Below, piece by piece: positions 1 through 64,000 of a DNA stretch of 64,000 nt. The notes below the pieces were generated by a model, which saw only the letters and a program-made list of their open reading frames with translations, was not told the DNA's origin and made no database searches. This DNA comes from Peptostreptococcaceae bacterium (GTDB lineage: Bacteria; Bacillota; Clostridia; Peptostreptococcales; Peptostreptococcaceae): assembly GCA_025210335.1 (NCBI GenBank), contig JAOARY010000005.1:1-64000 (forward strand). Direction: 5' to 3'. Both the position numbers and the translations under genes were made by a program. How positions within the stretch are numbered: the first letter of the stretch is position 1; each line of letters starts with the position of its first letter.

Positions 1-1
1 A

Positions 2-1438
2 GATGGAGAAGATGCTAATAGAGACTTCGCTATGATAGTAGAGCCTACTAAGACTCTTGCTGATGGTACTTGGAAATTAGTAGTTCGTGAATTATCTGAT
101 GATGTAGGTAATACAATGTCTACTGCAACTACTACTTTAACAATAGAAACTAAAGATGGTGGACCAGTAAATACTGATCTTGCTGTTCTTGCTATAGATG
201 CTCATCATGCAGTTATTGATGATCCAAATGCAGCATTTGATAACACAGGTATAACTGATGATCCTGATGTTGGTACTGATGATCCAACTAAGAGAGATTG
301 GATGTCAGAAGACTTTAATGCAGATGCAGATAATACTAATGATGCAGCTGATATAATCCACATCATATTCAATGAAGATATGGATTTAGTATCTGATAAT
401 TCAGTACTAAGAAAAGCTAACTACAGATTAAATGGGGAAGCTTTACCAAATGAAGGAACTAATATCGTTAGAGGTATTGTTGGTGAAGATGGATTAGAAA
501 CAGTTAAGAATGCAGTTACTATAATTCTTCCAGATGGAACTCTAGATGAAAAAGATGAAGATCACATGATTACTTTAATCAATCTTAAGAATGCTGATGA
601 AGATGATATGTTAAATGAAAGACTTCAAATACCATATGACTCTCATTCTACAGATAATGATCCAGTAATGCATATATACAGCTTAGCTGCAGTAACTACT
701 GATTCATTCCAAGCTACTTTAGATGAAGTTCAATTTGAAACATTAAAGATAGCTGCTGGAACAGCTGGAGATGGAACTACTCAATTTAACTTAACTAGAG
801 TTGCTGATATATTTGAGCAAGGTGCTCTTAATATAGATGGAGATTTAGTAATAGAAACTACTCAAACAGGAACTATTGAAATAGGAACTGATGGTGGAGC
901 TGGAATAACTATAACTGGAGATTTAACTGTAAATGCTCCAAATGCTACAGTTATAAACAGAGCTACAGTTAATGGAACAGCTACTATAACAGATGTTTCT
1001 AACAATACTTTCGAAAATGAAGGAACTATAACTAAATTAGTAGTTGATGATGCTAAGACTAGCGTTAAGAACAGCGGAACTATAGGTGAAGTTGTAATCA
1101 ACTCTACAGTTAATGATATAACTTTTGAAAATGAAGGAACTATAGGTAATGTAACTGATAATACTTCTATCACTGGTGGAGTAACAGTAACAGGAACTGG
1201 TTCTTCAGTAAGCTACGAAACTGAAGTAAATGGAAATAACTTAGTTGTTACATTTACAGATGACAACAACAAGCGTTCAGATGTTGAATTCTCTAAAGAT
1301 GGAGCGGCATTTGCACCAGCAACAGCAGTTAATGGTCTAGAGTACACTGTTGATTTAACAGGAGCTACAAAAGTAGACATGAAATACACTGTTGATGGAA
1401 GTGTTACAAGTGTAGTTTACGGAGTTTACGGAAACTAA
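2..1438 (+). CDS. S-layer-like surface protein, C-terminal part (5' end outside window)
   Basis: The frame is open from base 2, so the gene begins upstream of the window; the first in-window ATG (32) is probably internal. The visible 479 residues start with the end of an Ig-like repeat whose motif (GTW...ELSDDVGN) recurs near the C-terminus of the 640-aa protein at 7795 (GTW...ENITDDIGN). Next comes an Ig-like module of the Big_5 type (FNEDMDL, then NYRLNG), and then a Thr/Asn/Gly-rich beta-helix-like stretch with repeated FENEGTI units. No SLH or CWB2 anchor is visible in this part. Codon use looks stronger and richer in G+C than in neighbouring genes, and a near-perfect terminator follows, which suggests a highly expressed major S-layer or cell-wall protein. 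Function is inferred from composition and repeats only. Confidence 0.7.
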   Translation, partial: DGEDANRDFAMIVEPTKTLADGTWKLVVRELSDDVGNTMSTATTTLTIETKDGGPVNTDLAVLAIDAHHAVIDDPNAAFDNTGITDDPDVGTDDPTKRDWMSEDFNADADNTNDAADIIHIIFNEDMDLVSDNSVLRKANYRLNGEALPNEGTNIVRGIVGEDGLETVKNAVTIILPDGTLDEKDEDHMITLINLKNADEDDMLNERLQIPYDSHSTDNDPVMHIYSLAAVTTDSFQATLDEVQFETLKIAAGTAGDGTTQFNLTRVADIFEQGALNIDGDLVIETTQTGTIEIGTDGGAGITITGDLTVNAPNATVINRATVNGTATITDVSNNTFENEGTITKLVVDDAKTSVKNSGTIGEVVINSTVNDITFENEGTIGNVTDNTSITGGVTVTGTGSSVSYETEVNGNNLVVTFTDDNNKRSDVEFSKDGAAFAPATAVNGLEYTVDLTGATKVDMKYTVDGSVTSVVYGVYGN

Positions 1439-1460
1439 TATAATATAAAATTATATATAT

Positions 1461-1497
1461 AAAAGAGTAAGTGCTTAGCACTTACTCTTTTTTTATT
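1461..1497 (+). terminator. Intrinsic terminator of the S-layer-like gene
   Basis: A perfect 14-bp stem (1461-1474 with 1478-1491), a TTA loop and a run of T form a strong rho-independent terminator just after the stop codon at 1438. Confidence 0.92.
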
Positions 1498-1593
1498 ATA
1501 ATTTTTACTATAATCTTTGCTTTTATAGTGAGTATTTGATAAAATTTTAATGTAGAAATATTTACTAAAATTTATTTATGAGAGGGGTATAAA

Positions 1594-2301
1594 ATGCTTT
1601 TAAAGAAGAATAAAACGTTATTAGTATTACTTTTTATTGCTAGTTTATTTTTAATATCTTGTTCAAATCAAGAAATCAGCAATGAAGATACTAAAATAGA
1701 AAAACAAGAACTCAAAGAGGATGAGAAAAAACTAGAGGAACTCAAATTAAAAGAGGATGAAGCTAAAGCTTTAGTTGCAAATCAAAAATATGAAGAAGCT
1801 ATAATGAAATATAGCGAAATAATAATAGAACAACCTACTAATGGATATCTTAATATGTCTGTTGGAAATATATATCTAAAACAAAATAAATATGATGAAG
1901 CTATAAATGAATATAATAAAGCCTTAGAAAAAGATAGCAAAATAGAAGGTGCTTATAATAATATTGCTGGTATATATATGTTGAAAAAAGATTATGACAA
2001 AACATTGGAATTATTAAATAAAGGACTTGCTGTATTGAGTGAATCTAAAGAATTACGATTTAAAAAAGCTCAAATATTATTTGTAAAGGAAGAATATAAA
2101 GAAGCAATAAAAGAATTTGAATATTTTGGAGAATATAAAGAATATACAAATTATATGGAAACAAAAAGATTTTTAGGAATATTATATCTAAAAGAAGGAA
2201 ATAAAGAAAAGGCAATAGAGAATCTTCAATACTATATAGATAATACACAGGATGAAAAATTTAAAGAAAATATAAAAAATTTATTAAAAGAAATTAAATA
2301 A
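1594..2301 (+). CDS. TPR-repeat lipoprotein
   Basis: A 235-aa protein with a lipoprotein signal peptide: basic N-terminus, hydrophobic core, then lipobox LISC with the lipidated Cys at about residue 23. A charged Lys/Glu linker follows, then about five TPR units (residues about 55-235; for example A..NQKYEEAI, NKYDEAINEYNKALE, KDYDKTLELL, EYKEAIKEFE). It should sit on the outer face of the membrane as a protein-interaction scaffold; the partner is unknown. A GAGAGGGG ribosome binding site precedes the ATG. It is flanked by terminators and appears monocistronic. Confidence 0.85.
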   Translation: MLLKKNKTLLVLLFIASLFLISCSNQEISNEDTKIEKQELKEDEKKLEELKLKEDEAKALVANQKYEEAIMKYSEIIIEQPTNGYLNMSVGNIYLKQNKYDEAINEYNKALEKDSKIEGAYNNIAGIYMLKKDYDKTLELLNKGLAVLSESKELRFKKAQILFVKEEYKEAIKEFEYFGEYKEYTNYMETKRFLGILYLKEGNKEKAIENLQYYIDNTQDEKFKENIKNLLKEIK

Positions 2302-2316
2302 CTTTAATTATTTTTA

Positions 2317-2368
2317 TTTTAGAGTATGAATTAACTAGGTCTTTTAATTTATATTCTAAAATTTTTCT
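2317..2368 (+). terminator. Intrinsic terminator after the TPR lipoprotein gene
   Basis: A 16-bp stem with two G-U pairs (2317-2332 with 2346-2361) is followed by TTTTTCTTT. The rest of the 220-base gap to 2522 is A/T-rich; a small TATGAC/GTCATA hairpin (2384-2389 with 2411-2416) is the only other structure noted. Confidence 0.8.
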
Positions 2369-2521
2369 TTATTAAAGAAAGATTATGACGATAAATAATA
2401 GTGAACGAAAGTCATATGAAGACTTATTTTAAAATTTATTTATAAATTAAAATTTAAATTTTAAATAAATTATATTTATATTTGGGTATAAATATAAATA
2501 AAATAAATTGGAGGTTATAAA

Positions 2522-5500
2522 ATGAAGAAAATACTATCTTGCTTATTATCTATTGTTATGATAGTAAATATTTTCATTGTTAATGTGCCTTTTTCTTATG
2601 CACAAAACTATGAAAATAACGTGGTTGATGATTTAATTAATAACAAAGGGTATACATACTTTACAGAAAAATTTGATATACCATTGGATAAGAAATTTAA
2701 AATAGTATTATCCAAAAATGTAAATTATTCTTCGTTGAAGGATAATTTAAGAATTTTAAAAGGAAATTCAGATATTGAACATGAAATAACATACAAATTA
2801 TTAGAACCAAATATTATAGAAATCACTCCTGTTTCTAATTTCGAAGTACAAGGAGTATATTATCTTATAATAGATGATGGATTAAAAACAACATATGATA
2901 ACAAGCCTCTTATGAATGGTGGAGTGCTTAAATTTAATGTAGTAAATGAAATAAGCGGATTTAATATAGAAAATGTGAATTTTAAAGATGATAGAATTTT
3001 GAATATTATATTTAATGAAGATGTTGATTACAATTCAGTAATGAATTTGATAAATTATGAAATAAATGGTGTTAATTTATCTAAAACAAATTCAAAAATT
3101 GCTATGATAGATTCTAATAAAGTTCAAATAACATTGGAAGATGCACTAGCTAAATTAGAATTACAAGATGTTACATTTAGAGCTTCAGGTGATATAAAAA
3201 ATAAAGATGGTTTAAAAATGGAACATTCATATTTTAAGCGCCTTAAAGTCAATTTGAAAGATAAAGGTTTTGCACATATTTTGATGTCTGGAAATATGAA
3301 TTATGATAGATTAGAAGTAGATGCTAATATTAATGTTTTAGCAGGGCATGGAATTATAAGAAATACAAATATAAATGGAGATTTATATGTAACTGGAAGT
3401 TATACTGAATTTGAAAATGTGAAAGTAAATGGAACTGTTTTTATAGATGTTGGTATTTTTGGTTATGTAGATTTAAAAAATGTAGAAGCTACAAAAATAA
3501 AAGTTTTATCTGGTAGATATGATAGTGGTGTAGATTTTTATGGTGTAAGAGTAGATGAACTTGAAGTTAAATCAAACACAAATGTTGGAATTAGAATATA
3601 TGATAGTTTAGAAGGTTACCCTACTAATATATATAGAACTAATGTCACATTAAAAACAGATAGAATAAAACTTTCAAATAAATCTTTAGATAATGATATA
3701 TCTTTTGGACGAATAGAAATAACAAAAGATTCTGTAGAAGATAAGACTATAGAATTAGAAGGTAATGTTATAAAGCAAAAAGAATATTTGGAGTTAAATA
3801 AAGGTGTTACAGTAAGAGCTATAAACGGGGCTACATTGGTACAAAATATAGTAGCTAGACAGGATAATAAGGGAACTATAAAACTTACAGGATCAGGACC
3901 TACAGATTCTAATTTTGGAGAAATAACTGTAGAAGAACAAGGTAGTTTAGAGCTTAGCACAACAACAATTTCTAAGGTAATAATGAAAGCAGATTATGTT
4001 AATTTAGATTTAGATATCGGTGAAATTGGAATGCTTGTAACAAATAATAATGATGTCTTGATGGACAATGCTACAAAACAAAACATAGGAAATATTGTAA
4101 TTAAAGATCCAGATGATCCAGAAGATATAACACCACCAGAAGTTAAAGCAGAAGCACAAACAGTTTATAATACAGTAAATAATGATAACTTCCCGACTAT
4201 TGCAAAAGTTCAAAGTAATGAGCTTAGTGGTCATGTATATATAGTTAAAACTGGTGAATTGCAAGATACGTATAAAGAAATAGAAGAGTTAAGAGAAAAA
4301 GATAAAGCGGCAAGATCTGTGGTTACATCTATGAATGAAGATATTGAAATATCGGCATTAGGATTAGAACCAGGAACATATTATGCATACGCAATAGATG
4401 GTGCAAAAAATATGTCAACTCGTGGTGAAAATGAAATAGAAGTAATCGGTCTTGAAAAAACAACAAAAATAACACTTAATAATCCTCCTAGAGAAGGAGA
4501 TGTTACAATAACTGGGGTTGCAGAACCTGATGCAATTGTAAATATGGTAGCAGGGACTAACCAACCAATACAAACAACAGCAGGTTCAGATGGAGCATTT
4601 GCATTTGCTGGAATATCAATAGTTAAAGGTCAAACTTTAGCATTTACTGCAAAACATCCATCTAAACTTACAAGTGATGCACTAACTGTTACTGTGCTTG
4701 ATTCACTTAAGCAAGGAAATAATATAAATGAATTTAAATTCTTAGCTCAAGGAAATCAAAATATATCTACAATATTTGGAGATGTTGTTGGACAGATAAA
4801 CGAAGGCGTTAATCCTCCAGAAATAACAATGAATATACCTAGTGGAACTTCAACTTCAAACTTTGTAGCATCATTTACACTAGATACTGGTGCTTTAGCT
4901 ATGATTAACGGAGTTCAAATGTCTTCGGGTGTATCTCCATATGTTAATTATCAAGGTGTAAGCATTGATGTGAAGGCTGAAAATGGACAAATTAAGCAAT
5001 ATAGAATAATATTAAATGAATTAAATGGTGAGACAGATGTAACAGCAACAGCAGACTATATTATAGATCAAAATATAAAAACTATAGCTGGTGGAACGAA
5101 TGATAGAATAGATACTAATTTAACAGCAAATGAATTTAATTCAAATATGATTTATCCTACAGATTCTAAGTATGTTATAGTAGAATCGATAACGGATGAA
5201 GCTAATTTTGACAAAAATGATTTTGATGTTATTTATGCTGATAGTACAAAACAAATAAATGGAACAGAACAATTAAAAATGAATTCAAAACTTATAATTA
5301 AAGCTGAAGATGGGACTATAAAAATATACAGCTTAATAGTAACAGGACCAAAACTTATAGTTAATGATACAACTAAGAATATTAAGCAACAAGGAACGTC
5401 TTTAAATGATGGAGTTCATCAAGTTGATTACTATAAGGTTCAATTAAGTAATTCTAAAAAGGGTACAGTTAAAGTATCAACAGATGTTGGTAATATTGAA

Positions 5501-6760
5501 GTGACATTTGATGACTTAACTCCAACTGCGATATTAAATAAATTAAAAGCAGATTTAGATGCTAATAAAGCAACATTAGGTTTAGACAACTTTACTATTG
5601 ATGTAGTTAATGGTGAGTTAAAAGTAGCTCATACAGTAGGTAATCCAGAAGCAAATAGAGCTAATCTATTAACAATAACAGAAATAACAGAAAGTAATCT
5701 ATATAAAAATATAGATATTACTAAAAATGCAGGAAGAAAAGAAAGATCTGAATATCTATTAAATTATGAACTTGGTGCAGGATCATCTAATGCAAAAGTA
5801 GAAATAAAGGATGCTCTTGGAAGAAGTGTAGCGAGTTATACACATACAAGTACTGAGCCGATGGATAAGGTAGAATTAGCAAGCAATATTCAATTAGTAG
5901 ATACACAAAGTTGGGATCTTGGAGTATCTTCAAATGTACTGACTTTTAATAGTAAGGCATATGATGAAAATAGAGATTTAACTATGACAGTTACAAATGC
6001 AGTATATGCAACAGATGCAAATAGTTTTAAACGTATAACGAATATAGAAGGACAAAAATATAAATATACTATGGATTTTGAAGGTTTTGATAAGCCTATG
6101 ACATACTCATTTGATTTAGTTGAGTATAAGAATGATATTAATAATCCATATGAAACAACTGTAAATAGTTATGAAATATATGTGGCTACTCCAAATGATG
6201 CAGTTAGTGAAATCAAAGAGATATTTGATAATTCAGGTATACTTTGGGATACTGCTGGAACAGCTGGTGCACAATTAGTTGTTACTGGAAAAAGAGGCGT
6301 ATTAGAAATAGGTACAGATGTTGTAAGAGTTGGACGTAAGGAAGATGTAAATATAACTCTTGCAAAACAATCAAAGAGCATTGAAGGAGAAGCTTATACA
6401 GAGTCAAAACCAATTATAGCGACAGTTGATTTTGATTTAACTAATCCTGATAGTACTAATGAATTAACTATTCAAATTGATGCTAGAAATGTTGAGGATA
6501 ACAAAGATTATACAACAACAGCAAGTGTAAATGTGTCTGAAGCAGGAACAAAAACAAAGGCAGATATAATCAACAAATTTGCACAAGCTGATTATACAGG
6601 TAAAGATTTTGAAGTTATAACAAGAGAAGAGTTAAAAGCTTTAGTTGGAGAAGACAGTAATGTTTATAAAACAACAACTCTTGAACAAATTATAATTGTA
6701 AAACAAAATCCACAAGATAATATAAATGATTTGACAGTAGATATAACTAGTGCAAAGTAA
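2522..6760 (+). CDS. Large secreted Ig-like/beta-repeat surface protein
   Basis: A 1412-aa protein with a clear signal peptide (residues 1-27, ending FSYAQ). The N-terminal 230 residues hold Big_5/S-layer Ig-like modules (IIFNEDVDYNSV..., NYEING). Residues about 245-390 form a regular beta-repeat (NGDLYVTG, FENVKVNGTVF, VDLKNVEATKI) that looks like a small beta-helix. A segment at about 655-730 resembles a bacterial Ig repeat (GDVTITGVAEPDAIVNM). The C-terminal half has long Thr/Asn/Asp-rich modules of unknown family. No SLH, LPXTG or CWB2 anchor was seen. GGAGG precedes the ATG. It is probably a cell-wall or S-layer-associated protein; the exact role is not recognised. It lies between terminators as a single-gene unit. 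Confidence 0.8.
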   Translation: MKKILSCLLSIVMIVNIFIVNVPFSYAQNYENNVVDDLINNKGYTYFTEKFDIPLDKKFKIVLSKNVNYSSLKDNLRILKGNSDIEHEITYKLLEPNIIEITPVSNFEVQGVYYLIIDDGLKTTYDNKPLMNGGVLKFNVVNEISGFNIENVNFKDDRILNIIFNEDVDYNSVMNLINYEINGVNLSKTNSKIAMIDSNKVQITLEDALAKLELQDVTFRASGDIKNKDGLKMEHSYFKRLKVNLKDKGFAHILMSGNMNYDRLEVDANINVLAGHGIIRNTNINGDLYVTGSYTEFENVKVNGTVFIDVGIFGYVDLKNVEATKIKVLSGRYDSGVDFYGVRVDELEVKSNTNVGIRIYDSLEGYPTNIYRTNVTLKTDRIKLSNKSLDNDISFGRIEITKDSVEDKTIELEGNVIKQKEYLELNKGVTVRAINGATLVQNIVARQDNKGTIKLTGSGPTDSNFGEITVEEQGSLELSTTTISKVIMKADYVNLDLDIGEIGMLVTNNNDVLMDNATKQNIGNIVIKDPDDPEDITPPEVKAEAQTVYNTVNNDNFPTIAKVQSNELSGHVYIVKTGELQDTYKEIEELREKDKAARSVVTSMNEDIEISALGLEPGTYYAYAIDGAKNMSTRGENEIEVIGLEKTTKITLNNPPREGDVTITGVAEPDAIVNMVAGTNQPIQTTAGSDGAFAFAGISIVKGQTLAFTAKHPSKLTSDALTVTVLDSLKQGNNINEFKFLAQGNQNISTIFGDVVGQINEGVNPPEITMNIPSGTSTSNFVASFTLDTGALAMINGVQMSSGVSPYVNYQGVSIDVKAENGQIKQYRIILNELNGETDVTATADYIIDQNIKTIAGGTNDRIDTNLTANEFNSNMIYPTDSKYVIVESITDEANFDKNDFDVIYADSTKQINGTEQLKMNSKLIIKAEDGTIKIYSLIVTGPKLIVNDTTKNIKQQGTSLNDGVHQVDYYKVQLSNSKKGTVKVSTDVGNIEVTFDDLTPTAILNKLKADLDANKATLGLDNFTIDVVNGELKVAHTVGNPEANRANLLTITEITESNLYKNIDITKNAGRKERSEYLLNYELGAGSSNAKVEIKDALGRSVASYTHTSTEPMDKVELASNIQLVDTQSWDLGVSSNVLTFNSKAYDENRDLTMTVTNAVYATDANSFKRITNIEGQKYKYTMDFEGFDKPMTYSFDLVEYKNDINNPYETTVNSYEIYVATPNDAVSEIKEIFDNSGILWDTAGTAGAQLVVTGKRGVLEIGTDVVRVGRKEDVNITLAKQSKSIEGEAYTESKPIIATVDFDLTNPDSTNELTIQIDARNVEDNKDYTTTASVNVSEAGTKTKADIINKFAQADYTGKDFEVITREELKALVGEDSNVYKTTTLEQIIIVKQNPQDNINDLTVDITSAK

Positions 6761-6784
6761 TTTATTAAAAATATAATTAAGATG

Positions 6785-6830
6785 AAAGTAATCTTGTAAT
6801 AAATATTTATTACAAGGTTGCTTTTTTTTT
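6785..6830 (+). terminator. Intrinsic terminator after the 1412-aa surface protein
   Basis: A 15-bp stem including G-U pairs (6788-6802 with 6807-6821) is followed by a run of ten T. It closes the gene ending at 6760. Confidence 0.88.
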
Positions 6831-6907
6831 ATATTTTTTGAAATAGTTATAGTAAAGATTTTTAGCAAGAAAATAACATATAATTTTTTAATATAAAAAC
6901 AAGAAAA

Positions 6908-6915
6908 TTGTCGAA
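6908..6915 (+). promoter_or_regulatory. Spo0A-box-like site upstream of the secreted-protein gene at 7098
   Basis: TTGTCGAA contains a perfect match to the 0A box core TGTCGAA and ends 183 bases before the start codon at 7098. A TATAAT at 6966-6971 may be the -10 element, though no good -35 was seen. The same octamer occurs 182 bases before the start of the secreted-protein gene at 32569. This site and the terminator are the only notable content of the 337-base gap 6761-7097. Confidence 0.45.
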
Positions 6916-7097
6916 AAAAGTAAAAATAACCACAAAGAACATAATCTTAAAAAAATTTAAGACTGTATAATATTGAAATAAAGTGTAAAAGACTATATAA
7001 TTGCTAATGAAGTAGAAAAAATGCATTTAATTCTATAAAAAACCATAAATGTATTTTTGAAAATAAATAAATACATAAATTTTAGGGGGTAAACAAA

Positions 7098-7703
7098 ATG
7101 AATTTAAGTAAAAAAATATCAAGTTTATTATTAGCAGGGACTATGTTAGTTGCTGGAAGTGCAGTTGCGTTTGCAGATTCGCCAGTAAATCAAAGCGAGG
7201 ATGTGAATCTATATTTTAAAACTAGTGATTTGAGTGATATGTTAGGTAAATATATGATTGAATCTGATTATTTTGACGAATATAGCATAAAATATCAATT
7301 ACCAACATATGGAGATATAAAGCAAACTAGAAATACTGATGTTAATGAATTTACAAAACTTTCAGGAAAGGATAATGATGGTATTGTAGAAGTTGATTTA
7401 TACAAAGATGGTGAAAAAATAAAAACAATTGAAAAAAATGTAAAAATGATAACGACTGAGAATATTACTGTAGAATTTGATGAACATTATATTAAAAATC
7501 TAGGGCAATATCGAGTAAATGGAGAATTTTACGATGAATATTCAGTAGGATATCAATTATCAGATGAAACTTATAAAGAGACTAATAGAACACCTATTAA
7601 TGAATTTACAAAACTTTCAGGAAAAGATAATGATGGTATTGTTTATATTTCGCTGTACAAAAATGATAAATTAATGGAAAGAGTAACATTAGAAGTAAAA
7701 TAA
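7098..7703 (+). CDS. Small secreted protein with two-fold internal repeat
   Basis: A 201-aa protein with a signal peptide (residues 1-26, ending AVAFA-DS). The mature part consists of two copies of an about 75-residue module. Each has a DEYS...YQL motif followed by an identical NEFTKLSGKDNDGIV block. The DNA under that block is almost identical in both copies (about 7343-7387 and 7600-7643), so the duplication is recent or maintained by gene conversion. No known domain was recognised. The signal peptide and upstream layout resemble those of the 450-aa secreted protein at 32569. RBS is AGGGGG before the ATG. Function unknown; presumably extracellular or wall-associated. Confidence 0.8.
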   Translation: MNLSKKISSLLLAGTMLVAGSAVAFADSPVNQSEDVNLYFKTSDLSDMLGKYMIESDYFDEYSIKYQLPTYGDIKQTRNTDVNEFTKLSGKDNDGIVEVDLYKDGEKIKTIEKNVKMITTENITVEFDEHYIKNLGQYRVNGEFYDEYSVGYQLSDETYKETNRTPINEFTKLSGKDNDGIVYISLYKNDKLMERVTLEVK

Positions 7704-7714
7704 GAATTATATAT

Positions 7715-7762
7715 AAAAGACTACGGAATAAACTCCTATTAGATTATTTGTAGTCTTTTTTT
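7715..7762 (+). terminator. Intrinsic terminator after the small secreted protein
   Basis: A 10-bp stem (7715-7724 with 7750-7759), a 25-base loop and a T run lie between the genes ending at 7703 and starting at 7795. Confidence 0.75.
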
Positions 7763-7794
7763 AATAAAATAGTATTTATAAGAGGAGGACTAAT

Positions 7795-9717
7795 ATGAAA
7801 ATAAATAGAGGAATTTTAGGAATATTAATTGGAATACTAATAATATTATCAAGCGGAATATTTGTATTTGCTCAAATACCTATAAATACAGTTATATTAG
7901 AAGATGAAGCTTATGATATAAATTATATAGGTCTTAATGAAGATGCGAAATCAAAAGTAAGAGATGCACTAAATAATGATATAGCAAATGATATATTTTA
8001 TAAACTTTCTGATTTGAGTATTGTTAATTTTGAAACTTTTGAAGAATATGAATTTGATAAGGTAAAGACAATAAAGTATTATGATGAAGAAGGAAATACT
8101 AGAGATGAAAAATTAGGTGATTATATAGAAATAATAAGAGCAGAATCAGTAAATTCAGCTGAAATACTTCTTAAGTTTAATAAAAATATTGATATTACGA
8201 ATTTAATGAGAGATGGAAAGATTAATTTAGATGATTATATTATAAATATAAAGCAAAAAATGTATGATGGATATGATAAATCATTAGAAGTTATTGGGTT
8301 TAAGAAAGTTGATGGTTGTGATAATGAACTTATTGTAGTTTTTGATCTTGTAAATATTGACAATTGGCCATCTAATTATAGAACTACAGTTGTTGAGTTT
8401 ATAGATAAATCTAGTGGAGAATATATAAAATCAACAGCAGAATTTAATATGATAGACAATACATCTCCAGAACTTATTAATATATACTCAGACTGTGAAA
8501 AAGAGATTAAATTAGAATTTAGTGAGCCTATACTAAATAACTATGATATTAGTTCAACTTTATATAAATATTCGGCTCTTAATAAAGCTAATTATGAATT
8601 AGATGGAGTGTCAGTGGATAAAATTGAAAATTCTGTAATTAAAATAGGTGGATTTAACCCTGAAACAGGTGAAGATTTAAGAAATATAGTTACGATTGTT
8701 TTTGATGAATATATAATACCAAAAGGAAATCATTTCATGAAGGTTAGGAATGTTGGAGATTATGGAATATCATATGAATCTACAAATATAATGGGAACAA
8801 CGATTATGAAATTTACAAAAGAAGAATCATTTAATTATGATATGAATTTTTTATGGTCTGATGATTCCCCAGAACAATTTGTAGTTGAATTTGATGATAT
8901 AGTTAATTTAGATGAAGCAGAATTTAAAATAATAGCCAACAATAATGGAATTGATGTTATGGAACTTAAAGGTTCTGATTTTGATGTAAATGTTTTGGAT
9001 GAAGGTAAAAGATATTTAATAGAATTAAATGAAGATTGGACTAGAATTTATAATACTGAAAATACAAATAATTATTACTATAATTATGTATATTCATTAT
9101 ATGTAGAGAATGCAAAAGATCTAAATGATAGGTATATAAAATCAAATAAGGAAGAAAGTAATATAAAAAAAGCTTCAAATGTAATAACCCTTAAAGAAGA
9201 TAAAGAAGAACCAATGATAAGTTTTCCATATATGATCACTAGTAAAAATGGAGAAGATGAATCATATGAAGGAATAGAAAATGTTGAAAAGGAATTAGGA
9301 CTTGCTGACAGTGGTGCTATTATAATCAAATTTAGCGAGCCAGTTCAACTAAGAAGGTTATATAAGAATGAATATCAAGTGTTTAATCAAACACCAACTG
9401 GCAGTTATGGAAGAGTATTAACACCATCTCAACAACAAGGGTATGTTGTTCCTCTTTCTGAGTGGAAATATTCAAAAGTGGAAGATGAAAATGGAAAGCC
9501 AATATTTCCAGTTGTTGAAGTAGATGTAATACTTTCAGATACTTCAAAGTTTGGGAATATTGACGGGTTAGAAATTCAAAGAGATTATACAATTTTAGCG
9601 AATCCAGCAGAAAAATTAACTCCTGGAACTTGGATTTTAGTATGTGAAAATATAACAGATGATATTGGAAATATTAATAAATATCATAGTTTTTGTTTTG
9701 GAGTAGATAACAAATAA
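7795..9717 (+). CDS. S-layer-like Ig-domain surface protein
   Basis: A 640-aa protein with an N-terminal hydrophobic signal segment (residues 5-26, ending FVFAQ). The body contains Ig-like modules of the Big_5 sort (KLEFSEPILNNYD..., NYELDG; later IIKFSEPVQLRRL). The C-terminus (PGTWILVCENITDDIGN) matches a segment of the S-layer-like protein at the left edge, so the two are paralogues, though this one ends soon after that motif and lacks the beta-helix tail. No wall-anchoring domain was recognised. AGAGGAGG lies before the ATG. It is probably an exported accessory S-layer protein and is the last surface gene before the tailocin cluster. Confidence 0.78.
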   Translation: MKINRGILGILIGILIILSSGIFVFAQIPINTVILEDEAYDINYIGLNEDAKSKVRDALNNDIANDIFYKLSDLSIVNFETFEEYEFDKVKTIKYYDEEGNTRDEKLGDYIEIIRAESVNSAEILLKFNKNIDITNLMRDGKINLDDYIINIKQKMYDGYDKSLEVIGFKKVDGCDNELIVVFDLVNIDNWPSNYRTTVVEFIDKSSGEYIKSTAEFNMIDNTSPELINIYSDCEKEIKLEFSEPILNNYDISSTLYKYSALNKANYELDGVSVDKIENSVIKIGGFNPETGEDLRNIVTIVFDEYIIPKGNHFMKVRNVGDYGISYESTNIMGTTIMKFTKEESFNYDMNFLWSDDSPEQFVVEFDDIVNLDEAEFKIIANNNGIDVMELKGSDFDVNVLDEGKRYLIELNEDWTRIYNTENTNNYYYNYVYSLYVENAKDLNDRYIKSNKEESNIKKASNVITLKEDKEEPMISFPYMITSKNGEDESYEGIENVEKELGLADSGAIIIKFSEPVQLRRLYKNEYQVFNQTPTGSYGRVLTPSQQQGYVVPLSEWKYSKVEDENGKPIFPVVEVDVILSDTSKFGNIDGLEIQRDYTILANPAEKLTPGTWILVCENITDDIGNINKYHSFCFGVDNK

Positions 9718-9740
9718 AAAAATAATTAATACAAATATTT

Positions 9741-9797
9741 AAAATCAACCATTTTAAAAATTTCTAAAAAAAATTTTTAAAAGTGGTTGATTTTTTT
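9741..9797 (+). terminator. Intrinsic terminator separating S-layer region and tailocin
   Basis: A long stem (about 20 bp, 9741-9763 with 9771-9793, arms AAAATCAACC and GGTTGATTTT) ends in a T run. It marks the left border of the phage-tail cluster. Confidence 0.88.
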
Positions 9798-9847
9798 GTG
9801 CAAAATTCCTTCTTATTATATGTAAGAGATTTTTGGGAGGGATTATT

Positions 9848-10366
9848 ATGAAGAAAACTATAATTAATGGATTAAAAGATTTAAAAAACAAAGAAACGGT
9901 AGTAAATGCATCGAAAGAAAGAATTAATGCACTAGAGATGACTAAGGAATATGAAGAAACAGCAGATGATTTATTCTTTGACGAAAAAGCAGACGATTCT
10001 TGGATAATTAAATTCATAAAACAAAAGAGTTCAAAGAAATCATATATAGAATCAAATCTTATAAGAAAAGAAGAAGCAATTAAGATAATAGACAAACTAA
10101 TAGAAAAAGAAAAAAGAGAGAATTTAATAATAGAATTAGAAGTAAATCAAATTACAAAGGCGTTAGAATCATTAGATGAAAAAGAAAGAACAATACTAAA
10201 ACTTAAATATATAGATAATCTAACATGGCTTAATGTGGAGTTTAAATACAATGAAATATATGAAGAAAGCTATATTACTTTTTCAGGGCTTAGAAAGATA
10301 GCTAATAAGGCTGTAGATAAGTTATTTCCTATACTTAAACCATTTTATGATATGCAAAATCTATAA
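9848..10366 (+). CDS. ArpU/RinA-like phage transcription regulator (sigma region 4-like)
   Basis: A 172-aa protein starting at the ATG at 9848; a TTG at 9833 is in frame, but the GGGAGGG ribosome site at 9835-9841 lies between them and fits the ATG. The N-terminal 110 residues are charged and helical. Residues about 110-172 resemble the sigma-70 region 4-like helix-turn-helix of late phage regulators (ALESLDEKERTILKLKYIDNLTW, then a recognition helix near SGLRKIANKAVDKL). Such proteins switch on structural genes in phages and PBSX-like elements. It stands directly upstream of the tail operon, so control of that operon is likely. The two AGGACAAAA repeats after its stop are candidate targets. 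Confidence 0.7.
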   Translation: MKKTIINGLKDLKNKETVVNASKERINALEMTKEYEETADDLFFDEKADDSWIIKFIKQKSSKKSYIESNLIRKEEAIKIIDKLIEKEKRENLIIELEVNQITKALESLDEKERTILKLKYIDNLTWLNVEFKYNEIYEESYITFSGLRKIANKAVDKLFPILKPFYDMQNL

Positions 10367-10380
10367 AATAAACGTAAAAC

Positions 10381-10400
10381 AGGACAAAATAAGGACAAAA
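10381..10400 (+). promoter_or_regulatory. Direct repeat upstream of tail operon (candidate activator site)
   Basis: AGGACAAAA occurs twice (10381-10389 and 10392-10400), 11 bases apart, one helical turn, between the regulator gene and the first structural gene. The position suggests an activator site or late promoter; the regulator that binds is unknown. Confidence 0.3.
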
Positions 10401-10530
10401 ATATAACTAAAACTTAGCAGGAGGCGGGCACAATTAACTAAAAAAACTTAGTAGAATATAAACTAAGAGATATCAGATATTTCTTAAACAATTCAGCTGA
10501 AGAAAAATTAAAAAAGAAATAGGTGAAATT

Positions 10531-10956
10531 ATGAAGTTAAATGAAATAAAAGAATCTATTTATAACTTTTTGCAAAAAGAACTTAAAGATATAAAGATTT
10601 CTAACACAAGATTAAAAGATGAAGAGCATATTTATATGAGCTTAAATCCAAGAAGAATTAAATATCAAAATAAATATCATATAGAAATAGAATTTTATTT
10701 AAATCTTGAATTATCAACTAAGGAAAAAAATAATGATGAAGAATTAAAAATAATAGAAGCCTTAAAAGAGGTATTTCAAAAACAAATAAAATTACAAAAC
10801 AGAGTATTAACTACTAACAAGATATTTATATTTAAAGATGATAATAAGAACTTGAATTTAAGAATGGATTACAGTCTTATTGTAAAAAGAAATGAAGATG
10901 AAAATCAAAATGAGTATCAAAAAATGAAAACACTTATAACTAGGGAGGAATTTTAG
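10531..10956 (+). CDS. Phage tail completion/terminator-like protein
   Basis: A 141-aa, Lys/Glu/Asn-rich protein with no signal peptide. Its place immediately before the sheath gene (stop codon adjoins the sheath ATG) is where PBSX-like and diffocin clusters carry a small tail terminator or tail completion protein. The sequence alone does not identify the family. AGGTG before the ATG is the ribosome site. It is the first translated structural gene after the ArpU-like regulator. Confidence in the role comes from gene order. Confidence 0.55.
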   Translation: MKLNEIKESIYNFLQKELKDIKISNTRLKDEEHIYMSLNPRRIKYQNKYHIEIEFYLNLELSTKEKNNDEELKIIEALKEVFQKQIKLQNRVLTTNKIFIFKDDNKNLNLRMDYSLIVKRNEDENQNEYQKMKTLITREEF

Positions 10957-12018
10957 ATGGGATTACCACAAATAGATATTAGATTTTATACATTAGGAAC
11001 ATCAGCATTAAAAAGAAGTGAAAAGGGTGTTGTTGCATTAGTATTAAAAGATAATACAAACAAAACTTTTGAAACAAAGATATATAAATCATTAGATGAA
11101 GTAGATTATATAGATTGGAATGAAACTAATTTAGACTATATCAAAAAAACTTTTAAAGGAATACCTGCAAAAGTAATAGTTGAAAGATTAGATGAAGAAG
11201 AAGCAGATTACAACAAGGCATTTACTAGATTAAAGAACAAGAAATTTAATTATATTGCAATTCCAGGAGCTAATGAAGAAGGTATGCAAGCTCTAACAAC
11301 TTTTACTAAGACTCAAAGAAATGAAGGTAGAACAATAAAGGCAGTTGTTAATAATATAGATGCAGACTGTGAAGGAATTATAAACTTTGTAGCATCAGAT
11401 ATCAAAGTAGCAGACAAATTATATCAAGGAACTGATTATACTTGTAGAATAGCTGGGATACTTGCAGGTCTTAATATGAAAAGATCAAGCACATATTATC
11501 ACCTAGATGAAGTTGAGTCTGTTAAAGAATTTGATGAGCCAAATAAAGAAATTGATGAAGGTAGATTAATCCTTATAAATGATGGAGAACATGTAAAGAT
11601 TGCTAGAGGGATTAACTCTTTAGTATCAACAACTAAAGAAAAAGGTACAAAATTTAAAAAGATTAAGATTGTAGAAGCAGTAGATCAAATAAAAGAAGAT
11701 ATATACAAAGTATTTGATGAAGAATATGTTGGTAAGGTAAATAATTCATATGATAACAAGATATTATTCTTATCTGCAATAAATGCTTATTTCAAACAAT
11801 TACAAAGAGATGAAATATTAGATCCAAATATAGAAGCTAAAGCAGTGATAGACATGCAAGCTCATAGAATTTATATAGAATCTAAAGGTCTTGATGTTGA
11901 TACTATGGATGAACAAGCTATTAAAGAATTCAATACAGAAAGTAAGATATTCTTAAGTGCTAAGGGAAGTCCACTTGATGCAATGGAAGACTTATCATTT
12001 GGAATGCTTATAATATAG
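10957..12018 (+). CDS. xkdK: Contractile tail sheath protein (XkdK-like)
   Basis: A 353-aa protein starting GLPQIDIRFYTLGTSALKRSEKGVVALVL, typical of short clostridial XkdK/diffocin sheaths (B. subtilis XkdK is longer, about 460 aa). A central part has features of the sheath core (LTTFTKTQRNEGRTIKAVV; DYTCRIAGILAGL), and the C-terminal arm (AHRIYIESKGLD...) resembles the arm that links sheath subunits. The sheath polymerises around the inner tube and contracts to drive it through the target envelope. The ATG directly follows the previous stop, with GGAGGAA upstream, so the two genes are translationally coupled. The length is near that of known tailocin sheaths. Confidence 0.93.
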   Translation: MGLPQIDIRFYTLGTSALKRSEKGVVALVLKDNTNKTFETKIYKSLDEVDYIDWNETNLDYIKKTFKGIPAKVIVERLDEEEADYNKAFTRLKNKKFNYIAIPGANEEGMQALTTFTKTQRNEGRTIKAVVNNIDADCEGIINFVASDIKVADKLYQGTDYTCRIAGILAGLNMKRSSTYYHLDEVESVKEFDEPNKEIDEGRLILINDGEHVKIARGINSLVSTTKEKGTKFKKIKIVEAVDQIKEDIYKVFDEEYVGKVNNSYDNKILFLSAINAYFKQLQRDEILDPNIEAKAVIDMQAHRIYIESKGLDVDTMDEQAIKEFNTESKIFLSAKGSPLDAMEDLSFGMLII

Positions 12019-12068
12019 GCATAATTTATTAAGATATTAAAAAATAAGAAAAATACTTGGAGGTTATT

Positions 12069-12512
12069 ATGAACAAATTAGAAGGATACAGACAAATATT
12101 AGGAACACATGGACAAATGTGGTGGGATAATGAATTAGTATATGAAGTTGAAAGTATAGAGGCAAAAACAACAGCAGTTAGAGAAAAAGTAACTATGGCT
12201 GGTTCTATGGACGAAGACAGCAAGATAACTGGATTCAAATCAGAAGGGAATTTCAAAATCAAAAAGGTATATTCAAGAGGTGTCAAAAAAATTGTTGATG
12301 CTTGGAAAGAAGGCAAGGATATAAGAAGTAAATTAGTTGTAAAGCTTGCAGACCCAGATTCGTTTGGAACAGAAAGAGTTGTAATAGATAATATTTGGTT
12401 CAATGAAGTAGTATTAGCTCAGTTTGAGATGGGCAAAAGATTAGACAGAACATATAAATTTGGATTTAAATTAGAAAATGTTGATTTTCCTGATTTAATA
12501 GAAGTTAAATAA
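12069..12512 (+). CDS. xkdM: Tail tube protein (XkdM-like)
   Basis: A 147-aa protein. The start is the ATG at 12069 with TTGGAGG at 12057-12063; a TTG at 12057 overlaps that ribosome site. The sequence (GYRQILGTHGQMWWDNELVYEVESIEAK, then KITGFKSEGNFKIKKVYSRG, KLADPDSFGTERVVIDNIWFNEV) matches the XkdM inner-tube family in length and pattern. It forms the rigid tube inside the sheath. It follows the sheath gene after 50 bases. A long hairpin element, absent from ordinary tail operons as far as I know, lies just downstream at 12537-12635. Confidence 0.92.
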   Translation: MNKLEGYRQILGTHGQMWWDNELVYEVESIEAKTTAVREKVTMAGSMDEDSKITGFKSEGNFKIKKVYSRGVKKIVDAWKEGKDIRSKLVVKLADPDSFGTERVVIDNIWFNEVVLAQFEMGKRLDRTYKFGFKLENVDFPDLIEVK

Positions 12513-12536
12513 TAAGAAATTAATAAGAACTTAAAT

Positions 12537-12635
12537 GGGGCTGTCGCATTAAGAAATTTAGCTACAATACATTGTGTTATAAATTTTAAAATAATAACAA
12601 TACGATGTATTATTTTTTCTTAGTGCAATAGCTCC
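12537..12635. repeat. 99-base long imperfect hairpin (MITE-like) inside the tail operon
   Basis: The outer arms (12537-12556 and 12616-12635) pair over about 20 positions with one mismatch and several G-U pairs. A second stem inside pairs 12566-12575 with 12602-12611. The arms begin GGGGCTGTCGCATTAA and end TTAGTGCAATAGCTCC. The outer-arm pattern GGGGCNGTYGCAWTAA recurs in the hairpin at 30862-30913. A T run (12613-12618) lies within the right arm. This could be a miniature inverted-repeat element or an RNA processing or attenuation structure. No clear target duplication is visible. Confidence 0.6.
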
Positions 12636-12690
12636 AAGCTTAAAATATGTATTTAATGAAAGATACAATTATTAAAAAGGTGGGATAAAT

Positions 12691-13196
12691 ATGCAAGAAA
12701 CAGTTAAATTAGTGGATCTTATAAATAAAGCGGATGAAATAAAAGAGAGTAAAAAAGAATATAAACTAGTATTTGTAAACAGTTTAAATGGAAATATAAA
12801 GATAAAAAAACCATCAAGAGATATATGCATGCAAGCATATGAGATGGAAAATTGTGATGAATATTTGATATATGAATCTGTAGTAGAACCAAACTTAAAA
12901 GATAAAAAACTTCATGAGGCATATAAAATCTCTAATCCTTTAGATATTGTATCTGAGATTTTTGAAGCAGGGGAGATATCTAATCTAGGGGTAACTATAT
13001 TAAAGACAGCTGGCTATGATGAGATGTCGGTTAAATTGGTTGATGATATAAAAAACTAATAGAAGAGAATACCTTATTTAATATGTTTTCATATTATTTA
13101 GACAAAGGGCATTCTCTAAAAGAATTATTAAACCTTTCAAAATTAGAAAAATTATTTTTTATAGCATCTATGCAAAATAATTTAAAAATTGAATAA
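12691..13196 (+). CDS. xkdN: Tail-assembly chaperone with -1 frameshift extension (XkdN-like)
   Basis: The zero-frame product (12691-13059, 122 aa) is an XkdN-like tail-assembly chaperone (EIKESKKEYKLVFVNSLNG..., KPSRDICMQAYEM). Its last sense codons are ATA AAA AAC, then TAA. The heptamer A AAA AAC at 13050-13056 is a canonical -1 slippery site in exactly the right phase. A slip puts the ribosome into a frame that stays open to 13196 and adds 46 residues (LIEENTLFNMFSYYLDKGHS..., LEKLFFIASMQ), giving 168 aa. The added segment looks like the second half of two-part chaperones (lambda G/GT, P2 E/E' principle). These proteins hold the tape measure while the tube polymerises around it. Confidence 0.82.
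13050..13056 (+). promoter_or_regulatory. Programmed -1 ribosomal frameshift site A AAA AAC
   Basis: The heptamer is in zero-frame register (ATA AAA AAC TAA), so both tRNAs can re-pair after slipping one base back. After a 7-base spacer, 13064-13070 can pair with 13111-13117. An inner hairpin 13079-13085 with 13090-13096 (TTTT loop) and a CCTT/AAGG stem lie inside. The downstream frame is open and chaperone-like. Confidence 0.75.
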
Positions 13197-13199
13197 ATA

Positions 13200-13276
13200 A
13201 AAAGAATGATTTTTAATAATACAAGATAAAGTAGTTAAAATAGCTTGATAAATAGTTAAGAATCATTCTTTTTATT
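13200..13276 (+). terminator. Terminator-like inverted repeat before the tape measure gene
   Basis: A 12-bp perfect inverted repeat (13200-13211 with 13261-13272) is followed by TTTTTATTTT and encloses 49 bases. It lies between the chaperone and tape measure genes, so full termination is unlikely. It may tune the level of the downstream genes. Confidence 0.5.
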
Positions 13277-13305
13277 TTCTAAAAAATTAAGAAAGGAGGT
13301 TATAT

Positions 13306-15012
13306 ATGAATGAAGATAAGAAAAAATTATCAAAAGAGGAAATAGATCAAAAAATTGAAGATTTTGCAACCCCTGCACTAAATTTATTAACTTATGCATC
13401 AAGAGAAGTGGGGCTACAAGAAGGCTTAGAAGAAGGAATTAAAAATTCCAAAGATTTTATAAGGAAAAATACAAAGATAATGTTTAAAGACCTTATGAAA
13501 AAATCAAATAAGAATTTTAATAAAGCAAAGGCGAAGAATATTCTAAGAGGAAAAAGTATAAAAGATATATTAAAAAGTATAAAAGAAAACAAAATCAAAA
13601 TAAGCCCTAAAAATATAAATAAATACTTTATAAAAAAGCCTCAAATTATAAAAAATTATAAAAAGGCTTTAGTTTCTTCTGTTGATGATGTAATAAAAAT
13701 GAAACCAATAAAAGCATTAGTTAAAGAAAATATAGTAACGAGAGCTTTTAAAAGAACTGCTGATATCACAAAGAATATAAGACCTAAGAATTTAAAGAGC
13801 CTAAAATCTTTAAAAAATATGAAAATATCAAAACTGACAAAACCATTAAAAATGTTTAAAAAACTACCAGGGATTGGAACAACACTGGATAGAGCTTATT
13901 CAGTAATTAAGGTTGGTAAGGAAGCTTTAAAAGGAAATACAACAGGAGCATTAAAGGCATCAGTTGGTGTTGCTGGAATGTATGCTGGTGGTGCTATTGG
14001 TGCAACGTTGGGAAGTGCTTTGGGGCCTGTTGGAACAGCTGTTGGTGGTATTGTGGGTTCTTATATAGGTGAGAAGCTAGGAGATAGTGTTGGTGGACTT
14101 ATATTTAACAAAACAACTGAAAAATTGGCAAAGAATACATTTAATTTTGCAAAGAATACTGCTGGTAAAATGTTTAATTTCGCAAAGAAAACAACTGGGA
14201 ATGTATTTAATTATGGAAAGAAAGTTTTGAAGAATCCAAAAAAATTATTAGATGATTACAATAATATTAAGAAAAAAGTTGTGGATAAAGGAATTTCATA
14301 TATTAAAAATCCAAAGAAATTATTAAAAGATGCAAAGGATATAGGTAAAAAATCTATGGAATTTGCTAAATCTGCTTTGAATAAATTTAATATATTTAAA
14401 AAACCAAAAGAGTTAGTATCAAAAAAATTAAAAAGTGCAAAATCTTATTTAATGAAAAATTGGGACTTATCACTTCCTATAGCTGACTTTAAAGATATAT
14501 CTAAACAGATGTTATTGTCTCCTTTTAATTTAGCAGGAGGACTTTTGGGTAAGGCTGGTAAATTTGCAACAAATACATTTAATGTAGGTGTTATGATGGA
14601 ACCTTCAATGAAAAGTAATAACAAAGATAATAATATTTCAAAAAATCCTAAAAAATTAATAAAGGATAAGAAGTCAATAAATGATTTGGGAAGTAAAAAA
14701 ATAAATAAGGTGAATCTAAAAGTTGATAAAGCTTTAGAAACTCAAAAATTAGATAAGAAAAATATATTAAAGACTCAAACGAAGGAAAAGAAAAAAACAG
14801 ATAATAAATATAAGAATTTAGATAAGAAGATTAACTTAACGAAAGAAGAAATCAAAAAAGCTTTAAAAGAAATAGAGAGCTTAAATAAAAAATTAAAAAT
14901 AACTAAAGAAATAGATATTAGTAATTTGAATGCGAATTTATTAAATGATTTAGCACTTAAATTAGCAAATATAATGGCAAAGAATATCAATTATAAATTA
15001 TTAAATATCTAA
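13306..15012 (+). CDS. Tail tape measure protein
   Basis: A 568-aa protein very rich in Lys and Asn, predicted mostly helical. A Gly/Ala-rich hydrophobic segment lies at residues about 215-265 (AGMYAGGAIGATLGSALGPVG), as in tape measures that insert in the target membrane. The C-terminal 130 residues look like a coiled coil. Position after the chaperone gene and before the hub genes supports the call. At about 0.15 nm per residue it predicts a tail of roughly 85 nm. No peptidase domain is visible. The ribosome site AAAGGAGG is strong. Confidence 0.87.
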   Translation: MNEDKKKLSKEEIDQKIEDFATPALNLLTYASREVGLQEGLEEGIKNSKDFIRKNTKIMFKDLMKKSNKNFNKAKAKNILRGKSIKDILKSIKENKIKISPKNINKYFIKKPQIIKNYKKALVSSVDDVIKMKPIKALVKENIVTRAFKRTADITKNIRPKNLKSLKSLKNMKISKLTKPLKMFKKLPGIGTTLDRAYSVIKVGKEALKGNTTGALKASVGVAGMYAGGAIGATLGSALGPVGTAVGGIVGSYIGEKLGDSVGGLIFNKTTEKLAKNTFNFAKNTAGKMFNFAKKTTGNVFNYGKKVLKNPKKLLDDYNNIKKKVVDKGISYIKNPKKLLKDAKDIGKKSMEFAKSALNKFNIFKKPKELVSKKLKSAKSYLMKNWDLSLPIADFKDISKQMLLSPFNLAGGLLGKAGKFATNTFNVGVMMEPSMKSNNKDNNISKNPKKLIKDKKSINDLGSKKINKVNLKVDKALETQKLDKKNILKTQTKEKKKTDNKYKNLDKKINLTKEEIKKALKEIESLNKKLKITKEIDISNLNANLLNDLALKLANIMAKNINYKLLNI

Positions 15013-15026
15013 AAAGAGGTGATAAA

Positions 15027-15458
15027 ATGGATATATTTTTATCTATTAATAATAGAGAAGAAGTTCTTAGATTTCCTATAATTCCACCTAAATTTTGTAT
15101 AATATCATCCTCAAATTTTAATTCTATAAGCAATATAAATAAAGAACAGATGCTTGTACTTGGAGACAAAAAATTAAAGACAATATCTTGGGAAAGTTTT
15201 TTTCCTTTTTTAGACTGTGAAATATCTAAAAATAAAGAATTAAAGGGTTTTGAATTTAGTTTGAAAATCGAAGAATTTATAAAAAGAAAATTACCGATGA
15301 GACTTATAATAACAAGTGAAGAAGCTATGGACGGAATAGTCAATATTCCCGTTTTGATTGAAGAATTTGAATATGGGATGAAAGATGGTAGTAAGGATGT
15401 TTATTACAAAATCAAATTCAAAGAATATAATCTATTAGAGGACAATCAATATGATTAA
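15027..15458 (+). CDS. Tail hub-associated protein (XkdP-like, no LysM)
   Basis: A 143-aa protein beginning MDIFLSINNREEVLRFPIIPP, the pattern of XkdP family N-termini (hub or tail-tip protein next to the tape measure). Canonical XkdP proteins are longer and carry a C-terminal LysM domain; here the protein ends at KIKFKEYNLLE without one. Gene order (tape measure, XkdP, XkdQ) supports the identity. The stop overlaps the next start by 8 bases, so they are coupled. The lack of LysM may mean that wall binding is done elsewhere or not needed. Confidence 0.75.
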   Translation: MDIFLSINNREEVLRFPIIPPKFCIISSSNFNSISNINKEQMLVLGDKKLKTISWESFFPFLDCEISKNKELKGFEFSLKIEEFIKRKLPMRLIITSEEAMDGIVNIPVLIEEFEYGMKDGSKDVYYKIKFKEYNLLEDNQYD

Positions 15459-16416
15459 ATTATATTTGGTAAACAAAAATAAAATAGATATGACTAAATT
15501 TTTATTAAAATTAGAATTTAAATCAAATGAAGAAGAATTATCACAAGAATTAAGTTTTAGAGTTAATAAAAATATTATGAATTTGGATATAGAATTAGGC
15601 TCGATAGTTACTTTGGAAGATAAAGATGAAATCATAAGAGCAATAATAGTCCAAAAATCTATAGAAGATGAAGCTTTTGTAGAATATAAAGCGTTTGATT
15701 TTGGTTTTTATCTAAACAAATCTAAGGAAACATATCAATTCAAAAATGAAAAAATAAGCAATGCAATAGCTCAAATAGTTAAAGATGCAGGCATAAAAAT
15801 AGGAAATATCGCAAATATAAATATTAATGTCAAGAAAATATATAGAAATGAAAGATTAAGCGATATTATAAAAGATCTTATAGATATTGCATTTAAAGAA
15901 AGTAAACAAAAATATTATATGGAAATAAAAAATGGTAAGTTTTATTTATATGAAGAGATGTCAAATGTAATAGAGTCTTCATTTGTGATGAGTTCTAATT
16001 TAAATAAGAAAAATGTGTTTGATTTTATTATCAAAAAAACTCAAAATTTAAGTATTGAAAATATGAAAAATTCTATAAAAGTAATATCAAATGCAAATAA
16101 TTCAAAATTTGAATATGAAGCAAAGGATAATGCTCTTATAGATAAGTATGGTCTATTACAAGATGTAAAGATAATAGAAAATAAAGATATAGCTAAGGCT
16201 AAGAATATTGCAAATAATTTACTAAAAGATAATAAAAAAATAAAAAATGAATATAGCTTAGAGCTTATGGGTAATCCACATTTTAGAGCAAATAGAATTA
16301 TAAAATTAAAAGATAAAGAAATGAATGGGGATTATAAGATAATAAATGCTAATCATATATTAGAAGATGGTATTTATAAAATGAATATAAATATAAGAGA
16401 ATGTATTAAGTTATAG
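15451..16416 (+). CDS. xkdQ: Baseplate hub protein (XkdQ/gp27-like)
   Basis: A 321-aa protein with the XkdQ/late-control-D-like pattern: an N-terminal beta-rich region (ELSFRVNKN, GSIVTLEDKDE), a middle section (YRNERLSDIIKDLIDIAFKE) and a C-terminal return to beta structure with HFRANRIIKLKDKEMNGDYKI, typical of hub proteins with gp27/gpD fold. It should form the trimeric hub under the tube. It overlaps the previous gene by 8 bases and is followed by the DUF2577-like gene after 10 bases. Confidence 0.85.
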   Translation: MIKLYLVNKNKIDMTKFLLKLEFKSNEEELSQELSFRVNKNIMNLDIELGSIVTLEDKDEIIRAIIVQKSIEDEAFVEYKAFDFGFYLNKSKETYQFKNEKISNAIAQIVKDAGIKIGNIANININVKKIYRNERLSDIIKDLIDIAFKESKQKYYMEIKNGKFYLYEEMSNVIESSFVMSSNLNKKNVFDFIIKKTQNLSIENMKNSIKVISNANNSKFEYEAKDNALIDKYGLLQDVKIIENKDIAKAKNIANNLLKDNKKIKNEYSLELMGNPHFRANRIIKLKDKEMNGDYKIINANHILEDGIYKMNINIRECIKL

Positions 16417-16426
16417 GGGGGATTTT

Positions 16427-16762
16427 ATGGATGGGTATAGCAAAATAGCGAAATTATTTAGAGAAAGAGAAAATGTAGTACCTCTTAAGATTGAAGTTGC
16501 AACAGTTATCGCTGATTTTCCTGATATAAAATTAATGCTTGATAACAATAAGATAGTACTTGATAAAGACGAATTATTATTTAGTAGTGCAGTATTAAAA
16601 GATCATCAAAGAGAGTATGTTAGTAAATACGATGGTAGATTAAGTGATCAAAGAACAATTATATTTAAGGATTATAATATTAAACTAAATGATGAAGTTT
16701 TGGTACTACCTTTATATGATAATCAAAAATATTTTGTATTAGATAAGGTTGTGAAATTATGA
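16427..16762 (+). CDS. xkdR: XkdR-like baseplate protein (DUF2577)
   Basis: A 111-aa protein whose C-terminal half (SKYDGRLSDQRTIIFKDYNIKLNDEVLVLPLYDNQKYFVLDKV) matches the DUF2577/XkdR family found between XkdQ and XkdS in PBSX-type clusters. It is likely a small OB-like piece of the hub or spike. GGGGGG before the ATG is the ribosome site. Its stop overlaps the next start in an ATGA arrangement (4 bases), so translation is coupled. Confidence 0.8.
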   Translation: MDGYSKIAKLFRERENVVPLKIEVATVIADFPDIKLMLDNNKIVLDKDELLFSSAVLKDHQREYVSKYDGRLSDQRTIIFKDYNIKLNDEVLVLPLYDNQKYFVLDKVVKL

Positions 16763-17199
16763 TATTTCCAAAGAATTTTAATCTAAATCCTTCTATTTTG
16801 CAAAAAGAATATAAAAAAATCAAAAAAAATCTTCTTTTTGATTTTGATAAGAATGAATTTTGTCTAAAAGATGGAGATATAAAGAAAGTAGAAGGAAAAA
16901 AGAGTATAGAAATATGGATAGAAAAAATCCTAAGAACCAAAAAAGATAGATATAAAATTTATGAAAATAAAGATTATGGAATGAAGATAGAAGACTTACT
17001 TGTGGGACATAATTATACTCAAAGTTTTGTTGAATCTGAAATCAAAAGAGAAATAACAAAGGCATTAAAAAAACATCCTAAAATACAAAGTCTTAGTAAT
17101 TTTAAAATAACAAAGGACAATCCTTATTTGAATATAGATTTTGTAGTTAATTTAAGGGATGAATCTTTTAAAAAGGAGGTACAAATAGTCTATGAATAG
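16759..17199 (+). CDS. xkdS: XkdS-like baseplate wedge protein (gp25/DUF2634)
   Basis: A 146-aa protein. The segment IEIWIEKILRTKKDRYKIYENKDYGMKIEDLLVG is the diagnostic core of DUF2634/XkdS, the PBSX counterpart of the gp25 baseplate wedge protein. The C-terminal part (VESEIKREITKALKKHPKIQSLSNF) also fits. It joins the sheath initiator to the baseplate. It overlaps the genes on both sides (4 and 8 bases). Confidence 0.87.
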   Translation: MIFPKNFNLNPSILQKEYKKIKKNLLFDFDKNEFCLKDGDIKKVEGKKSIEIWIEKILRTKKDRYKIYENKDYGMKIEDLLVGHNYTQSFVESEIKREITKALKKHPKIQSLSNFKITKDNPYLNIDFVVNLRDESFKKEVQIVYE

Positions 17200-18247
17200 A
17201 GATGAATTTCAAAGACGTATGCTTGACCTTATAGATCCAGATTATGATAAATCAGAAGGGTCTTTTTTTTATGATGTATTAAAGCCTGTATCGATTGAAC
17301 TTGAAGAACTTGATAACAAAAGAGAAGAAAATATCAAATCTTTTTTTGTTGGGAATCATAAAAATTCTGCAAGTAATGAAATACTTGATATAAAGGCATT
17401 GGAAATAGGTCTAAAAAGAAAAGAAAGTAAAAAAGCTAGAGGATATATAAATATAAGAGCTAAGGAAGGTACCTTTGTAGAAAGAAATTCAGTAGTTACA
17501 AATGAAGATGGAACTATTGAATTTAAAATTTTACAAAGTATCAAAGTAGATGAAACCAATCAAGCAAAGATTCTTATTGAAGCTATTGAATCTGGTAAAG
17601 AGTCAAATATGCCACCAAATAGTATTAAACATTTTAAGACCTCAATATATGGAGTGTTAAGTCTTACAAATGAAGATTTAATAACGGGTGGAGAAGATAG
17701 AGAAAGTGATATAGAACTAACTAAAAGATATTTAGACCATGTTGGAAATATAGTTGTATATGGTAATGGAAACTATTACAAAAAACTTTCTAAAGATATA
17801 GAGGGAATTAAAGATGCGATAGTATATGAAGTTTTTGATGGTCCAAAAACATTAAAAATAGTTTTAATTGATGAAAATAACAGAACACCATCTAAAGCAA
17901 AAATAGATGAGGTAAAAGAGTATATCGAGCTTTATAGAATGCCTTGTGCAATGGTTAGTATAGAAGGTTGTGAAGAAAAATCTTTAGATATTTCTTTGAC
18001 TTTGGAATTAAAAGATGGGGTAGATAAAGAGATTCTAAAAGAAGAAATAGAATCAAAAATTAGATTCTATTTAAAAAACATGGATTTTAAAAAAGCTCAA
18101 AAAATAAGAAAAAATGAAATAGCTAAAATACTTCTAAATCATGAAGCTATTATTGATTATGTGGAACTTAAAATAAATAATAAGTTTGAAGATATAGATC
18201 TTTTAGAAGGTGAAGTTGGCTATTTAAATAGTTTGGAACTTAATTAA
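17192..18247 (+). CDS. xkdT: Baseplate J-like wedge protein (XkdT)
   Basis: A 351-aa protein of the baseplate J/gp47/XkdT family: N-terminus MNRDEFQRRMLDLIDPDYDKSEGSFFYDV, a middle domain with KARGYINIRAKEGTFVERNSVVTNEDG, the signature GGEDRESDIELTKRYLDHV, and the C-terminal ferredoxin-like part (KIRFYLKNMDFKKAQKIRKNEIAKILLN). With the XkdS and XkdU-like proteins it builds the baseplate wedges that trigger contraction. The length is normal. Strong AAAAGGAGG upstream. Confidence 0.93.
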   Translation: MNRDEFQRRMLDLIDPDYDKSEGSFFYDVLKPVSIELEELDNKREENIKSFFVGNHKNSASNEILDIKALEIGLKRKESKKARGYINIRAKEGTFVERNSVVTNEDGTIEFKILQSIKVDETNQAKILIEAIESGKESNMPPNSIKHFKTSIYGVLSLTNEDLITGGEDRESDIELTKRYLDHVGNIVVYGNGNYYKKLSKDIEGIKDAIVYEVFDGPKTLKIVLIDENNRTPSKAKIDEVKEYIELYRMPCAMVSIEGCEEKSLDISLTLELKDGVDKEILKEEIESKIRFYLKNMDFKKAQKIRKNEIAKILLNHEAIIDYVELKINNKFEDIDLLEGEVGYLNSLELN

Positions 18248-18258
18248 GGAGGAGTATT

Positions 18259-18642
18259 ATGAATGGTGGATTAACAGATTATATGAAAAACAAAATTATG
18301 AATTTGATGTTTAGAAATGAACCTTTAGAAAGTTTGGAAAATGTTTATTTGGGACTTTTTAATAAAAATCCATTAGAAAATGGTATAGAAATAGATAAAA
18401 GTGGTTACAAACGAGCATTAGCAAAATTTTGTGAAGCAAGTTCAGGAATTGTATCAAATGAAGAAGATGTATTATTTGAAGTAGCTACACAACCTTGGGG
18501 AGAAATTAGATTTATAGGAGTATTTGATAAAGAACAAGATGGAAATCTAATATGGTATGGAGAGTTTGAATTCCCTAAAAATTATGATGTATCTGATCAA
18601 ATGAAAATACCTAAAGGTGCATTTTCAATGAAAATATCCTAG
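18259..18642 (+). CDS. Phage tail structural protein (gp80/tail fibre Lp-like small protein)
   Basis: A 127-aa protein with the pattern LTDYMKNKIMNLMFRNEP...VYLGLFNKNP..., SGYKRALAKF, TQPWGEIRFIGVFDKEQDGNLIWYGEF and IPKGAFSMKIS. This YxGLF...W(G)xIxxxGxFD...GNLxYYG...IPxGA layout belongs to a widespread small phage structural family often annotated as tail fibre protein or gp80-like. Between XkdT and the XkdU-like gene it probably sits on the baseplate rim. Its precise role is not known to me. Confidence 0.7.
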   Translation: MNGGLTDYMKNKIMNLMFRNEPLESLENVYLGLFNKNPLENGIEIDKSGYKRALAKFCEASSGIVSNEEDVLFEVATQPWGEIRFIGVFDKEQDGNLIWYGEFEFPKNYDVSDQMKIPKGAFSMKIS

Positions 18643-18653
18643 GATGTGATTTA

Positions 18654-19472
18654 ATGATTATAACATTAGGAGCAACTTTTGAGAATTTAAAAAAATATAA
18701 ATATAAAGATTTAAAGCTTCGAACATGGGAAAGTCTTAATGGAAACTTGAATTTTGAAAGTAAGTTTGATTTAAACTTATCAAATGTCAAAATTAATAGT
18801 GAAAGCATAAATTTGAATTCAAAGGCATCTATAAATGCAATTTTAAGCAAGGAAAAAAGAGGTCTTGTAAAAATAGAATCAATATCCAGTGTAGATGTAA
18901 AAGTGGCATCATGGAGAAGAAATATAAGAAAAGATTTAATAAATTATATGCCTATTTATTATAGAAAATCAAAGATAATAGATATGCTTATGGGAATATA
19001 TGCTTCAAAATTAAGAGAACAATATTCTAAAAATGATAATATGAAAAAGCAATTCCTAATAGATGATGTAACATTTATGCTTCAATATTATGAAACAGAA
19101 TATCAAAAAAAATCTTCTTCATCAAAAATTGAAAAAAGACGAAAATTTTTATTAGCTAATAGATATGCTATAGGTAAAGTTATGAATATAACTGAACTTA
19201 AAAAGCTTATAAATATGTTTTATGATTGTGATATAATAGAAGATTTTAAAAATTCGACTGTAAATATAAGAATTAATGATATTTCTGTTGAAGAAAGTAT
19301 ATTATCAGATTTAAAGAAAATAGCAAGAACATTTATACCTGCACATGTGGATATCAAAATAATATATGATTTTTTAAGATGGAGAGAATTAGAAGCTTTA
19401 AATATGAAGTTTGGTCAAATGCAAAACTATACATGGCAAGCTTTAGAAATTTTAAATAAGAAGAAAAATTAA
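18654..19472 (+). CDS. xkdU: Baseplate wedge/tail protein (XkdU-like, DUF2313)
   Basis: A 272-aa protein. Residues about 97-272 fit DUF2313/XkdU (YMPIYYRKSKIIDMLMGIYASKL, ADNRYAIGK-type region, and ...FIPAHVDIKIIYDFLRWRELEAL, MQNYTWQALE). The N-terminal about 95 residues (TFENLKKYKYKDLKLRTWESLNG...) are an extra beta-rich segment not typical of XkdU and may be a fused attachment domain for the tip proteins that follow. It is the last gene of the baseplate block; the first terminator-like hairpin follows. Confidence 0.78.
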   Translation: MIITLGATFENLKKYKYKDLKLRTWESLNGNLNFESKFDLNLSNVKINSESINLNSKASINAILSKEKRGLVKIESISSVDVKVASWRRNIRKDLINYMPIYYRKSKIIDMLMGIYASKLREQYSKNDNMKKQFLIDDVTFMLQYYETEYQKKSSSSKIEKRRKFLLANRYAIGKVMNITELKKLINMFYDCDIIEDFKNSTVNIRINDISVEESILSDLKKIARTFIPAHVDIKIIYDFLRWRELEALNMKFGQMQNYTWQALEILNKKKN

Positions 19473-19493
19473 TAAGATTTTAAAAAGATATTG

Positions 19494-19534
19494 AAAAACT
19501 ATAATTTATGTATTAAATAAATTATAGTTTTTTA
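19494..19534 (+). terminator. Terminator hairpin before tip-protein gene 1
   Basis: A 15-bp stem (19494-19508 with 19518-19532) plus T run. The surrounding intergenic sequence, including the AAAAGGAAAAGGTGATTAG ribosome site region, is repeated almost exactly before gene 2 (20144-20216). Confidence 0.82.
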
Positions 19535-19566
19535 TTATAAAAAAATAAAAGGAAAAGGTGATTAGA

Positions 19567-20109
19567 ATGTCAGAAATAAAATTTAAAAAATATGAGTACC
19601 ATCATGAAGATCAAATGAAAAAGTATGGAAATTATTACGAAATGATGGGTTCGGTTGTAATTGGACCTCATTCAGAACAAATTGTAAAGGTACATCCAAA
19701 GAGAGGTCATAGAAAATTAGATAAAGTTAGAAATTTAGAATTATTCTTAAAAAGTGCTGATGGAGATTATGAAATGTTTATACAAGGATTTTCATATGGA
19801 GATACTATTATAGTAAATGGACCATATAGAACACCAAATGATAATCAAGCACAGGCTTCGTGGATGGTAAATGAACAAACTCCAATAGTTGGAGAAGGAT
19901 TTATACATGGAGAGTCGTATTTAAGAGGAACTATTAGACGTGGAGGTTCTTTATGTAGCACAATATTAGGTGCTGATATTAAAAGTAGAATAAAAGGGGT
20001 TAAATTATTAAGAATAGATATAGATGGAGATGTTCTTAAATTAGTATATAGAAATGAAACTGGAGATAGAGTAAATCCAATGTTTTTACTTAGAGGTTAT
20101 GGATTTTAG
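19567..20109 (+). CDS. Tip/receptor-binding-like protein, stand-alone copy 1
   Basis: A 180-aa protein. Start is the ATG at 19567 with AAGGTG upstream; the GTG at 19558 is part of the ribosome site. No signal peptide. It shares with copies 2 and 3 the N-terminus FKKYEYxxExQMKKYGNYYExMGSVVxGPHSE and the C-terminus RIDIDGDVLKLVYRNETG-RVNPMFLLRGYGF. The core GP...TPIVGEGFIHG...YLRG also occurs in the C-terminal domain of the three coiled-coil proteins at 21405-24190. By place and copy number it is probably a tail tip or receptor-binding protein or an adaptor; the fold is not recognised. Confidence 0.65.
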   Translation: MSEIKFKKYEYHHEDQMKKYGNYYEMMGSVVIGPHSEQIVKVHPKRGHRKLDKVRNLELFLKSADGDYEMFIQGFSYGDTIIVNGPYRTPNDNQAQASWMVNEQTPIVGEGFIHGESYLRGTIRRGGSLCSTILGADIKSRIKGVKLLRIDIDGDVLKLVYRNETGDRVNPMFLLRGYGF

Positions 20110-20143
20110 GATATTAAAAAATTAAAGTTTAAAAAAGGTATTG

Positions 20144-20184
20144 AAAAACTATAATTTATTTATTAAATGAATTATAGTTTTTTA
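20144..20184 (+). terminator. Terminator hairpin before tip-protein gene 2
   Basis: A near copy of the hairpin at 19494-19534: 20144-20158 pairs with 20168-20182, followed by TTTTTTATT. It lies inside a duplicated intergenic region. Confidence 0.82.
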
Positions 20185-20216
20185 TTATAAAAAAATAAAA
20201 GGAAAAGGTGATTAGA

Positions 20217-20750
20217 ATGGCAGAAAGAAAATTTAAAAAATATGAGTATACTTATGAGGAGCAAATGAAGAAATATGGAAATTATTACGAAATAATGGGT
20301 TCAGTTGTATTAGGACCACATTCTGAGGAAATTATAAAGGTATATCCAAAAAGAGGTCGCAAAAAAACTGATGACGTTAGAAATTTTGAATTATTTTTAA
20401 AGAGCAAAGATGGCAAGTATGAGATGTTTTTACAAGGATTTAATTATGGTAAATCTATTTCTGTTTTTGGTCCTTTTGTATATGAGGATGGAAGAGAAAG
20501 CGAAGGTCATTGGTTAGTTAATAAGGAAACTCCAATAGTAGGAGAAGGATTTATAAAAGGAACATCTTATTTAAGAGGTCAACATAGTGTTTTTCGTAGT
20601 GCAATATTAGATGGAAATATTAGAGATGTTATAAAAGGAGTTAAACTAGTAAGAATTGATATAGATGGAGATGTTCTTAAATTGGTGTATAGAAATGAAA
20701 CAGGAGAAAGAGTAAATCCAATGTTCTTGCTTAGAGGTTATGGATTTTAG
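20217..20750 (+). CDS. Tip/receptor-binding-like protein, stand-alone copy 2
   Basis: A 177-aa close paralogue of copy 1. Start ATG at 20217, with the same AAAAGGTGATTAG context. The N-terminal 40 and C-terminal 50 residues are nearly the same as in copy 1. The middle (RGRKKTDD, GKSISVFGPFVYEDGRESEGHW) differs more, which is the pattern expected if the ends are structural and the middle contacts a variable receptor. The region SVFGPFVYE...W...TPIVGEG also lines up with TGPYVY...GSW...PIVGK of the coiled-coil proteins downstream. Role inferred from context. Confidence 0.65.
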   Translation: MAERKFKKYEYTYEEQMKKYGNYYEIMGSVVLGPHSEEIIKVYPKRGRKKTDDVRNFELFLKSKDGKYEMFLQGFNYGKSISVFGPFVYEDGRESEGHWLVNKETPIVGEGFIKGTSYLRGQHSVFRSAILDGNIRDVIKGVKLVRIDIDGDVLKLVYRNETGERVNPMFLLRGYGF

Positions 20751-20768
20751 GATAAGTAAAAATAAACT

Positions 20769-20799
20769 AAAAGCTATATTTATAAATATAGCTTTTTTT
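20769..20799 (+). terminator. Terminator hairpin before tip-protein gene 3
   Basis: A perfect 28-base palindrome (20769-20782 with 20783-20796) followed by a T run. The sequence is unrelated to the two preceding hairpins, although the position is the same. Confidence 0.82.
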
Positions 20800-20831
20800 A
20801 ATACAAATATAAAAAAAGGATGGTAATAAAT

Positions 20832-21380
20832 ATGATTAAGTATGAATTTAAAAAATATGAATTTACAGATGAACAAAATATGAGAAGAACAGGTAATTAC
20901 TATGATGTAGCAGGTTCAGTAGCTTTAGGACCATATTCAGAAGAAGTCGTTGTAATAAGTCCTGAAAGTGGATTTGATAGACTTGATGAATTTAGAAATG
21001 TTGAGATACTAATGAAAAATCCTAGTGAAAAATATGATATTTTTATAAGAATTTTTGATTGGGGAAAAACTACATTGGTAAGTGGACCATCAGTATATGA
21101 AGGGAATAGACAGAATCAATTGTCTTGGTTTGTTAGCGAAAATATGCCTATAGTGGGACAAGGTTTACTACATGGTGAAAAATGTTTAAGAGGTGTATCA
21201 AAAGCAGGGAATGGATATTCTAGATCAAGTACTATATTGGGAGTGGACATACCTAGAAGAATAGAAGGTGTAAAGCTAGTAAGAATAGATAGAAGTGGTT
21301 CAAATTTAAAATTAATATATAGAAATGAAACTGCAGATAGAGTAGATGGAAAATTTATATTAAGAGGATATGCATATTAA
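20832..21380 (+). CDS. Tip/receptor-binding-like protein, stand-alone copy 3
   Basis: A 182-aa, more distant paralogue of copies 1 and 2. The start at ATG 20832 is preferred because AAAAAAGGATGG (20813-20824) is its ribosome site; an ATG at 20820 lies within that site. It keeps YEFKKYEFTDEQNMRRTGNYYD..., VSGPSVYEGN, MPIVGQGLLHGEKCLRG and LKLIYRNETADRVDGKFILRGYAY. It is followed after 24 bases, without a terminator, by the first coiled-coil fibre. Probably a third variant of the same tip component. Confidence 0.65.
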   Translation: MIKYEFKKYEFTDEQNMRRTGNYYDVAGSVALGPYSEEVVVISPESGFDRLDEFRNVEILMKNPSEKYDIFIRIFDWGKTTLVSGPSVYEGNRQNQLSWFVSENMPIVGQGLLHGEKCLRGVSKAGNGYSRSSTILGVDIPRRIEGVKLVRIDRSGSNLKLIYRNETADRVDGKFILRGYAY

Positions 21381-21404
21381 ATATTAAGAGGAGATGATTA
21401 GAAA

Positions 21405-22505
21405 ATGAGTAGTTTAAAAACAAATGAATACAAACTGCATAAATGGGAAGATGACGACAATGTAAGTCGAGTTGAATTTAATGAGAATTTTGATAAATTA
21501 GATAATAAATTAAAAGAAATAGATAGTGTATCGAATAATATTTATGATAAAACAAATAATTTACAAGAACAGATTTCTATACAAAACACAAAATATGAAG
21601 AATTAAACAATAAGATAAAAAATGATGTTGGTGATATAAGTGGTTCTTTGTCATCAAATATAAATACAATTAATAACAAAATTAAAGCAAATACAAATTC
21701 TGTATCTAGTTTAGATAGAAAGATAACAGATAATAAAAATTTTATAGATACTACAAATAAAAAGATAGATTCAAACTCAACATCTTTAACATCAAAAATA
21801 TCATCAAATACTTCAAAAATAACAACGAATAAAAATAATATAACAAAAGCAAATGAAGCAATTACAGGTATAAAAAGTACTACTGCAACATTAATAAATA
21901 ATTATAAAAAAATACAAAGTAGTGTTAACACTCAAAATCAAAAAAATGATATATTAGATTCAGATATAAAAGCAATCAATAAAAGTATACATGATTTGAA
22001 GATAACATCAGATGTACACAGTCAGTACACAGATAGTGGTCTTGCAAGTTACAAAACGGGGAGAGGTAGTATAAGAATTAATGTAGATAGAAATTCTTTA
22101 GGTTCATTTGATGTTAGTCCTAAAATTTGTAGAGGACGCATAATTAAAAAAGCGATATTTACAATTTCAAGCAAGGATGAAATTGTAAGTATAAAAATGG
22201 AAACTATAAAAGAGGGGCAAGGTTGGTTTGTAACAGGGCCATATGTATATAATAGAAAAACTTATTTTGGCTCATGGTACACAGATGGAAAGCCTATAGT
22301 TGGAAAGGATTATAATGGTATATTAAGAGGGGCTATCATGGATGGAAATACTATAAAAACTATATTTGGAACTGGTTCCAATGTTGAAAATTGTAAAATA
22401 AGAGAAGCTTTCATAAATGATAAATCTAATAAAATAACATTTAGATATGAAAATGAGAAAAATTCGTTTTATTCAGATATAAAAATTGATGGAATTGGTA
22501 TTTAG
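21405..22505 (+). CDS. Tail fibre 1: anchor, coiled coil and receptor-binding-like domain
   Basis: A 366-aa protein in three parts. The N-terminus (NEYKLHKWEDDDNVSRVEFNENFDKLD) matches the baseplate-anchor motif of many phage fibres and resembles the short fibres at 25855 and 30157. Residues about 38-205 are Ser/Asn/Lys-rich heptad-like coiled coil. Residues about 215-366 (TGPYVYNRKTYFGSWYTDGKPIVGKDYNGILRGAIMDG..., KITFRYENEKNSF...KIDGIGI) are the same domain as in the next two genes and a relative of the three stand-alone proteins upstream. A trimeric fibre carrying the receptor-binding domain at its tip is the likely structure. Confidence 0.75.
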   Translation: MSSLKTNEYKLHKWEDDDNVSRVEFNENFDKLDNKLKEIDSVSNNIYDKTNNLQEQISIQNTKYEELNNKIKNDVGDISGSLSSNINTINNKIKANTNSVSSLDRKITDNKNFIDTTNKKIDSNSTSLTSKISSNTSKITTNKNNITKANEAITGIKSTTATLINNYKKIQSSVNTQNQKNDILDSDIKAINKSIHDLKITSDVHSQYTDSGLASYKTGRGSIRINVDRNSLGSFDVSPKICRGRIIKKAIFTISSKDEIVSIKMETIKEGQGWFVTGPYVYNRKTYFGSWYTDGKPIVGKDYNGILRGAIMDGNTIKTIFGTGSNVENCKIREAFINDKSNKITFRYENEKNSFYSDIKIDGIGI

Positions 22506-22535
22506 AAAAATAAATTTATGAATGGAGAGCTTAGT

Positions 22536-23336
22536 ATGAGTAGAATAGAAAGTATAGAAAAAAAATTATTAGATGTAAATGTAAAATTAGAATCTAATGG
22601 ATTTGAATTAAGAGATATAGAAGAGGATGTAAAAACAATAAAAAAAATGATTGAGGAGATGAAGGAAATGGAAAATACAAATACACAAAAAGAGTGCATA
22701 TTAAATGATAAGGTAGCTGAAATAGAAGTTAAAATAGGAGAATTAACAAAAGAGCTAAATATAATTGAAGAAAATACTACAAAACTAAATGAAGTTGAAA
22801 AAGATTTAGATAAATTACAAAGAGAAACAAATATTGAATATACAATATTAAAACAATATGCAGATAATGGGCTGGCTATGTATGGAAATAATCATATTAC
22901 AATTAGAGCAAATATAAAACCAGGGTTTGATAAATTTGAAATTGAGCCAAAGGGTTGTAGAGGTATAGAAATAAAAAAAGCAAAAATGGTAATGTCAAGT
23001 AAAGATAGCTTGGTAAATATAAAAATGGAAACATTAAAAGAGGGGCAAGGTTGGTTTGTAACAGGATCATATGTATATGATGGACAAACATATTATGGTT
23101 CATGGTATGCAAATGGGAGTACACCAATAGTAGGGAAAGGTAATGATGGAATTATAAGAGGTGCAATGATGCATGGAAATTCTATAAAGACTATATTGGG
23201 AATGGGTGTTAATGCAGAAAATTGTAAGATAACAGAAGCTCACATAGATCCTAAGACAAATAAAATAACATTTAGATATATGAATGATAGAAATGCTTTT
23301 TATTCAGATATAAAAATTAATGGTATTGGTATATAG
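22536..23336 (+). CDS. Tail fibre 2: short coiled coil plus receptor-binding-like domain
   Basis: A 266-aa protein starting at ATG 22536 (TGGAGAG upstream), which aligns with the start of the next gene; the ATG at 22518 precedes the ribosome site. Residues 1-105 are a charged coiled coil (IESIEKKLLDVNVKLESNGFELRDIEEDV...) without the classic anchor motif. Residues about 113-266 are the shared tip domain (EGQGWFVTGSYVYDGQTYYGSWYANGSTPIVGKG..., IIRGAMMHG). It is a tandem duplicate of the following gene, with the same length and near-identical N-terminal DNA. It may bind through a different baseplate protein than fibre 1. Confidence 0.72.
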   Translation: MSRIESIEKKLLDVNVKLESNGFELRDIEEDVKTIKKMIEEMKEMENTNTQKECILNDKVAEIEVKIGELTKELNIIEENTTKLNEVEKDLDKLQRETNIEYTILKQYADNGLAMYGNNHITIRANIKPGFDKFEIEPKGCRGIEIKKAKMVMSSKDSLVNIKMETLKEGQGWFVTGSYVYDGQTYYGSWYANGSTPIVGKGNDGIIRGAMMHGNSIKTILGMGVNAENCKITEAHIDPKTNKITFRYMNDRNAFYSDIKINGIGI

Positions 23337-23389
23337 CAAAGAAATAAAAATGTATATAAAAAAATGAATTTATAAATGGAGAGATTAAT

Positions 23390-24190
23390 ATGAAGACAAT
23401 AGAGAATATAGAAAAAAAATTACTAGATGTAAATGTAAAATTAGAATCTAATAGATTTGAATTAAGAGATATAGAAGAAGATGTAAAAATAATAAAAAGA
23501 ATGATTGAGAAGATGAAAGAAATGGAAAATACAAACACACAAAAAGAATGCATGTTAAAAAATAAAGTAGCTGAAATAGAAGTTAAAATAGAAAAAATAA
23601 AAACAAAGTTGAATATAGTTGCACAAAATAGCATTAAATTAAATAAAATTGAAAAAGATTTAGATAATTTACAAAGAGAAACAGATATCGAGAATTCAAT
23701 ATTAAAACAATATGTAGATAATGGACTAGCTCTGTATGAAACGGGAAGAGGTCAATTAGAAATAAATATAGAGAAAGGATTTAATGAATTTGAAATTGAG
23801 CCAAGTGGTTGTAGAGGTGTAGTAATTAAAAAAGCTAAAATAATAATGACAAGTGAAGATGGTTTAGTGAGTCTAAAATTAGATACATTAAAGCTAGGTC
23901 AAGGTTTGATTGTAACAGGACCATACGTATATAATGGACAAACATACTTTGGATCATGGGATGCTTGCGCTGGAGATCCTATAATAGGAGAAGATAGAAA
24001 TGGAATTATAAGAGGGGCGATTATGGATAATGGTCAAATTAAAACTGTATTTGGAAAAGAAATAAATGAGGAAGGTTTAAAAGTAACAGAAGCATTTATA
24101 AATCCAAAAACTAATAAATTAATTTTTAGATATATAAATGATGGAAATAAATTCAAAACGAATATAAAAATACAAGGTTTAGGAATATAA
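23390..24190 (+). CDS. Tail fibre 3: short coiled coil plus receptor-binding-like domain
   Basis: A 266-aa tandem paralogue of fibre 2. The first about 75 residues are almost identical in sequence and DNA, and the tip domain (residues about 113-266; VTGPYVYNGQTYFGSWDACAGDPIIGEDRNGIIRGAIMDNG) has diverged more. This gives three different tip domains on fibre-like stalks in one operon. GGAGAG before ATG 23390. The holin gene follows with one base between stop and start, so they are coupled. Confidence 0.72.
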   Translation: MKTIENIEKKLLDVNVKLESNRFELRDIEEDVKIIKRMIEKMKEMENTNTQKECMLKNKVAEIEVKIEKIKTKLNIVAQNSIKLNKIEKDLDNLQRETDIENSILKQYVDNGLALYETGRGQLEINIEKGFNEFEIEPSGCRGVVIKKAKIIMTSEDGLVSLKLDTLKLGQGLIVTGPYVYNGQTYFGSWDACAGDPIIGEDRNGIIRGAIMDNGQIKTVFGKEINEEGLKVTEAFINPKTNKLIFRYINDGNKFKTNIKIQGLGI

Positions 24191-24191
24191 T

Positions 24192-24593
24192 TTGGAAGAT
24201 AAAATAATAAATAATTCTTTAATTGCACTTTTTGGAACCATAGGAAGTATACTTGTAGGAAGTTGGGATAGTAATATACAAATACTATTTTTATTTCTGA
24301 TAACAGATTATATAAGTGGTATCATGAAGGGAATAAAAGAAAAGAATATATCAAGTCAGACAGGATTTAAAGGAATATTAAAAAAGATTGCAATATTTAT
24401 GGTGATTATAGTAGCGCATCAATTAGATATTATATCGAACTTAGAAAATCCAATGTTTAAAACTATGACTATATATTTTTATATAGGAAATGAAGGAATA
24501 TCTATAATAGAAAATTTAAGTGTTTTAGGTGTAGCATTTCCTAAATTTATAGAAGAAAGATTAAAGAATATAAAAGAAAATAATACAAAATAA
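24192..24593 (+). CDS. Holin (phage lysis / toxin secretion holin family)
   Basis: A 133-aa membrane protein with TTG start (AGGA seven bases upstream, at the end of the previous gene). It has three or four hydrophobic segments and the motif LITDYISGIMKGIKEKNISSQTGFKGILKK, diagnostic of the TcdE/holin-4 family (D-Y-xx-G...G.kG). Holins let tailocin particles escape by making pores that admit an endolysin. It is the last gene before a strong terminator. No endolysin gene was recognised nearby. Confidence 0.9.
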   Translation: MEDKIINNSLIALFGTIGSILVGSWDSNIQILFLFLITDYISGIMKGIKEKNISSQTGFKGILKKIAIFMVIIVAHQLDIISNLENPMFKTMTIYFYIGNEGISIIENLSVLGVAFPKFIEERLKNIKENNTK

Positions 24594-24636
24594 AAAATAA
24601 TGCTGTCTTAAAATTTAAGACAGCATTATTTTTTTA
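24594..24636 (+). terminator. Strong terminator of the tail operon
   Basis: A 16-bp perfect stem (24595-24610 with 24615-24630), AAAT loop and a T run directly after the holin stop. It ends the main tailocin operon. Confidence 0.93.
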
Positions 24637-24706
24637 CAAAAAAATTTAAAAGATATATTAGAGAAAATATAATATTATTTAAAATTATAAATAAGAGGTG
24701 ATTGAA

Positions 24707-25783
24707 ATGCCAAACCTTAAATTTTTTGATGGCAAAAAATATGTAGAACCTAAGATAAAATTATATGATGATAAAAAGAAAGTATGGTTGGAAATTTGCA
24801 ACAAATATAAGAGAGTTTCAATGATACATAAAGAACTTTTTTTCACAGATAGTGATGAAGTTATAAATTCAGATGAATGTATAGGTAAAATATTTCAAAT
24901 AAATGATGAGTTAATTATTTTAAGAGGTAGCAGTGTTTATAAATATAAGTTAAATTCAAACAATATTTATGAAAGAATTCTAGAAAAAAAGGTATCAGGG
25001 CTACTAAGAAATAGTAATTCGCCAAATAATGTTAAATTATATTTTTTAAAAAATCATTTATATGTAAGTAATGTAGAATCAAATACCATTGGAGAAATAG
25101 ATATAGATACATTAGAAACAAAATTTTCTATATATACTTTTTCTCAGGCGCATATGGAGTGTTATGAAGATTGTTTATATGTTTCAGGACAAAGAAAAGT
25201 GAATATTTATAATTCAAATATGAAATCTATAAATAGTATAAATATATCCCCTAACAAATTTAATTTAAAAGTAGATAAAACAGGAGTTTATTTAGCGACG
25301 AATCATAGAAAATATTCAATTCAAAAATATGATTTTGAAGGAAATAGATTATGGGAAATAGATAAAGAAGAAATTGATTTTAGTTTTTATAATGCATTTT
25401 GTCATTTAGATGAGAAATATTTATATATACAAAGTGGTAAATCTGGAGCTATGAATATTTATAAAATAGATAAAAAGACAGGTAGTGTGATATACAAAAA
25501 GAGATTGGATAAAATAAATGATTATGAAGTCATAGATGGAAATTTATATATCATTGACAATGAATTATTGTATTTTAGACATGTGAATTTAGAAAGCGGA
25601 GAAATAACAGAATATGACTTTGATTATAATAATATAAAAGATCCTTTTTGTGTTTCTAAAGTTTCAATAAATAAGTATGAAGATAAACTTATGCTAGTTG
25701 TATTATTAAAAAACCCAAAAAATTCAAATATTCAAAAGTTATCAATGTTTTATATAAACCCAAATGTATATATAAAAAAATAA
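24707..25783 (+). CDS. Beta-propeller-like tail-associated protein 1
   Basis: A 358-aa protein starting at ATG 24707 (AGAGGTG upstream; GTG at 24698 belongs to the ribosome site). The first 30 residues (LKFFDGKKYVEPKIKLYDDKKKVWLEI) resemble the start of small phage tail-tip proteins. The rest shows about six repeats of four beta-strands with IxxIDxxTxE or IYKIDKKTGSVIYKKRL motifs, a propeller-like pattern. It has no signal peptide. With the short fibre just downstream it forms a unit that recurs, inverted, at 28082-30157. A carbohydrate-binding or tip function is plausible but unproven. Confidence 0.6.
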   Translation: MPNLKFFDGKKYVEPKIKLYDDKKKVWLEICNKYKRVSMIHKELFFTDSDEVINSDECIGKIFQINDELIILRGSSVYKYKLNSNNIYERILEKKVSGLLRNSNSPNNVKLYFLKNHLYVSNVESNTIGEIDIDTLETKFSIYTFSQAHMECYEDCLYVSGQRKVNIYNSNMKSINSINISPNKFNLKVDKTGVYLATNHRKYSIQKYDFEGNRLWEIDKEEIDFSFYNAFCHLDEKYLYIQSGKSGAMNIYKIDKKTGSVIYKKRLDKINDYEVIDGNLYIIDNELLYFRHVNLESGEITEYDFDYNNIKDPFCVSKVSINKYEDKLMLVVLLKNPKNSNIQKLSMFYINPNVYIKK

Positions 25784-25854
25784 AGATTTAAATTTTTTTT
25801 ACAGATAATATGTTAATAAATATTTAGAGTAAAATTTTATTGAGGAGATTAATT

Positions 25855-26109
25855 ATGAATAAAACAAAATATTTAAAACTAAATAAACTTGATTCTAACG
25901 ATTTAATAAATATTGAATCATTTAATATGAATACTAATATTTTAGAACAAAAGATTAAAGATATGAGTATAGCTATAGAGGATAATAAATTGAAAATAGA
26001 ACAAAAAATAAATGAGCAAGATAAAAATAGACCAAATATAATAGTTTCAACAGAGGTTCCAAAATCACCATCACAAAATGATATTTGGATAGATATTAAT
26101 TGTGATTAA
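25855..26109 (+). CDS. Short tail fibre (anchor plus coiled coil only)
   Basis: An 84-aa protein. Start at ATG 25855 after GAGGAG. The N-terminus (KYLKLNKLDSNDLINIESFNMNTNILEQKI) is the fibre-anchor motif seen in the 366-aa fibre and in the protein at 30157. A short coiled coil follows and the protein ends VPKSPSQNDIWIDINCD, a motif that in longer fibres links to a receptor-binding part. It is therefore probably a fibre that has lost its tip, or a bare anchor for the propeller protein encoded just upstream. Confidence 0.6.
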   Translation: MNKTKYLKLNKLDSNDLINIESFNMNTNILEQKIKDMSIAIEDNKLKIEQKINEQDKNRPNIIVSTEVPKSPSQNDIWIDINCD

Positions 26110-26118
26110 ACAATTAAA

Positions 26119-26165
26119 AAATCTATCAAAAGATAAATTTTTATATTATCTTTTGATAGATTTAT
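26119..26165. terminator. Bidirectional terminator-like hairpin
   Basis: A 17-bp stem (26119-26135 with 26147-26163) flanked by an A run on the left and T-rich sequence on the right, so it may work in both directions. It ends the rightward tailocin module. Confidence 0.75.
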
Positions 26166-26250
26166 ATAGTAGATGTATTGCAATTTTGTACTATAAATAA
26201 TAATTACAGAATAATGGAAAGCATTTATAATATGAATATCTTTAAAATTA

Positions 26251-26281
26251 ATACAAAACTATAAATAGTTTTGTATTTTTT
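26251..26281 (+). terminator. Second hairpin with T run
   Basis: A 12-bp stem (26251-26262 with 26265-26276; the closing pairs leave a 4-base loop) followed by TTTTT. No gene ends immediately before it; it may be a back-up terminator between the convergent modules. Confidence 0.65.
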
Positions 26282-26318
26282 GATTTATTTACTTATATCA
26301 ACTAATTGTTTTATTTTT

Positions 26319-26441
26319 TTATATTTTTTTATTTATGCTTTTCAAATTTTTTTTTATATTTTCTAAAGTTTTTGTTGTATCAATATTTTTAATACCTATT
26401 TTTTTTATTTCTTCTGCTAATTTTATTTCAAGTAAATCCAT
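26319..26441 (-). CDS. Small 40-aa helical protein
   Basis: On the minus strand an AGGAGG ribosome site lies 9 bases before ATG 26441. The 40-aa product (MDLLEIKLAEEIKKIGIKNI...) is Lys/Ile-rich and probably one or two helices. A longer frame reaches 26519 but lacks a ribosome site there. It lies about 240 bases downstream of the TPR regulator gene on the same strand. It has no signal peptide, so it does not look like a classical secreted signalling propeptide. Function unknown. Confidence 0.4.
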   Translation of the reverse strand: MDLLEIKLAEEIKKIGIKNIDTTKTLENIKKNLKSINKKI

Positions 26442-26649
26442 TAAAGTGCCTCCTAAGTCAGTTTTAGTCAATTCTGTAATGTCATTTATAATTTTAAATA
26501 TAATTAATATATAAGTCAAATTTATAGATTATATACTTTTATATAAATTTTATAAATAATTTTTTATAAAAATAAAGTTTATATGAATTAAAATATAAAA
26601 AATTATTTTAAAAGTCTTTTAAAGCTAAAAAAAACTTAAAAAATTTTAA

Positions 26650-26700
26650 AAAAAGTTTATAAAATCGAAAAAAGTATTTTTTATAATATAAATTCGATTT
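26650..26700 (-). terminator. Leftward terminator-like hairpin at the end of the TPR gene
   Basis: AAAATCGA (26661-26668) can pair with TCGATTTT (26693-26700), spanning the stop codon. In the leftward direction a T-rich stretch follows. The long loop makes this a weak call. Confidence 0.35.
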
Positions 26701-27986
26701 TATTCAAATTTATTAAATGTATCATTATTTCACTAAATTTTTCTTTTAAAATAGAGCTTAATAATGTATTTTTATTATTTATAAGTATTTTTTTTATTAA
26801 TGAAGATAGTCGAATAAGATTATTCAAATTATTTTTTTTATAATAGGATATAAGAAAATTATAAATTTTATTCAAAGTATTAAGATTATTACTATTAAAA
26901 AATTTCATGTTTAAAATTAATTTGAAAAAATTTATTTTTTCAAATGATTGGGTTATATTTAATTGAATATCTAAATAATATATATTCATATTTGTATATC
27001 TAAAATTACTTTCTATATCTAATTTTATAGCTTTACTGATATTCTCTTGAGCTTTTTTGATATTAAGCAAATCAAAATGAGTTTTTCCTATTAAAAATAA
27101 AAGTTTTAAAGATTTTTTTTTATTTTTATGTTTTAAATATATATCAAGAGCTTTATTTAGATATCTAATATATGATTTTAATTTATTTTCTTTTTGATAA
27201 GTATTAGCAATATAAATGAGAATTTTGGTTTTGTAATTTGTATTTATTTCGCTTTCCAAGATTACTTTATAATATTTTCTGCATTGATAATATTGTTTTT
27301 TTTCAAGATGTATTTGTGCATATTGTAAATTATAAGAATTATATAAAATAGTATTATTTTTAATATATTTTAATATAATTAAATTATTTTTAATAAATTT
27401 TAATATGTTTTTTGTTTTTTTTAATTCACCAGCATTTGTATATACAGATGCCAATAAAATTAGTGATTTTGATTTTATTTTAGTATTAGATGTATTATCT
27501 ATAATTTTATTTAGCATTTCTATTGCCATATTATAATTTTTTTTCTTATTATAAAAATAAGATAAATTAAATAGATTTAAGTATTTGATATTTGGCAAAT
27601 TATATTTATAACAATAGTCTAAAATTATACTGCTATTACTCAGTATATAATTAGATATAATATTATTATTTATATTTTTTGTATTTTTAATTTTGGATAA
27701 TAACAATTGGGTATATTCATTAAGCTGTTTGTCTACTGTTTTTATAATTGTATTTATTTTTTTTTTAATAGAATTTCAATATTAGTTTTAAATTTTGTGG
27801 ATTTCAAAATTTTAGATCTTAGATATTGATTTAAAGTTTGTGGATATATTTCTAATTTTAATGCATAATATTTCAATATAGATTCTATTTTTTTTTATCA
27901 TTGATATTTATAGAATGAAGATTTAATATATATGCTTTTAATTGCTTACCTTCTCCTATAATATTTATTTTATTTTCTAAAGTCAT
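26681..27986 (-). pseudogene. TPR regulator gene interrupted by two frameshifts in A tracts
   Basis: The minus-strand gene starts at ATG 27986 (AGGGAGTG upstream). The first frame stops after 33 codons at AAA AAA AAA TAG (A9 tract, complement of 27888-27896). The frame one base back continues with IESILKYYALKLEIYPQTLNQYLRSK until AAA AAA AAA TAA (A10 tract, complement of 27757-27766). Another -1 shift then leads into the long open frame (27706-26681). Joined, it encodes about 430 aa: an N-terminal part with a possible helix-turn-helix (LEIYPQTLNQYLRSK) and 7-8 TPR-like repeats, the layout of RRNPP-type peptide-sensing regulators. Both shifts go the same way, so sequencing error, phase variation or slippage are alternatives to decay. 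Confidence 0.6.
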
Positions 27987-28081
27987 AAAAAAGTCACTCC
28001 CTAATTGTATTTTTAATTCTTTGTAGAATTTTATTTTATCACAGGGCTACAAAATATTTAATATCAAGGAGTGATTGTATA

Positions 28082-29431
28082 TTATAAAATATCAAATTTG
28101 GTGTAAAATCCCCTAAGAGCGGTACGAGAACCAATACGTCCATTCATTTTAGTAGTTTTAGCATATACATCATAGGAATAAGAAACTATTACAGTATCAC
28201 TAGATGTGATATCAATACTAATAATAAGAGCTGATTCATGAGTTTCATTATAAATATAATTGCTATTTTCTAATTTTGAATTAAAATGTCTTTCGCAGAA
28301 TTTAAAAATATGTTTGTATAGATGTACAGATGTATTATTTAAATCAGAAGGAATTCTAAATTTTTCAAGATAATATCCAGGACCATCTTTTTTTTCACAC
28401 ATAGACATTCTGTATAGATTATACATACCATTATCATTATTTAATGCATGGTGGAATGTTGTTTTTTTATCGATATCATACAAAGTTTTGAATGAAAGAT
28501 TTTCAAAATCGAAAGCGATATGATAATTTAGAAGAATATATCGGTTATTTATATTATAAGCACTATCTAATTTTGTTAGGCGATTATTATCTATAAGGAT
28601 TCTCTGGTTTTGATGATTGTATATGAAAATACCTAAATTATAAATATGAATTATATATTTTGATGTCTTTATAATTTTTGAAAAATTAACAACTGGATAT
28701 TTATCTTTATTTTTTGATATCCCATTTAGTTCTCTTATTTTGACTCCATTTGAATTATAAGTATAAAGAGAAAATTCATGATTACTAAATCTTAATATAT
28801 TTATTTCGTTATCGTACATGGATGAAAATATAAAGTTAGTAGCTGTATTTACATGTGAACTAAAAATTGTAAATTTAGTAATTAAACTCAGAGAGTGTGT
28901 GTAAATGAGTACATTAATATGCGCTGTATTTTTTACTATCATTTTTTGAATTACATAAAGATTATTTTTATATTTTTTAAATGAACAGGTGTTTTGTAAA
29001 TTTAATTTTTTTGTTAAATTAATATTTTTATTATGAATATTATTTAATATAAATATATTCGAATATACAGAATGTTCTTTTTTATAGTTTATAACTAAGA
29101 TATTATCATATAAATTAATACCACAAGCATATTGTAAATCAACTTGTTTGGATAGGAGAACCTCATTTAAATCCAAATCTATGATTTGGATAGTAGAATC
29201 AGAATCCAAATAGTTATTGCCTCGGACATAAGCTTTTGTTTTTTTTAGATAGATAACTTTATTAGTATTTGGTATTAGAACAAATCCTTTCATATATTTA
29301 TTGCCATGTTCTTCTGCTTGAATAGAAATGTCTTGGAATATTTTAGATGTTGGTAAAAATTTTGGTTTTTGTTTTAAATTTTCTAATTTAACTTTATTTA
29401 AATTTTTTATATTTGTACTACCTATAGCCAT
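28082..29431 (-). CDS. Beta-propeller-like tail-associated protein 2
   Basis: A 449-aa minus-strand protein (GGGAGG before the ATG). After a 35-residue leader it has repeated beta-rich units (IQIIDLDLNEVLLSKQVDL, NIFILNNI, LYTYNSNGVKIREL, GIFIYNHQNQRILI) typical of a propeller, and a C-terminal beta-domain (ESALIISIDITSSDTVIVSYSYD). No signal peptide. It lies 12 bases after the fibre gene at 29444-30157, the same association as propeller 1 and its short fibre, but inverted. Likely a second tip or receptor-recognition protein for the tailocin; the exact function is unknown. Confidence 0.6.
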   Translation of the reverse strand: MAIGSTNIKNLNKVKLENLKQKPKFLPTSKIFQDISIQAEEHGNKYMKGFVLIPNTNKVIYLKKTKAYVRGNNYLDSDSTIQIIDLDLNEVLLSKQVDLQYACGINLYDNILVINYKKEHSVYSNIFILNNIHNKNINLTKKLNLQNTCSFKKYKNNLYVIQKMIVKNTAHINVLIYTHSLSLITKFTIFSSHVNTATNFIFSSMYDNEINILRFSNHEFSLYTYNSNGVKIRELNGISKNKDKYPVVNFSKIIKTSKYIIHIYNLGIFIYNHQNQRILIDNNRLTKLDSAYNINNRYILLNYHIAFDFENLSFKTLYDIDKKTTFHHALNNDNGMYNLYRMSMCEKKDGPGYYLEKFRIPSDLNNTSVHLYKHIFKFCERHFNSKLENSNYIYNETHESALIISIDITSSDTVIVSYSYDVYAKTTKMNGRIGSRTALRGFYTKFDIL

Positions 29432-29443
29432 TTAAATACCTCC

Positions 29444-30157
29444 CTAAAAATTATTAATTAAAATATCTGCATTCAATGATTGTTGTGGAATGGAATTACT
29501 GTAAATTTCTATATAACCATTAAATGAATTTACATAAGATTTTATTTGAGATTTTTGTGCATGTTTATAGCTTGATTGGTTAAAATTTACATTTACGATA
29601 TCATTAGATGTAAAAATAGAATTATAAATTTTTATTTTATAGCCATTTTCATTTTTTACAAAATTATTTGGATCAAGTTGTACATTAAATAAAGCCTGGG
29701 TCTTATTATTTATTAGGTTTAAAATTTCTGTATTTTTTTGATTGATTAATTTTAAAATATCTGCGTTTTTCTGATTAATTGAAGCTTGAAGTTTTTTATT
29801 TTCATTTTTTAAACTAATTATTTCTGAAGTTAAATTTTTTATATTACTATTTTGTAAATTAGACAAGGCTTTGTTTATATAAGTTATTGTTTTTTTATTT
29901 TCAGTATCAATATTATTTATTTTAAAATCTAAATTATTGATAGAATTTTTGATTTCAGTATTATTTTTAAATAATTTTGAATAATTTTTATTTAATAAAT
30001 TAATATCTATATTAATGGTATTAATAAATTCCTTTACTTGAATAGACACAGTTTCAATTCCTTTATCAATTATATCTGTATTATCATTAAATATTTTCAA
30101 ACTTACAAAATCGTTATGACTTGGTTTTTTTATTTTTAAAAATTTACTTAGTTGCAT
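29444..30157 (-). CDS. Tail fibre with anchor and coiled coil (second cassette)
   Basis: A 237-aa protein. Its N-terminus (KFLKIKKPSHNDFVSLKIFNDNTDIIDKGI) is the phage fibre-anchor motif also seen at 21405 and 25855. Residues about 40-170 form a coiled coil with NQKNADI/NQKNTEI repeats. The C-terminal about 65 residues (TSNDIVNVNFNQSSYKHAQ..., GYIEIYSNSIPQQSLNADILINNF) are a small beta-domain. Strong AAAAGGAGG upstream. It is co-directional with the split-sigma genes before it and the propeller gene after it. Confidence 0.7.
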   Translation of the reverse strand: MQLSKFLKIKKPSHNDFVSLKIFNDNTDIIDKGIETVSIQVKEFINTINIDINLLNKNYSKLFKNNTEIKNSINNLDFKINNIDTENKKTITYINKALSNLQNSNIKNLTSEIISLKNENKKLQASINQKNADILKLINQKNTEILNLINNKTQALFNVQLDPNNFVKNENGYKIKIYNSIFTSNDIVNVNFNQSSYKHAQKSQIKSYVNSFNGYIEIYSNSIPQQSLNADILINNF

Positions 30158-30220
30158 TATTAATCCTCCTTTTATATTTATATATAATTAATAATTTTAA
30201 AAATTAAAGATATTATTATT

Positions 30221-30415
30221 TTAAATTTCAAATGAATAAACACATTTTATTAGTTGAAGTATTAAACTTTGATAACAATCATTATTAAAATCCCCATCTA
30301 TAAAAGAGTTTTTAACAAGTAATGGTTCAAAATCGTTAATTATTTTTTCAAGGGCTATTTTATTTTGATTTTTGGCACTAAGAATTAGTTTTTTTATATT
30401 TTTTTCACAAAACAT
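30221..30415 (-). CDS. Sigma region 2-like half of a split sigma factor (RsoA/HTH_16-like)
   Basis: A 64-aa protein (AAGGAGG before the ATG). The sequence (SAKNQNKIALEKIINDFEPLLVKNSFIDGDFNNDCYQSLILQLIKCVYSF) matches the helix-turn-helix 16/UviA-type N-terminal module, which corresponds to sigma region 2.1-2.2 in group V sigma factors such as TcdR/BotR. Here it is a stand-alone gene. B. subtilis RsoA is a comparable small region-2 protein that works with the separate region-4 protein SigO. The gene directly upstream (30428-30838) encodes such a region-4 protein, 12 bases away. Confidence 0.68.
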   Translation of the reverse strand: MFCEKNIKKLILSAKNQNKIALEKIINDFEPLLVKNSFIDGDFNNDCYQSLILQLIKCVYSFEI

Positions 30416-30427
30416 ATAAGAACCTCC

Positions 30428-30838
30428 TTAATTATCAGAATAGTTATATATTATTTTTAATTTCTTTAAAGCTTTTCTTTTGATATTGTTTATATTTTGA
30501 TATGAAGTATTTAATTGCTCAGCTACTATTCTTTCGTTTAGATCCTCTATATAAATTTTATAAATTATTTTTTTTTGCAATAAAGTTAAATTCTTAGATT
30601 TTTTTAATGTATCTCTTTTGATAAAATTATCAAAAAAATCTATTATGTCTTTATCTTCAACAGGAGAATCCGTATAAGGCATATAATCTAAAAATGCATT
30701 TTTATTTTCTAAAATGATATTATTAGTTCCTAAAGAACATTCTGATTTTTTTAATTTATAATACTGCTTTTTAAAATCTAAAGCCTTAAATTCGATGCTT
30801 TTTTTTATATAGCTTAAAAAATTAGTTTTAATACTCAT
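30428..30838 (-). CDS. Sigma region 4-like half of a split sigma factor (SigO-like)
   Basis: A 136-aa protein (AAGGTGG before the ATG). Residues about 75-130 have sigma-70 region 4 features (NLTLLQKKIIYKIYIEDLNERIVAEQLNTSYQNINNIKRKALKKLK: an acidic helix followed by a helix-turn-helix). The N-terminal half shows no region 2. Together with the downstream 64-aa protein it would make a complete two-piece sigma factor like SigO/RsoA. It is the first gene of the leftward operon and is preceded by a promoter (30954-30982) overlapped by operator-like repeats, so it is probably repressed by the XRE protein encoded at 31168. Likely targets are the fibre/propeller genes or the main tail operon. Confidence 0.7.
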   Translation of the reverse strand: MSIKTNFLSYIKKSIEFKALDFKKQYYKLKKSECSLGTNNIILENKNAFLDYMPYTDSPVEDKDIIDFFDNFIKRDTLKKSKNLTLLQKKIIYKIYIEDLNERIVAEQLNTSYQNINNIKRKALKKLKIIYNYSDN

Positions 30839-30861
30839 AATACCACCTTTTTTAATTTGAA

Positions 30862-30913
30862 TTTAAAGGGGCAGTTGCAATAAAAAATATATTATTGTAA
30901 CTGCTCCTTTAGA
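30862..30913. repeat. Hairpin element in the leftward leader (relative of 12537-12635)
   Basis: An 18-bp stem (30865-30882 with 30893-30910) with G-U pairs, extended by two or three more pairs. The left arm GGGGCAGTTGCAATAA resembles the arm of the hairpin at 12537. No T run follows on either strand, so it is not an ordinary terminator. It lies in the predicted 5' leader of the split-sigma operon. It could be a miniature inverted-repeat element or an RNA regulatory structure. Confidence 0.55.
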
Positions 30914-30953
30914 AGGAGTTATAAAAATTGTAATTTGGTTTGGCTCTGTGAAT

Positions 30954-30982
30954 ACTATAACATTGTAAATAAATTTTGTAAA
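30954..30982 (-). promoter_or_regulatory. Leftward promoter of the split-sigma operon
   Basis: On the minus strand TTTACA (30977-30982) and TATAGT (30954-30959) are separated by 17 bases, a good sigma-A promoter. Operator-like repeat O1 (30976-30994) covers the -35. Confidence 0.6.
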
Positions 30983-31139
30983 GTGAATTTACAATATTTT
31001 TTGTAAATCAATATTACAAAAAATATTGTAATATTGATTTGTAAAAAGTATATACAATTAATTTCAACTGTTGTCAATCAACAAATTTGTTTATAGAAAT
31101 TTGATTTTTATTAAAAAATATTGTAAAATGAATTTATAA
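30976..31139. promoter_or_regulatory. Four-copy operator region of the divergent switch
   Basis: Four 19-bp TTGTAA...-type sites: 30976-30994 (7-bp arms TTGTAAA/TTTACAA), 31001-31019, 31026-31044 (inverted copy of the second), and 31121-31139 (near copy of the first). The outer sites overlap the leftward -35 and the rightward -10. This layout is typical for a phage-type repressor controlling itself and a divergent operon; the XRE protein at 31168 is the obvious candidate. This and the hairpin fill the 329-base gap 30839-31167. Confidence 0.6.
31101..31129 (+). promoter_or_regulatory. Rightward promoter of the XRE repressor gene
   Basis: TTGATT (31101-31106), 17 bases, TAAAAT (31124-31129), about 38 bases before ATG 31168. 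Site O4 (31121-31139) overlaps the -10, which suggests autoregulation. Confidence 0.55.
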
Positions 31140-31167
31140 TAACTAAATATAAAAAGGAGTTATTGTT

Positions 31168-31569
31168 ATGAAAATATTTGAAAAGAAAGAGTGGGCTAGT
31201 ATTTTAAAAAAAGCTATGGGTAAAGATTCTCAAACCAAGTTTGCAAAGCAAGCTGGTGTTAGCAGAGTTAGCTTAAATTATTATTTAAATGAAAAATCAT
31301 CAAGTCAGCCAAGTTATGATTATGCTATAAAAATTTCAAATGCATCAGAATTTGTTAGTACAAATGAAGTTTTAATAGCTGCGGGATATGATCCGCTAAA
31401 AGAAGAATTAAATGTAGAAAGAGGAAATCAAGAAGAGGCACTATTAAAAGATATAATGCACCTATTACTAAAAGAAGGTGAGATCTCTTATGGTGAAGAA
31501 TTGAGTGAAGAAAAAAGATTAGAAGTTGTAAATTTGTTAAAAAAGAGCATCGAAATAAAAAAAATATAG
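31168..31569 (+). CDS. XRE-family transcriptional repressor
   Basis: A 133-aa protein with an N-terminal XRE/Cro-CI helix-turn-helix (residues about 8-65: SQTKFAKQAGVSRVSLNYYLNEKSSSQPSYDYAIKIS) and an acidic helical C-terminus (residues about 85-133), probably for dimerisation. No peptidase domain, so no LexA-type autocleavage. AAAAGGAG before the ATG. It is divergent from the split-sigma operon, with repeated operators between, so it probably represses both promoters. It may control when the alternative fibre cassette or tailocin is made. Confidence 0.8.
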   Translation: MKIFEKKEWASILKKAMGKDSQTKFAKQAGVSRVSLNYYLNEKSSSQPSYDYAIKISNASEFVSTNEVLIAAGYDPLKEELNVERGNQEEALLKDIMHLLLKEGEISYGEELSEEKRLEVVNLLKKSIEIKKI

Positions 31570-31607
31570 TTAAAAAAACAATAAAAATATAAATATTTCA
31601 TAAGATT

Positions 31608-31657
31608 AAATCAATAAGAAAGACTTTTAAAGGTCTATTTTTATTGATTTTTTTTAT
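31608..31657 (+). terminator. Terminator after the XRE gene
   Basis: AAATCAATAA (31608-31617) pairs with TTATTGATTT (31641-31650), with an inner AGAC/GTCT stem, followed by TTTTTT. Confidence 0.8.
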
Positions 31658-31722
31658 TTTAAAATTAATTTGTATATAAATATTATTTCATTTCATATAT
31701 ATAGGTGAAAGGAGATGATAAT

Positions 31723-31947
31723 ATGGCAGTGCAAGAAAAAATATTAGAAACAAACTTAAGAATCAAATATGATATGGGAGTAGATGATAAGGGGAATATA
31801 GTAAGTAGGAATAAAACCTACTCAAACTTTAAAACATCTGCAACAGCTCAAGAATTGAATGATTTTAAAAATCAACTTTTAAAGCTTCAAAAGAACCCTG
31901 CATTAGAAGTAAAAAGAATTAATGAAAGCCTTATTTATGAAGCCTAA
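31723..31947 (+). CDS. DUF1659 family protein
   Basis: A 74-aa protein starting at ATG 31723, with AAAGGAGATGA upstream; an earlier in-frame start would lie within that site. The pattern (RNKTYSNFKTSATAQELNDFKNQLLKLQKNP) fits DUF1659, small proteins of unknown function in Firmicutes. It is followed after 42 bases by a DUF2922 gene, a pair commonly seen together. It is probably not part of the tailocin. Confidence 0.82.
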   Translation: MAVQEKILETNLRIKYDMGVDDKGNIVSRNKTYSNFKTSATAQELNDFKNQLLKLQKNPALEVKRINESLIYEA

Positions 31948-31989
31948 AGAGATTTAAGAAATGAAAATTAAAAAAATTGGAGGTTTTTG

Positions 31990-32211
31990 ATGATGAAAAA
32001 AGTTTTAGCAATGAAGTTTAATAGGGATGATGGAAGAAAAACAACAATAACTGTGGATGAAATAAGAGAAGATTTGACTAAAGAAAATATACTAGAATTT
32101 ATGGATCATGTTGTTACATCTGGGTTATTAACTTATGATGAAGCTTTGATAACTTCAAAGGATTCAGCGCAGCTTGTAACAACATCTGTTGAAGAAATAC
32201 CAATCAATTAA
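31990..32211 (+). CDS. DUF2922 family protein
   Basis: A 73-aa protein starting at ATG 31990 (GGAGG at 31979-31983); a TTG at 31987 is in frame but less likely. The pattern (VLAMKFNRDDGRKTTITVDEIREDLTKENILEFMDHVVTSGLL) fits DUF2922. Function unknown. It forms a two-gene unit with the DUF1659 gene and is closed by a terminator. Confidence 0.82.
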   Translation: MMKKVLAMKFNRDDGRKTTITVDEIREDLTKENILEFMDHVVTSGLLTYDEALITSKDSAQLVTTSVEEIPIN

Positions 32212-32224
32212 TAATAAGCAAGAT

Positions 32225-32259
32225 AAAAAAATACTTCATTAATATGGAGTATTTTTTTA
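32225..32259 (+). terminator. Terminator after the DUF1659/DUF2922 pair
   Basis: An 11-bp A/T stem (32225-32235 with 32248-32258) ending in T's, 14 bases after the DUF2922 stop. Confidence 0.8.
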
Positions 32260-32379
32260 TATGAATTATATCAATAAAAAATAAAATTATATTTATATAT
32301 ACATATTAATTATTTTGATGTTACTTTTGTTGATTTTCTTAAATAATAACATGAATACCCATGTGTTAGCAAAATGATT

Positions 32380-32387
32380 TTGTCGAA
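32380..32387 (+). promoter_or_regulatory. Spo0A-box-like site upstream of the secreted-protein gene at 32569
   Basis: TTGTCGAA, identical to the site at 6908-6915, and at the same distance from the start codon (182 versus 183 bases). A TATAAT at 32480-32485 may be the -10. This is the main content of the 357-base gap 32212-32568 besides the terminator. Confidence 0.45.
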
Positions 32388-32568
32388 TTTTAAATAAAGT
32401 ACTTATAAATGTAAATAATTGTTACAAAATAGTAAATATCTATTAAGTCTAATGTAATTTTATTTTGCCAAAAAAACAGTATAATCATCATAGAAAGTAA
32501 TAATTATGTATTAAATAACATATATGAATAATAATTATTACTTTAATAAAAAAATAGGGGTGTTAATT

Positions 32569-33921
32569 ATGAAATTAAGAAGAATTGAGAGTTTGGTATT
32601 AGCAGGGGCTATGGTATTAAGTACAGGTTCATTAGTATTTGCAGATTCAAATATCAAAATGGATAATGAGACTAATTTGGAGTATGGTATTATAACAGAT
32701 TTTGATTCATCCAAAGAAGGTGCTTTAATAAAAATATTAAATCAAGATGAAAAAATATATTCGAATATGGAGTTGGATTTTGATGAAGATGAATTTTTAG
32801 GATATGATAATGAAGATGATTTTAGGAATAGTGATATTATTGGAGATGTAATAAAATATAGTGTAAATACAGATGGAGAAGTAGATTATATAGAAAAAAT
32901 ATTAGATTTAGATGATGATATGAAATTTGAAATAAATGATATAAAATTTGAAGATAATTATAAAGTTAAAAAAGGAATGTTAACAGATGATATTGAAAAT
33001 GGAAAATTAGAATTAGATAATAATAATTTTGATATAAAATCAGATGTTATTATTTTTGATATTTCTGAAGTTGAAAATATAAGTGATATTGAAGATATCG
33101 AAATATTGTCATTAAAATCTTTAGAAGACAAAGGTGAAGGTGCTCATGTGAATATATTTTATAATGACGATGATGAAGTTGAAATGATGATATTAAATTC
33201 GGATGATATGGATAAAACAGAATATATAGGATATATTTTGGATGGAAATCAAAAATCAGATAATACTCTTGTAGATATCTATGATATTGATTCAGGGAAA
33301 ATGGATGAAGATATAGTAGTAGCTGAATTAAATAGTTCATTAGCAGATGAAAAAGATTATATAAATGCTAAAGAAAGAGCAGTTGTTTATACAAAAAATA
33401 TAGATGGAGAATTAGAGATTTTCACAAATCAACAAGATTTTGAAGATGTTTTTGAGGATAGAGATTATGAATTTGTAACAGGAAAGGTTATAGAAGATAG
33501 CTCATCAAGAATAAAAATAAAAGATGCAAGTGGAAGAAAAGAATCCATTACATTAAATGCGAATACAGCTACATTCGAAACTGATGAAAAAGTCGACATA
33601 TCAGATATTGATACGGATGATATAGTTACAATCATAAAAAAAGGTAAGAAGGCAAAATTAATAAAAATATATGATATGAGTGAAGAATCAGATCAAGAAA
33701 TAGCGAAGGAAAATGGATGGGATGAATCTGATGAGGATGAGTATATTATAGATGTAGCAAATGACTTAATTGAAGATGCAAAAGTTATAATAGAAAAAGT
33801 AGATAATTTAAAGGAATCAAAGAAAAATTTAGAGGATGCGCTAAATAGTAAAGATAAGGATGAGATAAAAGATTGTATAGAAGAAATAAAGGAAGATTTA
33901 GAATTTATAAATAATCATTAA
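32569..33921 (+). CDS. Acidic secreted protein of unknown function
   Basis: A 450-aa protein. Start ATG 32569 follows TAGGGGTG; an upstream in-frame ATG (32524) has no ribosome site and would bury the signal peptide. The signal peptide spans residues 1-26 (LVFA-DS) and resembles that of the 201-aa protein at 7098. The mature part is extremely rich in Asp and Glu, with several similar beta-rich modules of about 75 residues (EYGIITDFDSSKEGALIKI; EYIGYILDGNQKSDNTLVDIY; FVTGKVIEDSSSRIKIKDA) and a helical C-terminus (residues about 395-450). The acidity suggests cation binding or a wall-associated role. No family was recognised. Confidence 0.75.
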   Translation: MKLRRIESLVLAGAMVLSTGSLVFADSNIKMDNETNLEYGIITDFDSSKEGALIKILNQDEKIYSNMELDFDEDEFLGYDNEDDFRNSDIIGDVIKYSVNTDGEVDYIEKILDLDDDMKFEINDIKFEDNYKVKKGMLTDDIENGKLELDNNNFDIKSDVIIFDISEVENISDIEDIEILSLKSLEDKGEGAHVNIFYNDDDEVEMMILNSDDMDKTEYIGYILDGNQKSDNTLVDIYDIDSGKMDEDIVVAELNSSLADEKDYINAKERAVVYTKNIDGELEIFTNQQDFEDVFEDRDYEFVTGKVIEDSSSRIKIKDASGRKESITLNANTATFETDEKVDISDIDTDDIVTIIKKGKKAKLIKIYDMSEESDQEIAKENGWDESDEDEYIIDVANDLIEDAKVIIEKVDNLKESKKNLEDALNSKDKDEIKDCIEEIKEDLEFINNH

Positions 33922-34575
33922 ATTTATATGATATTTAATGATAAAAATATTTTTATATATTATGATATTTAAACTATATAGAAAATATTTAAAGTTTGGG
34001 CTTGGGATGGCAATTTTCCATATGAAAATAATTAAATAAAGAAGGATTGTAAATACTAAGTAAAAAAGTATTTCATTCGTGATGTTAAATAGATATTTGA
34101 TACATTTTTTATTAGATTTTTAATAATCATATTAGATAAAGAATGTAATATTGAATATCTATTTTTTTTTGAAAATTATTATCTTAAAAAAATGTAAACA
34201 AAGACTCATTGAATATAGGAATTATTTATAATAAAATTTAGATTAGAGTGCAAAAATAAAGATGTTTATAATTTATTAATTAAAAATATAAAGAGCTAAT
34301 ATAAAAAATCAAAAAAGTAGTAAGATCAAGGGATTAAAAAAATAGTAAAAAAATAAATAAAATATTAAAAAAATAACAAAAAAATGATAGAATAGTAAGG
34401 TAGTCTTATAGTTCCTTTGAACTACTACAAAAAAAGCTTATAATAAATAGTAGAAAAATAAATAAAATTTATAAATAAGTAAAAACTTTATTAGCATAAT
34501 ATAATAAAAAATATTTGCCAAGAAAAACAAAAGTAGCGGAGAAACTAAAAATAAAAGTAATAAGAAAGGAAGAAA
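33922..34575. other. 654-base AT-rich non-coding leader of the polysaccharide locus
   Basis: No gene was found here. The sequence is A/T-rich with many stop codons in every frame. A short hairpin (GTAGT 34400-34404 with ACTAC 34421-34425) is the only structure noted. It should contain the promoter and leader of the polysaccharide operon, but no convincing promoter was found by eye. Confidence 0.5.
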
Positions 34576-35901
34576 ATGATGAACCAAAATAATAATCAAA
34601 ATTATGATTACGAAGAAATATCATTAAGAGAAATTATAGAAACACTTATAAAAGGCTCTAAAACAATAGCAGTATGTGGACTTATAGGACTTATAATATC
34701 GGCTAGTGTGAGTTATTTTGTATTAGAACCTACATATGAAGCAGAAACACAACTTATGGCATCAACAACTGTTGATAAAATGACAAATACATTAGGAGAT
34801 GGTTCTGATGTTGATGAAATATTAGATACAATGTCAAAATACCCATCAATGACAATGGAAACATATAAGGAACAAATCAAAAATCCTCAAATATTAGGAT
34901 TAACAATAGAACAACTTAATTTAAGCGAAAAAGAAATAAGTATTTCAGGTCTTTCAAATATGGTAACCATAAGCAATGCGAAGAATACAAATCTTATAAA
35001 TTTAAAAGTAACATATAAAGACCCTGTTCTTGCTACTAAAATCGCAAATACTTTGGCAAATAATTTTACTCAGTATATATCAGAAATGGTAAAGGAAAAG
35101 GTAGCAACATCTTCTAAATTTATTAAAGATCAGATAGATAAAGAAAAGGAACAATTAGACGAGGCTCTTGTAGAACTTAAGGAATTCCTAAAGGAACCAA
35201 AGAGTATGGATGAATTAAAGGGTGAAGTGAGTTCTAAGCTAACTATATTAAATACTTATAAGAATAACGTAACTAATAAAGAATTACAATTAACAACTAA
35301 AAGAGCAGGGCTTAAGGAAGCTAAGGCAAAATTAGAGCAAATAAATCCTACAATAAAGACTACAAAGTCACTTGCAAATGATGCATTATTATCACAAGTA
35401 GCAACGGAGAGTAATATGGGACTTAATGAAACATCAAATATACTTATAAATGATGAAGAAGTAAATCCTGTGTATATTCAATTAGAATCAAAGATAGCTA
35501 ATTATGAAATTGATATAGCATCACTTCAAACAGAAATAAGTACAACCAAAACACAGATTAAAAAGATAGAAAAGGAATTAGAGGAAGCTAGAGTTCTTCT
35601 GGCGGATAAATCATATAAGGATACACTTATAAATAATAAAGTGGATTTGGCACAAGGAACATATGATTCATTCCTTAATAAGTATGAAACAACAACTATT
35701 GCAGAGTCGGCAGAAGCAGGGAAGTCAGCTATAATGATAGCATACCAAGCAACAATACCTTCTAAACCAGTAGGGCCAAGAAAGGCACTTAATATGGCTA
35801 TAGGTCTTATACTTGGAACAATACTTGGAGTATTTGCAATATTTATAAGAGCGTATTGGGAAAATACTTCAGATGAATCAACTTTAACTAAAAATAAATA
35901 A
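34576..35901 (+). CDS. Polysaccharide co-polymerase (Wzz/chain-length determinant)
   Basis: A 441-aa protein with two membrane segments (about residues 30-55 and 405-430) framing a long extracellular coiled-coil domain. The C-terminal TIPSKPVGPRKALNMAIGLILGTILGV carries the Pro-rich motif before the second membrane segment typical of Wzz/CapA proteins. Proteins of this family set chain length together with a Wzy polymerase. No kinase partner (Wze/CapB type) is encoded nearby. It is the first gene of the polysaccharide locus. Confidence 0.85.
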   Translation: MMNQNNNQNYDYEEISLREIIETLIKGSKTIAVCGLIGLIISASVSYFVLEPTYEAETQLMASTTVDKMTNTLGDGSDVDEILDTMSKYPSMTMETYKEQIKNPQILGLTIEQLNLSEKEISISGLSNMVTISNAKNTNLINLKVTYKDPVLATKIANTLANNFTQYISEMVKEKVATSSKFIKDQIDKEKEQLDEALVELKEFLKEPKSMDELKGEVSSKLTILNTYKNNVTNKELQLTTKRAGLKEAKAKLEQINPTIKTTKSLANDALLSQVATESNMGLNETSNILINDEEVNPVYIQLESKIANYEIDIASLQTEISTTKTQIKKIEKELEEARVLLADKSYKDTLINNKVDLAQGTYDSFLNKYETTTIAESAEAGKSAIMIAYQATIPSKPVGPRKALNMAIGLILGTILGVFAIFIRAYWENTSDESTLTKNK

Positions 35902-35997
35902 AAAAAAGATGAAAAAATCCGTTATAAAAGCATAATTTATTTACTTAGTAGGTGATTTTTATAATATTATACTTGTGATAATTAAGGGGGTTGCATT

Positions 35998-38900
35998 GTG
36001 GAAGGTGAAGTTAGTTCAAATGTGCATAATAAAATAAAAAATAAATTAAATATAGATGATATAATTCTTAAGCTTACAATGTTAATGCTTATATTAGCAC
36101 CGCTATTTAGAGGGCTTTTCTTTGAACAAGAAAGATCGTATTTTCATATAGCTAGCTTTGTATTAGTGCTTGTATACATGATAGTAAAATTAAGAATGAA
36201 TGAGTTTAAATTAATTAAATCTAAGTCTGATTTATTTGCGTTTTTATTAATGCTTATATATATAATAAGTATTAGTTACGCAGTTGATAAAAGAGCATCT
36301 ATTATTGAAGCTATTAAATATGTTAATTATTTTGTGATATATATACTTATTAGAAATCTAGCAAAAACGAAAAAGCAACATGATATAGTTATAAATTCAC
36401 TACTATTTGGTGGATTTGTAGTAACTATGATTGGTATACTAGCAGGAATGGGGATAGTTGAATATAATGGAGCTGTTATGGGAAATAGAATTAGTTCAAC
36501 ATTCCAATACCCAAATGCCCTAGCTTCTTATTTGTTAGCTCTTTATGTTATAACAATAGGAAAGTCTTTGGTAACTGAAAATAAAAAGATAAGACTTGTA
36601 TATATGAATTTGGCAAATATTTTCATTTTCACATTTATATTAACTTATTCCAGAGGTATGTGGTTACTTTATCCAATAATTTTGATAATGTACTTTGTGC
36701 TTATTAATAGAGAGTATAAATTAAGAACAATTAAGTATAATGTAGTAACAAATATAATATCAGTACCATCAGCGTTCTTATTTGCAAGCAAGATGCAAGA
36801 ACAAAATCAAGCTAAATTAATAGGAATATTTCTTATTTCAATGGGAATTTTTACAATGGTTGCAATGATATCTTTTAAATTCGAAAAGAAGATAGAAAAG
36901 ATATCTCTAAAGAAGATAGTAGTATCTATAGTTAGTATATCAATAATATTTTCGGGAGCTATAGCTTTTTTAATAAATCAAACTGGTCCAGTGTTACTAA
37001 AGAATGATACAAATGAAGATAAATGGACCACTTTCTATAGAAATATGTACGAATTAAATCCAAATGAAAAATATACGTTAAACATTGAGTATGAAGTACT
37101 AAACACAGAGTTAAAACCTTATGCAGGGCGGATAAGAGTTTTAGGGATTGATAAAAACAATAGAATAGTTAACACTGTGTTAAATAAATATTTAAAATTA
37201 GACAAAAATGATGATGGTAATTATAAGATTTATAATAGTACTGATACTGATGATGTGGTTATAAATTTTAAGGAGATTGAGAAACAAGAAGAAAAGGATA
37301 GGATAAAATACTTTAGGTTATATTTGGAAAATTATTATGCGGATACTTCTATGAATATTAAGAAAGTAACAATAGCAAATGAAACAGGAGCGTTTATTAA
37401 GGATGTAAAGTTAAAGCATAAATATATACCAGAATCAATTGCCAGAAGGATTGAATCAATAGGTGTTAAAGATGATAGTGCAGATGCGAGGATAACATTT
37501 TATGAAGATGCATCAAAGATAATTAAGGATAATTTTGTAATAGGAACTGGTGGAGGTGGCTGGAAGGCGATTTATAGAAAATACCAGTCGTATAATTATG
37601 CAGCATCGGAAGCTCATAATTATTATATGCAGTTATTTATAGAAGTTGGTTTAATAGGTTTTATAATGTTTATAGGTCTTATTTTATCTATTTTTATTAT
37701 GTGCTATAAGATTTATAAAAAGATTTATAATGATTTAAAGCTTGATTATGATTTTGTAGAATTTAATACTATTAATAAATCTTTATTGATAGCTATAATA
37801 ATTATATTAGCACATGCTACACTTGATTTTGATTTATCATTAACTGCTTTTACGATAATATTATTTGCTTTAATAGGTTTAGTAGTTTCAAATTATGAAG
37901 AAGATAATATTTTTAAATTAGAGATTAGCAAAATTAATTTCCAAAATATTGTAAATTTTATTACTATAGCTTTAATTTTGGTTAATTTAGGTCTGATATC
38001 TTCTTTTAAAATAGCTAACATAAATGCTATAAGTGCGGCTAAGTTGTTTAAAGAAGATAAGTATAAGTCATTAGAAAAATTAGAGATAGCTTCCAAATTA
38101 GATTTTGTGAATGTTCATTATAAGAATGATCTTTCTAAGATGAATCTAGAGATGTTTAAGGAAACAAAGGATGATAAATATTTCAGTAAGTCTCAAAATT
38201 TGATGAAAGAATCCATTACCCTATTGCCAAATGATTTTAGCACTCTAAAGACTGCAAGTTTCTATTATCTTAGTATAGGAAATATTGAAAAAGGGTTAAG
38301 CCTAGCTGATAAGTTGGTAGAAAGACAGCCCCTTAACATAGAAGGGTATAAGATAAAATGTGATGCATATCTTTATGGGTATTCTTATTACATAAATAAC
38401 TTAAAAGATATAAATACAGCAAAAAAAATAATAACTAAAGCTTTAAATATAAAGGACGAGATAGAAAAAGCAAAAGAAAAAAATGTGAGATTATTCGCGC
38501 AAGATAAAAATCTTATATATAAATTAGGATTTATACAGTTTAACTATAGCAGCATAAATGATAAAATATGCTATAAAATACCAAGAATGTATAGATTGAA
38601 AAATGCTTATTATTTTGATGTAGATTTAAATGAGGATAATAAATTAGATTATTTTAATATTACAAATGGACAAATGGGTGATTTAGTTTATGAGAAAAAA
38701 ACTGATCACATAAGATTAATAAATAAAAAGGAAAGAGAAAGTTTTTTATACACATATTTATTTAGTTTTGAAGCAAATAAAGAATATGATGTTAAATTGA
38801 AGTTAAGAAAGGATGTTAAACCTGAAACTTTAAATATATCAGTATATTCTTCTGATTTGAAGAAAACTATATCTAAAAATGTGAAAATTAGCAAATGTGA

Positions 38901-39036
38901 TGAAGGATATTATATATATTCTTTAGATTTTAAAACTGATGGAGAGATAGGAAAGAATAACTACATTAAAATTACACATAAAGGAAATGATAATGGATTT
39001 ATTGATTTATATGAATTAATAGTATTTGAAAAATAA
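35998..39036 (+). CDS. O-antigen ligase/polymerase-like membrane protein with TPRs
   Basis: A 1012-aa protein with GTG start (AAGGGGG upstream). Residues about 20-650 hold about 12 membrane segments with Wzy_C features: RGMWLLYP around residue 220 and, near residue 515, GTGGGGWKAIYRKYQSYNYAASEAHNYYMQLFIEVGLIG, the His-containing loop of O-antigen ligases and O-oligosaccharyltransferases. A beta-rich insert lies at residues about 330-480. TPR-like repeats follow at about 690-860 and a C-terminal jelly-roll-like domain (about 860-1012). It may polymerise the glycan or transfer it to wall or S-layer protein. A second Wzy-like gene exists at 45060, so ligase or protein glycosyltransferase is the more attractive role here. 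Confidence 0.75.
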   Translation: MEGEVSSNVHNKIKNKLNIDDIILKLTMLMLILAPLFRGLFFEQERSYFHIASFVLVLVYMIVKLRMNEFKLIKSKSDLFAFLLMLIYIISISYAVDKRASIIEAIKYVNYFVIYILIRNLAKTKKQHDIVINSLLFGGFVVTMIGILAGMGIVEYNGAVMGNRISSTFQYPNALASYLLALYVITIGKSLVTENKKIRLVYMNLANIFIFTFILTYSRGMWLLYPIILIMYFVLINREYKLRTIKYNVVTNIISVPSAFLFASKMQEQNQAKLIGIFLISMGIFTMVAMISFKFEKKIEKISLKKIVVSIVSISIIFSGAIAFLINQTGPVLLKNDTNEDKWTTFYRNMYELNPNEKYTLNIEYEVLNTELKPYAGRIRVLGIDKNNRIVNTVLNKYLKLDKNDDGNYKIYNSTDTDDVVINFKEIEKQEEKDRIKYFRLYLENYYADTSMNIKKVTIANETGAFIKDVKLKHKYIPESIARRIESIGVKDDSADARITFYEDASKIIKDNFVIGTGGGGWKAIYRKYQSYNYAASEAHNYYMQLFIEVGLIGFIMFIGLILSIFIMCYKIYKKIYNDLKLDYDFVEFNTINKSLLIAIIIILAHATLDFDLSLTAFTIILFALIGLVVSNYEEDNIFKLEISKINFQNIVNFITIALILVNLGLISSFKIANINAISAAKLFKEDKYKSLEKLEIASKLDFVNVHYKNDLSKMNLEMFKETKDDKYFSKSQNLMKESITLLPNDFSTLKTASFYYLSIGNIEKGLSLADKLVERQPLNIEGYKIKCDAYLYGYSYYINNLKDINTAKKIITKALNIKDEIEKAKEKNVRLFAQDKNLIYKLGFIQFNYSSINDKICYKIPRMYRLKNAYYFDVDLNEDNKLDYFNITNGQMGDLVYEKKTDHIRLINKKERESFLYTYLFSFEANKEYDVKLKLRKDVKPETLNISVYSSDLKKTISKNVKISKCDEGYYIYSLDFKTDGEIGKNNYIKITHKGNDNGFIDLYELIVFEK

Positions 39037-39053
39037 TAAAATTATTGTAGGAG

Positions 39054-40277
39054 ATGATGAATGTGAACAATTCTAGAAAAATACAATTTTCACCACCTGA
39101 TATTACAGAAGAAGAAATTGCTGAAGTTGTTGAAACATTGAAGTCTGGTTGGATTACAACTGGACCAAAAACTAAACTGTTTGAAAAGAAAATTGCTGAA
39201 TATTGTACAACATCAAAAGCAGTTGCATTAAATTCTGCAACAGCAGCTATGGAGATGACATTAAGATTTTTAGGTGTTGGTCCAGGTGATGAAGTTATTA
39301 CATGTGCATACACATATTCAGCATCTGCTAGTGTTATTACACATGTAGGTGCAAAAGTAGTTCTTGTGGATTCAGGAGTTAATTCTTTTCATATAGATTA
39401 TGATGCAATTGCAAATGCGATAACAGATAAGACTAAAGTTATTATTCCAGTTGATATTGCTGGTGTAATGTGTGACTATGATAGAATACTTGAAATAGTG
39501 AAAAGTAAAAAAGATATATTTAAAGCAAATAATAAAATTCAAGAAATTTTTGGAAGGGTTATAATTCTGGCAGATGCAGCACATTCAATAGGTGCTATAT
39601 ATAAGGGGAGAAAGAGTGGTTCGGTTGCTGATTTTACATGTTTTTCTTTTCATGCAGTAAAAAATCTGACAACTGCTGAAGGAGGTTTGGTTACATGGAA
39701 AAATATCAATGAATTAGAAAATGAAGATATTTATAGAGAGTATATGCTACTTTCACTCCATGGTCAATCAAAAGATGCACTATCAAAAACAAAGTTGGGA
39801 GCATGGGAATATGATATTTTAGCTCCGAATTATAAATGTAATATGACGGATATTATGGCATCTTTGGGATTGGTACAACTAAGAAGATATCCTGAAATTT
39901 TAGAAAAAAGAAAGAAACTTATTGAAAAATATAGTTCATTATTAAAAGATTTGGATGTGACTCCTTTAAATCATTATTCAAAAGATTATATTTCTTCAGG
40001 TCACTTGTATTTATTAAATATAGATTATAAGGAAGAAATTTTTAGAAATGATATTATAACAAAATTAGCTCAAGTAGGAATTTCAACAAATGTACATTAT
40101 AAACCACTTCCGATGCATACCGCTTACAAAAATTTAGGTTTTAAAATAGAGAATTATCCAAATGCATTTAATATGTATAAAAATGAAATTACACTACCGT
40201 TACACACTTTATTGGAAAACGAGGATGTAGAGTATATTGTTGATAAATTTAAAGAAGTATTAAATGAAACTAATTGA
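39054..40277 (+). CDS. DegT/DnrJ/EryC1/StrS sugar aminotransferase
   Basis: About 400 aa; several starts are possible (ATG 39054 or 39057, GTG 39063) because the GTAGGAG site lies at 39048-39054; GTG 39063 has the best spacing. PLP aminotransferase with LNSATAAMEMTLRFLGVGPGDEVI, VDIAGVMCD and the lysine motif FSFHAVKNLTTAEGG (PLP-binding Lys). It transfers an amino group to a 4-keto-6-deoxy nucleotide sugar, as in PglE or LegC. With the dehydratase at 59302 and the acetyltransferase at 40909 it could make UDP-N,N'-diacetylbacillosamine. It is the first sugar-modifying gene of the cluster. Confidence 0.88.
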   Translation: MMNVNNSRKIQFSPPDITEEEIAEVVETLKSGWITTGPKTKLFEKKIAEYCTTSKAVALNSATAAMEMTLRFLGVGPGDEVITCAYTYSASASVITHVGAKVVLVDSGVNSFHIDYDAIANAITDKTKVIIPVDIAGVMCDYDRILEIVKSKKDIFKANNKIQEIFGRVIILADAAHSIGAIYKGRKSGSVADFTCFSFHAVKNLTTAEGGLVTWKNINELENEDIYREYMLLSLHGQSKDALSKTKLGAWEYDILAPNYKCNMTDIMASLGLVQLRRYPEILEKRKKLIEKYSSLLKDLDVTPLNHYSKDYISSGHLYLLNIDYKEEIFRNDIITKLAQVGISTNVHYKPLPMHTAYKNLGFKIENYPNAFNMYKNEITLPLHTLLENEDVEYIVDKFKEVLNETN

Positions 40278-40289
40278 TGAGGTGAAGAT

Positions 40290-40919
40290 TTGAATTATAA
40301 ATTTTTTAAGAGGTTATTTGATTTAACACTAGGAATTATAGCTTTGCCATTTTTTATACTATTCTTAGTGATAATTGCACCAATTATATATTTTGAGGAT
40401 AGAGGTACTATATTTTATAATGCATACAGAATGGGGAAAGATGGAAAGATATTCACTATGTATAAATTAAGATCAATGAAGGTAGATGCACCTGATTTAA
40501 GAAATGAAGATGGCTCAACATTTAATGCAGAAAATGATCAAAGACTTACTAAAATTGGAAAATTAATAAGGGAAACTAGTTTAGACGAATTGCCACAAAT
40601 AATAAATATAATAAAAGGTGATATGAGTATAATTGGACCAAGACCTGATTTGCCAGAACATGAGGCTTTTTATGAAAATAACGAGCATCGAAAACTTGAA
40701 ATTAGACCAGGTTTAACTGGCTATAATCAAGCTTACTTTAGAAATACTATTCAATGGAAAGATAGAATTAAAAATGATATTTATTATATTGATAATATGA
40801 GTGCATGGATGGATTTGAAAATTTTTTTTAAAACAGTAAAATCTGTTATTTGCAGAAAAGATGTTTTTATAAAAAATAATGATGAGAGTAAGAATGGTGA
40901 TAAAAATAATGTTAAATAA
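40290..40919 (+). CDS. Initiating phosphoglycosyl transferase (PglC/bacterial sugar transferase)
   Basis: A 209-aa protein with TTG start (GAGGTGA upstream). One N-terminal membrane segment (residues about 12-35), then GTIFYNAYRMGKDGKIFTMYKLRSM, ETSLDELPQIINIIKGDMSIIGPRPDLPEH and RPGLTGYNQAYFRN, the full signature of small monotopic PglC/WcaJ-type enzymes including the catalytic DE pair. It loads the first sugar phosphate on undecaprenyl phosphate at the inner membrane face. The length equals PglC, whose substrate is UDP-diacetylbacillosamine, but GlcNAc or galactose are possible. Confidence 0.9.
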   Translation: MNYKFFKRLFDLTLGIIALPFFILFLVIIAPIIYFEDRGTIFYNAYRMGKDGKIFTMYKLRSMKVDAPDLRNEDGSTFNAENDQRLTKIGKLIRETSLDELPQIINIIKGDMSIIGPRPDLPEHEAFYENNEHRKLEIRPGLTGYNQAYFRNTIQWKDRIKNDIYYIDNMSAWMDLKIFFKTVKSVICRKDVFIKNNDESKNGDKNNVK

Positions 40920-41634
40920 AAATTATAATTTAAAATATTTACATTGGGATACTAATTATTTTGGAGTCAAATCTGGAAGAGTAGATATAAAAGGTATTCT
41001 AAATCAAAATGAAAAAAAAGAGATTATAGATTTTTTTAGTGAATTTAAATTTATTACAATATCAAATGAAAATAATACAAATGAGAATAATATTTGGATT
41101 GGTAATAATACAAATGCTTTTCTCACTGATTTAAATGTTCAGTTTGAAAAAAAATTAGAACATGCTTTGCATTATGAAGATAAAAATATTACTATAATGA
41201 ATTCTATGGCTAAAAATGAAGATATACTTAATATTGCAAAAAAATCATTTAGATATTCTAGATTTTTTAATGATTTTAATTTGCCTGAAATAAAATCTAA
41301 AAATATTTATCATTATTGGACTGAATGTGCATTTGAAAATGAATATAAATATTTTGCAATTGCAAAAAGAGAGAGCCTAGTAGTAGGTTATCTTTTATTT
41401 TCTTTAGTGAAAGAAAATATAATTATAGAGTTAATTGCTGTTGATGAGAATTATATAGGTCGAAAAATTGGAAAATCATTAATAAAAAGTATAGAAATGT
41501 TTGCGAAAAAATCAAATATAAAAAAAATAAAGGTTGGAACACAAGCAGATAATGTAAAAGCAATTCAATTTTATTGTGCTAATGGATTTAAATACAAAGG
41601 TTGTAAAAGTGTTTATCATTTATGGAACAAATAG
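40909..41634 (+). CDS. GNAT sugar N-acetyltransferase (WecD-like)
   Basis: A 241-aa protein; start chosen at ATG 40909 (GGTGAT upstream, 11-base overlap with the preceding gene) because the sequence then begins with YLHWDTNYFGVKSGRVD, the typical N-terminus of WecD-like sugar amine acetyltransferases. The C-terminal GNAT fold has VDENYIGRKIGKSLIKSIE (acetyl-CoA loop) and KIKVGTQADNVKAIQFYCANGFKY. It probably acetylates the 4-amino group made by the aminotransferase two genes upstream. Confidence 0.82.
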   Translation: MLNKNYNLKYLHWDTNYFGVKSGRVDIKGILNQNEKKEIIDFFSEFKFITISNENNTNENNIWIGNNTNAFLTDLNVQFEKKLEHALHYEDKNITIMNSMAKNEDILNIAKKSFRYSRFFNDFNLPEIKSKNIYHYWTECAFENEYKYFAIAKRESLVVGYLLFSLVKENIIIELIAVDENYIGRKIGKSLIKSIEMFAKKSNIKKIKVGTQADNVKAIQFYCANGFKYKGCKSVYHLWNK

Positions 41635-41651
41635 CAAGGAGACTTAATGTT

Positions 41652-42860
41652 ATGAAAATTTTATATATAGCAACATCATTTCCAAAACAAAACAAAGGTG
41701 ATACTATTTATACTGATTTAGCTGAAGCATTAAAGGAAGCAGGGCATCACATAACAATAGCGGTTTCAGAGCAAGCAAAAAATTTAAAAAAAACAGAATT
41801 TAAGAAAGAACGTGGTTTTAATGTTCTTAGAATAGTTACAGGCAATTACTATGATGTTGGCATTTTTGAAAAGGGAATCACAACATTAAAAATACCATTT
41901 ATTATGAAAAGAGGAATCTCAAAATATTTAAGAGATGAACAATTTGATATAGTACTTTATGAAGCACCGCCAGTAACTAACGCTAGCCTAGTAAACTGGG
42001 TTAAAAAGAAATTTAAATGTAGTTCATATTTGATGCTTAAGGATATATTTCCTCAAAATGCAGTAGATATTGGTGTTATCAAAAAAAATAGTTTAATATA
42101 TAAATTTTTTAAAATGAAAGAAAAACAATTATACAGTTCTGCAGATACTATTGGTTGTATGTCAGAAGGTAATAGAAGTTATATTCTAAAAGAGAATCCA
42201 GATTTAGAAAAAAATAAAATTGAAATTTTTCCAAATACGAAAAGATTGACAAGTGAATTTTACACAAAGGAATTTACGATGAGAGGTAAATATGGCATTG
42301 GAAAAAGCGATTGTGTTTTTCTTTTTGGTGGAAACATGGGAAAGCCTCAGTATATAGATTTATTATGTGAAGCTGTTTTTGAGTGTAAAGATTGTGATAA
42401 TATATTTTTCTTATTTGTTGGAAGAGGAACTGAAAAATATAAATTGGAAAATGTTATAAAAAACAATAAGATACAAAATGCACTTGTAGTAGATAATCTT
42501 CCAAGGGTAGAGTATGAACAAATCTTAAAAGAGATTGATGTAGGATTAATTATTTTAGACCCTAAATTTACAATACCAAATTATCCATCTAGAATATTGT
42601 CGTATATGGAATATTCAAAACCAGTTTTAGCAGCGACTGATATGACAACGGATTTTAAAGAACTAATAAATAGTTCAGGTTGTGGTAAATGGGTGTTTTC
42701 TGGTGATAAAAAAATATTTATAGAAGAAATCAAAAATATGGCAAATGATTCTCGATTGAAACAAATGGGTGAAAATGGAAGAAAATATATAGTTGAAAAT
42801 TTATATTTAGATAAATCAGTTAAGATACTAGAAGAGTATTTTAAAAGAGAAAAGAGGTAG
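41652..42860 (+). CDS. GT4 glycosyltransferase (WbuB-like, possibly L-FucNAc transferase)
   Basis: A 402-aa protein starting at ATG 41652 (AAGGAGA upstream). GT-B fold: SFPKQNKGDTIYTDLAEAL at the N-terminus, FLFGGNMGKPQYIDLLCEAV and PSRILSYMEYSKPVLAATD in the donor domain. The sequence and its place directly before fnlA/fnlB recall WbuB-type L-fucosamine transferases of Gram-negative O-antigen clusters. It likely adds L-FucNAc to the lipid-linked first sugar on the cytoplasmic side. Confidence 0.8.
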   Translation: MKILYIATSFPKQNKGDTIYTDLAEALKEAGHHITIAVSEQAKNLKKTEFKKERGFNVLRIVTGNYYDVGIFEKGITTLKIPFIMKRGISKYLRDEQFDIVLYEAPPVTNASLVNWVKKKFKCSSYLMLKDIFPQNAVDIGVIKKNSLIYKFFKMKEKQLYSSADTIGCMSEGNRSYILKENPDLEKNKIEIFPNTKRLTSEFYTKEFTMRGKYGIGKSDCVFLFGGNMGKPQYIDLLCEAVFECKDCDNIFFLFVGRGTEKYKLENVIKNNKIQNALVVDNLPRVEYEQILKEIDVGLIILDPKFTIPNYPSRILSYMEYSKPVLAATDMTTDFKELINSSGCGKWVFSGDKKIFIEEIKNMANDSRLKQMGENGRKYIVENLYLDKSVKILEEYFKREKR

Positions 42861-42866
42861 AACAGT

Positions 42867-43886
42867 ATGTTTAGTGGAAAAAAATTATTGATAACAGGAG
42901 GAACAGGATCTTTTGGTAATGCAGTATTAGATAGATTTTTAAAAACGGATATAGATGAAATTAGAATTTTTTCTAGAGATGAAAAAAAACAACATGATAT
43001 GAGGATTTATTATAATAATCCAAAAGTTAAATTTTACATTGGTGATGTTAGGAATTGTGAAAGTATAAAAGATGCAATGCGTGGTGTGGATTATGTATTT
43101 CATGCAGCAGCTTTAAAGCAAGTACCGTCTTGTGAATTTTTTCCAATGGAAGCTGTTAAAACAAATATATTAGGAACGGATAATGTACTTAATTCGGCGA
43201 TACTAACAGGTGTAAAAAAGGTTATATGTCTTTCAACAGATAAGGCTGCATATCCAATAAATGCAATGGGAATATCAAAGGCGATGATGGAAAAAGTATT
43301 TGTTGCAAAATCAAAAACTGTTGATTCAAATAGTACTTTAATTTGTGGAACTAGATATGGAAATGTTATGGCTTCAAGAGGATCGGTAATTCCTTTGTTT
43401 ATAGAACAAATTAAGAATGGTGAAGACATAACTGTTACAGATACAAATATGACTAGATTTTTAATGAGTTTAGAAGAAGCTGTAGAGCTTGTTATATTTG
43501 CGTTTGAAAATGCTAAGGCTGGGGATATTATGGTTCAAAAAGCTCCTGCATCAACAATTGGAGATTTAGCTATTGCGATAAAAGAATTATTTAATGCAGA
43601 CAATAAAATTAGAATAATTGGAACTCGTCATGGAGAAAAAAAATATGAAACTCTTCTTACAAAAGAAGAATATATAGTAGCAAAAGATATGGGAGATTTT
43701 TATAGAGTACCAGCTGATACAAGAGATTTAAATTATAATAAATATTTTTTAGAAGGAGATGAAAAATTATCATCTCAGGAAGAATACAATTCAGATAATA
43801 CAAATAGACTTAATGTAGAAGAAATAAAAAATAAATTACTTGAACTAGAATATGTGAGAACTGAGTTGGAAAGGTGGACTAAATAA
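42867..43886 (+). CDS. fnlA: UDP-GlcNAc 4,6-dehydratase/5-epimerase (FnlA/CapE)
   Basis: A 339-aa short-chain dehydrogenase fold: LITGGTGSFGNAVLDRFL (NAD site), LSTDKAAYPINAMGISKAMMEKV (Ser, Met in place of Tyr, Lys: the SMK triad of this subfamily), GTRYGNVMASRGSVIPLFIEQI and TRFLMSLEEAVELV. It converts UDP-GlcNAc to UDP-2-acetamido-2,6-dideoxy-L-arabino-hexos-4-ulose, the first step to UDP-L-FucNAc. FnlB follows with a one-base overlap. The third enzyme, FnlC, is encoded 4.2 kb downstream at 49235. Confidence 0.93.
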   Translation: MFSGKKLLITGGTGSFGNAVLDRFLKTDIDEIRIFSRDEKKQHDMRIYYNNPKVKFYIGDVRNCESIKDAMRGVDYVFHAAALKQVPSCEFFPMEAVKTNILGTDNVLNSAILTGVKKVICLSTDKAAYPINAMGISKAMMEKVFVAKSKTVDSNSTLICGTRYGNVMASRGSVIPLFIEQIKNGEDITVTDTNMTRFLMSLEEAVELVIFAFENAKAGDIMVQKAPASTIGDLAIAIKELFNADNKIRIIGTRHGEKKYETLLTKEEYIVAKDMGDFYRVPADTRDLNYNKYFLEGDEKLSSQEEYNSDNTNRLNVEEIKNKLLELEYVRTELERWTK

Positions 43887-44995
43887 TGAGGATTTTAGTT
43901 ACTGGATCAAAAGGTTTTATTGGCAAAAATCTTATTGCTGAATTAAAGAATAGAGGATATGATAATATTTTAGAATTTGACAAAGATAATACATTACAGG
44001 AACTTAAAACTTATTGTGAAGACATTGATTTTGTATTTCATTTAGCTGGAGTAAATAGACCAAAAAATGAATCGGAATTTATGGTAGGTAATTTTGACTT
44101 AACAAAGAATCTGTTAGAAATTTTAGAAGAGAAAAATAATAACACACCTATTCTTATTACGTCGTCCATACAAGCAATAAAAGACAATCCTTATGGAAAA
44201 AGCAAAAAAGCCGGAGAAAAGTTGGTGAGAGATTATTCAAATAGAACAGGTTCTAATGTATTTGTATATAGATTACAAAATGTATTTGGTAAGTGGTGTA
44301 AACCAAATTATAATAGTGTTATAGCAACATTTTGTAATAATATAGCTAAAGGGATAGAAATTACAATAAATGATTCGAATGTGAAATTAAATTTAGTTTA
44401 TATTGATGATGTTATAAATCAATTTATAAAAACTTTAAAAAATAAGGAGATAAAAATAAAAGGATTCTGCATGGTTGATACAGTTTATGAAGTTAAACTA
44501 GAAACTATAGCAAATTTAATAAAAGAATTTAAATGTAGTAGGTTAAAATTAGAAGTGCCAAATATGTCAGATAGTTTTACAAAAAAATTATACAGCACAT
44601 ATTTAAGCTATTTAAAAGAAGACGATTTTTCCTATGATTTAAAAATGAATGTTGACAATAGAGGTTCTTTTACAGAATTTATAAGAACAAAGGATAGAGG
44701 TCAAGTATCTGTAAATGTATCAAAATCAGGAATTACAAAAGGAAATCATTGGCATCATACTAAAAATGAAAAATTTTTAGTTGTAAGTGGAAAAGGTGTG
44801 ATTAGGTTTAGAAAAATTGATTCAAGTGAAATTATAGAGTATTTTGTAAGTGCAGATAAGATGCAAGTTGTTGATATTCCAACTGGATATACTCATAATA
44901 TTGAAAACTTAGGTGAAACAGATATGGTAACTATAATGTGGGTTAATGAACCTTTTAATCCTGAAAAACCAGACACTTATTATGAATTAGTATAA
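43886..44995 (+). CDS. fnlB: UDP-sugar epimerase/reductase with cupin domain (FnlB/CapF)
   Basis: A 369-aa, two-domain protein. The N-terminal Rossmann part (VTGSKGFIGKNL; DFVFHLAGVNRP; NPYGKSKKAGE with YxxxK) is a reductase. The C-terminal cupin (residues about 245-369) carries the metal-binding GNHWHHTKNEKF and PTGYTHNI motifs. This fusion is specific for CapF/FnlB, which epimerises C3 and reduces C4 in UDP-L-FucNAc synthesis. Start overlaps the fnlA stop. Confidence 0.92.
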   Translation: MRILVTGSKGFIGKNLIAELKNRGYDNILEFDKDNTLQELKTYCEDIDFVFHLAGVNRPKNESEFMVGNFDLTKNLLEILEEKNNNTPILITSSIQAIKDNPYGKSKKAGEKLVRDYSNRTGSNVFVYRLQNVFGKWCKPNYNSVIATFCNNIAKGIEITINDSNVKLNLVYIDDVINQFIKTLKNKEIKIKGFCMVDTVYEVKLETIANLIKEFKCSRLKLEVPNMSDSFTKKLYSTYLSYLKEDDFSYDLKMNVDNRGSFTEFIRTKDRGQVSVNVSKSGITKGNHWHHTKNEKFLVVSGKGVIRFRKIDSSEIIEYFVSADKMQVVDIPTGYTHNIENLGETDMVTIMWVNEPFNPEKPDTYYELV

Positions 44996-45059
44996 AATAA
45001 TTTATTATTTAATTATATTATGACAGAGTGTTAATTTTATATGAGGAATGATTTCAAGT

Positions 45060-46385
45060 ATGAAGAAAAAGAAGAGAATAAAAAGTAAAACTTTATTAAA
45101 CGCTATAATTTTTTTCTTAATTATTCAATTGATTCCATTGTTTGCATTGTGGATTATTCCAGTTGAACCTGAAATATACAATTCTTCAGAGTATTATTTT
45201 GCAATGTTGTTATTCATTGTTTTTACAACTCTAAGTTTTGTATTTATGTATACTCTAACATATAGAACTATAAAGCTTAGGAATAGAAATTTTGATGAAT
45301 ATAATCAATTTTCAATTAAACAATTGAATTTTAATTCAAAATTAATATTTATTACATCTATTTTAGGTCTATTATTGATGCTATATGACAGAATTTATGT
45401 AAGAGGTATAAATTATAGTTTAGGACTTAGAAATGCTAGATACCAGTGGCTATACTCCGAAGTATCAAGCTCTATATGGAGTAAGATTGGAAATTTATTA
45501 GTACCTTTTGGTTACGTAGGATTATGGTTCTTGCTAGTTCATAAAAATAAATTGAAAACAATTCAAAAATTTCAATTAGGAATTGCAGCGGTGTGTACTG
45601 TCTTAGGTCATGCAGCGTTAAATGGCGGAAGAAGTCAAGTTTTGTTAGGCGCTGTATTATGGATAGCAATTAAAATGATTATGATTTTTAGAAATGATTG
45701 CAATAAAGTCAAAGAAAAGATACTGGAAAAAGCTAAAAAAAATATGATTTTAATTTTTGCTGGTTTATTTGTTGTGTTATTAACTTTAGACGGAATTGGA
45801 AAAGATATGGATTTGAAAAGTTATATAATTAATTTTGCACCAACATTATTAGGATCGGTGAATTTAGATAAAGTTAACATATTATCTTTTTTAGGTGCGT
45901 TTGGATACATGATGACATTTATTACTATGTATTTACTTCATGGTCAATATTCGTTTAGGTATGTTTTTAGTTTGAATGATACAGAGGGGTATGCGTTTTT
46001 TGGAACTTTGTTAAATCCGTTTATACAAATTTTGAAAACTTTAGGTTTTTCATTGAATTCGATTCAAAAAGATTTTTTTACAACGGAATATGCAATTTTT
46101 CTATCATTACCAGGAGCTTTTTTTTATGATTTTGGATATGTTGGATTAATAGTATTATCATTATTGTTGGGTATTGTATTTGCTATTGCAATACTTACTA
46201 TAAAATTTAGTAAAATAATTACTGGATATAAATTAGCATTTATTATGTTTGTATTATTTTATATAATATTGTCACCTGTTATGAGTGCTTCTGGGTTTGC
46301 TTATTTTTATTTTATAATATATGCTTTTATTACAATTGAAACAATAAATAGATTTAAATATAGAAAAAAAATAAACTGGATGTAA
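45060..46385 (+). CDS. wzy: Wzy-like O-antigen/capsule polymerase
   Basis: About 441 aa with 10-12 hydrophobic segments (start at ATG 45060 or at 45048; GAGGA at 45043-45047 fits the former better). Long periplasmic-type loop near the middle (YDRIYVRGINYSLGLRNARYQWLYSEVSS) and the motif HAALNGGRSQVLLG with Gly-Gly-Arg as in many polymerases. Low sequence conservation is normal for Wzy. It should join repeat units outside the membrane after flipping by the Wzx at 47802. Confidence 0.72.
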   Translation: MKKKKRIKSKTLLNAIIFFLIIQLIPLFALWIIPVEPEIYNSSEYYFAMLLFIVFTTLSFVFMYTLTYRTIKLRNRNFDEYNQFSIKQLNFNSKLIFITSILGLLLMLYDRIYVRGINYSLGLRNARYQWLYSEVSSSIWSKIGNLLVPFGYVGLWFLLVHKNKLKTIQKFQLGIAAVCTVLGHAALNGGRSQVLLGAVLWIAIKMIMIFRNDCNKVKEKILEKAKKNMILIFAGLFVVLLTLDGIGKDMDLKSYIINFAPTLLGSVNLDKVNILSFLGAFGYMMTFITMYLLHGQYSFRYVFSLNDTEGYAFFGTLLNPFIQILKTLGFSLNSIQKDFFTTEYAIFLSLPGAFFYDFGYVGLIVLSLLLGIVFAIAILTIKFSKIITGYKLAFIMFVLFYIILSPVMSASGFAYFYFIIYAFITIETINRFKYRKKINWM

Positions 46386-46442
46386 GAAAAATTATAAGAA
46401 ATATTGTGTTTAAGTAATAATGAGAAAGGATGATATGTTTTT

Positions 46443-47768
46443 ATGAATATAGTGATATTGTATGAAAGAAAAACTAGAGAAATATACAATGATTTAATGT
46501 TAAAAGTTATTTTAGAATCAAAAGGACATAGCTGTGAAATAGCTCAGATGTATGAAGCTGATAAATTTACAGGTTATAGTGGAAGACCAGATATTATATT
46601 GGCACCACATTTATATTCAACTAGAGAAATTCCAAGGATATGGAGTAGATTTGGTAAGTGCGAAACAATAGTAAATTTTCAATATGAGCAAATTTTATCA
46701 TTGGAACAAGAAAATGAAGGTATATTTGATCCTGTTGGAGAGGCAATGAATGCCATACATATTTGTTGGGGCGAAAAAACTCAAAAGCGTTTAACAAAAG
46801 CTGGGATAAAAGATAAAAATTTACCTATATTAGGGGCGATGCAATTAGACTTATTAAGAGAAGGATATATAGCAAATGCTAATGAGATGAAGAAAGATTA
46901 TGCTAGTCAATTTGGAATAGATAAAGAGAAAAAATGGTTATTATTTTTATCTAGTTTTACGTATGCAGATGCAGCAGATGCTTGGGTTAAGATGAATGAA
47001 AATAATGTAAATGCAAGTAGAGAGAATACAAGGGAATTACATTCGTTATCAAGAAAAGAAATACTTTCTTGGTTTGAAAAATTACTTGAAGAGACAGATG
47101 ATGTAGAAATAATATACAGACCACATCCAGATGAAAATTTTTTAGCATCTGTTAATGAAATTTCCGAAAAATATGCTAATTTTCATGTGATAAATATTGA
47201 TCCAGTAAAAAATTGGATTAATTGTTGTGATTTGATTTATTCTTGGTACTCAACTTCTGTTATTGAAGCATATTATTTAAATAAAAAATTTTCAATATTA
47301 AGACCTATTGGAATTAGTAGTGAATCAGAAATAAGTTTTTTAAAAGAAATGAACTTTATTGAAAATGAAGATGCATTTTTAGAAAATGTTTTAGGGAATT
47401 CTAACATTTTAAAGGAGTCAAATAATATTGATATAATAAAATCATATTATTATGTTGATTCAAAGGAAACGGCAGTGGAAAAATATGCAAATTACATAGA
47501 GCTTTTATATCGTAATTCTGTAAAATATAAATTTAATATAAGTGCAAAGGAAAAATATAAAGCACAATTTAAAACTTTTGGAGTTAAAATTGTCTATGGA
47601 TTATATAAAAAATTTAAAAATAAATTGGATTTAGATTATTATCGCAAAAGATTAGATAATAATTATTTTATTAGATGGTTTATAGAAATGGATAATCAGA
47701 TAGTACAAAAAGAAGATCTATTAGATATAGAAATAAATATAAAAAATCAACTTAATGTGGCGAAATGA
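46443..47768 (+). CDS. GT-B surface-carbohydrate glycosyltransferase (possible sialyltransferase)
   Basis: A 441-aa soluble protein with GT-B layout. The segment EIIYRPHPDENFL and then NCCDLIYSWYSTSVIEAYYLNKKFSIL recall surface-carbohydrate biosynthesis proteins and KpsC/CDP-glycerol-type transferases (HPxE-like motif). The C-terminal part is basic and could bind the membrane. As the only unassigned GT in a cluster with CMP-sialic acid genes it is the best candidate for the nonulosonic acid transferase. This is inference from context. Confidence 0.6.
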   Translation: MNIVILYERKTREIYNDLMLKVILESKGHSCEIAQMYEADKFTGYSGRPDIILAPHLYSTREIPRIWSRFGKCETIVNFQYEQILSLEQENEGIFDPVGEAMNAIHICWGEKTQKRLTKAGIKDKNLPILGAMQLDLLREGYIANANEMKKDYASQFGIDKEKKWLLFLSSFTYADAADAWVKMNENNVNASRENTRELHSLSRKEILSWFEKLLEETDDVEIIYRPHPDENFLASVNEISEKYANFHVINIDPVKNWINCCDLIYSWYSTSVIEAYYLNKKFSILRPIGISSESEISFLKEMNFIENEDAFLENVLGNSNILKESNNIDIIKSYYYVDSKETAVEKYANYIELLYRNSVKYKFNISAKEKYKAQFKTFGVKIVYGLYKKFKNKLDLDYYRKRLDNNYFIRWFIEMDNQIVQKEDLLDIEINIKNQLNVAK

Positions 47769-47801
47769 TTTTTATCATTTTTATAATGAAGGATGTTAGT
47801 T

Positions 47802-49214
47802 ATGAATAACAAAAAAAATTTTTTTTTCTCTGCATCAATAATATATATAATAGGAAATTTGATGACATCAGGTCTTGCTTTTATAGTTACTCCAATTTTT
47901 TCGCGTTTATTAACACCTAGTGATTTTGGAATAGCATCATTATATAATACTTGGCTTGCAATTTTCACAAATACAATATTTTTACAAACTTATGTTTCTT
48001 TGGCACCAAAAAAAAATAATTATAAAAGTGAAGAATTTAATAATTATACAGCTAACATATTATCTATTTCTACTATTTGTTTTTTTATATTTTTAATTAT
48101 GATAAATGGAACAATGAATTATTGGATTAATATAACTTCTTTCGAATCTGTATTAATAAATATATTATTGATTCACTCATATTTTCTTTATGTTATTGAA
48201 TTTAGCAAATATTACACAGTTCAATTATTTAAACCATATAAATATTTGTCAATTTCTTCAATATACTCAGTTGGATCCACAATTTTAGCCATAATATTAA
48301 TTTTTAATTTGAAAAATAATTTATATTATGGAAGGATTTTGGGATTCTCGATAACTGGGATATTATTGGGATTATATCTGAATATAAAAGTAATTAGATT
48401 AGGATTGGTTAATTTTAAAAATATAAAAAAGTACCACAAAGAATGTTTGAGAATAACAATACCGGAAGTTTTCTCGGCTTTAGGAGCACTAATTTTAACT
48501 CATGCTGATAGAATAATGCTAAAATGGTATTTTGGATATTCTGAAGTAGCTATATATTCATTGGCATATAGCATGTCTTTTATTACATTAGTTATTTGGA
48601 GTGCTACTAATAATGTTTGGGTTCCCTGGTATTTTAAAAATACGAAATTAAAACTTGATAAAGAAATAAATATTGTAGCTAGAAAATATATAATTATTAT
48701 TGCATTGTTTACAGCTGCAGTACTATTATTTATTCCGGAGTTTGTAAAAATTATGGCTCCAGGGAAATACTATTCAGCAGGAAAGATTTCTTTATATATT
48801 ATAGTTGGCTTATATTTTTATTTTTTAACAACATTTTTGACTAAATACCAGTTATATTTAGAGAAAAATAAATCTGTTGCAATTGGAACTATTATGGCTG
48901 CTATATTGAATATAATATTAAATATATTTTTAATACCACGTTATGGTAATTTAGGAGCTGCGATTGCTACATTACTATCGTATGTAATATTATTTATTTT
49001 TCACAATTATATAATTTTTAAACTAGGAAGCTTTAATATTATAAAAAGACATTTTTTTAGTGGTATTTGGATAGTACTAGCAAGTTTAATTTTATCACAA
49101 ATATTATATAAAAATATGATAATACGATTCAGTCTAATCTTTATAATTTTTGTTTTTTCGATATTTTATTTTAAAAGAGATTTAAAAAACATATTAAAGA
49201 ATAGTAGAAATTAG
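47802..49214 (+). CDS. wzx: Wzx flippase (MATE/MOP polysaccharide exporter)
   Basis: A 470-aa integral membrane protein with about 12-14 segments; start ATG 47802 with GAAGGATG upstream (ATG 47793 lies in the ribosome site). The N-terminus SASIIYIIGNLMTSGLAFIVTPIFSRLLTPSDFGIASLYNTW is typical of Wzx/RfbX. It flips undecaprenyl-linked repeat units across the membrane. Confidence 0.92.
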   Translation: MNNKKNFFFSASIIYIIGNLMTSGLAFIVTPIFSRLLTPSDFGIASLYNTWLAIFTNTIFLQTYVSLAPKKNNYKSEEFNNYTANILSISTICFFIFLIMINGTMNYWINITSFESVLINILLIHSYFLYVIEFSKYYTVQLFKPYKYLSISSIYSVGSTILAIILIFNLKNNLYYGRILGFSITGILLGLYLNIKVIRLGLVNFKNIKKYHKECLRITIPEVFSALGALILTHADRIMLKWYFGYSEVAIYSLAYSMSFITLVIWSATNNVWVPWYFKNTKLKLDKEINIVARKYIIIIALFTAAVLLFIPEFVKIMAPGKYYSAGKISLYIIVGLYFYFLTTFLTKYQLYLEKNKSVAIGTIMAAILNIILNIFLIPRYGNLGAAIATLLSYVILFIFHNYIIFKLGSFNIIKRHFFSGIWIVLASLILSQILYKNMIIRFSLIFIIFVFSIFYFKRDLKNILKNSRN

Positions 49215-49234
49215 AATATAAAGGAGTAGTAATA

Positions 49235-50371
49235 ATGTCTAAATTAAAATTAATGACGATTGTTGGAACTAGACCAGAAATAATTCGTTTAGCCGCTGTT
49301 ATTAAAAAAAATGATATATATTTTGAACAAATGTTAGTTCACACAGGTCAAAATTATGATTATGAATTAAATGAGGTATTTTTTAAAGATTTGAGTCTGC
49401 GTAAACCAGATGTATATTTAAATTGTGTTGGAAATAATTTGGGTGAAAGTATAGGCAATATTATATCTAAATCATACAATTTAATGCTTGAAAAAAAACC
49501 AGATGCACTATTAATATTAGGAGATACTAATTCTTGTTTATCTGCTATTGCTGCAAAAAGACTTCATATACCTATATTTCATATGGAAGCGGGAAATAGA
49601 TGTTTTGATGAATGTCTTCCTGAAGAAACAAATAGGCGTATAGTTGATCATATTTCGGATGTTAATATGTGTTATTCTGAACATGCAAGACGCTATTTAA
49701 ATTTTGAGGGAACTGCTAAAGAAAGAACTTTTGTAACGGGATCTCCAATGGCAGAAGTTTTAAATGCTAATTTTGAAAAGATAAAATCTTCAGATATTCT
49801 TGAACGTTTAAATTTGGATAAAAATAAGTATATGCTATTATCTGCACATAGAGAAGAAAATATTGATGATGAAAATAACTTTTTTAATTTAATGAATGCC
49901 ATTAATACTTTGGCCGAAAAATATGATATGCCAATTCTATACTCTTGTCATCCGAGAGCCGCAAAATATATAGAAGAAAGAAATTTTAAGTTTGATAAGA
50001 GAGTAATAAAGACTAAACCTTTAGGATTTCATGATTACAATAATTTACAAATGAATGCATTTTGTATTATTTCTGATAGTGGAACTTTACCAGAAGAGTC
50101 TAGCTATTATTTGAAGATGGGAAATCCTATTTCTGCAATTAGTATTAGAACTTCAACTGAAAGACCAGAAGCTTTAGATAAAGGAAATTTTGTTATTGCA
50201 GGAATAACGGTAAAAGAGGTATTACAAGCTGTTGATGTTGCTATAAAAATGAGAATGGATGGAGCTTTTGGTGAAGAAGTAGCTTGCTATATTGAGGATG
50301 TAAGTAATAAAGTGGTTAAAATAATTCAATCATATACTAATATTATAAATAAAACGGTTTGGAAAAAATAA
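49235..50371 (+). CDS. fnlC: UDP-GlcNAc 2-epimerase-type enzyme FnlC/CapG
   Basis: A 378-aa, non-hydrolysing 2-epimerase fold: TIVGTRPEIIRLA, ILGDTNSCLSAIAAKRLHIPIFHMEAGNRC, and SDSGTLPEESSYYLKMGNPISAISIRTSTERPEALDKGNFVIAG. The stretch HREENIDDENNFFNLMNAINTL...KPLGFHDYNNLQ is characteristic of CapG/FnlC rather than WecB. It gives the last step to UDP-L-FucNAc. AAAGGAG before the ATG. It is separated from fnlA/fnlB by the polymerase, GT and flippase genes. Confidence 0.88.
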   Translation: MSKLKLMTIVGTRPEIIRLAAVIKKNDIYFEQMLVHTGQNYDYELNEVFFKDLSLRKPDVYLNCVGNNLGESIGNIISKSYNLMLEKKPDALLILGDTNSCLSAIAAKRLHIPIFHMEAGNRCFDECLPEETNRRIVDHISDVNMCYSEHARRYLNFEGTAKERTFVTGSPMAEVLNANFEKIKSSDILERLNLDKNKYMLLSAHREENIDDENNFFNLMNAINTLAEKYDMPILYSCHPRAAKYIEERNFKFDKRVIKTKPLGFHDYNNLQMNAFCIISDSGTLPEESSYYLKMGNPISAISIRTSTERPEALDKGNFVIAGITVKEVLQAVDVAIKMRMDGAFGEEVACYIEDVSNKVVKIIQSYTNIINKTVWKK

Positions 50372-50435
50372 ATTGATATAAAAATATATATTTGAAAGGA
50401 GAATTATACTGAGAGGTCAGTATATAAATAAAAAG

Positions 50436-51473
50436 ATGAAAAGTATTCAAATTGGAAATAGAAAAATTGGAGAAGAATATTCACCATTGGTTATCGTAGA
50501 AATAGGAATAAATCACGAAGGTAGTTTGCAAACAGCATTTGAAATGGTAGATGCTGCATACAAAGCAGGGGCAGAAGTTATAAAACATCAGACACATGTC
50601 GTTGAAGATGAGATGAGTAAAGAAGCAAAAAAGGTAATTCCAGGAAATACGGATGTTTCGATTTATGAAGTTATGGAAAGATGCGCATTATCAGAAGAAG
50701 AGGAGATTAAATTAAAAAATTATGTTGAAGAAAAAGGGATGATTTTTTTAAGTACTCCTTTTTCAAGAGCTGCGGCAAACAGACTAGAAAAAATGGGTGT
50801 AGTAGCATATAAAATTGGTTCTGGAGAAATGAATAATTATCCTCTTTTAGATCATATAGCTTCATTTGGAAAGCCTATGATTGTATCAACTGGAATGAAT
50901 GATATTAAAAGTGTCAAAAAAGCTGTAGAGATTTTAGAAAAAAGAAATGTGAAATATGCATTATTGCATACTACAAATTTATACCCTACACCTGCTAACT
51001 TGGTTAGATTAGGTGCTATGCAAGAGTTACAAAAAGAATTTCCAGAAGCGATTATAGGCTTGTCAGATCATACTGTAAATAATAATGCTTGTTTAGCTGC
51101 AGTAGCATTAGGCGCTTCTATATTGGAAAGACATTTTACAGATAGAATTGATAGAAATGGTCCGGATATTGTTTGTTCAATGACGCCAAATGAATTAACA
51201 AATTTAATAAATGATTCTAAAGAAATTGCAAAGATGCGTGGTGGAAAAAAAGAAGCTACAAAAGAAGAAAAAGTAACTATTGATTTTGCATTTGCTACAG
51301 TTGTTACTATTAAACCAATATTAAAAGGTGAAGTTTTAACTAAAGAAAATATATGGGTTAAGAGACCTGGAACTGGAGAAATAAAAGCAGAAAATTATGA
51401 GAATATAATTGGTAAGAAAGTAAAAAGAAATATTGAAATAGACCAACATTTATTTTGGAATGATATAGAATAA
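50436..51473 (+). CDS. neuB: N-acetylneuraminate synthase (NeuB)
   Basis: A 345-aa protein condensing ManNAc with phosphoenolpyruvate. The TIM-barrel part has [59 protein letters not shown] and [18 protein letters not shown]. The C-terminal antifreeze-like (SAF) domain is at about 285-345. As I recall it, this pattern is that of Campylobacter NeuB1 (true Neu5Ac synthase) rather than LegI or PseI. The ATG at 50436 matches the family N-terminus, but the nearest strong ribosome site (AAAGGAG, about 50396-50402) is 33 bases away; an in-frame CTG at 50409 has ideal spacing. Confidence 0.92.
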
Positions 51474-51488
51474 AGGTGGTATTAGGAA

Positions 51489-52613
51489 ATGAAGAAGATA
51501 TTATTTTTAACAGGAACAAGGGCTGATTATGGGAAAATGAAACCTTTGATGAGTGCCATTGAAGAAAGTGAAAATTTTGAATGTCATATTTTTGTTACAG
51601 GAATGCATACTCTCAAAGAGTTTGGAGATACAAAATCGGAGATATTTAAAGATAAATTTAAAAATGTACAAGTATATATGAATCAAATTATCGAAGAACC
51701 TATGGATTTAGTTTTGGCAAATACGATAAATGGATTCAGTAGATATATAAGAGAATTGGAACCAGATTTAATTATAATTCATGGAGATAGAGTGGAAGCT
51801 CTAGCAGGTGCTATATCAGGAGCTATTAATAATATATTAGTAGCACATATAGAGGGTGGAGAACTATCTGGAACAATAGATGAATCTATAAGGCATTCAA
51901 TTTCTAAATTAGCTCATTTGCATTTTGTTTCAAACATTGATGCTAAAAATAGACTTATACAATTAGGAGAAGATCAAAATTCTATATTTGTAATAGGTTC
52001 TCCAGATATAGATATAATTCTTCAAAAACCGAGCATAAATATAGAAAAAATAAAAGAACGATATGATATTAAATTTAAAAATTATGGAGTTTTAATGTAC
52101 CATCCTGTAACTACAGAAGTTAATGTACTTAAATATAAAGTAGAAAAGCTTGTTGATTCTGTTATTGAAAGTGGATGTAATTATATCGTAATAAATCCAA
52201 ATAATGATCATGGACATAATATTATTTTAGATGAATATAAGAGATTCGACAAATATAAAAATATAAAAAGGTATCCATCTATTAGATTTGAATTTTTTAT
52301 AGAGTTGTTACGTAATGCCAATTTTATAATTGGGAATTCAAGTGCTGGAATTCATGAGGCTCCCGTTATAGGTTTGCCTAGTGTCAATATTGGTTCTAGA
52401 CAAAGTAATAGATTTAGCTATGAGTCCATTATAAATATTAGTCATTCAAAAGAAGAAATATTAAATGCGATTAAAAAAGCTGAAAATCTAAAAATCTCCA
52501 AAAAAACAACTTATTTTGGAGATGGGAATAGTAAAAATAATTTTATACGTATAGTAAATGAAGGTAAAATATGGACTACTCCTAGACAAAAAATTTTTAG
52601 AGATATTATTTAA
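51489..52613 (+). CDS. neuC: Hydrolysing UDP-GlcNAc 2-epimerase (NeuC)
   Basis: A 374-aa protein with FLTGTRADYGKMKPL, IIHGDRVEALAGAISGAINNILVAHIEGGELSGTIDESIRHSISKLAH and IIGNSSAGIHEAP, the signature of NeuC/SiaA-type hydrolysing epimerases that release ManNAc from UDP-GlcNAc. It follows neuB by 15 bases. Together with NeuB and NeuA it forms the complete route to CMP-Neu5Ac. A 2,4-diacetamido substrate (legionaminic route) is the alternative. Confidence 0.92.
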   Translation: MKKILFLTGTRADYGKMKPLMSAIEESENFECHIFVTGMHTLKEFGDTKSEIFKDKFKNVQVYMNQIIEEPMDLVLANTINGFSRYIRELEPDLIIIHGDRVEALAGAISGAINNILVAHIEGGELSGTIDESIRHSISKLAHLHFVSNIDAKNRLIQLGEDQNSIFVIGSPDIDIILQKPSINIEKIKERYDIKFKNYGVLMYHPVTTEVNVLKYKVEKLVDSVIESGCNYIVINPNNDHGHNIILDEYKRFDKYKNIKRYPSIRFEFFIELLRNANFIIGNSSAGIHEAPVIGLPSVNIGSRQSNRFSYESIINISHSKEEILNAIKKAENLKISKKTTYFGDGNSKNNFIRIVNEGKIWTTPRQKIFRDII

Positions 52614-52637
52614 TAACAAAATTAGGAGGAATAATAA

Positions 52638-53801
52638 TTGAAAAAAACATTAAATGTACTTCATATTGCAAGTTTTATTGGAAATATTGGAGATAATGCA
52701 AACCATAAAGGATCTAAATGGCTAAGAGAAAAATTTTTAGATTATGAGTTTAATATAACACAAAAAGAAATTAGAGGTTTTTATTGGAAAGAATGGTTCT
52801 TTAATTCAGCTGATTTTGTGAAAGAAGCAAATTCTTATGATCTGTTGATTATTGGTGGAGGAAATTATTTTGAATTATGGGTTGAAAATTCTAAAACAGG
52901 TACATCTATAGATTTAGATTTGGAATTTTTACAAGAAATAGATACACCTATTTTATTCTATTCATTAGGTTGTGATTTAGGACAAGGAGTACCAAAAGTT
53001 AATATTGAAAAATTTAAAATTTTTATGGATTATTTAACAAAAAATACTGAAAAATATTTTGTAAGTGTTAGAAATGATGGTGCTTTAACAAATATTGAAC
53101 AAATTTATGGAAAGAGATATAAAAATAAAATTTCAAGAATTCCTGATGGTGGTTTTTTTACAACAATAAAAAATTATAATCATTGCGAAATAGAAAAAGA
53201 AATGATTAACATTATAATAAATATTGCGGGTGATATGCCTGAGGTCAGATTTCCTAATGAGGAGGGTAAAATCAACTATAATACATTTATTGTTGATTTT
53301 GCAAAATTTATAGAAGAAATTAGTTTGAAATATGAAAATAAGGTTAATTTTGTCTTTGTGCCGCATATATTTAGAGATTTAAAAACATCATATGATATAA
53401 TTAACAATGTGAATGATAGGTTAAGAAGAACAAATATAAAAGTGGCACCATATTTAATTGGTGATAACGGTCATGATTATATTTTTTCATTATACAATGA
53501 ATCTGATTTGGTTTTAGGAATGAGATTTCACTCTAATGTTTGCAGCTATGCTTTAGAAAAGAATACTATTGGATTAATTAATTATGTTCAAATACAAAAT
53601 CTTTATAAAGATATTAATTCAAATGAATATGTTGAAATAAATAAAGAGAATTTCAAGCAAAAACTTAAAAATCTAGTAATAGAACATTTAAATAATAAAG
53701 AACATTTTGAGAATTTATCGAAAGATATAAAAGAAAAGTTACTTAATGACACAAAGGTAGAATATGAAAAACTTAATAACTGGTTAAAAATAAATTTTTA
53801 G
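52638..53801 (+). CDS. Polysaccharide pyruvyl transferase family protein
   Basis: A 387-aa protein with TTG start and AGGAGG upstream. It has N-terminal NIGDNANHKGSKWL, IIGGGNYFELW, and the C-terminal signature LYNESDLVLGMRFHSNVCSYALEKNTIGL of the PS_pyruv_trans/CsaB-like family (GMRxHS). Members add pyruvate ketals to sugars or act as glycosyltransferase-like enzymes. Its place between neuC and the amidotransferase suggests it modifies the same glycan. In S-layer bacteria pyruvylated wall polymers bind SLH domains, but no SLH protein is seen here, so that link is only a possibility. Confidence 0.75.
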   Translation: MKKTLNVLHIASFIGNIGDNANHKGSKWLREKFLDYEFNITQKEIRGFYWKEWFFNSADFVKEANSYDLLIIGGGNYFELWVENSKTGTSIDLDLEFLQEIDTPILFYSLGCDLGQGVPKVNIEKFKIFMDYLTKNTEKYFVSVRNDGALTNIEQIYGKRYKNKISRIPDGGFFTTIKNYNHCEIEKEMINIIINIAGDMPEVRFPNEEGKINYNTFIVDFAKFIEEISLKYENKVNFVFVPHIFRDLKTSYDIINNVNDRLRRTNIKVAPYLIGDNGHDYIFSLYNESDLVLGMRFHSNVCSYALEKNTIGLINYVQIQNLYKDINSNEYVEINKENFKQKLKNLVIEHLNNKEHFENLSKDIKEKLLNDTKVEYEKLNNWLKINF

Positions 53802-53811
53802 GAGTGTTAAT

Positions 53812-54933
53812 ATGAAAAAAGAGATTGATTTTTGTAAAAAATGTGTGATGCCAAATACAAGACCTGGTATTCAGTTTGATGAAAATGGAGTTTGTGAAGC
53901 GTGTAATAATTATGAAAAGAAAAATCATACAAATTGGGATGAAAGATATAAGCAGTTGGAAGCTCTTTGTGACAAATATAGAGGTTGTAATGGAGATGGT
54001 TATGATTGTGCAATAGCTGTATCTGGTGGAAAAGATTCAACTTTTCAAGTTTATGTTATGAAAGAATTAATGGGAATGAACCCACTGTTAATATCTGTTG
54101 ATAACTGGAGCTGGACTGAAACAGGAAGAGCGAATAAAGCTAATATTTCTGAAGCTTTTGGTTGTGATATTTTAACTTTTTCTTTGAATAAAAAAGTTGG
54201 TAAAAAAATGTTATTAAAAGGATTGAAAAAATTAGGTTCTCCTACTTGGTATGTTGATGCAGCAATATATGCAGCACCAGTAAATTTATGTATGAAAATG
54301 GGATTGGAATTACTTGTATATGGTGAAAATGTAAATTATGAATATGGTGGGGCTCAAAAAGAAGAAACATATTCTGCTAAAGCCATATTTGGAAATGATG
54401 TTATAAAACCTATAGATTGGAATGAATGGCTTGAAGATGGTGTAACTATGAAAGATCTTTATAGCATAAAACAACCTTCACTAGAGCAAATGAATAAAGC
54501 GAAACTAGAGCCAATATATTTATCTTATTTTATTAAATGGGATTCTCATTATAATTATGAAGTAGCAAAAAGACATGGATTTAAGCATATGCAACATGAA
54601 TGGGTAAGAGAAAATACAATAGAAAATTATAATCAAATAGATAGTCCGGGATATCTTATAAACCAATGGTTTAAATACCCTAAATTTGGTCATTCAAGTA
54701 CAACAGAAATGGCATCAAGATATATAAGATCTGGGAAAATGAGTAGAGAAGAAGCTATTAAATTAGTAAATCAAAATGATGATAAGTTAGATCAAAGAGT
54801 TTTGGAAGATTATTGTAATTTTGTAGGAATAACTATAAAAGAATTTTGGGAAATTGCTGATAAGTGGTATAATACTGATTTATTTAAACAAGATAAATTT
54901 GGAGTTTGGACAAAGAAATTTAATTTAAAATAA
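53812..54933 (+). CDS. N-acetyl sugar amidotransferase (PseA/WbpG-like)
   Basis: A 373-aa protein. The N-terminal zinc-type cysteines (CKKC...CEAC), the PP-loop AIAVSGGKDSTFQVYVMKEL and the motif EYGGAQKEETYSA identify the family that turns an N-acetyl sugar into an acetamidino sugar. Pseudomonas WbpG needs HisH/HisF-like partners for ammonia; none is encoded here, so this looks like the stand-alone PseA/PtmG type. Candidate substrates are L-FucNAc (giving L-FucNAm) or the nonulosonic acid. Confidence 0.87.
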   Translation: MKKEIDFCKKCVMPNTRPGIQFDENGVCEACNNYEKKNHTNWDERYKQLEALCDKYRGCNGDGYDCAIAVSGGKDSTFQVYVMKELMGMNPLLISVDNWSWTETGRANKANISEAFGCDILTFSLNKKVGKKMLLKGLKKLGSPTWYVDAAIYAAPVNLCMKMGLELLVYGENVNYEYGGAQKEETYSAKAIFGNDVIKPIDWNEWLEDGVTMKDLYSIKQPSLEQMNKAKLEPIYLSYFIKWDSHYNYEVAKRHGFKHMQHEWVRENTIENYNQIDSPGYLINQWFKYPKFGHSSTTEMASRYIRSGKMSREEAIKLVNQNDDKLDQRVLEDYCNFVGITIKEFWEIADKWYNTDLFKQDKFGVWTKKFNLK

Positions 54934-54944
54934 AGAAGAGATAG

Positions 54945-54973
54945 AGAGGATTTTATTTTATAAATCCTCTTTA
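54945..54973 (+). terminator. Weak hairpin before neuA
   Basis: AGAGGATTT (54945-54953) pairs with AAATCCTCT (54962-54970), followed by a short T/A stretch. It may be an attenuator within the operon. Confidence 0.45.
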
Positions 54974-55006
54974 TTACTGTATTTTATGTAAAAGAGGATG
55001 AATTTT

Positions 55007-55714
55007 ATGTATAAAAATAAAAAGATAGTTGCAATTATACCTGCTAGAAAAGGAAGCAAAGGCATAGTAAACAAGAATATCAGATTGTTAGGTGGAATTC
55101 CATTAATTGAGCACAGTATAAAACAAGCAAGAAAAATTAAAATTATTGATAAGATAATAATATCAACAGATTCAGAGGAAATTTGTAATATTGCAAAAAA
55201 ATACAATATAGAAGTGAAAAATTTAAGACCTTCTGAGTTATCTAATGATACAGCAGTACTATACGATGTTTTAAAGTATGAAATTAATAATTATAATTTG
55301 ATTAAAGATAATTATGAAGTGTTAGTTTTACTACAGCCAACATCTCCATTGAGACAGAGTTATATGATTGAAGATGCATTAATTGATTTTATTGATCAAA
55401 AACAAATTTCAGCTGTAAGCGTTTCTGAAGTCCAAGAACATCCTATATTTATGAGAACAATAAATGAAAATAATAATTTGGTTAAAGTATTAGCTACAGA
55501 TTCAACAGTTAGAAGACAAGAATTGCCAAAATATTACAAAGTAAATGGAATGATTTATATAAATAAAATAAAAGATATTCTTAATAGTTATGTTAGTTTT
55601 AATGATAACTTAACTCCTATAATTATTCCAAATGATTTTGATACAGATATTGATACACTAGATGACTTAGAGTTAGCAGAGAAAAAATTGAAAAAGATAT
55701 GTTTAAAATATTAA
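55007..55714 (+). CDS. neuA: CMP-N-acylneuraminate cytidylyltransferase (NeuA)
   Basis: A 235-aa protein starting at ATG 55007 (AGAGGATG upstream; ATG 54998 lies in the site). It has AIIPARKGSKGIVNKNIRLLGGIPLIEHS (CTP-binding loop), LLQPTSPLRQSYMIEDAL and a C-terminal DFDTDIDTLDDLELAE, all standard for NeuA/CMP-Kdo-type enzymes. It activates the sialic acid for transfer. It is the last recognised gene of the polysaccharide operon; no clear terminator follows. Confidence 0.92.
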   Translation: MYKNKKIVAIIPARKGSKGIVNKNIRLLGGIPLIEHSIKQARKIKIIDKIIISTDSEEICNIAKKYNIEVKNLRPSELSNDTAVLYDVLKYEINNYNLIKDNYEVLVLLQPTSPLRQSYMIEDALIDFIDQKQISAVSVSEVQEHPIFMRTINENNNLVKVLATDSTVRRQELPKYYKVNGMIYINKIKDILNSYVSFNDNLTPIIIPNDFDTDIDTLDDLELAEKKLKKICLKY

Positions 55715-56058
55715 ATTATATTAAAAAGGAAATATTTTATTGGATTTTAGTTATATTAAATTAGGGGCAGTTATAAAATATATGACTAAGAATTAAGAGT
55801 TTTGGAATCTTAAATAAAAAAGAATATATTTCGTAAAAAGTAAAAATTATACATGAAAATCTAAAGTTTGTTTTTTATTTTATGTAGTGTTAAATTAAAA
55901 AATAAAAAGAAATTTTAAAGTGAAATTTTGTATAATAGGTACAAAAAACTACCTTGAATAGTTTGTATTTACTGTTTTTATTCTATATTATAGATATTTA
56001 AACCCTAATAATATATTATATACAAGATATGCATAATATATTGAAAGGGGTTAGAATT
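55715..56058. other. 344-base non-coding gap after neuA
   Basis: No gene is seen. A single GGGGCAGTTA at 55764-55773 resembles one arm of the hairpin elements at 12537 and 30862, but no partner arm is present. No good terminator was found. A promoter for the gene at 56059 probably lies here. Confidence 0.4.
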
Positions 56059-56766
56059 ATGAACTATGATTATATGATTGAAGAAGAAAAACTAAATGCA
56101 AAAGAAATGTTTGCACCTATATTTAAGTTTTTACTAAAAATATTTATAGGAACAATAGTTATTTGTGGACTTGGCTATTTATTACAAAATATAGCTGGTA
56201 TGGATGGAACTATTATTAAAGGAATTATAATTTTTATTATTGCTATAGGTTTTTTAGTATTAATTATGGAAGGTAACAAATTAAAAAGCAGATCTTTGAC
56301 TATGGGTTTATTATTTGATGCTTATAATTTAATTAAGAAAGAAAGATATAAAAGAGCAGAAAATATTTTAGACAATTCATTTATGGTTTCATTAAACAAG
56401 GCTTATAAAGAACCAGTTAAAGATGAGTCTGAAAAAAATTTAAAAAAGAGATTATATATAAGATATATGGAATTAAAGACTTTTATATTATTTAATAATT
56501 TCATAGAAAAAGGTGAAGAAGATATCAAACAAGAACTAATTATAGCTTTAGATAATATAATAAAGAAAGCTAGTGAAGTAAATCTTAATGAAAAAGTAGC
56601 TTGTGCATATGCGAATAAGGCTATTGTTAATTTGTTTATATATGAGGTTAGAGGACTAAATGATTATAAGATAGTGGCAAAAGAAGATTATAATAAATCT
56701 ATTGAATATATGACTAATAAAAACATAAAACAAAAATTAGAAAATAGATTTAAAAATATTGCATAA
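56059..56766 (+). CDS. Two-segment membrane protein with helical cytoplasmic domain
   Basis: A 235-aa protein starting at ATG 56059 (GAAAGGGG upstream); an ATG at 56029 is less likely. Two membrane segments (about 22-46 and 50-72) are followed by a helical domain of about 160 residues with TPR-like helix pairs (KKERYKRAENILDNSF; ...ACAYANKAIVNLF). No family was recognised. It stands alone between the polysaccharide operon and the dynamin-like pair. Confidence 0.6.
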   Translation: MNYDYMIEEEKLNAKEMFAPIFKFLLKIFIGTIVICGLGYLLQNIAGMDGTIIKGIIIFIIAIGFLVLIMEGNKLKSRSLTMGLLFDAYNLIKKERYKRAENILDNSFMVSLNKAYKEPVKDESEKNLKKRLYIRYMELKTFILFNNFIEKGEEDIKQELIIALDNIIKKASEVNLNEKVACAYANKAIVNLFIYEVRGLNDYKIVAKEDYNKSIEYMTNKNIKQKLENRFKNIA

Positions 56767-56796
56767 ATAATATAAAAAAATAAAATACAAATTTAA

Positions 56797-56849
56797 ACAA
56801 AAAAACATCTATATATGGCAAAATATTGTCATTTATAGATGTTTTTTTG
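56797..56849 (+). terminator. Terminator after the membrane protein gene
   Basis: A long stem (ACAAAAAAACATCTATA, 56797-56813, with 56834-56850) with an inner TGGCA/TGTCA pairing and a T run. Confidence 0.85.
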
Positions 56850-57007
56850 TTATTTGAGGGTATTTAAAGAACGTAAGCTTAAATTAATCTTAAATACAGA
56901 ACATAAGCTTAAACATAGTGTAAAAACTGAAAACTTGAGAATAGGACATTAAATAAGATATAATTAAATAGGAAAAAGGAACTATTTTAAAAGGGGAGAG
57001 ATTTGAG

Positions 57008-58447
57008 TTGAGGATTAAAAATAATGTGGATTTTTCAAAAGAGATAAAAGAAAATATGCTAAATTTACATCGTAATGGTATATATTTGGAATTAGATGAT
57101 GATATATATAGTAATTTTAAATTATACACAGATGTAAAACAAAGATTAGAACCATATAATGAGTTTATAAATGATGAACAATTAAAAAATTTAGATGAAT
57201 TTATTAATAATTTTAAAAATAAAATGGCTGATGAAATAAGGCTAAATAAAAATTTGAAGATTGTTTTTGGGGGTCAAAGTCAATCTGGAATATCATCATT
57301 TTTGAATGCTTTAATATACGGAAAAAATCATATTTTTGATAATTTCAAACATAATACAAATCTAGTTCCTTATAAAATATGTTATGGTAGTGTGAATAAA
57401 ATAGAAATAGAGTTCTACACTAAAGAGGATTGGAGACTTATATTAAAGAAAAATGAAAAGAATTTGAGGGAAGATAATTTTGATGAAGTTGTACTTAGAA
57501 ATATCTATAAAAAAGCAGTATACCTAGAAGTTGAAAATTATCTTGGTAGAAAAATTACAGTAAAAAGAGATTGTACTGATGAAGAATTTATAAATAGGTT
57601 AGATGATTATATAAGTTGTAATGGAGACTATGCAGCCATGGTTAAAAATGTTACTATATATACGGATAATGAAGAGCTAAAAGGCATAGAGATTTTAGAA
57701 TTGCTTGGAACAAAAGATCCAATTAAAGATAGAGCTAAAGAAACTGATGATTTTATATCTAATTCGGATATATTATTTTTCTTTAGTTGTGCAGGAAAAT
57801 TTATGGATAATGGGGATATAAATTATTTAAAGGAAAATATATTAAATAAAGGTGCTAAAAATATTGTTTTTGTTGGAAGTAAATTTGATGATGTGTTATT
57901 AGAAGAAGCAGGCAATTTTAAAGGAAATTTGGATTTAACTGTGGATATGACTTTTAATAAATTAAAAAAACAAGCAATTAAAAGTCTTAATAAATTAGAT
58001 ATTAATGATATGAGGTATAAGATTTATGAGTTTGAGAATTCTGCTAAAAAAATAGAGTTTGTATCAACCATAAGTCATGATATAGCCAATAATCATTATA
58101 TTATGAGTGAATTAGGCAAAGAAATATTTAGAAGTCTTAATAATAGTTTTAAAGGAATGCATTTTAACAGAAGTTTTTTTAAGAAATTATCAAATGTGGA
58201 TAGGATAAAAAGAGAATATCTTATTAAAGGGAAGGAAGAAAAAACAAAGAGACTTAAACGTAAATGCGAAAATTTATTGAAAAATAGTGATATTTATTTT
58301 AAAAATAGCTTAAAGGATATAAAAATGGATTGTATATCAAAAATGGATTTTTGTGAATCTCAAAAGGTAATAAAAAAGGATGAATTTGAAAGGAATTATA
58401 AAAATATTGTGGAGATTGTAGATAAAACTATTCAAAAATTAGTTTAA
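57008..58447 (+). CDS. Dynamin-like protein with degenerate GTPase motifs
   Basis: A 479-aa protein with TTG start (GGGGAGAG upstream). Around residue 88 GGQSQSGISSFLNALIYG occupies the place of the dynamin P-loop (GxxxxGKS/T) but has Ile for the Lys. The G3 position reads EILELLGTKDP in place of DTPG, and the G4 position VGSKFDDV in place of NKxD. The order and spacing of these elements, NLVPYKICYGS and the aDavlFFFS-like strand still fit a dynamin/FeoB-like GTPase fold, so it may be a pseudo-GTPase or bind nucleotide unusually. The C-terminal 150 residues are helical. The gene at 58549 encodes a helical partner. Confidence 0.6.
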   Translation: MRIKNNVDFSKEIKENMLNLHRNGIYLELDDDIYSNFKLYTDVKQRLEPYNEFINDEQLKNLDEFINNFKNKMADEIRLNKNLKIVFGGQSQSGISSFLNALIYGKNHIFDNFKHNTNLVPYKICYGSVNKIEIEFYTKEDWRLILKKNEKNLREDNFDEVVLRNIYKKAVYLEVENYLGRKITVKRDCTDEEFINRLDDYISCNGDYAAMVKNVTIYTDNEELKGIEILELLGTKDPIKDRAKETDDFISNSDILFFFSCAGKFMDNGDINYLKENILNKGAKNIVFVGSKFDDVLLEEAGNFKGNLDLTVDMTFNKLKKQAIKSLNKLDINDMRYKIYEFENSAKKIEFVSTISHDIANNHYIMSELGKEIFRSLNNSFKGMHFNRSFFKKLSNVDRIKREYLIKGKEEKTKRLKRKCENLLKNSDIYFKNSLKDIKMDCISKMDFCESQKVIKKDEFERNYKNIVEIVDKTIQKLV

Positions 58448-58548
58448 GGTATTTTTTTATTTTCTTATTTTGATAAAGAAAAAATATATTATGATTAATT
58501 TTTGTTTAAAATAAAAATAATAAAAAAAGAGAATGTGAGGGAACTATT

Positions 58549-59136
58549 TTGTTATATAATGGTCTAAAAAATGAAGTGAAATGTAACTTAGATGAGGAAT
58601 TATCATATCATGAGGAGAAATTAAAGAGGATTATTGGTAAATCAAAGGAGATAAAAAGTATAAAATATAATATTATTGATTTGCAAAAGAATGTATTTAA
58701 GTATTTTTCTTTTATAAAAAATAAAAGTGAGGAAATAACAAAATTATTAGAATCAATAAATATAAAGGAAGATGTAGAAGGTATTAATTTAGATAAATCA
58801 ATTACGAAAAAATTTGTATGCAAGGACAATGAAAATCAAAATGGTTTAAAAAAATTGTTTTGTTCAAATAAAAAAATTAAGGATAGATTAGAACAAGATA
58901 GAAAGATATTAATAAGTGAAATTGAAAAACTTGAAAATATAGAATATAAAATTATAAATAGAAGAAGAAAATTAGTAGAAATGCATGATAGATATAATAA
59001 TGAATTTAATGATATAATGAATTGCTATCCAAATGATTATGATTTATTTAATAAAGGTCAAATTAAAATAGCTATGGAATTTTTAAATGATATTAAAGAA
59101 CTTACTACTAAAATAAATATGGATATGAATTTATAA
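58549..59136 (+). CDS. Helical coiled-coil protein next to the dynamin-like gene
   Basis: A 195-aa protein with TTG start (GTGAGGGA upstream). It is almost entirely helical and charged (EELSYHEEKLKRIIGKSKEI; LEQDRKILISEIEKLENIEYKIINRRRKLVEMHDRY), with a central cysteine-containing loop (KFVCKD...LKKLFCSN). No family was recognised. It could be the stalk or effector-like half of the dynamin-like protein 101 bases upstream, split into a separate gene. Confidence 0.6.
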   Translation: MLYNGLKNEVKCNLDEELSYHEEKLKRIIGKSKEIKSIKYNIIDLQKNVFKYFSFIKNKSEEITKLLESINIKEDVEGINLDKSITKKFVCKDNENQNGLKKLFCSNKKIKDRLEQDRKILISEIEKLENIEYKIINRRRKLVEMHDRYNNEFNDIMNCYPNDYDLFNKGQIKIAMEFLNDIKELTTKINMDMNL

Positions 59137-59241
59137 AATAAAAATTATTAAAAATTATGATTTTAAATGTTTTTAGAAATAAATTTATGGGTATTAATTA
59201 CCTGCTTAAACAGAAATTGAATAAAAATTGTCTTTAATTCT

Positions 59242-59275
59242 TTATACATTATAGATTATAGTGTATAATTTTTTT
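59242..59275 (+). terminator. Terminator of the dynamin-like pair
   Basis: A 12-bp stem with one G-U pair (59242-59253 with 59257-59268), GAT loop and seven T's. Confidence 0.85.
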
Positions 59276-59301
59276 GTGATAAAAAGCTAGGGGTGAAAAA
59301 T

Positions 59302-61212
59302 TTGGATAAAAAAAGAATAAGAATAATGCTTCTTTTGATTGTTGATATACTTATTGTAAATGCAGTTTATTACATGGCCTTATATTTAAGATTTGATGGA
59401 AATATAGATATGCAGTATTTACAAGTTTATGAATCAAGTTTTTTATATCTTACTGTTATTAAGATTGCAGTATTTTGGTATTTTAAATTATATGAAAGTA
59501 TATGGAAGTATGCAAGTATTGAAGAAATGAGTCAAATCATAATAGCTTGTATTGTAGCCAATATGGGTTGTATTACATATATAGCACTAAATCATTCTAT
59601 GTTACCTAGGTCAGTGTATGTAATCGTTGGAATGCTTGATATGGCATTTGTTGGTGGAGTTAGATTGAGTTATAGAACCATAAGAAGATTAAAATCTACA
59701 TCTAATTTAAAAGGAAGTAAAAAAAGAGTATTAGTTGTAGGTGGTGGAGATGCAGGAGCTATAGTTATAAAAGAATTTAAAAATCATAAAGAATTAAATA
59801 GTAATCCCGTTGCAATAATAGATGATGATGTAACAAAAGAGGGTAGACTTATAAATGGTGTGCCTGTTGTTGGACAAAGATATGATATTATGGGAGCTGT
59901 TCACAGATATACTATTGATGAGATAGTTATTGCTATTCCCTCAATAGAGAAGTCAGATTTAAGAGAAATTATAGGGGAAGCTGAAAGAACTAAAGTCAAA
60001 GTTAGGATTCTTCCAGGTATTTATGAACTTATAGATGGGCAAGTGGATATATCTAAGATTCGTGATGTTCAAATAGAAGATTTGCTTGGGAGAGATCAAG
60101 TTAAATTAGATAATAAAAATATAAATGAATATATTGAAAATAAAACTGTATTGGTAACTGGTGGAGGAGGCTCTATTGGTTCGGAACTTTGTAGACAAAT
60201 AGCAAAATTTAGACCTTCAAAGCTTATTATATTAGATATTTATGAAAATAATGCTTATGATATTCAAAATGAATTAAAAGCAAAGTATGGAGAGATGTTA
60301 AATTTAAAGGTATTGATTGCATCTGTTAGAGATGCAAAGAATATAGATAATATAATGAAAGAATATAGACCAAATGTGGTATTCCATGCAGCGGCACATA
60401 AGCATGTACCTTTAATGGAGGATAGCCCAAAAGAAGCTATTAAGAATAATGTATTTGGTACTTTTAATGTTGTTAATGCAAGTGACAAATATAATGTAAA
60501 TAAATTTGTATTAATATCAACGGACAAAGCGGTTAATCCGACTAATATAATGGGTGCTAGTAAAAGACTTTGTGAGATGGTAGTTCAAGCATTTAGCAAA
60601 AAAAGTTCAAATACAGAGTTTGTTGCAGTTAGATTTGGAAATGTGCTTGGAAGCAATGGGAGTGTTATACCATTATTTAAGAAACAAATTGAAAATGGTG
60701 GACCTATTACCGTAACTCATGAGGATATAATAAGATATTTTATGACTATACCAGAAGCAGCACAACTTGTGATTCAAGCAGGTTCAATGGCTAAGGGTGG
60801 AGAGATATTTGTACTTGATATGGGTGAGCCGGTAAAAATTATAGATTTAGCAAAGGATTTAATAAGACTTTCTGGATTTGAAGAAGATGAAATTGGAATA
60901 AAAATTACAGGACTTAGACCTGGAGAAAAATTATATGAAGAACTTCTTATGGATGAAGAGGGTATTAAATCTACTACACATCATAAGATATTTATAGGTA
61001 AGCCTATATTTAAAGATTATGAATTTATAATAAATACATTAAAGTCTTTGGATAATGGAATTAAGACTCTTGATAATAAAGGATTAAAGGAATTGGTCTC
61101 GCAAATTGTACCAACTTATAAAAGTAATAAGGAAGTAAATAATAAATTCATAAAAGCTGAAATAAAGGATTCTTCAAAAGAAGAGTTGAAAGTTTCGAAG
61201 AATGTTATATAG
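59302..61212 (+). CDS. Membrane-bound nucleotide-sugar 4,6-dehydratase (PglF/CapD-like)
   Basis: A 636-aa protein. Start TTG 59302 follows AGGGGTG (GTG 59293 is in the site). Four membrane segments in residues 1-125, a CoA-binding/Rossmann domain (VLVVGGGDAGAIVIKEF), then the catalytic SDR domain with VLVTGGGGSIGSELCRQIAKF and LISTDKAVNPTNIMGASKRLCEMVV (SMK triad as in PglF/WbpM) and FGNVLGSNGSVIPLF. It converts UDP-GlcNAc to UDP-4-keto-6-deoxy-GlcNAc. It could feed the aminotransferase and acetyltransferase at 39054 and 40909 although it is encoded 19 kb away from them. Confidence 0.92.
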   Translation: MDKKRIRIMLLLIVDILIVNAVYYMALYLRFDGNIDMQYLQVYESSFLYLTVIKIAVFWYFKLYESIWKYASIEEMSQIIIACIVANMGCITYIALNHSMLPRSVYVIVGMLDMAFVGGVRLSYRTIRRLKSTSNLKGSKKRVLVVGGGDAGAIVIKEFKNHKELNSNPVAIIDDDVTKEGRLINGVPVVGQRYDIMGAVHRYTIDEIVIAIPSIEKSDLREIIGEAERTKVKVRILPGIYELIDGQVDISKIRDVQIEDLLGRDQVKLDNKNINEYIENKTVLVTGGGGSIGSELCRQIAKFRPSKLIILDIYENNAYDIQNELKAKYGEMLNLKVLIASVRDAKNIDNIMKEYRPNVVFHAAAHKHVPLMEDSPKEAIKNNVFGTFNVVNASDKYNVNKFVLISTDKAVNPTNIMGASKRLCEMVVQAFSKKSSNTEFVAVRFGNVLGSNGSVIPLFKKQIENGGPITVTHEDIIRYFMTIPEAAQLVIQAGSMAKGGEIFVLDMGEPVKIIDLAKDLIRLSGFEEDEIGIKITGLRPGEKLYEELLMDEEGIKSTTHHKIFIGKPIFKDYEFIINTLKSLDNGIKTLDNKGLKELVSQIVPTYKSNKEVNNKFIKAEIKDSSKEELKVSKNVI

Positions 61213-61233
61213 ATATTTATAATTAAAAAATCT

Positions 61234-61284
61234 AAAAAACAGTATAGGAATGATATTTATCATTTTTATACTGTTTTTTTATTT
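61234..61284 (+). terminator. Terminator after the dehydratase gene
   Basis: A 13-bp perfect stem (61234-61246 with 61267-61279) with an inner GAATGA/TCATTT-type pairing and a long T run. Confidence 0.88.
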
Positions 61285-61376
61285 TTTTTATAAAATAATT
61301 ATTAAGAAAATTTAAAGATTTAAGATGTTGATAAAATGAAAATATTGCAATAGAATCTAATTAAAGGGGTGATTAG

Positions 61377-61889
61377 ATGGATAATGTAAAACTATATGAT
61401 TTAGATGCATATAAAAGGAAAAAGCAAGATATGATAAGAAAAAAATTAAATGAAGAAAAACAAAATAATAAGATTAAAATTAAAGAAAAAGAAGATATAG
61501 CAGTACCCTGCCCCTTAAGAAAACGACTTTATGCATTTTTTATAGATCTTATTTTTATATCTTCACCATTTGCATTGGATAAAATATTATTTGGTGAGGG
61601 GAATTTTAATTTTTTTATAACTTTTTTTAGTGCAACAGCAGTGTATCTTATAGAGATATATTTTTGGGAAAGTGGTCAAACTTTAGGTAAATTTTATATG
61701 GATATAAAAGTTGTAAATTCTAAAGATAATGAAGTGTTTGATTTTTCGATGATGTTTGTAAGGACATTTATAGGAAAGATGATGCTTGGATTTTTGAGTT
61801 TTGGTTTGGGGTATTTGTTTGTATTTTTAAACAGAAAAAACAAATCAATTCATGATATAGTTTGTAATTCTATGGTTGTAGATGTATAG
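61377..61889 (+). CDS. RDD family membrane protein
   Basis: A 170-aa protein. After a basic coiled N-terminus (residues 1-45) comes the RDD domain: PLRKRLYAFFIDLIFI with the Arg and Asp of the RDD signature, three membrane segments, SGQTLGKFYMDIKVV and MFVRTFIGKMMLGFL, ending NKSIHDIVCNSMVV. Some RDD proteins transport ions or protect from salt stress; the function here is unknown. AAAGGGG before the ATG. Monocistronic. Confidence 0.85.
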   Translation: MDNVKLYDLDAYKRKKQDMIRKKLNEEKQNNKIKIKEKEDIAVPCPLRKRLYAFFIDLIFISSPFALDKILFGEGNFNFFITFFSATAVYLIEIYFWESGQTLGKFYMDIKVVNSKDNEVFDFSMMFVRTFIGKMMLGFLSFGLGYLFVFLNRKNKSIHDIVCNSMVVDV

Positions 61890-62091
61890 ATTGCTAAAGA
61901 TGATAAATTAGATGGATTAAATTTTATTGAATTTGAATGTATTTAAATATTACAATTTTATTAATTTTATTGATTTAAGTTTCAATTTAGTTTTTTAAGG
62001 TTATATAATATATTACATTTTAACATATCGAAACAATCTCCTTTTTCAAAAATCAAATTCTTATTATTAAGTTTTTGTTTTTTGAATGAAA

Positions 62092-62126
62092 AAGATAAAT
62101 TTTTTATTTGCCAAAAGATTTATCTT
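62092..62126 (+). terminator. Hairpin 1 after the RDD gene
   Basis: AAGATAAATTTTTT (62092-62105) pairs with AAAAGATTTATCTT (62113-62126) over about 13 bp. No T run follows at once; hairpin 2 lies six bases further on. Confidence 0.5.
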
Positions 62127-62131
62127 AAACT

Positions 62132-62180
62132 AAAGGAATAAATTTTTCTACTTAAAGGAAAAGTTTATTCTTTTTTTTTA
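62132..62180 (+). terminator. Terminator 2 after the RDD gene
   Basis: A 17-bp stem with G-U pairs (62132-62148 with 62158-62174) and a T run. It is the most likely transcription end before the surface gene. Confidence 0.75.
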
Positions 62181-62583
62181 CAAAAAAATGATATAAGAAA
62201 AAATAATAATAATCTATATTTTTAATCATATTTAATTATAAATACTTAAAAATTTAGATTTTAAAATTATAGAATAATATTTCCCACAAAAATATAAAAA
62301 AAACTGGTACAAAAGTTTTAATATTTAGAAACTAACATCTAATTTAAGGTTATATTTATCTTCCTATGATATAATTTAGATTAGAATTATACCGATAATA
62401 TAATGGGTAATAAAAATGTATAGATTAGAAATTTTAGCATCAAAAAAATTTTTTTAAAATCCAAAATACTGTGGATTTTTAAATAGATTTATTAAAAATT
62501 AAATACTTATAAGAGTAGAGTAAAAAATTGAATATTAAAAAAAGAATATTTTTTAATAAATAAAAAGGAGTGGTAGTAGATTT

Positions 62584-64000
62584 ATGAGTACGTTTAAAAG
62601 AAAAATATCTTTAGTACTTACATTATCTTTAATTATGATGAGCTTGACTTTTAATTTTTCTTTTGCAAGTTCATATGTTAATTTGACATTTTTATTTAAA
62701 GATGATGATGCTAAGGATATTTTGGATGGAAGTAAGAATGTTAAGTTTAATACTGCTAAGATTTCCATGGATTTTGATAAGAGATTTATGGTAGTTGATA
62801 GTAGTAAGATAAAGATTAAATGCAATAATGAAGATGAAAATTATAAATTTAATTTTGTAGGAAGGACTGGCGGTATAGATTTTATACTAAAAGACCACTA
62901 CAATCTAAAAAAACAATCACTTTACTCTATTTATATACCTAATGATGCGGTAAAGAAAAAAGATGCAGATATATATGCACAGTCAAAAACTATTTATTTT
63001 GTAACTAATACAGATGAAGGAGTTTATAAGACTGATATATTAAGATCTGTTACACCTGCCAATGATACAAATTCTAATGAATACAAGGATTCGTCAATTG
63101 TATTTGAATTTGCATCAGATATTGAATTTGTTCCTGGAGTAGAAGAAAATATAAATGATTATATAAAATTAGAATCTAGTCCAATTACAAAATATATAGA
63201 TGAATATTATAAGCCTACAAATGAACAAAGTGATAGTTTATCAAATTATGATATAAAAATTACAGATAATAAGCTTATATTAGAATCTAAATATGGAAGA
63301 ATTAAAGGTTTTGCAAATTACAAATTACAGCTAAAAGATAAAACTGTAAGACTTAAGGATGCAAAGCATATAACAAATTACTCTGATTATTCTACATTTG
63401 AGGTTATAGAATTTAAGACAGACAAGATAATAGAAAGCACTTATCCAACTAATAATCAAGAATTTGTTGAAGTTGAACCTGATATTACTTTTGAATTTAA
63501 ATATGATATAGATATTGTTGATATCGAAAAAATACATTTTAAAGACTACAATGCAAATAGACTTCATCTAAATAGAAATAAAATATTTATAAAAGATGGT
63601 AACAAGCTTGTAGTAAGAATTGGGGATAGTGATGGGAAATATCCTCTAAAGAAAAATCACCTATATACTTTTGTTTTAGAAGAAGGTGCAGTTAAATTAA
63701 AAGAACATCCTATATCCAATTATGAGACTTTAATTAATTTTATAACTCAAGGAGAAGGTGATGTTCCGTATCCTACTAAATATTCTTCAGATGATGATAT
63801 GAGTGATGACATTACAACTATTGATGACACTAAATTGGCTAAAGACGGTTATATATATGTCAAGATGAATGAAGATATTAGATTTGATAAGGATTTTGAT
63901 TATTCTAAGAATTTTAAATTATCTTTGATGCAATATGTTTTACCAAACCAAATAAAGCAAACACCAGATGGTGTTGATTATGGTTCAAGATATGATTATA
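62584..64000 (+). CDS. S-layer-like surface protein, N-terminal part (runs off the window)
   Basis: Open from ATG 62584 (AAGGAG at 62565-62570) to the window edge, 472 residues visible. Signal peptide residues 1-25 (MSLTFNFSFA-SS). At least three Ig-like modules of the Big_5 sort follow (SIVFEFASDIEFVPGV...; STYPTNNQEFVEVEPDITFEFKYDIDIVDIEKIHFKD; YIYVKMNEDIRFDKDFDYSKNFKLSL). Composition and module type match the other surface proteins at the left end of the window. No SLH or CWB2 domain is visible so far. It is probably another S-layer-associated protein. Confidence 0.8.
   Translation, partial: MSTFKRKISLVLTLSLIMMSLTFNFSFASSYVNLTFLFKDDDAKDILDGSKNVKFNTAKISMDFDKRFMVVDSSKIKIKCNNEDENYKFNFVGRTGGIDFILKDHYNLKKQSLYSIYIPNDAVKKKDADIYAQSKTIYFVTNTDEGVYKTDILRSVTPANDTNSNEYKDSSIVFEFASDIEFVPGVEENINDYIKLESSPITKYIDEYYKPTNEQSDSLSNYDIKITDNKLILESKYGRIKGFANYKLQLKDKTVRLKDAKHITNYSDYSTFEVIEFKTDKIIESTYPTNNQEFVEVEPDITFEFKYDIDIVDIEKIHFKDYNANRLHLNRNKIFIKDGNKLVVRIGDSDGKYPLKKNHLYTFVLEEGAVKLKEHPISNYETLINFITQGEGDVPYPTKYSSDDDMSDDITTIDDTKLAKDGYIYVKMNEDIRFDKDFDYSKNFKLSLMQYVLPNQIKQTPDGVDYGSRYDY

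Follow-up and report, generated by a model that had tools for sequence, protein, structure and literature searches.

Tailocins with several fibres are already known. R-type tailocins of solventogenic clostridia have up to three tail-fibre genes behind the baseplate gene (PMC10538166), and some Gram-negative tailocins have more than one fibre per tailocin and more than one specificity per strain, with an invertible fibre region in Erwinia (PMC12090994). Receptor-binding proteins of diffocin, the tailocin of Clostridioides difficile, require a separate baseplate attachment protein (PMC4453579). Outside tailocins, the branched spike complexes of Ackermannviridae unite several tips, with the virion anchor present on one protein only (PMC11414711).

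Here we analysed a stretch of 64,000 nucleotides (the window) from a Peptostreptococcaceae bacterium, in which positions 19567-24190 hold six complete, co-directional open reading frames. Three encode stand-alone tip-domain proteins (A1-A3) and three encode proteins carrying a related tip on a coiled-coil stalk (B1-B3). The preliminary description assumed that most tailocins possess one or two receptor-binding proteins, which is roughly right, the figure in the clostridial review being up to three (PMC10538166). Given that number, six are unusual, but not unprecedented in kind. Compared with the tailocins of solventogenic clostridia, the present locus has six paralogous tips, half of them stalkless, and two further anchor-bearing fibres are located in the window.

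Resemblance to diffocin (PMC4453579) lies in the XkdK-type contractile tail genes, in the position of the receptor-binding genes after the gp48 gene and in a two-part mounting, which for the present locus is our proposal. A diffocin-like locus that we read (L070), however, has one very large ORF (1725 aa) at the receptor-binding position instead of six small paralogues, and its sequence displays no similarity to the A/B domain. With the Ackermannviridae complexes the locus shares the presence of several tips and an anchor on one of them (B1). Their links, in contrast, are Gp10-like XD/TD domains, for which no Pfam match was found in the sequences of the six A/B proteins, and their tips are tailspikes, unlike A/B. 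Unlike the Erwinia fibre region, the A/B copies are arranged in tandem and in the same direction, and no invertible arrangement was seen around them. What is new here is the occurrence of six paralogous tips in three formats, built on an orphan domain.

Tailocin context of the array

Judged by its gene content, the locus is an R-type (contractile) tailocin of the XkdK/PBSX-like kind. The tailocin context proposed earlier is borne out by Pfam matches to sheath, tube, tail chaperone, baseplate J, sheath initiator, gp48 and holin. The tail module (10957-18247, plus strand, as are all tailocin genes and hairpins described below) comprises the sheath (PF04984/PF17482), the tube (PF09393), an XkdN-type chaperone, a short presumed tape measure (568 aa), XkdP/Q-like (YqbQ-like) genes, DUF2577, the sheath initiator and baseplate J. 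It is followed by a Gp80-like small fibre/adaptor protein (18259-18642; PF23140, E 1.1e-23) and a gp48-like baseplate protein (18654-19472; PF10076 at residues 94-238, E 1.1e-12), both of them candidate docking partners for the tips. At its N-terminus the gp48-like protein is longer by about 90 aa (18654-18932) than its relatives, which measure 180-230 aa and lack this segment. The A/B array then fills the slot between the gp48 gene and the holin gene (Phage_holin_4_1, 24192-24593; Pfam E 3.4e-36), where related tailocins have their fibres. Neither capsid nor portal or terminase genes were seen next to the tail module in the ORF content of both sides and in selected Pfam scans; surface-protein-like genes flank it upstream and polysaccharide genes downstream.

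Within the array, the stand-alone proteins are A1 (19567-20109, 180 aa), A2 (20217-20750, 177 aa) and A3 (20832-21380, 182 aa), starting with ATG at 19567, 20217 and 20832, respectively. Upstream GTG codons of A1 (at 19558) and A2 fall within the Shine-Dalgarno sequence, and the ATG codons were therefore taken as starts of these two genes. B1 (21405-22505, 366 aa) consists of an N-terminal anchor (approximately residues 1-40), a coiled coil of about 180 residues and the tip domain (22026-22502). B2 (22518-23336, 272 aa; an alternative ATG is at 22536) has no anchor, a coiled coil of about 105 residues and the tip domain at 22857-23333, and B3 (23390-24190, 266 aa) is likewise stalked and anchorless, with its tip domain at 23711-24187. 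The tip domain of each B protein measures about 159 aa.

Relationship and identity of the tip domains

That the six are paralogues, three stand-alone and three stalked, was confirmed by sequence identities, shuffling, profile-profile comparison and whole-genome searches. Identity among A proteins ranges over 45-68% (A1/A2 68%, A1/A3 49%, A2/A3 45%) and among B tip domains over 54-61%, as against 24-28% between A and B. For the nine A-B pairs, Smith-Waterman scores lay between 58 and 107, whereas shuffles averaged about 31 (z 5.3-15.1). The lowest score, 58 for A3-B1, is below the top shuffle of that pair (60). Profile-profile alignment of A with B by hhalign gave a probability of 95.6 (E 1.1e-8). 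When the whole genome (3.28 Mb) was searched, the B-tip profile matched A1 at 4.6e-7 and A2 at 2e-5, A2 matched B2 at 2e-5 and B3 at 7e-4, and no match beyond A/B appeared at E <= 0.001. Columns invariant in all six proteins (P, G, V, G, W, P, I, G, R, G, K, K, R, G) contain the G of the proposed GP(x)VY motif, the W, PI.G and RG, so the shared core holds. The FRYxN / YRNET end is conserved inside each group.

Relationships within the B group are less clear, B1 and B2 being grouped in 88% of distance-bootstrap replicates and the corresponding FastTree branch being unsupported (0.44). The A/B proteins show no similarity to the gp48 extension, the Gp80-like protein, the two propeller-like proteins or the minus-strand fibre described below. 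Likeness of B2 to the surface protein at 7098 was dismissed, a single borderline score being expected by chance among 36 tests.

It had also been supposed that the ends of the proteins are conserved and the middles vary. This is true of A1/A2 (p = 5.5e-5), where identical and different positions number 48 and 42 in the middle and 74 and 16 at the ends, but not of A1/A3, A2/A3 or any B pair. A variable middle between conserved ends could recall a system that generates diversity in one tip, either by retroelement mutagenesis or by invertible cassettes. Diversity-generating retroelements (DGRs) often target phage receptor-binding proteins. Here, however, the differences include codon indels, synonymous divergence is high as well, no large inverted repeats flank the genes, and matches to RVT_1 are confined to contigs C31, C26 and C74, the window being on C72. 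A DGR origin of A/B was rejected, since there is no reverse-transcriptase match on the contig of the tailocin, and the wider idea of a diversity-generating system is largely refuted and retains hardly any probability. For every pair among the paralogues dN/dS is about 0.3-0.46, which argues for purifying selection and for every copy being in use.

No known receptor-binding or lectin sequence family is matched by the tip domain in Pfam, PHROG, NCBIfam or PDB sequences, nor did these collections yield any other significant match. Viral contigs, genome contigs, phages and plasmids (by tblastn) and taxon samples (394 genomes for the order, 391 for the class and 398 for the phylum, overlapping) returned no credible relative outside this genome; this absence applies to the samples and to pattern-based scans and is no proof of absence in general. 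Two matches from the phylum sample (E 0.03-0.04) are at chance level for 398 genomes. The 285-306-aa protein encoded directly before the holin in related tailocins (L065-L067) weakly shares a 'KFxYxY...YGN' start with A/B, and its kinship was rejected (hhalign probability <= 1%, inconsistent scores). With no relative detectable in the collections searched, a structure of the tip domain would probably define a new family.

AF2 was run on the six-row alignment. The A2 model, of moderate quality (pLDDT 56.5, pTM 0.58), has 11 strands and one short helix and is fairly summarized as a predicted all-beta sandwich knob, its fold not nameable more specifically. The B2 tip model (pLDDT 40) was unusable for superposition of A and B. 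Searches with the A2 model gave weak matches: the best Foldseek match in PDB had E 5e-3 (for a model of pLDDT 56), and in BFVD tail-fibre and collagen-repeat proteins were frequent, with E from 4.5e-4 and TM about 0.34. With VIA, the model aligned weakly to the Kp9 tail fibre (Z 4.7) and, in PDB, to the C-terminal region of the phage Fri1 tailspike gp49 (Z 5.5, 99 aa, 3.5 A), immunoglobulin domains following closely at Z about 5. As immunoglobulin-like beta sandwiches score about equally, the resemblance of the model to fibre tips is not specific. The Foldseek and VIA lists gave no confident fold, and our statements are confined to the folds they contain. Position in the locus, the stalk-tip layout of the B proteins and the weak, fibre-tip-like all-beta model make a receptor-binding role of the tips plausible.

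Anchor, stalks and proposed mounting of the tips

An anchor profile was built from fibre N-termini of seven other tail loci, with 200 shuffles as control. Among the six proteins, only B1 has the conserved N-terminal tail-fibre anchor: it scored 26.8 bits against 9.3 for the best shuffle, and none of the 200 shuffles reached its score. B2 (-0.8 bits), B3, A1 and A2 do not score with this profile. A3 is borderline at 1.1 bits, a value reached by 11 of the 200 shuffles, and the notion that the N-terminus of the A proteins is a degenerate fibre anchor was rejected on the ground of this non-significant score. The same profile also scores ORFs 25840-26109 (19.3 bits) and 29444-30157 (25.6 bits). None of A1-A3, B2 and B3 revealed a docking motif.

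Coiled-coil shafts occur in B proteins only, A proteins being too short for any shaft. The 3.5-residue periodicity of the stalks was reached by 0 of 2000 shuffles for B2, 2 of 2000 for B3 and 24 of 2000 for B1, whose weaker periodicity is accompanied by core positions rich in Ile and Asn. The B3 stalk is 75% identical to that of B2; the B1 stalk has another length and composition. Homologous tips thus sit on unlike stalks, which indicates that the two parts were joined independently of each other.

The restriction of the anchor to B1 admits a reading in which B1 is the sole working fibre and the other genes are redundant or decaying tandem duplicates. Tandem spacing of the repeats (about 650 bp for the A1/A2 unit, and 854 bp) agrees with it. 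On the other hand, all six frames are intact, Shine-Dalgarno sequences are present where read, and dN/dS is well under 1 in each pair, anchorless proteins included, so that we regard non-functional leftovers as quite improbable.

The explanation we favour, giving it a little better than an even chance, is that the six proteins form one lineage-restricted family of all-beta tips, most likely receptor-binding heads, B1 being a classical fibre and the others being docked through a partner. B1 would be complete and self-sufficient: its N-terminal anchor would plug into the baseplate, its coiled coil, probably trimeric, would reach outward, and its tip would touch the target surface. B2 and B3 would present the same tip on a different and shorter stalk lacking the anchor, and A1-A3 would be tips without a stalk. 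Since the anchor is missing in A1-A3, B2 and B3, these five would have to be mounted through a partner, much as in systems that combine an attachment protein with a receptor-binding protein; candidates are the Gp80-like protein, gp48 with its extension, and B1. Several specificities may then be displayed, either by single particles or by a population of differing particles; trimer state, docking, receptor binding and a broadened range are what we infer from this arrangement. Should the domain be a receptor-binding head, nature would here supply six variants of one head, compactly encoded and mounted in three ways, on which one could test how tailocins gain or mix specificities and how stalkless tips attach.

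Hairpins and neighbouring genes

A near-perfect, terminator-like hairpin of 50 nt with A and U tracts lies between the gp48 gene and A1 (19488-19538; MFE -17.4 kcal/mol, z -6.7), and its second copy lies between A1 and A2 (20138-20188; MFE -18.2, z -7.9). A third terminator-like hairpin with a T tail, unrelated to the other two, is located between A2 and A3 (20769-20796; MFE -10.6, z -3.7). In the gaps from A3 through B1, B2 and B3 to the holin gene, the hairpin scan lists weak AT stems only. The segments of hairpin plus Shine-Dalgarno sequence preceding A1 and A2 are 96% identical over 80 bp as compared with 68% for the proteins; the duplicated unit was thus probably hairpin plus gene. The gap between hairpin and gene, only about 28 nt, cannot accommodate a promoter; expression of the genes must therefore depend on read-through of the hairpins. 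They may be leaky attenuators or RNA-processing/stability elements upstream of A1-A3, and, necessarily leaky, would set the dose of the tip genes.

Dose control is relevant to a different reading, in which the A proteins descend from the tip domain but serve in assembly or as caps: they would bind B trimers transiently, or template them, without being displayed for receptor binding. Short genes next to receptor-binding protein genes are often chaperones, as in diffocin (PMC4453579), stalk and anchor are both missing from the A proteins, and the hairpins could hold their dose sub-stoichiometric. Chaperoning, however, needs no three diverged copies, and the divergence of A1 and A2, concentrated in the centre, is unlike that of a housekeeping factor. 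Moreover, fibre chaperones are normally encoded downstream of the fibre, and we know of none homologous to the tip. We grant this reading a minor, though appreciable, probability. We consider it improbable that the stand-alone proteins are absent from the particle and released on lysis as soluble tip copies, which occupy receptors and shield kin, or that they exchange with B tips into mixed heads. If true, the tailocin would itself provide receptor blockers, or heterotrimeric tips in a range of combinations. Display of partner-docked A tips remains the reading we prefer.

The operon is closed by a strong terminator with a 20-bp stem (24592-24634; MFE -22.5, z -9.4). It contains the holin without an endolysin; the related loci L065-L067 have an amidase-like gene (function read from sequence and position) directly after the holin. 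Past the terminator, 24698-26109 encodes a possible beta-propeller protein of 361 aa together with an anchor-bearing protein of 89 aa that has an 'SPSQNDIWID' end; the two may be another receptor-binding pair with expression of its own. A minus-strand cassette encodes a fibre with the anchor (29444-30157), a propeller-like protein at 28082-29431 and, at 26681-27706, a TPR protein. It is headed by two adjacent small genes (30221-30838, minus strand), encoding an HTH_16 protein and a Sigma70 region-4 protein, and this pair looks as if a TcdR/UviA-type sigma factor had been divided between two genes. Genes for NeuB, a NeuC-type epimerase and a CMP-sugar synthetase (50436-55714) suggest that the surface polysaccharide produced by the neighbouring cluster contains a nonulosonic (sialic-acid-like) sugar.

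Follow-up and report, generated by a model that had tools for sequence, protein, structure and literature searches.

A sigma factor encoded in two pieces and kept under a divergent XRE-family repressor probably starts a contractile tailocin operon and adds an alternative fibre to its products, with a second, LexA-boxed pair in the same genome converging on the same promoter. This reading comes from a 64,000-nucleotide stretch of Peptostreptococcaceae DNA (the window) and from its comparison with the rest of the genome and with relatives. Collectively, the results suggest that split sigma factors are recurrent, often LexA-boxed controllers of antagonism-like genes in Clostridia, with a promoter signature that can be read. 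Two questions become testable: how Clostridia switch on tailocins that lack their own LexA box, and whether the choice of sigma factor lets a cell select its tailocin tip.

The XRE and split sigma locus

The genes of the locus and the leader of its sigma mRNA are as follows.

30428..30838, minus strand: 136-aa sigma subunit (Pfam Sigma70_r4; family profile on a 192-aa single-chain sigma)
30221..30415, minus strand: 64-aa HTH_16 protein, predicted sigma region 2.1-2.2 subunit (Pfam HTH_16; PDB region-2 matches)
31168..31569, plus strand: XRE-family repressor, 133 aa, divergent (Pfam HTH_3)
29444..30157, minus strand: putative cassette fibre, 237 aa (N-terminal likeness to an 89-aa protein of the main tailocin operon)
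28082..29431, minus strand: 449-aa protein, 3' of the cassette fibre (ORF, position)
30864..30911, minus strand: 5' leader of the sigma mRNA, forming a strong hairpin (-20.2 kcal/mol, z -7.3)

A sequence-only reading of this DNA had placed a 136-aa region-4 protein and a 64-aa HTH_16 protein in separate, adjacent genes, and both the ORFs and Pfam agree with it. The 64-aa protein matched HTH_16 (E 1.5e-10, 41.5 bits, cut-off 22), the 136-aa protein Sigma70_r4 (E 3.3e-6, 27 bits, cut-off 24.1) and the 133-aa protein HTH_3 (E 3.1e-5, 24.3 bits, cut-off 23), with no peptidase domain found in the last by Pfam. The XRE protein gave no match in phages or in the PDB and, among 61 relatives, weak matches in 2 other genomes. 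Searches with the region-4 protein against phages and plasmids (tblastn) and against viral contigs gave no match. The leader hairpin consists of three 6-bp stems with A-C mismatches between them, and neither it nor the window region had a match in Rfam.

The gap between the 64-aa gene and the fibre gene is 63 bp, and its folding is no better than that of shuffles (z 0.3). A scan of 29400-31800 that missed the hairpin shown by folding 3' of the XRE gene returned no terminator-like sites, and its silence is weak evidence. On the far side of the 449-aa gene, at its 3' end, a TPR-repeat gene lies in three frames (26681-27985, minus strand), with breaks at two runs of 9-10 A that reflect either sequencing error or phase variation. 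Downstream of the XRE gene, behind a terminator-like hairpin, are DUF1659 and DUF2922 genes (31705-32211, plus strand).

Four 19-bp sites and two promoter-like hexamer pairs lie between the divergent genes.

30976..30994, no strand: putative operator 1 (0 mismatches to TTGTAANNNNANTTTACAA; covers the -35 of the sigma-operon promoter)
31001..31019, no strand: putative operator 2 (1 mismatch to TTGTAANNNNANTTTACAA)
31039..31057, no strand: putative operator 3 (2 mismatches to TTGTAANNNNANTTTACAA)
31121..31139, no strand: putative operator 4 (1 mismatch to TTGTAANNNNANTTTACAA; overlaps the XRE promoter)
30954..30982, minus strand: promoter-like TTTACA-17-TATAGT of the sigma operon, with a TG extension before the -10 (hexamer scan)
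31111..31140, plus strand: promoter-like TTAAAA-18-TATAAT of the XRE gene (hexamer scan)

The sites have the form TTGTAAN7TTACAA, two of them exactly and two with one or two changes. Their positions and those of the hexamers bear out the earlier description of a divergent XRE gene with four TTGTAA-type sites, one over each promoter. Elsewhere in the 64-kb window no other place with 0 or 1 mismatch to TTGTAANNNNANTTTACAA was found; at up to 3 mismatches the motif was not enriched (81 places against 70.8 expected), so that only the four-site cluster is diagnostic. The exact form occurs at 4 places genome-wide, 2 of which are at this locus. We rejected the TTGTAA sites as a genome-wide regulon: with up to one mismatch they number 89, and the reversed pattern gives 60, which is too weak a difference. 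Overall, the hexamer scan found 23 promoter sites, no more than in shuffles (24). As judged from this arrangement, the XRE protein would bind the four sites and repress both the sigma operon and its own gene.

Position of the break in the sigma chain

Profiles of the two partners were matched to single-chain sigma factors. On a 192-aa sigma they lay end to end, the HTH_16 profile covering residues 5-66 and the region-4-protein profile residues 63-187. The same two profiles covered residues 33-94 and 93-215 of a 221-aa sigma, and residues 8-68 and 66-191 of a 194-aa sigma, each from a related genome. On the 230-aa SigH-like protein of the genome itself, the HTH_16 profile covered residues 38-98, and a broader region-4-partner profile started at residue 95, at the FSKFAKMCINRQIISAI stretch, which we take to be region 2.3-2.4. 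In the PDB, the HTH_16-partner profile matched region 2.1-2.2 of SigF, SigW and SigA, ending at the last 2.2 helix, and the region-4-partner profile matched region 4 of FliA and others.

From this tiling, with its junction near residue 65, the break falls within region 2, which leaves both promoter-reading parts, 2.3-2.4 and 4, in the 136-aa protein. The earlier label of a region-4 protein holds for region 4 but not for region 4 alone. That the two genes encode a split sigma was also proposed in the sequence-only reading, and the tiling of one single-chain sigma by the profiles of the pair supports it. The 136-aa and 64-aa proteins are predicted to be halves of one sigma factor that would bind each other and RNA polymerase. 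The C-terminal half is encoded first and the N-terminal half second. A structure model of the 136-aa protein was of too low confidence (pLDDT 57) to count as evidence.

The tailocin operon and the alternative fibre

The main operon and its candidate promoter lie on the plus strand.

9848..26109, plus strand: contractile tailocin operon with sheath, YQBQ-like, Baseplate_J, holin and tail-tip genes (ORFs, Pfam)
9785..9826, plus strand: candidate tailocin-operon promoter, GGTTGATT-N18-TCTTAT-N5-GTAAG (sole signature match in the 3.28-Mb genome)

The operon encodes a contractile tail and has no head genes. At 19558-24190 (plus strand) it contains six paralogous tail-tip genes in tandem. They fall into two groups, of 183, 180 and 186 aa (45-68% identity) and of 366, 272 and 266 aa (46-64%), with weak similarity between the groups, and represent a local expansion of what are probably receptor-binding modules.

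Residues 1-43 of the cassette fibre resemble residues 6-48 of the 89-aa protein encoded by the last gene of the main operon (35% identity, E ~1e-5 in a 13-protein database), as would be expected if the two proteins dock at one place. The sigma operon had been read as continuing into a fibre and a propeller gene. The likeness to the main-operon protein supports the fibre, but the propeller could not be confirmed: the 449-aa protein matched no family below E 0.02, and its structure model was not usable (pLDDT 34). Its gene position suggests that it may be a further tip protein.

Among relatives, the sheath gave 23 matches in 15 genomes, the window's own included. None of the 12 sheath loci besides that of the window had the promoter signature described below, in flanks of 1.5 kb only and with several of the loci belonging to a prophage rather than a tailocin. 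In one relative's sheath operon (L221), unlike the window, a LexA box directly follows a TTGACG promoter before the first gene.

A promoter signature associated with the split sigma factors

Genes beside or near the relatives' pairs share the signature GGTTGAYT-N17-20-TYTTAT-N4-5-GTARG. It was spotted by comparing the relatives' promoters with that of the window and was not framed blind; the counts came later. Across 297 genomes of the order, the strict form gave 27 sites, spread over 11 genomes, compared to 1 site for a reversed-pattern control. Of the 15 pair-bearing genomes (region-4-partner profile score above 100 bits) 8 contain it, and of the 282 without the pair 3 do (Fisher 7e-10, for genomes that are not phylogenetically independent). 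A looser form, in which one position also admits a G that occurs upstream of the region-4 gene in a relative, gave 33 sites in 30 chosen genomes, with 3 for its reversed control. The strict form has T at this position, and the window site still fits.

Seven of the 15 pair-bearing genomes have no signature (G038, G051, G057, G082, G094, G106 and G116), and three genomes have the signature without a strong pair. By eye, GGTTTAC stands at the -35 place before the BhlA genes of G038 and G106, and the seven genomes may use another -35. The Tepidibacter genome whose pair groups with the window genome's own two pairs also has the signature. A single stretch among viral contigs matched the signature, and it lies within coding sequence on an unrelated contig.

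In the window genome the only match, at 9785-9826, ends ~22 bp before the first tailocin ATG, and among 30 signature loci read, only that of the window heads a tail operon. Its -35 half coincides with the right arm and T-tract of a strong terminator-like hairpin after the preceding gene (z -6.4), which would fit a terminator followed by an ordinary promoter, both unrelated to the sigma pair. We consider this quite unlikely: the reversed pattern has one site in 297 genomes, 100 Markov simulations of the window gave 1 signature match, and the site is directly before the tailocin operon. Moreover, the signature of relatives often lies between divergent genes, where a terminator would serve no purpose. 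The association with the pairs instead suggests that the split sigma reads the signature promoter. Since the signature is tied to split sigmas and its single genomic site precedes the tailocin operon, the factor probably switches the whole particle on. Control of the whole particle had been raised as a guess from the sequence, and it is this single site that supports it.

By eye, the genes headed by the signature in relatives encode small proteins of ~120-145 aa and amidase-, L,D-transpeptidase- and C39-like proteins. Pfam gave no family above cut-off for the four small proteins scanned (L054, L057, L058 and L059). There are up to 9 signature sites per genome (G146), with small glycine-rich proteins of ~120-145 aa and cell-wall-enzyme-like proteins (L186-L215, L252-L270). 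Together, these genes look like an SOS-to-sigma regulon of antagonism proteins.

At 26 distinct sites of relatives (L187-L215), the signature is followed by a conserved leader of ~40 nt (GTARGRC ... GGCC ...), in which short complementary arms stand on either side of the inner GGCC. RNAalifold on an alignment of 24 of the 26 leaders (L186, L189 and L195 being excluded from the leader list) gave four pairs, one with double changes, in a consensus that folds weakly; no Rfam family was found for these leaders. The tail operon of the window is without this leader.

A second pair behind a LexA box

The same genome has a second split pair on another contig (C32; L004:6689-7275), with a region-4 protein of 124 aa and an HTH_16 protein of 65 aa. 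It has no XRE gene. Its promoter, TTGACT-16-TATAAT, is directly followed by a LexA-type box, 39-50 bp before the start. Beyond the pair lies a divergent gene for a 141-aa protein without known Pfam family.

LexA control was read as an exact GAACN4GTTC in the 400 bp before the region-4 gene. Such a box precedes 12 of 21 relatives' pairs as well as the genome's own second pair, compared to none of the 80 split sigmas of the class that lie outside the family and include Tn916 types (Fisher 2e-10). This count excludes L065 and L068, which have broken or partial region-4 frames and of which L065 has a box. The same box is found before recA and uvrB of the genome. Of the 191 remaining ORFs at the family loci, 8 likewise have a LexA-type box within 400 bp. 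Genome-wide, LexA-type boxes are not enriched (12 vs 17), so only their position and the family contrast carry weight.

A LexA-type box is absent before the window pair, and none was found anywhere in the 64-kb window; SOS control of the tailocin, if any, would therefore run via the second pair. The simplest history would be that the window copy swapped LexA control for XRE control. The recognition helices of the two pairs are nearly identical (NTSYQNIN and NTTYQNIN), which suggests that both pairs read one promoter. The second pair is as good a candidate for the tailocin promoter as the first, and the earlier picture of a self-contained switch at the window locus is not upheld. Either pair alone could be the active one there.

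One way to take this is that only the LexA-boxed pair drives the tailocin, the window pair, a diverged copy, being used for the fibre cassette or hardly at all. The LexA box shared with relatives' pairs and the SOS induction of diffocins, as given in the accessible part of the source, favour it, as does the position of the window copy on the longest branch of its group in a tree of the region-4 partner. However, the window copy has open reading frames for both halves, each scoring above its Pfam cut-off, its recognition helix is retained, and so is the repressor with four operators beside it. On balance we regard a role for the LexA-boxed pair alone as somewhat improbable, and favour both pairs acting on the tailocin promoter.

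Distribution of the pair and of the XRE trio

The region-4-partner profile had a strong match in 15 of 297 genomes of the order, with 24 matches in total; the window's region-4 protein scored 160.6 bits against a family profile that includes it. In 20 regions taken from other genomes we identified 23 region-4 genes of the family, of which 19 are directly followed by an HTH_16 gene. Some HTH_16 match occurs in 241 of 391 genomes of the class. At the standalone HTH_16 loci of the class, which number 88 after five duplicate places were removed from the fetched loci, a region-4 gene lies directly upstream in 72 cases, and in the close family in 19 of 20.

Among named relatives the nearest is a Tepidibacter MAG, which suggests Peptostreptococcaceae as the window's family. 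The region-4-partner tree, which took in the own family only, groups the window pair with the second pair and that of Tepidibacter, the last two being sisters (support 90). Adjoining the Tepidibacter split pair is a sigma-like gene in two frames of 128 and 81 aa (L053:2661-3305, minus strand). In another relative (L052), a YvrJ gene lies between the two halves.

A search for the trio with the divergent XRE gene, as the sequence-only reading had proposed, had a divided outcome: the trio was present at 14 of the 88 HTH_16 loci of the class, in the same orientation and mostly with Tn916-sized genes, and at none of the 20 close-family loci. At one of the 14 (L161), a tet(M)-like gene, a 117-aa XRE gene, genes for proteins of 143 and 76 aa, xis and int were recognised by eye, and the DNA is 99.9% identical to plasmid copies. 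The XRE trio elsewhere thus occurs mainly in Tn916-type elements.

The identical orientation raises the prospect that the trio is related to the Tn916-type orf9/orf7/orf8 module or is what remains of one, left by an integrated element and near the tailocin by chance. This appears very doubtful. Profile matches place the window proteins in the other family, whose pairs often have a LexA box, as the score given above indicates, and the 76-aa Tn916 HTH_16 protein reached only E 8e-4 against the family HTH_16 profile. In addition, no xis, integrase or conjugation genes were seen by eye among the window ORFs, and the family signature is present at the tailocin promoter.

Proposed mechanism

We propose that the 64-aa protein would supply region 2.1-2.2 and dock on RNA polymerase, and that the 136-aa protein would supply regions 2.3-2.4 and 4 and read the promoter. 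The XRE protein would keep the sigma operon and its own gene off via the four operators. On its release, transcription from the housekeeping-type promoter would yield both halves together with the fibre and the 449-aa protein. Once assembled, the sigma would transcribe the tailocin operon from the sole signature promoter at 9785-9826, and particles would be made while the extra tip proteins are present. After DNA damage, the LexA-boxed second pair would also turn this operon on, but no extra tip proteins would be made with it.

A bolder version, which we put forward tentatively as a possibility short of an even chance, is that two paralogous two-piece sigmas, one with LexA as its master and the other with XRE, share one promoter and that the choice of sigma sets the tip: damage would give the standard particle and XRE release a retargeted one.

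Comparison with known systems

In the accessible parts of the published work, SigO and RsoA of Bacillus subtilis (YvrI-YvrHa) supply sigma-4 and sigma-2 parts, both of which are needed and are used as an AND gate (PMC8103513, PMC10028694). As at the window, the halves are encoded in separate genes of one operon. SigO-RsoA serves oxdC-yvrL, yvrJ and itself, whereas the target of the window pair would be a tailocin, and these parts describe no divergent XRE gene of the kind that stands at the window pair. The resemblance to SigO/RsoA noted from the sequence stands, but it is not exclusive: the trio is also the arrangement of the Tn916 orf9/orf7/orf8 module. The gene order of sigO-rsoA is presumably that of the window pair. 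One study reportedly has a region 2.3-like segment in RsoA; going by its title, the segment would be in RsoA there, whereas the 2.3-2.4-like segment here is in the region-4 protein.

The Tn916 module likewise has a divergent XRE gene followed by a region-4 gene and an HTH_16 gene. It differs in that it is part of a conjugative transposon, its two genes overlap by 4 bp, and xis and int lie beyond. In Tn916, orf7 up-regulates xis and int, and Orf9 is believed to be its repressor (PMC7288454). Tn916 Orf7/Orf8 may be a split sigma.

UviA and TcdR (group V) are, in the accessible part of the source, clostridial sigma factors for bacteriocins and toxins, UviA being one chain with regions 2 and 4 and the window factor two chains. 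UviB is a BhlA-type holin; a BhlA gene lies beside the split pair in 4 of the relatives scanned, and none was found in the window genome. PBSX of Bacillus subtilis works in a similar way, with a sigma-like factor, Xpf, serving the tail particle of a defective phage. Xpf is listed as a single chain that has both sigma domains, whereas the sigma of the window is in two. PBSX Xre is a small XRE repressor with several operators.

Among titles and opening lines of abstracts in the open-access literature searched, neither a split sigma controlling a tailocin nor a LexA-controlled split sigma was found. The device itself is known from SigO-RsoA and from Tn916 orf7/8/9, and the present wiring was not found in print. 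A two-subunit sigma factor is known experimentally from SigO-RsoA; here, the signature points to a whole contractile tailocin.
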